Part shown: positions 1-33,180 of the stretch, one piece after another | How positions within the stretch are numbered: the stretch's first letter is position 1 | How the letters are laid out: every line of letters begins with the position of its first letter | Assembly (NCBI GenBank): GCA_029834535.1 | Contig: JAQMWT010000170.1 | Span: 1-33,180 of the forward strand | Direction: 5' to 3' | Source: Chrysophaeum taylorii | Taxonomy: Eukaryota > Sar > Pelagophyceae > Pelagomonadales > Pelagomonadaceae | DNA: 33,180 nucleotides | Notes under the pieces: generated by a model | Seen by the model: only the letters and a program-made list of their open reading frames with translations | Told to the model about the DNA's origin: nothing | The model's database searches: none | Translations under genes and position numbers: made by a program

Positions 1-362
1 GGTCTTTGTATACTTTATACCAGCCGGGTATCAATAGGCTTGGAATTTACCATAGGCAACGATAGTTTAAAACAGCCAAATTTGACAATATCAAAAATCT
101 CCTTGGAAATTGCGGAGATTATAGCCTTGCGATCAGCATCGGAAAGACCCTTTGAGGCAGGTCAACTCATATTCATCAATCTTGATATCCTTGGCTTGAA
201 TTTTATATTCGCCCGGACCAACAGTGCTGGGATCTTGAGCATGAGTAAGGTGGATGATCGTGTAAGAATCAACAATAGCGTTAGTATGATCGGGATCGGG
301 AGCTTCGACAAGCTGAATAGCTAGTAGAGGGCCATCTCCAAGGTGTGCATCAATGTAGTGAG

Positions 363-443
363 ACTGCAGAGCATTAGCAAGCAGTGGTATGTCACCTGTG
401 AAACCACCCCGTCTCATCATGAACGTCTGGAAGTATTTAATTC
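363..443. repeat. 81-bp direct repeat flanking the LINE fragment, left copy
   Basis: It starts ACTGCAGAGCATTAGC and ends AAGTATTTAATTC. The same 81 bp recur at 582-662 with a single difference (ACCACCCCG against ACCATCCCG). A third, more diverged copy without the LINE insert lies at about 16857-16942. The arrangement is that of a very long target-site duplication. Confidence 0.85.
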
Positions 444-581
444 TAACTAACTAACTAACTTCAGACCTCCCGCGAGCATGGGAGCCAGGCCGGACAGGCA
501 GGAGCCGATCAGGAATCACAGAGGGAAATTGCGCAGTTGGGGCAGGGGCGAGGGACGAGGACTCGTTGATGACGGACCGCC
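444..581 (-). mobile_element. LINE 3'-end fragment, (TTAG)n-tailed
   Basis: This 138-bp insert reads, on the minus strand, like the 3' end of the LINE at 11732-14950: the GGCGGTCCGTCAT-type end of the ORF, the CCCCAACTG..AATTTCCCTCTGTGATTCCTGA 3' UTR section, a CTCCCATGCTCGCGGGAGGTCTGAAG block and a (TTAG)n tail, written as CTAA repeats at 444-459 on the plus strand. It is a severely 5'-truncated copy. The host Copia sequence on its two sides is duplicated over 81 bp. Confidence 0.75.
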
Positions 582-662
582 ACTGCAGAGCATTAGCAAG
601 CAGTGGTATGTCACCTGTGAAACCATCCCGTCTCATCATGAACGTCTGGAAGTATTTAATTC
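582..662. repeat. 81-bp direct repeat flanking the LINE fragment, right copy
   Basis: Right partner of 363-443. From here the Copia sequence continues without interruption to about 887, matching 16857-17159 along the whole stretch. Confidence 0.85.
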
Positions 663-1402
663 GGGGAATGAAGAGGTATGTTCCCTATATCCTCAGAACA
701 CGACAGGCGGCATCTAGAACTACACGAGAAAGGTAAAGCGTATAGTGCTACATACCTCGGGGCGCGCTAGACCATGATGATGAGCGTAGGCACAAATCAG
801 AGGACTATTTGATTGTGTAGAAAGGAAGAAGAAGGGTAAGGAAGAGGTCACGTTCTCAACGGACGGATAAGGGTAAGAGGCAGCAGAACACCATAGCTGA
901 ATGATGTGGTGCCAGGAGAAGGGTGAGTGCAAGCAGAGCATTCAGTATGGATGGCGACAGAGAATCTAGTTGAAAGGTGTCCAGTTGGTTTTCCAAAAAA
1001 AGGTTGGACTTGGCGAACGAAGATAGAAGAGTCTTCAGATTCACATGAGAGCGGACGGAATGCTCTGAAGCATGAGAGCAACTTGTCACGTAGATGAAGG
1101 AGGTGATCGTCCGGGGAGGAGTGGTTGGCAGCATGTTGGTCATGAGCGGTGAGTGTTAAGCGAGACAACAGCTCTGTGATCTTGTACAGTGTATAAGTAA
1201 CACGTGGGTGTTGGCTGTAGGAGGGAAGAGCCGGTTCTCCAGGGAGGTGATTGAAGCAATGGCAGCCTCGGTAATATAGATTCGAAGAGTTTCCTGGAGT
1301 TGGTCGACTTGTTGGCACAAGACGTCGAAATCAGCAAGCGAAGCAGACGTAGGTAACGATGGCGAAGATATCTCCAGAGTAGCGTCTAGCGTGGAGTGTG
1401 AG

Positions 1403-1423
1403 TAGTTTAACGACGTTTCGGTC
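1403..1423 (-). repeat. 21-bp Copia linker motif, copy 1
   Basis: Plus-strand form TAGTTTAACGAC GTTTCGGTC. On the minus strand it encodes TETSLNY inside the frame at 1156-1473. Confidence 0.85.
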
Positions 1424-1541
1424 AACGTTAAAAAAAAAGGGGTGCAGGAAGCCTTAATGTTCTGCCTGAGCATAAGTGTGGCCGAACATTACATCCCGGA
1501 GTGATAGCGGTTCTGTATCATCCGAGGATGATGCGTAGTCG

Positions 1542-2186
1542 TCAAGATGTTGCACACGCGATCGAGCAACAGTAGGAATCAAATGCTGAATGGATGGCTT
1601 GTATAGCCTGAGCTGTGCGACTCTGTGTTCGAACACGAGTCACAAGTAAACTGATCGGTGTTGTGATAATGGGGATGTGACCATTCTTCTTATGGTCGTC
1701 CGTGTTGAGGTGACTCAGCACTTCAGTGGGGAGTTCACGAGGTGTTTGTGCCTTGGAACTGTACGTGGTCGAGACTAGGAAAGTCGGTTGTCCACGACCA
1801 TTGAGGCACTGCGTAAAAAAAAAAAAAAAAAGCGACAAAATGGAACGTTCGCGTTTGGGGCATCTGTAGCAGCCAATAGAAGCAATAGCAGGAGCAGCTT
1901 CCCAAAGTATAGTAATGGGTAAAAGCATGGACATGAATGTGGTCAGGTCTACAAACAATGAAAAGTCAGTAGACTCATAGGTCAGTGTGAGTTCCACTCG
2001 CATAAAAGAAGAGAGAAATGGGGTGACAGGGACACGGAAGTTCGCAAGGAGAGAGATTCATCGCTCGTAAGCAGCATAGTCAATACTGAGGCCGTCCTGG
2101 AACGTCGTCAGCGACTGAGGTGAGATATGCACGGCTAGTGTCGGTGCAAACGCAGCAGCCAGTGTGGTAGCAGTTGTAGCAGTCAT
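1542..2186 (-). pseudogene. Possible Gag-like remnant of the left Copia element
   Basis: On the minus strand an ATG at 2186 opens a short frame beginning MTATTATTLAAAFAP. It closes with TGA near 2058, and the same frame continues beyond that stop into another open stretch (1542-2003). The Copia pol stop at 2392 lies about 200 bp upstream, so this could be the start of a second Copia element placed head-to-tail, but I recognise no Gag domain and no zinc knuckle. A 17-nt A-run at 1815-1831 lies inside. Low confidence; it may be non-coding. Confidence 0.25.
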
Positions 2187-2353
2187 GGTTCGTTGCTTTT
2201 GCGACAACCGGGAAGGTTCGGCCGTGGAGAGCGAGAAAGGACTGTCCTTCAACCGACTAGTGAGATGCCGCGGCCACGGGAGTGTCAAGAAAAGACATGA
2301 ACAACACTCGCCCGCGTACAAAACTTTGTGGCAAAAGAAGGTAAGGCCAGGGC

Positions 2354-2374
2354 TAGTTTAACGACGTTGCGGTC
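2354..2374 (-). repeat. 21-bp Copia linker motif, copy 2, just past the pol stop
   Basis: Plus-strand form TAGTTTAACGAC GTTGCGGTC. It lies 17 bp downstream of the Copia A stop at 2392, in the same phase, and would encode TATSLN before a TAG. Confidence 0.85.
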
Positions 2375-3585
2375 ACTAGAGTTAGGCATCTTCAATCCTG
2401 TAAAGGCTTGTCGTCAGAAGCATGATGCATGCCGAGTAGAGAACGAAAAGTGGAGAACTCAGCAGCAAGTGGCTTTGTAAAACCATCCGCCACGTTCAGC
2501 TTGCCGGGACATGATGGACTCGTATTTTCTGTAGCGAGATGTACTCCCGGATTTTAAACCATCTGGTCGACAGTGCCTTGGATCGAGAGGGCCCATCTGG
2601 GTTATTAGAAGTGTGAACAGCGGCAGCATTGTCAGACAAGCGAGGTAGGCTTCTGATGAAGCGCATATCTTCAGCAATTGGGTTGTCATTGTCATCGAAG
2701 TCAACAGGGTCAGCGGTGTTCTCACCATTAGCATTGTTGACGTAGAAGGTGGGGTTGACGACAAAGGAGAGTTCCAACAGCAGCTTGCGTAGCCAAACAG
2801 CTTCATCAGCACAAATACTGAGGGCAATCAACTCAGCTTCGTGAGTTGAGCAGGAGACAATCGGTTGAAGTTTGCTTTTCCAACCAATAAGGCAGTTGAA
2901 AAGATAGAAGACAAACCCGGTGGTAGATTTCCTATCTTCCTGTGCGAAGGAAGGGGCATTGTCAGCGTCAACCATGGCAACTAAGGGGTCAAACTGTCCA
3001 GTATATACATCCTGCGGTTGGTAGTCGACCACAGTGGATAGATCAATTCGATTAGCGGAGACAGTGCGAAGGTGAGCTTCAATGGCATTACCTTTAGGAT
3101 GGAACCAGAGGCGAAGTGAGCGGTTTTCCGGCTTCTTGAGGTAGCGAAGCAAATGCTCTAGCATTTGGACGTGAACATATGTGGGTGCATGCATACCACG
3201 CGAACATCTGCCCAAGGCTTGCGAGAAGTCAGGTCTGCAGGCAACTTGCATGAACACCAGCTTGCCAAGGAGGGTGGCAAAGTGCGAATTGATGTACAAC
3301 TCTGTTTCAGAGCTGGGAGTGCCATCTTTATACTTGAAGGACGATGACATAGGATATTTAAGCGGGGTCAGTTGCTGCAAGACTGGGTGATCAGCGAAGA
3401 GTTCATCCAGCTTGGCTTGCACATCCAGAGAAATGGAACCGTCAGATGTGCGGCACACTCGCATGCCTAGGAGGGTATGGACAGGTTCAAACTGCTATAC
3501 AGCATACCGTTTGTGGAGGGCATATTGTAACTCGGTACGAAGAGGGTCATCATCGGACAAAATAACAATGTCGTCTACAGACAGA

Positions 3586-3953
3586 TACCCTTACCCTGAT
3601 CGCCGACTACGGTTGCGATGGAGGACGGTGCCTCATGAATCCTGAGCCTTGCGAGGCATCCGCCCTCCCGGCGTAGGTTGGCACCTATTCGCCTCCCGGG
3701 CGGGCCGGTTGGCAGCCGGAACGTTCGCAGTGGGACGGGGTATGGCCGGGGGGCGAAGACGGAAGGTTATCGACGAGTTGGTTGTCAGTCACATCGCGCT
3801 CTCCTCGTCGCATGGCGACAAGCTTGATGGTCACTCTCCGCCGACCGACCTTTCGGCGCTCCTCGTCTACAGGCCCGTGATTCCGGGCAGGCTCCTGTCG
3901 GTCCGGCCTGGCTCCCATGCTCGGGAGAGGTCTGAAGTTAGTTAGTTAGTTAG
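3586..3953 (+). mobile_element. SINE-like retroelement copy 1, (TTAG)n tail
   Basis: A 368-bp element starting TACCCTTACCCTGATCGCC and ending CTCCCATGCTCGGGAGAGG, TCTGAAG and (TTAG)4. It is flanked by an 11-bp target-site duplication, CTACAGACAGA, at 3575-3585 and 3954-3964, which defines both ends. Its last 55-60 bp match the LINE 3' end at 11752 onward, so it probably uses that LINE's machinery. I could not identify convincing Pol III A or B boxes. It sits exactly at the RT catalytic box of Copia A. Confidence 0.85.
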
Positions 3954-4642
3954 CTACAGACAGACTGCATACGACGAACTTAGCATGTGCGAATACTCGA
4001 GCATATAGGCAAGAGTCCGAATGCAGGCGTTTGTAGCCAAGGCTACGGAAGAACCCGCCTATCTCTTTGTTCCAAAGAGATGGTGATTGCCGAAGTCCAT
4101 AAAGTGACTTCAGCAGTTTCGGTGGACGTCGGCCCTAGTACTTAGCGTCATCGGGGTCGATGAGCTTGATACCGTCTGGTAGCTGAACATATACGTTGGC
4201 ATCAATGTCAGACTGAACGAAGGCGTTCGGGACGTCTGCATGGTAGACAGGCAATTGCTTGTATGCGGCAATAGCTAGTAGTAACCGGATTGCGGTCATG
4301 GTGGCCATGGGGCTGAAGGTGCCAAAGAAATCGGCGCCACGAGATGCTAGGAAGCCACGTAGCACGAGGCGAGCCTTGTGCTTAACGTATTTGCCTGCAG
4401 AGTCTGTTTTAATCTTCAGCACCATCATCTTGCTGTCAATAGGACGAGAGACACCGTCGGGTAAGGAAAGTTTGAAGCAACCAAAGCGGATAATGTCGTG
4501 GAGTTCCTTGGCGATGGCCTTGAGGTAGGTGTGCCTGTTTTCATGCGACAAACCCTGGAGGCACTTGAGTTTATATTCGTCAATGGAAACGTCAGCTTCT
4601 TGGACCTTATATTCGTCAGGACCAACAATGGCTGGTGAATAG

Positions 4643-4663
4643 TAGTTTAGCGACGTTGCGGTC
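4643..4663 (-). repeat. 21-bp Copia linker motif, copy 3
   Basis: Plus-strand form TAGTTTAGCGAC GTTGCGGTC. It encodes TATSLNY shortly before the RT domain of Copia A. Confidence 0.85.
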
Positions 4664-5089
4664 GAGGCAGTGTGCGCAACTTCGGGATAAGCGGAAACAG
4701 CGTCAGTAGGAGTAGGAGAAGCAGACTCCAGTTGAATATGGATAGTAGGGTCGGTGTGTAAGACCTGGGTGATAAACTCTGTAGAGACCAGAAGGTATTC
4801 CTCCAAGTCAGCCAGAGATGCAGAAGTAGCGCCAAACTCGGAGGAGTTGTGATCAACAAAGGTGGTCGGCGCCAGGTACGTAAGTGCATATTGTAAGGAA
4901 GAAGTGCCAAAGGCAGCAGCGTGTTCAATGAACGCAGATAAGAAGGGGCTGAGGAATGGGGCACGCAGATGAACCATCAGCAGTTAAAAAGGTTGCAGCT
5001 GGGATGCTGGATGCGCACTTGGCGATGGCGAAGTAACCATCGACGTGCGGGTAGCGGGCAAGTAAGTCAGTGCGCAACGGGAGAAGAAG

Positions 5090-5449
5090 CTAACTAACTA
5101 ACTTCAGACCTCTCCCGAGCATGGGAGCCAGGCCGGATCGACAGGAGCCAGTCCGGAATCACGGGCCTGTAGACGAGGAGCGCCGAAAGGTCGGTCGGCG
5201 GAGAGTGACCATCAAGCTTGTCGCCATGCGACGAGGAGAGCGCGATGTGACTGACAACCAACTCGTCGATAACCTTCCGTCTTCGCCCCCCGGCCATACC
5301 CCGTCCCACTGCGAACGTTCCGGCTGCCAACCGGCCCGCCCGGGAGGCGAATAGGTGCCAACCTACGCCGGGAGGGCGGATGCCCTCGCAAGGCTCAGGA
5401 TTCATGAGGCACCGTCCTCCATCGCAACCGCAGTCGGCGATCAGGGTAA
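5090..5449 (-). mobile_element. SINE-like retroelement copy 2, (TTAG)n tail
   Basis: Reverse-orientation copy of the element at 3586-3953, nearly identical through its length. The target-site duplication is GGGAGAAGAAG at 5079-5089 and 5450-5460. The CTAA-repeat tail is at 5091-5103 on the plus strand. It is inserted in the integrase-RT linker of Copia A. Confidence 0.85.
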
Positions 5450-5460
5450 GGGAGAAGAAG

Positions 5461-6330
5461 ACGAGCTAACAACGCATGTTCCCCCTCTGAGCAGATAGCA
5501 GACCAGAGGAGACCACCACTGAGATGAAGGGCGGAGAGGGCGGGAGACTTGAACGTAAGAAAGTGGTGGCGAAGATCCCAGCGGAAATCGGCGAGTTTGC
5601 CACCTGCGGCTTTGTAAGCACCAATAGTAGACGCTTGTAACCGGGCTTGGATAGTTTTCATATAAGTGGCCTTGCGGGTGTTGCGCTGTTTGGAACCTGG
5701 GACAAGAATGAGGTCATCTTGTGCAAAAAGGTCTTTGTAAGAAGGAATCAAGGGCGGCGGTGACATAGAGCCAGAATCGTCGGCGAGAGTGTTAGAAGAG
5801 GGAGAAGAGGCAGGAGCAGGGGACGAAGAAGGAGCTGAAGGAGGTGGGGAGTGCCCCCTCTGAGGATGAGGAGTCCTTGTCCCCCTCTGAATGACATGGT
5901 CTTGGATAGCGGCGTGGGGTGTGAGCGAGAAAGGCGCGGGAGGAGCGTGAGGCGGAGGAGCAAGTTCAGGATCAGGAGTAGGATGCTGCAGCATGTAGTG
6001 GAATTGCAGCTTGGACGAAAAACGAATTTGTCCGTTTTCAGGGTTGAGGACGACGTCGGCGAGATGGTCGACGCGTGGGGAGACGAGCGGGTTTTGCACG
6101 TTGGCGCAACAGAGATATAAATATTTGCGGCGGCACGGTCCCCACTTATGGTGTTCATGGGGCTCCAATAGAAGGTAACATTCAGCACCAAAAATCTTGA
6201 GCATATTGGGGAGTGTTGAGTTGGTTGTAGAGTAGCTGTTGCGGACTCAGGATAGCATGATGAATGCGCTCGAGCGTGGCGTTCGGGAGAAGGTTGTAGC
6301 TTTGAACGGTGTGTATCACCGCCCACGGAA
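5461..6330 (-). pseudogene. Copia A: post-integrase region and integrase-RT linker
   Basis: The minus-strand frame from 6204 reads on from the integrase: MLKIFGAECYLLLEPHEHHKWGPCRRKYLYL resembles the conserved 'FG..CY......KW.P......YLGY' segment that follows the Copia integrase core (target binding and chromodomain-like end). A basic stretch with VVLNPENGQIRFSSKLQFH and a long Pro/Ser-rich linker come next. The SINE at 5090-5449 interrupts the linker. The frame differs from that of the integrase core at 6182-6841, so at least one frameshift separates them. Confidence 0.65.
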
Positions 6331-6960
6331 ACATGATGGCTGGTTCCACGATCTTGGCGCCACGATAGTGAGCATTAAGGAGAGAACGAAGGCGAGTTGA
6401 GGAGGCGGAGGCGATGAAACCGATGGCAGACTCAACTTCAAAGTTAAAGTGGTGCATGTACGGCGGGAAGGCGATGAGTTGAATGCCCTTATCGACGCGG
6501 TACGGGGAGGTAATGTGCTGGCTAAAGTAGGGCTTGAAGGCATCGGAGTAGAGGGTGCGCATGTGCACGTTGAGTTGTGTACGACAAAAGTCATACACAA
6601 AATCCAGAGCTTGAGTGAACTCCGTGGCGTTGGTGGTGCGTGTAAAGTACACCAAGAGAAATTTGGAAATGAGTTCCTTGAAGACGATGATATGTGTGAA
6701 GCCACCCCATTCGGATGGGATGGTCACATAGCCGCCGTCGCACGCCCAGACTTCGCCGGCTTTGTGAGTTTGCTCAAAAGAAGGCTCGCATTGAAATGCT
6801 TGTGCGGGTGGCGCTTGTTGTGTGCGATGCAGTCGGTGCATAAGTCGCGATATGGTATGTCAGAAGCTGAGAATCCAGGGCGAGCAAGTACGTTGGGGGC
6901 CTTGGCAGCGACGTTGTCGGGGCAGTGATGCACCCGGTGGAAGCGAATGGCACGTTCTTT
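6182..6960 (-). pseudogene. Copia A integrase (zinc-binding plus catalytic core), frameshifted
   Basis: Integrase inserts the element's cDNA into nuclear DNA. The 219-aa frame (6841-6182) has the DDE core: D35 in WACDGGYV, D100 in TLYSDAFKPY and E137 in NFEVESAIGF, the usual retroviral-type integrase spacing. The HHCC zinc-binding part lies just upstream in another frame (6933-6724), with VHHCPDNVAAKAP followed by DLCTDCIAH. The zinc part and the core are in different frames, so this copy is disabled. Order and strand fit the Copia layout PR-IN-RT-RH. Confidence 0.85.
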
Positions 6961-7822
6961 GGCATTGAGATATTCGGTGATCTGTGTGCGAGGGACTTAC
7001 GAGGAGTGGGATGAGCGGGAATATGCCATTTGCGCCGAACATCGAACTTGAGTTCGGTGTCTAAGGCAGGGGAAGGCGGTGCGTCGTCATCCTGGTGCGC
7101 AGCAGGGTCACTTGGAGGTGCATCCTCGTCATCACGAGTAACGAGAGTATCTTCGTATGACGAAGATATATAGTTTAACGACATTTCGGTCAAGCAGTTG
7201 CTGGAAATCGACATCATAAAAGCTTGTGCCAAAGACAAGGTATCTGTGCTGCACGTGGTGGAAGCTCGATCAACGGTCATGAAATTGGATACATAGGATT
7301 TCTTCGTCACGGCAGCAGTATGTTGGAAGGTAGGGTCCAACACAAGGGACTTAATATCGGCAACGAGGAGCGAGAGGTGCTTGTACAGAGTACTGTACGT
7401 ACCGGCAGGCAGAGCATTGCTGAGCATGTCACAGCAAAGGTCATGGCGTAGAGACAAGAGGAAGGATTCCTGTTGTTTGGTGTGGTTGTTAGCACGAATC
7501 AACTCCGGTCGAGTTGGGTAGCGTAATTTCCCGTTGCGGGGGTCGAGTAAGATGATATTGGCGTACCCTCGGACGGTGGGCAATGGAGCATGCATGGGGT
7601 GGATTTTAGAGCCGAGTTTGCGGTCACTTCCACGAAGGTACCCTATATAGCGACTATGAGATAAGTGGTGGTCTTCCAGAGCAAAATGAGAGTCCTTGTA
7701 GTCGAAAGAGTTGGCGGTGGCCTTGTAGGTAAGGCAGCCATGCATCACAAGAGAGCATATGGACAAGAGCTTTTGTATGGCGGTGACATAGTATTTATAA
7801 CTTACTTGTAAACTCAACAACA
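6961..7822 (-). pseudogene. Copia A: unrecognised region between methyltransferase and integrase
   Basis: The frame reading down from 7822 stays open for about 280 residues before it leaves the integrase frame near 6960. It includes DHHLSHSRYIGYLRGSDRK, DPRNGKLRYPTRPEL and an acidic Pro-rich linker (DEDAPPSDPAAHQDDDAPP). The peptide LTEMSLNY sits at 7171-7191. I recognise no domain. It could be the tail of the methyltransferase region, a target-recognition part or a spacer. Its position between two polyprotein domains and the continuing open frame suggest it was once coding. Confidence 0.5.
7171..7191 (-). repeat. 21-bp Copia linker motif, copy 4
   Basis: Plus-strand form TAGTTTAACGAC ATTTCGGTC. 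It encodes TEMSLNY between the methyltransferase side and the integrase of Copia A. Confidence 0.85.
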
Positions 7823-8178
7823 CCTGATCGCCGACTGCGGTAGCGATGGAGGATGGTGCCTCATGAATCCTGAGCCTTGCGAGGGCATCCGCCCTCCCGG
7901 CGTAGGTTGGCACCTATTCGCCTCCCGGGCGGGCCGGTTGGCAGCCGGAACGTTCGCAGTGGGACGGGGTATGGCCGGGGGGCGAAGACGGAAGGTTATC
8001 GGCGAGTTGGTTGTCAGTCACATCGCGGTCTCCTCGTCGCATTGCGACAAGCTTGATGGTCACTCTCCGCCGACCGACCTTTCGGCGCTCCTCGTCTACA
8101 GGCCCGTGATTCCGGACTGGCTCCTGTCGGTCCGGCCTGGCTCCCATGCTCGGGAGAGGTCTGAAGTTAGTTAGTTAG
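7823..8178 (+). mobile_element. SINE-like retroelement copy 3, (TTAG)n tail
   Basis: Third near-identical copy, starting CCTGATCGCCGACTGCGG and lacking the first few bases of copy 1. It ends TCTGAAG plus (TTAG)3. No clear target-site duplication is visible; TGACATAG occurs right of the tail and also at 7784-7791, but 31 bp away from the element's 5' end. It separates the methyltransferase frame from the rest of Copia A. Confidence 0.8.
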
Positions 8179-9502
8179 TTGACATAGGTGGCAGCGGAGC
8201 CAACTTGGGGAGGGCTTGGACTATCCACAAATAACCCATAAACGGCTCCAAATATATGGATCTGTCGCGGTCGCGGGGAATGTCGGAAGCAGTGAACGTA
8301 TACGTGCTTCCAAGCGCGTCAATAGACGCGTGATATTTGGTGGAGGCATTCTCTATGATGAGGTTGCCGTCAGAGTGGGGGCCACCAGTTAAGAAGTGGG
8401 AGTTGTATGATGTTGATGAGGTTGTGAGTAGTAACCTGTGTGACGGTTGGTTAGTTTCGAAAACGGTTATGTAATAGGACACAGGAGTGGGTGAGTTGGT
8501 GTGTAAGCTGGCAAACAAGTTATAGAGGATTGTAAAAAACTTGACGTGTATAGGGTAGGTAGCATTGGGTAGCGGCTCCATAGAGGAGCGTTTAAAGCAC
8601 AACGGATGATAAGTACACTCGGATTGAACAGAGTGAGTACGTTGCTCGTGAGCCTGTTGTGAGTGAAGGCGAAGCAGTAACATATTGAGGGATTCAAGGT
8701 CAGCCATAGTAAGCTGAGCAGAACCTGTGCGAGAGTAAGGTGCAAACGTTTTAGGAACGGGGATATATGGAGGATCGGGGAACACCCGGATCCAGTCTTT
8801 GGATACGTGTTTAGGTAGCCAAAGGCGCTTGGGAATAGCTTGTAGATCATCCACGATCTTTAGGAAGGGGCGTGGATGGAGGATAGGCCACGACAATAAT
8901 TTAATTGGTCCAGTAGAATATCTGCGTGCGATGCATATCCATCTTTCTCTAGATTGGTAGTCGCCACAGAGGTAGGTCGGGAACCTATCAACAACATCGA
9001 CACAGTAATCAAGCGTTGCATAGATAAGATTGGCCACTGTGATGTGGTCTTGATGACAGTACTTATGTGGAGGCGTCATCTCAGCCAGTAGTACCAAGGG
9101 CTGGAGTAGCTTGATGACAGACATGCTGTCGAAAAGAGAATCGTCCAGCAGGCTGTGTAAGTCTTCTGTCTTATGCTGTTTTCGTAAATTCCTGTTCGTG
9201 CAGGGAGGAGTGATCTCAATTATATCACAATAGAATGTGCGCCTTTCCTCTGGTGAGATTAGGTGAAGATGGTTAATAAAGGCGGGGAGAGATTCAAATA
9301 ATAATACTGTAGGGAAACGGTGGCGTAACATACGAACAAGCGTATCATCAGACTCAACAACAACTTTTACATTGATATTTAAGCCTAAGTCATTAGTGGC
9401 TTGAGACAGGAACGCCGGAGTTGACAAACCAGAACAAAGTAACATGACAGAAGGTTTGCGGAGATGGGACTCTTGTGAGAGAAACACTGGGCGTGAAAGT
9501 AG
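8171..9502 (-). pseudogene. Cytosine-C5 DNA methyltransferase domain inside Copia A polyprotein
   Basis: A frame of about 440 residues, in phase with the Gag/protease ORF upstream and separated from it only by a TGA at 9503-9505. Numbering from the codon at 9487: residues 15-27 (MLLCSGLSTPAFL) fit SAM-binding motif I; E45 in VVESDD fits the acidic SAM-ribose contact; 88-96 (DIIEITPPC) fits motif IV with the catalytic Pro-Cys at 95-96; E136 in LLAEMTPP fits the ENV-type motif VI; and 178-186 (QSRERWICI) fits the Q-x-R-x-R motif VIII. Such enzymes transfer methyl from SAM to C5 of cytosine in DNA. The C-terminal third is unrecognised and a typical motif X is not evident. The domain lies between protease and integrase; DNMT-bearing LTR elements are known from a few eukaryotes. 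A SINE cuts the 3' side. Confidence 0.8.
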
Positions 9503-11352
9503 TCAATTTAATGGCTGAGTATTTTGCTGAACAAACTTGTTCTGTTTCCGAAGATCGAGAACCAAAGGGCGAATCCACGGGCGATCTGGTAAAACTCTTT
9601 GGAGTAGGTAGTTGTAGTATGCCAGAAGATCCCTGTTTTTATAGTATCGCTTGAGGGGAAATGCGAGGGAACGAAGTTCGAGTTGCTTGTCGCGAGCGAT
9701 GTTGTAAGTGAGACAAGGGAGAGCAGGTAAATTAGCTGCTATGTAGTGTATGGGGATACGTACATCTTTGTCTATGCGGCTCGTGACAGCGCTGAGCTTT
9801 GGCTCAGCTCGATCATTGAACACAGTGGTCAGGTTCGTCTGGTTCCACTCGAGCATGCTCAGGATAGCGAGATGTCGGTCATGCACTGGCTGAAGACATA
9901 AAGCGAAGTCGATCTTAACATAGCCAACTTGTGGATGATCTGGTAGGGGAACAACAATGTTACGTGTTAACATCATGTGTGAGGCACGTTGCTGTCCTGT
10001 AGCTGTTTGAATAACAATCGGCGCGTATTTGGAGTCCAGTGGAATTATATGATTGGGTATTGCAAAATCGTAAGTGGACATCAATGAGATGGTAGCACAA
10101 GAGTCAAAATATAGAAAAGAACAATGTGAAGGGACACTGTTTACCTTCATGTAGTTGGTGAGGAAGGCGTTTTCTGAATGTGGGCAGGTAGTGGAGAGGC
10201 TGGCTGTGAAGAAGTTCTCCAGCAATAACAGGTTCGTTGGAATAATAATCGGTCGAGCCGGTGATGATGATTCGTCAGCCTCATCAGCCATGCCGTGCTT
10301 TTCATCAAATGACGATAGCGAAGTATGATTGGCATCCCTTTTGGGTTCGGCTTGTGATGGTGTGTTGAGGGCAGATTGGGCCTGTGAAGATAGCGAGGAC
10401 AATAATGCTGGTGGTAAAGCCGAGATGGCGGAAGCGGTAAAGAGGTTAGGCACGGTATTGGAAGGATTACCCTGTGTGTTTGTAGTAGGAGGAGTTGCCT
10501 TTGGGGTGGGAGCAGTAACAACAGTATGGTGTTGTGGCTCCACGTAGTTTAACGACTTTTCGGTCGAGGATAGATGAACGTCTACATCATAAATGATGTC
10601 TTCTGCAAACATGAGCTGTTCGTTTAGACGAAGTAAACTACTGTTGTCCTCAGTATATGTCGCTGATAGAATGTCAGCTGATTGTAATAGAGTCTCAAAT
10701 ACCTTGTTGGTATTCTGTTGTAGCTGAGCCGTGGTATCATTACCTGTCACATGCTTTGTAAGTTCACTACACCGTTCTCGCAGGGTGTTTAAGGTGTGAT
10801 TTGTTCGATCTAATAATTTCATGCTAGACCGAGAGGACCTGTCAAAAGTGCGGGGGTAAATTGGACGGTCATGGGACTGTCCAGCAGTTTTCTTGGTGAT
10901 GTAAGAATCACCAGAACGATAATACGATAAATCGCTGCGAGAGAAAGGCTGGCGAGCATCATTTGAGTTACGCAAGCGTCTAGCATTGAACGTGGAAGAT
11001 GTACCAGGTTGAGACGAAGTGATGAAGGCGAGTGTGTTAGCAGTTTGAGTCAGACTTTTGTCTGCTGAATCCAGAGAGTTAGTAAGTAGTAACTTTGGCT
11101 TTGGTTGAGATGATAAACCTTCGACATAGGGTTGCCAAGAAACAGGGCGTTCTAAACGTCTTTTGTTCGACCCATTTGATACGACATTGTATAGGTCTAA
11201 TGCGTATTCTAAAATGTAGCTCGGGTTGGTAGGGTGACACAATCGTTCAGCTTCTGGCACAGGTCGAGATGAAGATCGGGTTTCCTTACTACTAATTGAC
11301 AGATGTTTGTCTGTCTGTTTGTCTGTCTGTCTGTTTGTCCCCCGGTTTAGGG
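9503..11352 (-). CDS. Copia A Gag C-terminal region and aspartic protease
   Basis: An open frame of about 610 residues. The clearest domain is a retroviral-type aspartic protease: FLYFDSCATISLM carries the active-site D-S-x-A-T box (Cys for the usual Gly), followed by an IVIQTATGQQ flap-like segment and HLAILSMLEWNQTNLTTVF, the usual 'hDhIlGmdwl' region. The N-terminal part is low in recognisable motifs, with a LNTLRERCSELTKHV helical stretch and no CCHC knuckle. The peptide STEKSLNY is encoded at 10545-10565, between the Gag-like part and the protease. The frame is open into flanking DNA at 11353-11383, so the 5' junction with foreign DNA is near the CTGT-rich microsatellite at 11302-11338. 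It ends at TGA 9503-9505, beyond which the same phase continues into the methyltransferase. Confidence 0.75.
10545..10565 (-). repeat. 21-bp Copia linker motif, copy 5
   Basis: Plus-strand form TAGTTTAACGAC TTTTCGGTC. It encodes TEKSLNY between the Gag-like part and the protease of Copia A. Confidence 0.85.
11302..11338. repeat. (TGTC/TGTT)n microsatellite
   Basis: A short run of TGTC and TGTT units, translated as TNRQTDKQTDKH in the Copia A frame on the minus strand. It marks the edge where Copia A meets unrelated GC-rich sequence. Confidence 0.8.
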
Positions 11353-11383
11353 TAAGGATCAGGTAGGCGCGCGAGCCAGGCAT

Positions 11384-11640
11384 TGATCCTCCAAGCCGTC
11401 TACGGCGACCTCGCAGACTGTTTCCACGACCCGCGGCGGCTCTTTCAGCGCGCCATTCTCACGCCCCGTCGAAACAATGTTGTCGATGCTGACAACGCGC
11501 GCATGACCGCGGCCTTTTTTTCCCGGAGACGAGGCGTCGGAGTTCTTTTCGGCCGACTAGGTTTGGTCGGAAGACGACGCCTCGCTCTTTACAGTCGAGT
11601 TTTCGACTCCCCGACAACCAACGGCATGCTGACTTTGATC
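11384..11640 (+). pseudogene. Helitron-type PIF1-like helicase fragment
   Basis: The plus-strand frame encodes AVYGDLADCFHDPRRLFQRA followed by ILTPRRNNVVDADNARM. This matches the well-conserved helicase passage of Helitron Rep-Hel proteins, 'l..RaILtp.N..V...N', where the helicase unwinds DNA during rolling-circle transposition. Only about 85 residues are convincing; downstream the similarity fades, and the LINE 3' end begins at 11732. No Rep domain or Helitron terminus is visible, so this is a small relic. Confidence 0.55.
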
Positions 11641-11731
11641 GCGAGCTTAAAGTCTTCGCAACCTCGACCCGTCGCACGGCCACTGCAACGGTACCAGATA
11701 CATGATCGATCGTGTCGTGTCACCGAGGCTC

Positions 11732-14700
11732 CTAACTAACTAACTAACTAACTAACTTCGGACCTCTCCCGGGCATGGGAGCCAGGCTGGGCCGGTAGTA
11801 GCCGGTCCAGGATCACAGAGCAAAAAATCACACAGTTGGGGTAGAAGCTTGGGATGAAAGTGCATGGATGGCGGACCGCCACTGCGCGCGGTCTTGTGCG
11901 AGGTCGTGCCACGAGTTGAAGGGGATGTCGCATTTCCGGAGTGCCTTGGCGAGCGACCTCCCGTACGTCATCTGCGGAGCCCCCGGTGGGCGCTTGGAGC
12001 GGACCCAAGACGAGAGCATCTTGCGAGGGAGTCGGGAGAAGGGCATGCGGGCGACGTGACCGGCCCAGCGGAGCTGGCGGCGCGTGACGTAGACGTCGAT
12101 GGACTCGAGGCCGAGGCGCCGCCGCAGGATCTCCGTTGAGATGTGGTGGGACCAGGTGTGTTTCCGGGTCACACGACACATGACGCGGGCGCACTGCGCG
12201 TGGAAACACCGCAGCCGGCGGAACAGGACCTCGGTGAGGCACCACGATTCCGCACCGTGAAGGAGGATGGCCAGGACGAGCGAGACATAGACGAGGCGCT
12301 TGGCGCGAGCAGAGACGGACTTCGAGGCGAAGATGCAGTCCCGCAAGGCACCGAAGGCCTGAGACGCCTTCTTGATCCGCGCGTCGACGTCTGAGTCGTC
12401 GCGGCAGTCGCGCGAGAGGACCGAGCCGAGGTACTTAAACTGGTCGACGACCGGTATGAAGCGGCCGCGCCCGAGCTCGATGTCCGAGAGGTTCGTGTCG
12501 TCGAACGACTTTGGGTCGCCGTACAGGTGTGCCGGGCGAGCGACGAACAGCATCTCCGTTTTGGACGCCGCTTTCGTGTGTCGGTTGCCGCAATGCACCT
12601 CCATGCCCCAGGCGTCGCAGTGTTCGATGAGGCGCGGTGTCTCGCTGGCGGCGATGTGGCGGTCCCAGAAGAGAAAGGCAACGTCGTCGGCGTACGCCGA
12701 TTCATCGAAGGGAAACTCGTCGCCGCGAGCGGACCAACTCCGGTTCGTCATCTGAAAGTCTTTCCGCGTACGGTAGACACATGGGGTGCGGCCATGGCGT
12801 CGTCGAAACGACGTCGTCAGTGCCGCCATGAACAGCACGAACAGGACGGGGCCCAGGACGTCGCCCTGCTTGACGCCGATGATCGAGTCAACCGAGGCGA
12901 CGACACCGCTGACCGAGAAGTGGACCTGGATTCGGTGGAGGCCCTTGATGACTGCGACGAGCTTCGGCGGGACGCCGAACTTCAGGAGCACCTCCCAGAG
13001 AAGCTCTCGCGGGACGCGGTCGAACGCCTTAACGAAATCGATGAACAGTACCCACGAGTCCTGACCGTGCTCACGCCGCTTCTTCAGCGCTAGCTTGAGC
13101 GAGAAGGTGGCGTCGGACGTACCGCGCTCGGGTCGAAAGCCACATTGAGACTCGTGATCGAGGGCCTCGCAGATGACGTTGAGTCGCGCACGGACGATGT
13201 TCGAAACGATCTTCTGCGCGACCTCGAGCATCATGATCCCGCGGTAGTTGTCCGGCAGGGAGAGGTCCCCCTTCTTGGGGAGAATCCCGATGAGGCCTAC
13301 GTCCCACTCGGCCGGCTGGACTTCAGACTCCCAGAACTCGAGGACTACACGCTCCAACAGCGGGAGCGTGCGAGCGTCGGTGGCGAGCGCCTTCCAGACC
13401 TCCGCGCGCAGGCCCGATTCGCCGGGCGCGGTGCAGTTCAGCTGACCAACGGCCCGTTTTATCGCCTCCTGCGTCGGTGGTTCCCCGAGTTCCGGACGGA
13501 TCGGCAACTGGTCAACGTCGTTGATCACGGTGGGGTCGTAGCGAGCTTGTCGACTGTAGAGCTGCTTGAAGTGCGCCTTGAACACGTCGGCGTTCTCCTG
13601 TGGCGACGAGCACCTGCTACCGTCGGCCTTCGTCATCTGCACCTGCCTAGCCAATGTGGTCTTCGTGAGACCGCGTCGGAGCCGTTCGACCGTATTCCAG
13701 TATTTCGAGGTGCCGCCGAGCGACTCGCTTCCCGCGTTGAGTCCGGCACACAGACGAGTAATCCATCGCTCTTTCGCCCGTGCTACGGCCTTCGCGAGCC
13801 GCGACTTGATCGCCCGAAGGTCGTCGAGGATCGTGGACGCCGAGCGAAGACGGCGCCGGGCACCGAGCGAGAGCACAAACGCGTGGAGGGAGTTGCGTCG
13901 CTCGATCAGAGGCTGGAGTTCTTCCGCCGCGTCCTCAAACCATCCGGGTCGGAGGCGTCGGGTCTTCGGCAGTAAGGCGTCAGAGGCCGAGGCCGCCGCC
14001 CGCGCAAGGCGGGAGTACGGCGAGGACGGCGAGCCCTGGTCGGCGTCGGCCTGGTCGGCGTCGGGTATCTCGTCCGTGGCGTCGGTCGGTGCGTCGTCGG
14101 TCGCGTTGTCATGTGACCCACGGCCCAAGCCGAAGATGTCGAGCACTCTCGAGCACCACCGGCGCCGGAATCCGAAGCGCGTGCTTTCTGAGCGCAGGGG
14201 AGCGTAGTCAAGGCGCGCCAAAGAGGGCCGTGTGCCAGGAGGCCGTGCGAGGCGGACTTTGACGCGCAGGATGCACTTGAGAGCGCGGTGGTCCGAGTCC
14301 ACGAGGCTGCTGGTCAAACCCACATCAGCGAACCGGTGCACGTCGCGCCGCCGTGAGATCATGTGATCGAGCTGGTACGTTTTCCAGGAGCGCGGGTGCA
14401 GCCACGACGCGTAGGCGCGCTTGCGGAAGAACGTGCCGACCGACGCCAGACGCCGTGTTGCGAGGAACGTGTGGAGACGGCGGCCAGCGTTGTTGACGTA
14501 AGGCGCCCCGTAGGGCCCACAGGGGCCGTCGACGACGTACTTGGAGCGCACGCCGAGAGCCGCGTTCCCGTCCATCCCCAGGACGAGGATGTCGTCCGGC
14601 CGTCGCGCTTGAAGCGCAAGGTCAATGTCGTCGAAGAACGCGTCCCATTTCTCGTCAGGCGCGGTTCCGACTGGAGCGTAAGCGCTCATGACAAAGAGGC

Positions 14701-14950
14701 CGAGGTCTCGATCGTCATCGTCCTGGACATCGAGTCGCAGCGCAATAACTCGAGGCTCCTCCAACCTGTATCCCTTAAGGCCCGCCGACGCCAAACGATC
14801 AACAAGAGCCAGGGCCAGACGCCCCGCGAGGTCCGCGTCCTCTTGCCCACAAGCCCGTCTTCTGTCACGTCCAGCTCTACGTGGCTCTCTGTCGATCGGC
14901 AACCCCGAGGATATCCTCTTCTGGGTCGACGACTCCACCCTACCCCACAC
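11732..14950 (-). mobile_element. Non-LTR retrotransposon (LINE) with APE endonuclease and reverse transcriptase
   Basis: The 1,040-codon minus-strand ORF at 11828-14950 is uninterrupted. The N-terminal 270 residues are an AP-endonuclease-like domain: SAYAPV, LGMDGNAALG, YQLDHMI and the SDHRAL box that ends the active site. The reverse transcriptase follows at about 500-800: ILPKKGDLSLPDNYRGI, FIDFVKAFDRVPRELL, the catalytic AYADDVAFLF and QFKYLGSVLSRD. The C-terminal part (RRQLRWAGHVARM, RPPGAPQMTYGRSL) is typical of many APE-type LINEs; I cannot name the clade. The element nicks its target and reverse-transcribes there. The 3' UTR is short and ends in a (TTAG)6 tail, seen as CTAA repeats at 11732-11756. 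The 5' end of the endonuclease looks slightly short, so 5' truncation near 14950 is likely. No target-site duplication is visible. Confidence 0.92.
11828..14950 (-). CDS. LINE ORF: APE endonuclease-reverse transcriptase polyprotein
   Basis: Coding part of the LINE described above, 1,040 residues without frame damage. It is very GC-rich at third positions, unlike the adjacent Copia genes, and its antisense strand carries many long spurious frames for that reason. The endonuclease active-site residues (N in GNA, D and H in SDH) and the RT YADD are all present, so the copy may encode active enzyme. The start codon is uncertain because the N-terminus may be truncated; the first 35 residues (MWGRVESSTQKR..) have no visible family similarity. 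Confidence 0.88.
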   Translation of the reverse strand: MWGRVESSTQKRISSGLPIDREPRRAGRDRRRACGQEDADLAGRLALALVDRLASAGLKGYRLEEPRVIALRLDVQDDDDRDLGLFVMSAYAPVGTAPDEKWDAFFDDIDLALQARRPDDILVLGMDGNAALGVRSKYVVDGPCGPYGAPYVNNAGRRLHTFLATRRLASVGTFFRKRAYASWLHPRSWKTYQLDHMISRRRDVHRFADVGLTSSLVDSDHRALKCILRVKVRLARPPGTRPSLARLDYAPLRSESTRFGFRRRWCSRVLDIFGLGRGSHDNATDDAPTDATDEIPDADQADADQGSPSSPYSRLARAAASASDALLPKTRRLRPGWFEDAAEELQPLIERRNSLHAFVLSLGARRRLRSASTILDDLRAIKSRLAKAVARAKERWITRLCAGLNAGSESLGGTSKYWNTVERLRRGLTKTTLARQVQMTKADGSRCSSPQENADVFKAHFKQLYSRQARYDPTVINDVDQLPIRPELGEPPTQEAIKRAVGQLNCTAPGESGLRAEVWKALATDARTLPLLERVVLEFWESEVQPAEWDVGLIGILPKKGDLSLPDNYRGIMMLEVAQKIVSNIVRARLNVICEALDHESQCGFRPERGTSDATFSLKLALKKRREHGQDSWVLFIDFVKAFDRVPRELLWEVLLKFGVPPKLVAVIKGLHRIQVHFSVSGVVASVDSIIGVKQGDVLGPVLFVLFMAALTTSFRRRHGRTPCVYRTRKDFQMTNRSWSARGDEFPFDESAYADDVAFLFWDRHIAASETPRLIEHCDAWGMEVHCGNRHTKAASKTEMLFVARPAHLYGDPKSFDDTNLSDIELGRGRFIPVVDQFKYLGSVLSRDCRDDSDVDARIKKASQAFGALRDCIFASKSVSARAKRLVYVSLVLAILLHGAESWCLTEVLFRRLRCFHAQCARVMCRVTRKHTWSHHISTEILRRRLGLESIDVYVTRRQLRWAGHVARMPFSRLPRKMLSSWVRSKRPPGAPQMTYGRSLAKALRKCDIPFNSWHDLAQDRAQWRSAIHALSSQASTPTV

Positions 14951-15000
14951 GTGCTGCGCAATACCGATAAGCCCCCTCCCGGCGTCTACACGCGCACTAT

Positions 15001-15331
15001 AGGTGAACTATAACTGGGACCAGGTGAATTTACTGAGGTTAGAGATTGGGATTAGGTGAATATAGTGACCAGGTGAACTTACTGGGACCAGGTGAACTTA
15101 CTGGGGGTTTTAGAGTAAACTCAAAGGCTAGCGGTGTGTGCGGATCAAGGCAGCTTAGATTGGCGGAGGCGAGAGCGACGAGCTCGAAGGAGTGGGTGTG
15201 AGCACGAGTGGGTTTACGCCGAACTTACTGGGGTTAGAGATTTGGACTAGGTGAACTTACTGACCAGGTGAGCTTACTGGGACTAGGTGAACTTACTGGG
15301 GTTAGAGATTGGGACTAGGTGAACTTACTGG
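15001..15331. repeat. Tandem AGGTGAACTTACTGGG repeats, two blocks
   Basis: Nine or more imperfect copies of AGGTGAACTTACTGGG, often followed by GTTAGAGATTGGGACT, in two clusters (15001-15107 and 15219-15331) separated by unrelated sequence. The repeats lie directly beyond the LINE 5' end. They could be a minisatellite or the subterminal repeats of a DNA transposon end. Confidence 0.8.
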
Positions 15332-15395
15332 CCTGCACTTGTCGTACATATAACACCAATCTACCCAACCACGATCGTAACGGCTGTTGCTGGTA

Positions 15396-16424
15396 TTATC
15401 GGCATAATGCCGATGTATCTTCATAGATTTTCCTGCAAAGAGTGCCAAAGTCGAATTGAAGGTCAGTCTCTTCCTGGTTAAGTTGGTAAGAGATTTGCCT
15501 AAATGCTAGGGCAGCTTCGATAAATACATGGACATACCAGTTAGGATTATAAACAACAGAGTCAAATTGCTGTTTCAAATAGGACACATCCGTAGTCGTA
15601 CCAGACTCGTAGTGACTAAAGGCGATGAGCATAATGGCTCGAGCCTTGTTGGGTAAATAACTTTTGTTATATACCTCATTGATGGCGGGCTAGGCCGCAA
15701 GTGCTGGTTTTCCAACACTTTCAAGATTGAAGTAAGTATGCAAGAATGTAGCATACGTGTTCTGATAAGTGTGCCAGTCAGCAGCAGTTAACGAAAACAT
15801 AGTAACAGGGGCACAAACACGGATGTCGAAAGCTAATGCCTTCGGGTGCGCGCGATTTAAGATTCGTTCCTCTTCTAAGAAACGGGCATTGATTTCAGGA
15901 CGTAATGCCTTGACTTCATAGTCGTAACAGACAGTAGCTAGCTGAGCTACTTCTGCATCAGGTAAGTGGGGGAAAGCTTCGTTGGTGAAATGCCATTCCT
16001 GATACTCAGGGGGCAATTCATCAACAGGTAAACGGAGATCAGCAGCCCTATCGGTCTTCCATTCCAGGAAAACGCGATCGAGAATTTGATTCCGGAGGAT
16101 CTCGTAGTCCTTGCATGACCGAGTATATGCTTCGTACGAGTCGTACTCGAGGAAGGCATCGGCATGACTGGACCGTAACAATTGCTTAATGTGCTTGATT
16201 TGCAAGGATACCTTGCGAGTCTGAAGCTGAAATCGATTTCCATCGTTAAGAAACTCAACTACAGGAGCTTCGAGCTTCAATATATCCGCACCTGTGATCG
16301 CCTTGGGTGCGGCTCGTGCTGCGTGTTCTGGCATAGCAGTTGACGGGGAACCTGTGGGTTCAGTCACGCAGCTGACACTGTCTAGACATTCTAAGGGGGT
16401 CTGTCTATCGGTGTCTATGTACAC
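15396..16424 (-). pseudogene. Gag-like ORF with one in-frame stop, possible displaced 5' end of Copia A
   Basis: A minus-strand frame from about 16424 to 15396, interrupted once by TAG at 15690-15692 and continuing in the same phase (PAINEVYNKSYLPNKARAIM) to a TAA near 15396. An ATG inside the frame gives MPEHAARAAPKAITGADI; the next residues, LKLEAPVVEFLNDGNRFQLQ, open an alpha-helical protein without Cys-His motifs. I assign it to Gag only by its style and because it lies upstream of, and on the same strand as, Copia A, with the intervening 4 kb filled by other elements. A separate host or TE gene is possible. Confidence 0.45.
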
Positions 16425-16856
16425 TCATCGTTTTCGATGGAAAGATGTATATTTGACGACTGTGCAAGCTGTGAGTCCAGAGTAGTGTCGCTAAGCGTAG
16501 TCACTCAGGCAGCTGGTTAGTTTTGGTGCTCTCAAGGAGCTTGTTAAGTGCATTGCCATGGAATGTACGAGTGGACGTACCCAAAGTATTCCATAACATG
16601 TATGCAAGAGTACAGGCTGGCCAATTACACACACATCAACATTGACATGACAATACGATACTACGAACAGGTGCACACAAGGTTACACGATCACGTGTGC
16701 AAAAAAGTATTATATACTGCCCAATAATAATAGCGTTGTATTCACAAGTGTGTTTACGTGTCGAGGCTGAGACGGCGCGGTAACGGCCCAATACCCATAG
16801 GTTACGTGCACGTTTTAACACATGGTTTCTCAGGGACACGCCTGGGCCCATAACCT
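16425..16856. other. AT-rich spacer, possible LTR or promoter upstream of the Gag-like ORF
   Basis: No coding frame is convincing here. On the minus strand the stretch holds a TATA-like AGTATATAATAC near 16715 and lies directly upstream of the Gag-like ORF, so a 5' LTR is conceivable. I found no matching second copy downstream of Copia A and no obvious primer-binding site, so the LTR idea is unproven. Confidence 0.25.
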
Positions 16857-17159
16857 GCAGAGCATTAGCAAGCAGTGGTAAGTCACCTGGGAAACCACCC
16901 CGTCTCATCATGAACGTCTGGAAGTATTCAATTCGGGGAATGAAAAGGTATGTTCCCTATATCCTCAGAACACGACAGGCGGCAACTAGAACTACACGAG
17001 AAAGGTAAAGTGTATAGTGCTACATACCTCGGGACGCGCTAGACCATGATGATGAGCGTAGGCAAAAACCAGAGGACTATTTGATTGTGTAGAAAGGAAG
17101 AAGAAGGGTAAGGAAGAGATCACGTTCTCAACGGACGGATAAGGGTAAGAGGCAGCAGA
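16857..17159 (-). pseudogene. Second copy of Copia integrase-RT linker fragment
   Basis: About 303 bp closely matching 582-887, including the same internal stops, starting exactly at CTGCAGAGCATTAGC and stopping at GAGGCAGCAGA. It lacks the LINE insert, so it represents the empty site for the 444-581 insertion. It borders the transposase gene. Confidence 0.8.
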
Positions 17160-17271
17160 TTTCTCTGCAGAGACTGCAGAGTGATGTAGTCTTCAATGGC
17201 GGAGAGGTGAGGTTCGGAGGCACAATAAGAAGCATCGTTATGATCCAAAATAGAATGGGGCCGGCCGGGCC

Positions 17272-19598
17272 ATCGTTACCGACAACGCCTCCGCCGCCAT
17301 CGCATCGGTCCGCGAGCTCCAGGAGCATGTCCTCGCGGCGGTGCAGAAGGAGATCGGGGAAGAGCTGTGGAATTTGATGACGCAAGACGAGCGCGACGCG
17401 AAGACTCGTGTCTTTCACGGGAACTGCCAGCGACATCTCGGTACGTCGTGCCGTCCCACCAGCAATTTGTTGAGCAGGCAACACATGGCTCGACGGCGGC
17501 GCCGCCGAGGAGGCCAAGATGCTCGACACGCTGCTGAAGGATAGCATCGAGAGCTCGGAGGCGAAGCACCTGCGCCTCACCGGCGAGTTGAACAAGGTCA
17601 TTCATGCCTTGTCCAAGTGTATCGGCGAGGGCGTGGATCGCTACGGGAAGGGCTTCGGGACCCCTCTCCGGGCATTCCTCGAGGAGAAGCACCCGTCGGA
17701 GCTCTACCTCACGCTCGGCCGCACGGACAAGGGGACGCGGCAGGACGCGTGCACCAACGCGGCCTGGGTCATCTTCCACAACCTCCCGTTTCTCGTCGAG
17801 TTCCTCGAGAACGCGAGCTACGCGCCGCAGAACATCCTCAGGAACAACCTCTTCTCGACCTTGTCCTCGCAGGAGGTCGCCGGAGCCATTCGAGCCCGAG
17901 CGATCATCGACGACAAGCTCACGGTGCCTTTCCGATTTTTCGCCGCATCGGACGCCCTCGAGGGTTGGTCGGTTCTCGACATGGCGGGCGTTCTCGAGCG
18001 AGTGCATGCCTTCTTCCAAGTCTGCCAGGATAATCCACAACTCGTCGCGACCGCCGGTTACGAGGCCTTCGACACTGAGATCGCCACCTACGCCCAGTTC
18101 CTCGAGACGCGGGCCGGGTCGGCGAAGCTGTCCGTCGACGGCCAGTCCACGATCCGCGACGTCGCGGCCGTTCGGGCGCGGCTCTACGCTCCGACTGACA
18201 CCAATGATCCAGAGGCCAAGACCATGCTCGACGCGCTCCGGGCCTGGGGCCGCGGCATGCGCCGCACGTTCGAGGGGGGGCAGTCTATGCGCTACGTCGG
18301 CGACGGCGACCTCGGCGGTCAACCAGGCGTCGGAGCTCCGGAGGGCCTTCGACGGCGCGCGGCGGAACTCGAACGAGGTCGAAGGCGAGTTTGGCGTATT
18401 GAAGTATTACAACACCTCCTACGTCAACATGAGCGTCGTGAACTGCGTCGGGGTCGTCGCGTGCCAACGGGACCACATGTTCGACCGGGCCGCCACGAGT
18501 TTTACGACCAAGCGCCGGCGACGCGTCGCCGACGAGGTCGCTGGTCGAACGACGACGAAGGCTCGAATGCGCGATCGAGTTGGTGGAGGACGTCTCGCCA
18601 CGCTCGGCGACGACTTTCGAGGAGTGTTGATGGAGGCGGCTCGTCGTGGTCGGCAGAACCACAAGGAGCAGGCTGCCGCGCGCGCGGAGGCGGCGAAGGA
18701 GCACCATCGCCGTCGCGCCGCCGCGTTCGTCGAGAAGGCCCTCGAGCGCCAGGTGAACGACTACGCCAAGGCCCAGGAGGCCATGAAAGTCAAGCCTGTC
18801 GTCGACGAGCAGGCCCTCGTCGGGAGGACCCTGCTCTCGACGGTCAAGAAGCGACTTGATGCGGCACTTAAGCAGATCTCGAGCGACGCTGCGCGGTCGA
18901 AGGTCCTCAAGGAGAACATCGACAGGTACGTCGTCGGCATGGGCATGGGCGACCTCAAACCCAAGTCCTACACCTCGGGCAAGGACCCGACGATCGGCTC
19001 GGCCGGTTCCAAGGCCAACATCGAATTCCTCACCGCGCACCTCGAGTACGTCTACGAGCAGATCAAGACCAACTCCCGCGAGTTGGTCGCCGAGGCGGTA
19101 GTCCCGGGCGAGCGCCGACGGCAGCTGCCAGTGCTCGGGACCGCGACGGCCCAGCGTCTCGAACTCGACGCGAGGCGGCACTTGAGCGTTGACGAGCTCA
19201 AGGCCAAGGTTGAGGAGTGCCTCGCCTTTCGCCATCCGAGGAAGCGGACGCGGACGAGTGGCCGCTCGAAGCTACCGACGATTGACGTGGCGTTGGTCGG
19301 GTCACGCGTCGAGGTTCTCTGGGAGTTGTCGGGGCACCCGGGCTGCTACTGGATGCCCGGCACCATCGAGGCGGTATCCGACGAGAACTCCAAGGACGGT
19401 CGCAAGAAACTCGGGCTGGGTTGGATCTTCGTTTCCTATGACGACGGTTTCAGCGGGTGGCTCCTCGCGAACCGCCCCACCTTCTTCAACGGCTCCAAGC
19501 CGGCTTCCTGGCGCTTCGTGTCCGAGGACAACGAATACGACGACGACGACGAGGAGGAGGAGGACGCGATGGACGTCGACGACGACGACTACGCATAG
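17272..19598 (+). pseudogene. DDE-type transposase with Tudor-like C-terminal domain, 5'-truncated
   Basis: Plus-strand gene of a cut-and-paste transposon. The reading starts abruptly at 17272 with IVTDNASAAIASVREL, which fits the second catalytic Asp block of a DDE transposase. FHGNCQRHL, a 37-nt intron (17441-17477) and then GNTWLDGGAAEEAKML follow in phase. LYLTLGRTDKGTRQDACTNA and FLVEFLENASY follow. One extra base near 18310 shifts the frame, after which NEVEGEFGVLKYY supplies the likely catalytic Glu. Helical basic sequence runs to about 19270, then VALVGSRVEVLWEL..CYWMPGTIEAVS..VSYDDGFSGWLL, a Tudor-like beta-barrel, and an Asp/Glu tail to the TAG at 19596-19598. The first Asp block is missing at the 5' junction with Copia DNA. 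The superfamily is not certain; KDZ-like elements are my best guess. Confidence 0.65.
17441..17477 (+). other. Apparent 37-nt spliceosomal intron in transposase gene
   Basis: It begins GTACGT and ends TGAGCAG. Removing it joins CGACATCTCG to GCAACACATGG and keeps one reading frame across the junction (RHL-GNTWLDGG). Unspliced, the frame does not continue into the downstream coding sequence. Confidence 0.65.
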
Positions 19599-19603
19599 CT
19601 GCG

Positions 19604-19980
19604 TTCGCGGGCCCCGACGCCGGTCTCCCGAGGACGCCCGGAAAGACGAGGACACTAGAACTGGCCCCAGCGAACAAAAGGCGCCGTCTAAACGCCCACA
19701 CGACCCTCATTGGGCCTACGGACATTCCCGATGCGCCGGTTGTTGTATTTGGAGCCGATGGCGTCGTGCAGAGTAGAGCCACCTAGGCCCCCGCCTCCAC
19801 CGAGGCGCCAAAATACCTCACTCCCAAGTAGATTCGCCAAATCGGCAGCTACGGACTTCGTTCCAAGATAAAATCGGCACCATTTTGGGTCAACTTGGCG
19901 ACGGACAAAAAAGCCCGCCAATCCTTGGGGATTTTCGGCCCCGGCGCGGGACCCCCGAGACTGCCGAGTTCCTTATCCGA
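19604..19980. other. Non-coding downstream flank of the transposase
   Basis: GC-rich sequence with no convincing gene and no clear terminal inverted repeat. It is probably the 3' flank of the transposon. Confidence 0.4.
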
Positions 19981-20855
19981 CCCTATTATTAGGTAAAAGT
20001 CAAGTTTCCAACCACCATATAAGTTTGGTCACCGTAAACCTTCAACAAGTTTGGTCACTTAAGTTTGGTCAATCCGTCTCTTGGTTCACTAAACTTGTAC
20101 TCTCAGAGAGCAAACATACGGTTCGCTGACAAAACAAGGCCCGCCGTGATCAAGCTTTCAGCGGTTCTGCATGTCGTCGCGCTGTGGTGACTCCGGATCG
20201 TCCTTCGACTTCGAAACGAACACGGTATCGATGCGGGTTTCGTCGCTCAGGTCGAGCAGGAGCGTGGTGGTAACACGCCGACGTCGGTTGACCACACCGA
20301 GAAAGAAAACAAGAAGTCACGTGCCCAGACGAAGGTAAACGACTATGAGAGATCGCCGAGTGCGCTGTCGCAGCTCAGAGCGCGCAAAAAATACGAGGGT
20401 AGTCCACTTTACTCGATCTAACCAAGATGCCAAGTTCAGCATGTGTGTTCTCGAGGCCACTTGCAGCAGATGATGTTCGACATGGGCGGCAAGTTGACGG
20501 CGCGTACAACATGGTCTACAGCGCGACAGCGCTGTCGTTCAAGTGCTATATGCAAGATGCAGCTTTTATGTGCGTGCTGGTCGTTGTGATGTGCAAGTAG
20601 ACCATACCGTCACGGGTGCTAAAAGGCACACCTGCTCCGAACCTTCTTGCCGACAAAGATCCAGCTATCGCGCGAAGCACTTCTGCGAGGCCGTGTCGGT
20701 CCTCATCAAGGGCTTTATGGGGGGCAAGTCTGGCGGCTCGCTGGCCGGTTAGCACCCGGAAAGTCCGCGCTGGGATGGGGTTCGCTCGGTTGGGCAGAGC
20801 GCGACGGACAGGTCGATTGTTCGTGGACCAACACGTCCGCGGCCTGCGACGCTTT

Positions 20856-21037
20856 TGCACGACCTCGCACAAGACCGCGCAGTGGCGGTCCACCATCAAC
20901 ATGTCCGTCCTCGTCCCTCGCCTCTGCCCCAACTGCGTGATTTTCCTCCGTGATTCCGTACCGGCTCCTGCCGGTCCGGCCTGGCTCCCATGCTCGGGAG
21001 AGGTCTGAAGTTAGTTAGTTAGTTAGTCAGTCAGTCA
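20856..21037 (+). mobile_element. LINE 3'-end fragment, plus orientation
   Basis: GCACGACCTCGCACAAGACC followed by GCGCAGTGGCGGTCC matches the last codons of the LINE ORF (11828-11910 on the minus strand). A CCCCAACTGCGTGATTTT piece of 3' UTR, the CTCCCATGCTCGGGAGAGG block and (TTAG)4 changing to (TCAG)3 follow. It is a 5'-truncated copy in the middle of the putative DNA transposon. The sequence just upstream (20750-20855) is not LINE-like by eye. Confidence 0.75.
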
Positions 21038-21697
21038 GGCGGCTCTTCTCGGCATATGCGTTTGATAGACATCTGCAACAATGTCATCCGCTAAAGGCAC
21101 GAGATGACGAACCGGGATCGTTCGCTGTAGTCTGTCATAAACATCGAACTAATAAGGCGCATCGGAATAATCTTGGGCGACGAAACAGCGTGGTATCCGC
21201 GTTGTCTTACGCAGGCCTTGTTTGTGGATGTTGTTCTGCGAGTATTCGCATGTTGATGCGTGTGTATGGTCAAACTCGGAGGCATTCAATTTGGTGTGAT
21301 CAAATTTCGAACAATCACATCAAACTTGTCATATTTTAGACACGTACTGATGACTGGGTTAGAATTACAGGGGTGGTGTCAGCGATCTTCCGGAGCGAGG
21401 CTGTCGACGTCTTGACATCCCTTCGCGCCGCAGCTTGTATTTGCCGACTTTCTCGTACAGTGCTCGACGGTGCAGCAGCAGCTCCCGGGGAGATCTTGCG
21501 GCAGGGCGGGGTTGTCGAGATGCGCGAGGAGGAGGAGGATAAGGAGGTGTTCTCTTACGGTCGTGCGAGTTGTTTATGCTGGCGTAACGGCACGTGCTCG
21601 CGTTGCCGTCCCATGATCAAGCTGGACAGCTAACTCCGGATCGGGTACGCGACGGTGAGGAACTCCTGAACGTGGTCCTGTACGGTCCCGCACAAGT

Positions 21698-21895
21698 GTG
21701 GGACTACAATCTTTGGGTGCTCGAGGGGCGTTGCTCGCGCAGTTTCTCGAGGTCGTCGAGTTTCGCGTTCCCGAGTCGATTATCAAAGACGCGCTCCCTC
21801 TCGGATTTTGGGATGCAGAATGGGGTGATCCGTCTCACGCAGACCATGTAAGTCTGGTGTCCGATGTCCGCTTGATGCTGAAGAATGACGCATGA
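21698..21895 (+). pseudogene. Unrecognised coding-like fragment
   Basis: A 65-codon frame ending LVSDVRLMLKNDA, with a well-formed central part (ALLAQFLEVVEFRVPESIIK, then DALPLGFWDAEW). In another frame just upstream, GEELLNVVLYGPAQVWDYNL also reads like protein, suggesting a frameshifted relic within the putative transposon. I do not recognise a family, and it may be chance. Confidence 0.25.
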
Positions 21896-22432
21896 CCACG
21901 GCAACACCACCGTGGTGAGTCGCGGTTTGGGTGGCTTCTACGAACGATGGAAGGTACGAAAATGGGCCCAGCTTAAATACGCCAAGCCGTGGGAATCTGC
22001 TCTCGAGGCCGCGCGTCGCTGCCGGCTCTCCTTGCGTATCGCCGCGCTGTCTTAGGATGGACCTCCTTCTAAGGCGGTCATGGGGGGGTGCCCATGCCGC
22101 GCGTGTAACGCCACGGTAGATTCTGCGTGGCTGCAGCACCTAGCTCTCGTTTTTAATGCATTTTCGCACCAAAAGCGCTCACGCGCCCCCTTGAAAAGTC
22201 TTCTTACGTTTGATTTAAAAAGCCAAGTTTGGTCAATACTGTGGAAGTTTGAGGAGTTGATTGATCAAACTTAATGCAACTTTGGAGTGACCAAACTTAA
22301 CTGATCAAACTTCTATTGAAAATGACCTAACTTGTGAATTTTTCCTTAAACATACATCAAAATCGAGCTAACTTGAAAGAAATTGACCAAACTTATTGAC
22401 CAAACTTGACCGATCCCTATTTATTATTAGGG

Positions 22433-22530
22433 CAAGTGATGCGGGTAAGGAGTGAGTGATGTGACCCGAGAATTAGGAGAACCAGTGATGTACCCTTGGT
22501 GCGAGTGATGTGACCTCAAGAACCAGTAAT
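22433..22530. repeat. Short AGTGATGTGACC repeats
   Basis: Five imperfect copies of AGTGATGTGACC within about 100 bp, immediately right of the putative DNA transposon and left of the transposase fragment at 22560. They may be the subterminal repeats of the element that carried that fragment. Confidence 0.6.
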
Positions 22531-22559
22531 GTGACATTTACCCATTTTGAATCATGTAT

Positions 22560-23245
22560 GGGCACATGTTACGTATTGTCTCAAGAGCTTCCAGCTCAAG
22601 CCGAAAGGTCTCGAGGGCCAAGCTCTGTTCGAGCACATGTCCAGATTCGCCCGCCGCACCGAAGATATTCTCTAGCCGGTCGGGCGCCTAGGCCTCGAGA
22701 TGACCGACGTGCAGAAGAAGATCCTCAAGCCAACGGCCCAGGACCTGACGTGCCGCGAGATCCTGAGAGACGCCGGCGGCGAAGGGGCGACGCAGAAGCT
22801 CGCCGCGCGCAAGCTCGACGCCCTCGGCATCGTCAAGGCGCACTGCGGCGTCGCCAACGATCCAGACCGTATCGCCCAGCTCGAACGCGCAGCGAGACTC
22901 GCCTCTTCGGTCTCCGAAACCACGCGCATCAAGCAAACGGAGAGAATGTCGAAAAAGGAAGCTCAGCAAGCCAGTCTACTCGACCTCGCGCCCAAAGCGG
23001 TCACCAAACTCAAATCCAAAGGCAACGACGTCACAAAGATCACGGTCTGCGAGATCATCTGCATCCTCGGCAGCTACTTCGGCGTAGCCGAGCCCAAGGG
23101 CGACAAAGCGGCCCACGTCAAGGCCCTGCAGGACGCCATTGAGGCCAAACCTGACGCCCTCAGCGCGGTCCAGTTGGCCGACACCGGCACGCTCGGCCCG
23201 GACGCCGAGCCCGACGACGACGATAACGACGATAAAATAGGCCGG
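22560..23245 (+). pseudogene. Transposase C-terminal fragment (acidic-tailed)
   Basis: The main frame (22700-23245) gives about 180 residues: DVQKKILKPTAQDLTCREIL, a KLAARKLDALGIVKAHCGV helical part, then SKGNDVTKITVCEIICILGS and YFGVAEPKGDKAAHVKALQD, and a D/E-rich end. The 'klt..eIc.iL...fg......K..l...L' pattern is one I associate with C-terminal segments of transposon proteins in protists. Just upstream, a separate frame reads SFQLKPKGLEGQALFEHMSR and ends at a TAG near 22673. It is GC-rich like the transposase at 17272-19598 but not obviously homologous to it. No catalytic residues are present. A directly repeated TAGGCC.GGTTCTTAATT lies just past the stop (about 23237-23270). Confidence 0.4.
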
Positions 23246-23385
23246 TTCTTAATTAGGCCTGGTTCTTAATTGTAGATTTATTCTATTAGAGCAGATTAGC
23301 ACCTTCGTGGACATGAGTCAGGAGATGGGGAGCAACATGCATCGGTCTGAGTCGAGCTGTAACATTACCACAGGCTCAGTCTCGG

Positions 23386-26300
23386 TCAGTGGTCAGGTGC
23401 GGTGGCGAGCATGGAGGGGGCAACAAGGACGACAGGTACTTTGTCTGCTTGAAACGCACAAACCTCGCCAAGGTGTGCCAGGCTTAGTTGACAGCTCACG
23501 GGCGCATCAGCCATGTTTGCGTGTGGGGTCCTGTCAGCGTTGTAACTATGTGCCCGAGTGTCGTCTGGTGAAATGGTGAGGCGAAGACAAGGAAGCCGAA
23601 GGCGTCCAACTCGGAGTGGGATAAATACCACGGCGACGTCGTACGTCTCAAGTGAGGCAAGCTCAAGCTGTGTGGCAAGCAGCCCAGCAATAACAAGCCA
23701 GGGTCCAAAAACTGCGGTTTGGGCTTGGTGGTCACTCAAAGCGCCCAGTTGCTTCTGATGTACCAATTGCGGGGTACTCGGAACAGTGTTAGTCAATGCC
23801 ACCATTACTGGCAGTAAAGTACCCGAGTCCAAGCATGGATTGATTTCGACGTGATCGTGCCTTGTGGTCGCCTCGTGCCACATTTCATTGGTGTTCAGAC
23901 TAAGGTCGACGTGAGCCCTTAAGATTAGTGTCTTGGTAGTGCAATTTGCAAGTCTCAAGGTGACACGCAGAGGACAGTATATTGTGCCGATTGGGGGAGC
24001 CTCGAACCAGGCAGACAGTGAAGGCGGCACTGAGGCGGTGTCCGGTATGATGCTAAGATGTTTTTTCGGCGGAAGTGCCTGCGAGAAGTGGTCGACATTA
24101 ACACAGGTTGAGTGGCTCCATACCGACATAGGCCTGGAGAGGTCTACGTTCCGAGTTCTGGTAACAATGGCGCAACATATAGGCTCATCAGTACTATTTA
24201 CGAGCGGGTACCAAGTCATCTCGAAACTGCTGTTGAAATAAGGTTGCGTCAGGTAACAAGGCAACTTCACAGCCAGCCTCTCGCCGCATGCGAGCCGTAT
24301 GGATCGCTGGCGTAGAAGACCAATCGGCTCTAAGTTCGGGTGAATGGCGCACAGGCGGCATGCAAAAAGGTCAAGGTCGACCAGCGCGACTATCCACACA
24401 CGGTTACTGGAATCATGATCACCCTTCAATCGGGTATGTTTGCCCCTGGAGTCCAAACGACAAGCTGAGCTGGGAACTTCCACTTCCAAAGTAATACCCT
24501 CAACACAAGGGAACTCAAGAGTTCGGCGTTGTAGGGTACGGGGTGTGTCGAGGCGTGCGTTTTCAATTGGCCGGTCCATGTAAGAAGTATCTGACATCGC
24601 ATGGATCAACGCCGCAGAGACCTGGCCCCTGCAGACAGCAGCTGAGACGACCAGGATGCCAGGTTGGCAAGAGGTTAGCCGAAGACTGGTTTCTCCTAAA
24701 CGAAGGCCGGAAATTAAAACTGCAGCATGGCTGGGGGTCGATTCAATGACGGAGCAGGCAACTGACTTGGGAACTTCAAGCATGAGCAAACGCTTCTTCA
24801 GCTCTACGTGCAGAAAACCTGACGGGCACAAGGCCGATCCTTCAGTCATACTGTACTGTGCGCGACTTCCAAATTGATGAGTACATGCTGGCTTTTGCTG
24901 GGCACTACGCTGCCCTGCAGCACCTAACATCAGGCTGTGCCATGCGACAGCCCTGTGCTCAGCGGAGGGCACCGCCGTACACGAGGCGACCAACATCTGG
25001 GGAGCGCCAGGATGCTTAGAGTCCTTTTTATGGGGCAACAGGCGGACCATGAGAACAACCACATGAGTCTCACACAAGGCCTGTGTGGCTGTTTGGCCAC
25101 GTAAGTCGAGGAAGAGTGGGTGTGGCACCCCCACTATCGCCGGTTGACCGGGCATGTCTATGCGCAGGGCTAAGTTCGACTGCGGTTCTGACAGGGCCAA
25201 GGCGGCGGGAGTGCGAGGCTGCTTGGCTGACATCTCACTCCATTGGACGCGAAGATCACTCTGTTGAGAGGTTCGAGCTTTCGACACGAGAGGGATCTCA
25301 TGACCGTTGTTGGTATCCTTGACAACGACTGCAAGTGCCGTTGCAAACACCGGATCCAAAGACTGATGGCTGCCGCAGCTCACGTCCTGACTAGACTCCA
25401 GCGATCCCTCGACGGTTTTGTCATTCACAGTAAGTTGGACACGAACAGCAGCTACTTTCTCTGGATCAAGAACCATGTCGGTGGACGAGAAGATGACAGG
25501 GTCGGCGTTAAGCACATTGGCTGGCTCAAAAGAGACAGCGAGCCTTGCGATCGAGATTGGTCGCGGTGCCCAACTTGTAACCCTCAGCTCAAGGCAGACA
25601 CGCACGCCCCCATAAGAACGTGAATCATCGGTACTAGCTACAACGACAGCAACGTTCCACTCAAAGAGCATACGGCCAAGGGCAGTCGACGTTGATACCC
25701 GCACACCTAAAGTCCCACTCACCGCATCAGTCATGGGACCACATGCAAGTTTAGTGTGAGACCTTTCTGAAAGGATTCTCGACCAGGAGCAGCTCTTAGG
25801 AAGGTGGCCCATTGCAGCCACATCAAGCGCCGTGATGAAGGCCAGATCGCGGACATTGCTTTCTTTGAGTGCGCTGAGGTCAGGAAAAACAGAAGCGGCC
25901 AGCTTCGCATCATTGAGAGCGACAGCACAGTCAGCAAGACGCTCGAGCAAGTAAGCTCTTAGCTGAGGCCATGCAGATCGGAAACCTGCTACCCCAACCT
26001 CCAGGTGGGCAGCTGTATCAGCAAGGCCCGTGATGTTGTGCGGACCTAGTCGCTGGGCACTGCGAGCCAATCCAAGCGACGCCACTAGCCATATTCGCCG
26101 TCGCTTAAGCTCTGCAAGCTCGGTCTTCGGCTCTCTTTGAGCTAGGTTAAGGGCCTCGTGGATGAGTTCAGCGATCATGGTACCGTGGTCAACCTCAGAG
26201 GTGTCTTGCTCGGAGAGCGCAGTGGAATCTGGAGCAATCTCACCTACGTACTCCGTTTCCGAGTCCTCGGAAGCAAACGTAGCCAGTTGTTTTGACGTGG

Positions 26301-28186
26301 CCAGCGCAGAGGCATGCCGAACGGCATAGGCTGCAGCACAGGCATAATGGTATGCCGAGTCAGCATAAGCAACCGTCATCTCCGTGCTCAGAAACTGCTG
26401 GTCGTAACCGCGAACCCGTTGTAGACCGCGCTGCCGGGCCGAAGTTCCAGCCTCGAGAATCTTGCGGGCAGCAACACGGTATAACGGCGAATCGTCGTCT
26501 GAACCCGCACCACCACCAATCACAGGTGGTGGTGGCGACATTGAGCGCGAGGCTGGAAGAATTGGCGGCATCACATCATTATTTTGTGATTCCTGCTGCG
26601 GTTGGACCAGACGTCGGACAGATGCTATTGGCCGTCGCTCGGAAGACGTTACAACACTGTCGGACAAAGTAGGTGGGCGCTCCGTCAAGCCCCTATCAGC
26701 CATACCTGCAGTCTTCATAAGCTGCTGGTGAAGAGGTAAGCCGCGTTTTTTTAAATGGCTAAGATGCAAATTGTCGATGTTTGGCTGCTTCAGGAGATTG
26801 CCTTGGTCCAAGAGGTGTGTAGAGGCCAGAAGCTCAGCGAACACAACATGCTGACGGCAAAGCCTACACCCAAAATTATGCCCATAAGGAACAATGATGC
26901 GCTTGATACACTCACCATCCCCAATGGCGATGGGCTGGTTCTGGCGCGCTTGCATGCTCGGTTGGCATGGCAAGGCGCATCCGGGATCGAGATAAATGTG
27001 ATATGATTTGAGCTGCAGCGTCGCAGACGCGACCCTCATTGAGAATGAGGTGGCAGAGCTTGAAGTTTGCATACTCGGCGACACCACGAACTTGGGCTGT
27101 TAAGCCTGGGTCCAGAACAGACTCAAGCGCGGCGTAACACGCTCGATAGTGCTTGATGGCTTTATCTGGCTCGTCGCTGAACTCGTAAAACCAGGCAATC
27201 TTAAAATTATAGCGAGCACTCAGAGGTGCGCTCCGGGCTTGGACGCTTCGATCCCATTTTTTTAGTTTGCGAGCCCGAGATATGTAATGCTGATGTGCAA
27301 GCTCAGTGACAGTGAGTGCTAGCCGCGAGTAGGCCTCATCGCTCCAAGCTACAACCACTGAGGTTGTTCCGCATGCAGCGCAACGCTTCCGCAGTGAGGC
27401 AACCAAGCGGTCGTCGTTCTTTTCCCCAGTGTTCACTGTCCCACGAGGAACACTCCCACTGGGCAGCTCAGATCGTTGTGAAGAGAGTGTTGGCATTCCT
27501 TGGACAGGATCGCAATGGACAGGCTGTGTACCCCGCACAAAGCCTGCCTTCAAATCTTGAGCTTTCCTCTTCTCGGAGTCGCAGACGTCATCGTCGTTTG
27601 CGAAATCGGCTAGAGCATCATCTTCTTCATCGTCGACATCGTGTCGAATTGACATGTCTTTCAATTGGCCTTTGAACACCTTAGCCACTTGTGACGCTGA
27701 TGGCGAATCTGCTGCCGGAGCGACGCCACCTTGTCCAGCATCAACAACAACAACGGCCACAACCCGAACATCGCGGCCGGCCAAGTCGCTACGCAGTCTA
27801 TCGAGGATTGTAATCAAGGGGGCTGAGTCGATGCTTCGAAGGTTCTGTGTGCTGGTAGCCACAATTACCACACTTGGTATTTCTACAAAGTGCCGCTGCA
27901 GCCAGCTTGTCTTGAGAATGCCGCGTACCTCATACGCTTCGAGCAGTGGCCTCCCGTCAGAGGCCCGGCTTTTGCCATCATACTCCTTCTTCCGTCGAAA
28001 GAGATGATCCGGCCCAACACGCAAATACCGTAACCTGCAACCCAACCGCTCAAGTCGACTCACGACCCAATCACCCGCTAGCTCCTGTCCTCGTGTGCCA
28101 GGCGAGGATGCCCAAGGCCCATCTTCGCTCACCACTGCGACCAGAGGTACAGGGCTTTCGACAAGTTCTGCGGGATAATTTTGCAT
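23386..28186 (-). CDS. TRAPPC11: TRAPP complex subunit 11 (Foie gras/Gryzun protein), two exons
   Basis: TRAPPC11 is a subunit of the TRAPPIII tethering complex acting in ER-Golgi traffic and autophagy. Exon 1 (28186-26916) starts at ATG 28186 (MQNYPAELVESPVPLV); a frame extension upstream has only TTG. VRGILKTSWLQRHFVEIPSV at about residue 88 matches the family's GILKT-W signature. SARYNFKIAWFYEFSDEPDK and AIKHYRACYAAL, then GVAEYANFKLCHLILNEG, form the alpha-solenoid Foie gras domain. Exon 2 (26863-23386) continues with LCRQHVVFAELLAST, a low-complexity insert and a long beta-rich C-terminal half with Ig-like (Gryzun) character. The spliced product is about 1,582 residues, longer than the animal protein (about 1,130), mainly through inserts. 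It is the only clear host gene in the window. Confidence 0.88.
26864..26915 (-). other. 52-nt GT-AG intron in TRAPPC11
   Basis: On the minus strand it begins GTGAGT and ends GGTGTAG. Splicing joins CATTGGGGATG to GCTTTGCCGTCAG in phase (HRHWGW-LCRQHVVF) and links the two long frames that overlap here. The joint restores the conserved W..Q...FaeLl stretch of the Foie gras domain, which supports the boundaries. Confidence 0.8.
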
Positions 28187-28377
28187 CTGGTTCGTCCTAG
28201 GATCCTTGGATCCTGTATACACAGCTGTTTCAAACAGCAAATTTCGGCAGACTGTCGCAATTCTGGTGATGTGATTTGAAGCGAACGTCTTGCTACATGG
28301 CCAAAGTGAACCTTGGTGAAGTGAACGTCACTTTCTTTTTAAAAGCCTGGGCCGCGCCCCATCAGAGCCCCCGCCCG

Positions 28378-28623
28378 CTATTGCCTAGGTCTGGTGCTCA
28401 TAGTTTCATGCGTGTTTCGGGGCGAAGGAGGAGTGACAGTGGATGGTGTTCTGTATTTCTTGCCTAAGGCGATGTGAGCGACCTCAGTATCTTCGTCTTG
28501 TTCTTCCTCATCAGACCCCATCTCCGCAGAGTCTTCGGGGATGGTGCTTCCGGTGTTTTCGAACTCGGCCTCGGCGAGGTCGCTATGCTTGATCCGGGCC
28601 GCCGCAATGAAATTCTTCTTCAT
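28378..28623 (-). CDS. Hypothetical small acidic protein
   Basis: An 81-codon frame starting ATG (MKKNFIAAARIKHSDLAEAE), with an acidic centre (GSDEEEQDEDTE) and a basic Ser/Thr/Pro-rich end. I recognise no family. It lies about 190 bp upstream of TRAPPC11 on the same strand, and a SINE fragment begins 16 bp beyond its start, so it may be an exon or truncated end of a larger gene interrupted by that insertion. Alternatively the frame is chance. Confidence 0.3.
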   Translation of the reverse strand: MKKNFIAAARIKHSDLAEAEFENTGSTIPEDSAEMGSDEEEQDEDTEVAHIALGKKYRTPSTVTPPSPRNTHETMSTRPRQ

Positions 28624-28639
28624 ACGCAGTAGGGCAAAT

Positions 28640-28743
28640 TACCCTTACCCTGATCGCCGACCGCATGGTTGCGATGGAGGACGGTGCCTCATGAATCCGG
28701 AGCCTAGCGAGGGCGTCCGCCCTCCCGACGTAGGTTGGCACCT
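28640..28743 (+). mobile_element. SINE-like element copy 4, 5' part only
   Basis: TACCCTTACCCTGATCGCC through GACGTAGGTTGGCACCT matches the first 100 bp or so of the element at 3586-3953. It then diverges, and there is no LINE-derived tail or TTAG repeat. Confidence 0.75.
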
Positions 28744-29149
28744 GTGTGGCGGTAACCCTTGCACCGCCATCCTTACCCCTAGTTCCATCGAGTTCTCTAC
28801 CCCACTTCCTGATTACTGGACTCTACTTCAACCCCTGACGCACGTATTTGTAACGCCACAGGCGTTTACTTCTTTCAAATCGACTAATCTCAACCATTAA
28901 TCATTTTACGAGTCTTCGGATTGAAGCTCGTGGGCAGTTTGAAGGTTGATCGGCAGGAAGGAAGCGCTCCTCTACCCGCTCGGCACCCTCGAGACGTCGA
29001 GGGCACAGTCGAAGCAGGGTAAGAAGTCGGCGCGTATAATCCTTTCCTGTCGCAGGTGGTGGAGGATACGAGATCTTGCTACATCGACGAGATCTCCGAA
29101 GCTACAACTGCAAGCCAAGCGTTGGGAACAGCACAAGCACCGCCGGTAG
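28744..29149. other. Leader region of Copia C, possible LTR end
   Basis: No firm gene. In the plus frame a peptide PSSIEFSTPLPDYWTLLQPL ends at a stop near 28900. A frame in phase with Copia C Gag (28946-29149) ends at a TAG right before it. A 37-nt GTAAGA..CGCAG segment at 29018-29054 could be a leader intron. I could not identify LTR boundaries because the 3' LTR is outside the window. Confidence 0.3.
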
Positions 29150-31158
29150 TTGCCGCGGGGATTGATCACCCCCGAAGCTCTTCATGGCGCTCGAGAGAAG
29201 GATATCCGTGAAAACCGCGATATGAACTTCACGCGGCTTTACAAACGCATTACTGATGTTTACATGGGTCATGGAGATCGTGTCGCTCAGTCTGCAATTG
29301 CTTCACTGCATTCCTTGGTGTGCAACAACATCGATGAACTTGAGTCTTTTCTTAACAAGTTCATTACTGGTGTTCAAGTTGCTCGGCATCATCAAGATTT
29401 CCCTGACTCAAGTGCATTGCAGTTGCTTCAAACGAAAATCCCCGACTCGCTCTTGTCTAAGGATCTCATTGCACTTGATCCTAAATTGCGCACATATGAT
29501 GGTTTCGTTGATCGCCTCCACAGTAAAGTTTTTGATTATCTTCAGACCAAGTCTGTGCACGTCCATGCTACGTTCCGTGAAAGTCCCCGTCATCGTGAAC
29601 GCTCCAACTTTTATGGTCGCCATCCTTCTGAAAAGTATTTTCATCGCTTCAATGCTTTACGCTCTCAACAACATTCTAGCCCACGCCCCTCTTTTCGATC
29701 ATCATTCCGTCACCCACCTTCATCTTCACGTGGTTTTCATCGCAAGCGCCAACGCCATACTGATCTTTGTCACTTTTGTGGTATTCCTGGCCATCACCAG
29801 AAAGATTGTCATAAGCGTCAGCGCTATTTGCACTCACAAGCTACCGCCCGCCCACGGCATCAACACCAATACCCACGTCGGTTGCATTCCCAATACCCAC
29901 CTCGGTCCACTCCCCAATACCCACCTAGGCCCCATCCACCCTTCTACCAACACCATCTTTTCACCCCCAATCCACCCTTGCCACCATCTCAATCCTCTCC
30001 GCCGCTTCTTGCGTTGCCACCCTCCACCACACCCTCTGTCCCGCCTTCCACCGCTGTCACCCTTCCTGACCCATCCCTTTCTGCACCCACCTACCCGTCC
30101 TACAATTTCCACCTTCTTTCCATCTCCCCCTCCATTCACCAAGTCCTTTCCTCCACCAACGCACTTACCGCTCTGCTCACCGCTCGTGAGCGCGACTACC
30201 TTCACAGCACCAATCTTCGTCTCGTTGTCTATGATACCGGCGCCAACGTCAGCCTTTTTGATTCTCCCGCTGGCTTCACTGACCTGGACAACACTCAACA
30301 GCATTCCATCACTTCTGCTATCGGCACTGGCTCTGTTTCCGGTTCTGGCACTGCTCACTTAACGTTCCCTTCAATTGGTCCTCTTGACAATCGTGGTCTT
30401 CCTTCTCCTGCACCCACTCTTTCCGCCCCTCATGGTATACATGTCGCGTTTCCGCATACCCTCATCTCTCCTGGCCTTGGTGACAAACGGATTCTTGCGG
30501 ATCATTCCCTTGAACAAGTTGGTTACGATTGCCACACCATTCAGGCCGTTGATCCTGCTTATCCGCAACGCATTTTACGTCACCGCCAAACGCATCACGT
30601 TATTCCCCTGCTTCGTCGCTGTGGTCTTCTTTTGATCGTCTGTTGGATCGGCAATACGACCGCTGCGCCCTACACGGACTACGTTTCACCTTTTGTGGCA
30701 TTTTCTTCTTCCCCTCGTGTCCATGATCCTTGTGCGTTTCCCGCTGTGTCTCAACGCACTCAACTCACTTTCGATCTTTGGCATGCTCGTCTTGGTCATT
30801 ATAGTCCTGCCTATATTCGGCGTTTGTCTTCTCTTGCTGTTGGCGCACCGTTTTTCCCGAGCTCCGCGTCGCTTTCTTTTTGTCCTGCTTGTGCTCTCGG
30901 TAAAATGCATGCTGCGCATGTTGGCCAACGTAAAGCTCATGCTTCCACTTCGTCTTCTTCCTCCGAGCCTTTGTCTCGTCCACGTGCCGTTGCGCCCTAC
31001 CTTATTATCCACGCCGATCTCATGTTTGCTGGCGTCCCATCCTACATATATCACGATCGCGCGATCCTCACGTTTGTCGATGATCATACGCGCCGCCGCA
31101 CGCGTTACTTTGCTCCACGACACGATGCCCTTACGAACGCTCGACAACTCGAACTTTT
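29150..31158 (+). CDS. Copia C Gag, protease and N-terminal integrase
   Basis: This part forms the particle, matures it and begins the integrase. After a helical Gag core (DELESFLNKFITGVQVARHH, then DSLLSKDLIALDP) comes the zinc knuckle CHFCGIPGHHQKDC at about residues 208-221, then a Pro-rich spacer with imperfect QYPPR repeats. The aspartic protease box is VVYDTGANVSLF, with DTGA in place of the common Copia DSGA. The pre-integrase zinc site is WHARLGHYSP..FCPACALGK, and the first catalytic Asp of integrase is in IIHADLMFAG. The frame's first codon here is TTG directly after a TAG, so the true start is uncertain; an upstream exon or an internal ATG (MNFTRLYKR, 29223) is possible. Read literally, the frame runs on to 31477, but similarity stops at about 31158. 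Confidence 0.82.
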
Positions 31159-33180
31159 CTGTCTACCGTGGTTCGCCCATTCGGATATCGCGTTGCCCTC
31201 ATCTACACCGATCGTGACCGCTCTCTTATGGGCCAATTCGAAACCTTCTGTCTGGGCAACAATATTGCGCTTCGGCGCGCTCCGGCAGCACAGTCCAAAA
31301 CTTCACAGGCTCACGCTTTTTCCGGTGTTGTGGAACGCTCTCATCGCGCAACCGCGGATATTACTCGCACTCTTTTGGTACATGCGCACCGTCCACCTGA
31401 TTTTTGGCGTTGGGCCATGGAAACGGCTGACTTCATCTCTGAGCGTATGCCAAATGCCTCTAATCCTGGATATATGACGCCATATGAAATGCTACATGAA
31501 ACACTCCCGCGTGTCGATTTTCTTCGTGTTTGGGGCTGTCCTGCTGCAATTCTTACTGGCGACAAATGGCCTACCAAAGCTATAACCGGTATCTTCATTG
31601 GGTATCCCTCTGCAGGCCCTGGATATCGCATATTGCTTCAACGCCCCACAGGTCCTGTCATCCACACCTCGATTGATGTTGTTTTTGACGAAAATTTCGC
31701 TCTGCGTAAGTCACTGTCCACCCAACCCCCTCCTCCGTCTCTCGTGGATTCTCGTTTTCCTGACTTGTTTTATTACGACCCTCGTCTATCTTCGGCCGTA
31801 AGCCCCATATCTTCTGTTTTTGATGCTCCGGAGCCGGCCTTATCGGGACTGATCACCCCAGCGTCACTGCCCACAATGTTACCGGCCAATACGAAACGTG
31901 CACCATTACGTCGTGCCAAACGGGGCCGACCGCGCAAAGTCGACCAACCAACAAACTTTTTTACGGGCCATGTTTCATCCTGTCACGATGTTGATACGGG
32001 CCATTCTGATGTTGATACGGGCCATTCTGATGTCGATACGGGCCATTCTGTTTCCTCTGTCGCTTCTGTTTCCCCCTGTCACTCTTTGTATGTCTCTTCT
32101 GTTAGCTTTCGTTTGTTAGTTCATTATGTCTTCCTTCCCCTTTGTTTAGCTAACACCCTTGTTGATCCTCATGCACACGTTTATTACTCTGCTTCCGAAG
32201 AAATGTCCCAGTATTCAGACCTTGACGAAACTACTATCACTTCCACCCATTTACGTGAAGCTTTAGCTCCGACCAATCCTGAGCGTCCTGGCTGGTTGCA
32301 AGCCATCGCCAAAGAATACAGCTCTCTTGGTCAACTTGGTTGTTGGGATGTGATTCGCCTCCCTCAGACTTTTTCTGGCAACATTTGTACCCTCAAGTGG
32401 ATCCTCCGCAAGAAGTATGACTCTGGCCGCTTCAAATCGTACAAGGCTCGCCTTGTCGTCCGCGGTTACACCCAGGTTCACGGCATTGATTATCATGACA
32501 CCTACTCACCGGTTGCCAACATCGTCACGATCCGTTTCTTTCTGACCTTTGTCGCTGTTCATGACTGGGATTTGCACAAGTTGGATGTTAGCTCCGCTTT
32601 TATTCAAGCTCCCATTGACGAAGACATCTATGTCTGGCCACCCGAAGGCTATGCTCCTCGCCAACCCACCGATGGTTCCAAAATCGTTTACAAGCTCCGT
32701 CGCTCTTGGTATGGTTGCAAACAAGCTTGTCGCAATTGGTGGCTTTATTTGGAACGCTTCCTTCTCAATGATTGTGGCTTCGTCCGCGGATCTGTTGACA
32801 CTTGCCATTACAAGCTCGTCCTCAATTCTACCGTGGTCCTCCGTCTTGTTTTGGTCGTCGATGATCTTCTTGTGGCGCACCCTCCTCATTGCATTGGCCA
32901 TTACCAAGCCTTTTTCCTCCGTTTCCGCGCTTTCACTGACGTCAATGAACTCGATCTCACCTCTTACGTTGGTCTTCGCATTACGCGTGATCGCCCTCGG
33001 AGAACCCTCCGGAGAACCCTCACTCTTGACCAATCCCATGCTATCCGTGAAATCCTTACCGAACATCGCTTCATCAACAGTAAACCCGAACTCACTCCCG
33101 CTCCCAAAGGTCTTCATCTTTCTGCGGCTGATTGTCCAGCTCCTGGTTCTCCAGATCACATCTCATGGCACGCATCCCTT
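31159..33180 (+). CDS. Copia C integrase core and reverse transcriptase, partial
   Basis: One base off the upstream frame, it continues the integrase: the second Asp in IYTDRDRSLMGQFETFC, the Glu in FSGVVERSHRATAD, then PPDFWRWAMETADF and LRVWGCPAAI, the usual region after the core. A linker with a triplicated DVDTGHS follows. The RT begins at about 32230 with PGWLQAIAKEYSSLG and shows KARLVVRGYTQVHGIDYHDT and YSPVA, then HKLDVSSAFIQAPIDEDIYV, SWYGCKQACRNW and the catalytic LVVDDLLVAH (Val for Tyr in YVDD). RNase H would lie past the window. The frame is open to 33180. Its separation from the upstream half is a 1-nt change around 31155-31159 (ACTTTTCTG), probably a mutation or sequencing error; programmed shifting is less likely. 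Confidence 0.85.
   Translation, partial: MSTVVRPFGYRVALIYTDRDRSLMGQFETFCLGNNIALRRAPAAQSKTSQAHAFSGVVERSHRATADITRTLLVHAHRPPDFWRWAMETADFISERMPNASNPGYMTPYEMLHETLPRVDFLRVWGCPAAILTGDKWPTKAITGIFIGYPSAGPGYRILLQRPTGPVIHTSIDVVFDENFALRKSLSTQPPPPSLVDSRFPDLFYYDPRLSSAVSPISSVFDAPEPALSGLITPASLPTMLPANTKRAPLRRAKRGRPRKVDQPTNFFTGHVSSCHDVDTGHSDVDTGHSDVDTGHSVSSVASVSPCHSLYVSSVSFRLLVHYVFLPLCLANTLVDPHAHVYYSASEEMSQYSDLDETTITSTHLREALAPTNPERPGWLQAIAKEYSSLGQLGCWDVIRLPQTFSGNICTLKWILRKKYDSGRFKSYKARLVVRGYTQVHGIDYHDTYSPVANIVTIRFFLTFVAVHDWDLHKLDVSSAFIQAPIDEDIYVWPPEGYAPRQPTDGSKIVYKLRRSWYGCKQACRNWWLYLERFLLNDCGFVRGSVDTCHYKLVLNSTVVLRLVLVVDDLLVAHPPHCIGHYQAFFLRFRAFTDVNELDLTSYVGLRITRDRPRRTLRRTLTLDQSHAIREILTEHRFINSKPELTPAPKGLHLSAADCPAPGSPDHISWHASL
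31987..32049 (+). repeat. Three 21-bp tandem repeats in Copia C linker
   Basis: Units at 31987, 32008 and 32029 with consensus GATGTTGATACGGGCCATTC plus T; the third has one substitution. They are in frame and encode DVDTGHS three times, in the disordered linker between integrase and RT, so copy number can change without breaking the frame. Confidence 0.9.

Follow-up and report, generated by a model that had tools for sequence, protein, structure and literature searches.

A multi-copy Copia retrotransposon family of the alga Chrysophaeum taylorii carries a divergent C5-cytosine methyltransferase ahead of integrase

The 33,180-nt stretch of contig JAQMWT010000170.1 analyzed here in full (the window), taken from the 70.8-Mb, 697-contig genome of Chrysophaeum taylorii, holds one copy, broken and nested, of a multi-copy LTR retrotransposon of the Copia superfamily whose Pol polyprotein starts with a C5-cytosine methyltransferase. 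We call this element-borne methyltransferase region MT. The family has the domain order Gag-protease / UGA / MT-integrase-reverse transcriptase (RT)-RNase H, with protease and RNase H assigned by eye and by position. Taken by itself, the identity of the methyltransferase domain is nearly certain; the whole explanation that we prefer, namely, a Copia Pol starting with an enzyme that would be made by stop-codon readthrough, would enter the particle, and would methylate element cDNA, is on balance probable.

The entire element (positions 365–17169, reverse strand, as are all parts described here unless stated) is bounded by an LTR pair and a 5-bp target duplication and is larger than the initial annotation had it: the window contains both of its LTRs, and a LINE interrupts its Gag. 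LTR comparison defines the 5′ LTR (16856–17169, ends TGCAGAG...CTCTGCA) and the 3′ LTR (365–887, main body 583–887, first 10 bases missing); the two are 96% identical in the window element (294 of 305 aligned bases), and the duplication, GTCTC on the element strand, is clean at 360–364 and 17170–17174 in this element, the one in which it was shown. At 364–662, the final 80 bases of the 3′ LTR occur twice (the copy at ∼364–443), flanking a LINE-tail-like insertion, an unusually long duplication. Directly after the 5′ LTR, its position marks a putative primer-binding site, GGTTATGGGCCCAGG, which we take to resemble the copia primer site (half-tRNAiMet type). The expected tRNA core, CTGGGCCCATAACCC, is matched at 13 places in the genome; ARAGORN found no tRNA in the two that were cut out (L060 and L061), and L060 resembles, by eye, the primer site of another LTR family.

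Read in the direction of the element, the N-terminal part of Gag (15308–16424, with a change of frame near 15420) was located by tblastn with L031 Gag as query, at 94% across 336 residues and 74% across 38. It is followed by one or more later insertions that split Gag (11285–15307, borders approximate, from ORFs and a profile match), including a LINE with RVT_1 (ORF 11828–15007), and then by the remainder of Gag with an aspartic-protease-like region (9506–11284), recognized by eye from its FDSCA motif without a profile match. Family comparison places an in-frame UGA followed by CUA (9503–9505) between Gag-protease and MT-Pol. The MT region (8194–9502, from motifs, family profile, and fold) has at its end an inserted forward-strand SINE (7823–8180), which repeat comparison joins to sister SINEs at 3655–3951 (forward) and 5090–5445 (reverse). 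Beyond it lie a linker (6777–7822) ending in a pre-integrase HHCC-like part seen by eye, the integrase core (6185–6859; PF00665, E = 6e-4, under the curated cut-off), the first part of an RVT_2 RT (4138–4983; PF07727), and the RT end with the RNase H region (2499–3494). One LINE, three SINEs, and a frameshift disrupt this copy.

Copia membership is indicated by an integrase (weak PF00665) that precedes RT (PF07727), by an RT of RVT_2 type (E = 2.1e-20 in the window and 7.7e-42 in copy L029), and by LTRs with TG...CA ends and a short target duplication (within the 4–6 bp range). Searches of Pfam, NCBIfam, and the PDB gave no match to the protease-like region (searched at E ≤ 10) or the RNase H region, and the Asp of the protease-like DSC motif is invariant in five aligned rows. 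Of the protease-MTase-integrase order proposed at the outset, the placement of MT before integrase stands, and the protease is identified by eye and position. Between RNase H and the 3′ LTR, the window retains the broken remnant of a further open frame without a known domain (848–2410), also present in several copies; such frames (848–2410 in the window, 4064–6145 in L036; 427 and 266 codons) give nothing in Pfam past a weak coiled coil and have dN/dS values of 0.40 and 0.50 (six copies). The three SINEs and the LINE (11740–15007) have a common 3′ tail with (TTAG)n at its end, as in a SINE-LINE partnership. Elsewhere in the window, long frames at 23386–28327 (reverse strand) are perhaps a host TRAPPC11-like gene by eye, with no Pfam match at 0.01.

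Region 8194–9502 is a divergent C5-cytosine methyltransferase, an assignment about which we have very little doubt. The window copy alone has no match in Pfam (at E ≤ 1 or E ≤ 10), in NCBIfam, or by phmmer against the PDB. Among 12 family members, two match PF00145 (best E = 0.0045), the sole Pfam family matched, and none reaches its gathering score. The 12-copy family profile, aligned by hhalign with six independent C5-MTases, gives E = 4e-4 over 173 columns at a probability of just 35%, rising to 64% once the diverged copy L062 is added, with motifs I, II, IV, VI, and VIII in register across the I–VIII span; none of 200 column-shuffled profiles reaches the real score of 36.5 (shuffles: mean 15.2, maximum 23.3). 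In the window copy, these motifs read LLCSGLSTPAF (I), VVVESDD (II), EITPPC with the putative catalytic Cys (IV), LLAEM with its Glu (VI), and QSRERW (VIII), and they occur in the order in which the initial annotation had listed them. All 12 aligned copies keep the Cys of motif IV and the Glu of motif VI. Motif VI is AEM instead of ENV, its Asn not being kept; motif I retains one of the two usual glycines, and copy L007 lacks even that one; and motif VIII varies outside its Arg residues (QYRER, QFRER, QSRGR).

The frame 8171–9502 (443 codons) is open, as first reported. Its low end does not belong to the enzyme: positions 8171–8180 are part of the SINE and the last few codons lie past a frameshift, so the MT-derived part ends near 8194. 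The C-terminal part of MT, where a target-recognition domain and motifs IX–X are expected, has no Pfam match, and the idea, formed by eye, that it is oxygenase-like was dropped because Pfam gives it no support. PDB searches with the family profile and with the L029 Pol frame returned no useful match, and relatives in viral contigs were confirmed for neither the MT of this family nor that of the sister Copia family described below. In a structure prediction of middling quality (pTM 0.63, pLDDT 59.5), with host DNMT2 and DNMT5 rows in its alignment, MT adopts a Rossmann-type MTase fold like that of M.HhaI and DNMT1, and the best 50 Foldseek rows for this predicted model all belong to the C5-MTase family; AF2 run on the 12 family copies alone gave no usable model (pLDDT 33).

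MT is present in at least 99 matches in its own genome, i.e., at least 95 main places plus four fragments, and the others are 81–97% identical to the window frame. We compared 14 copies including the window, eight with ∼1.5 kb per side and six with long flanks. The six long-flank copies (L029–L040) show Gag-protease, MT, linker, and integrase, followed by the RT and RNase H regions where these were fetched and unbroken, and in L029, a single 1691-aa frame with rve, SH3, and RVT_2 runs from MT through RT. Across these copies, MT has a fixed place ahead of integrase, as the initial annotation had supposed for a Copia polyprotein. Neither of the two outcomes that the initial annotation named as refuting, a lack of any PF00145 or SAM-methyltransferase fold hit or a segment foreign to the Copia family, was observed. 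That a free-standing gene was inserted by chance into one Copia copy might be suspected from the broken, insertion-filled state of the window element; MT follows Gag-protease in every one of the 13 readable copies, with integrase downstream in all six long-flank copies and also in the sister family, and this shared order refutes a chance insertion, which we regard as exceedingly improbable. Among the matches listed, 53 of 95 MT places have an integrase downstream and 53 of 150 integrases have an MT upstream, which leaves room for MT-less members; in a separate Copia element of the window (29150–33180, forward strand), the stretch that joins a protease-like motif (seen by eye) to gag_pre-integrs contains no MT match.

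The stop codon before MT is TGA in all 13 readable copies, and the fourteenth copy, L035, has an insertion at that spot. The next codon is CTA in nine of the 13 and CTG, CCA, ATA, and ATG in one each. The junction is again TGA-CTA in L062, a member of a diverged subfamily (identity 77% in integrase, 52% in Gag-protease, 77% in the MT core, and 61% in the MT C-terminal part) whose MT is itself frameshifted. The initial annotation had MT in phase with Gag/protease, and the phase is right, with the conserved TGA at 9503–9505 standing between the two. Since the UGA is conserved in frame and the next frame continues in phase, it is best read as programmed readthrough, and readthrough of this stop, mostly UGA-CUA, is probable. 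Gammaretroviruses make Gag-Pol by stop readthrough. As there, a single in-frame stop separates Gag and Pol in the same frame; here, in contrast, the stop is UGA, mostly UGA-CUA, it follows the protease-like region, and Pol opens with MT.

Selection was assessed by dN/dS (NG86, ratio of means), with the reservation that copy pairs share history and hence are not independent. The values are 0.12 for the MT core and 0.24 for its C-terminal part (14 copies, 91 pairs each), 0.11 for the protease-like region (13 copies, 78 pairs), 0.14 (six copies) and 0.20 (12 copies) for Gag, 0.35 for the linker (seven copies), 0.32 with a median of 0.22 for integrase (11 copies), and 0.15 for RT (four copies). 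By this measure, the MT core is under strong purifying selection, near that on RT and on the protease-like region.

Other MT-bearing elements occur in the same genome. From a PF00145 search, 20 loci were cut out, of which 18 belong to a sister Copia family and two are host genes, one DNMT2-like (L009, with a PPCQPHTRQ motif by eye) and one DNMT5-like (L041, MTase plus SNF2). In sister copies L042 and L043, PF00145 (over the cut-off) and RVT_2 share a single frame (1952 or 1868 aa), and in L042 a weak rve separates them; MT stands ahead of integrase as in the focal family, motif VI keeps ENV, and the MT core has at least 153 matches, fragments included. In L042 and L044, the Gag frame overlaps a Pol frame of another phase, which points to frameshifting rather than readthrough in this family; a TTTTTC run lies close to the overlap of L042. 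The two families are collinear beyond MT, with 23% identity in linker-integrase and 35% in RT. A search with the sister-family profile found two C5-MTases at E = 0.15 and 0.29. Because the direct hhalign match between the two MTs is weak (a score of 25.3 at 2.5% probability, where one shuffle scored 24.9), the case for their homology draws mainly on position and on the match to C5-MTases that both show. A different C5-MTase (PF00145 over the cut-off) occurs in the Gypsy-type families L045 and L048, with RVT_1, RNase H, and integrase downstream, and L046 and L047 have a C5-MTase ahead of RT that falls under the Pfam cut-off; the MT of one such family (L045) has at least 116 matches, and hhalign of the focal MT against the Gypsy-type MT gave nothing. 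In a 17-row tree without a DNMT3 reference, the two Copia MTs join at 94/92, below the program's star and on long branches, and the Gypsy MTs stand apart from them at 100/100. We tentatively propose, as one joint claim that is somewhat doubtful, that in this alga two superfamilies of LTR elements acquired C5-MTases in separate events and placed them alike ahead of the first Pol enzyme (before integrase in Copia, before RT in the Gypsy type), with the Copia MT tied to a leaky UGA-CUA and a routine particle component methylating element cDNA. If so, retroelements may hold most DNMT-like loci of this genome.

How might the enzyme act? Some ribosomes would read through the UGA, such that MT would be made only as part of Gag-Pol; it would then enter the virus-like particle alongside RT and integrase, be released by the protease, and methylate cytosines of the new element DNA before or at integration. 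The cell might treat DNA so marked as already silenced or as self, and the element would persist. MT is quite likely a particle enzyme produced by readthrough, and we lean slightly toward its methylating the element's own cDNA; its place ahead of integrase suggests that the element may mark its own new DNA copies. CpG decay is weak, and there is no clear methylation scar in the element: CpG observed/expected is 0.84–0.99 in the element, 0.87 in a neighboring ORF stretch, 1.05 in the whole window, 1.08 in the MT-less Copia, 1.04 in the sister Copia, and 1.31 and 1.08 in the Gypsy types, and C-to-T differences among copies amount to 3.2% at CpG, 2.3% at CpA, 2.4% at CpC, and 3.5% at CpT.

Weak CpG decay, together with the expectation that co-expression with Pol would put MT beside genomic RNA, would also suit an enzyme that, like DNMT2/DNMT6, modifies RNA (genomic RNA or primer tRNA) and not DNA; among six references, however, the family profile is closer to a phage DNA C5-MTase (KP15, 31.9) than to the host DNMT2 (13.6), and we consider an RNA target improbable. 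A less remote, though unlikely, reading is that MT has kept the fold and lost catalysis, binding cDNA, SAM, or a host DNMT as a DNMT3L-like scaffold. The AEM at motif VI, the depleted glycines of motif I, and the variable motif VIII would agree with this, whereas the invariant Cys and Glu, the ENV retained in the sister family, and the strong purifying selection on MT speak for an active enzyme. Finally, the numerous DNMT-bearing retroelement places listed in this one genome, and the antiviral role proposed for such domains in the accessible part of PMC6338049, would fit an MT that acts on the host, altering its methylome or hampering competing elements or DNA viruses instead of marking its own DNA. 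A Pol fusion behind a leaky stop would nevertheless be more in keeping with an enzyme of the particle than with a free one, and a host target seems to us about as improbable as an RNA target.

DNMT-bearing LINE, DIRS, and Gypsy retrotransposons are already known, and for Copia the available portions of the sources hold one sentence from 2025. The precedents named in the initial annotation, Symbiodinium and Klebsormidium, do carry DNMT-bearing retroelements, although of other kinds: as far as its available text goes, PMC5890265 describes DNMTs in LINE and DIRS elements (Symbiodinium) and Gypsy elements (Klebsormidium), with CG methylation in yeast, and abundant Symbiodinium Copia elements without any DNMT domain. 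KnitGypsy-Dnmt3 of Klebsormidium nitens (same text) shares with the focal family a C5-MTase inside an LTR-type Pol polyprotein, multiple copies, and purifying selection; it differs in its Gypsy domain content within DIRS-like repeats, its charophyte host, and its assignment to Dnmt3, whereas the focal family has the Copia order, MT before integrase, a UGA upstream, and an MT whose class we leave general. SymbioDIRS-Dnmt3 and SymbioLINE-Dnmt, described there as well, likewise are retrotransposon-borne C5-MTases in many copies in one algal genome, in DIRS and LINE elements rather than Copia. The focal RT is RVT_2 (L029), not the Gypsy, DIRS, or LINE RT of these three. In the excerpt available, the sentence in PMC12344493 (2025) counts LTR Copia and DIRS elements among the carriers of some DNMT3 members, citing a 2018 paper that says Gypsy; the excerpt gives neither architecture nor host. 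In the accessible part of PMC6338049, Gypsy and DIRS are the only elements named as carriers of C5-MTases, and elements bearing an adenine or cytosine methylase are said to occur in stramenopiles, in red and green algae, and in charophytes; the accessible parts of PMC3145265, PMC9998398, and PMC12477816 contain no Copia element of this kind. Our searches of open-access main texts found no description of a Copia element in which MT precedes integrase, or of readthrough ahead of such an MT. The KP15 C5-MTase of a Klebsiella phage, which scores best among the six reference MTases with both Copia family profiles, is a free phage enzyme with 17% identity, annotated as similar to NlaX / M.ScrFIA. 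Light-harvesting proteins, with 84 matches in this genome, suggest that the host has a red-lineage plastid; the PDB matches of one of them mostly bear the names FCP, VCP, or ACP, although its best match is LHCI-11 of 9vfj. As far as the literature was searched, then, this architecture, the UGA arrangement, and the host, an alga probably of the red lineage, are new.

The puzzle is that these elements carry the same class of enzyme that is used for silencing them. Because Gypsy-type elements of the same genome carry another C5-MTase, a repeated advantage is suggested, and a conserved, Pol-linked MT Copia family with many copies in a 70.8-Mb algal genome offers a compact system for asking whether retrotransposon particles methylate their own cDNA.
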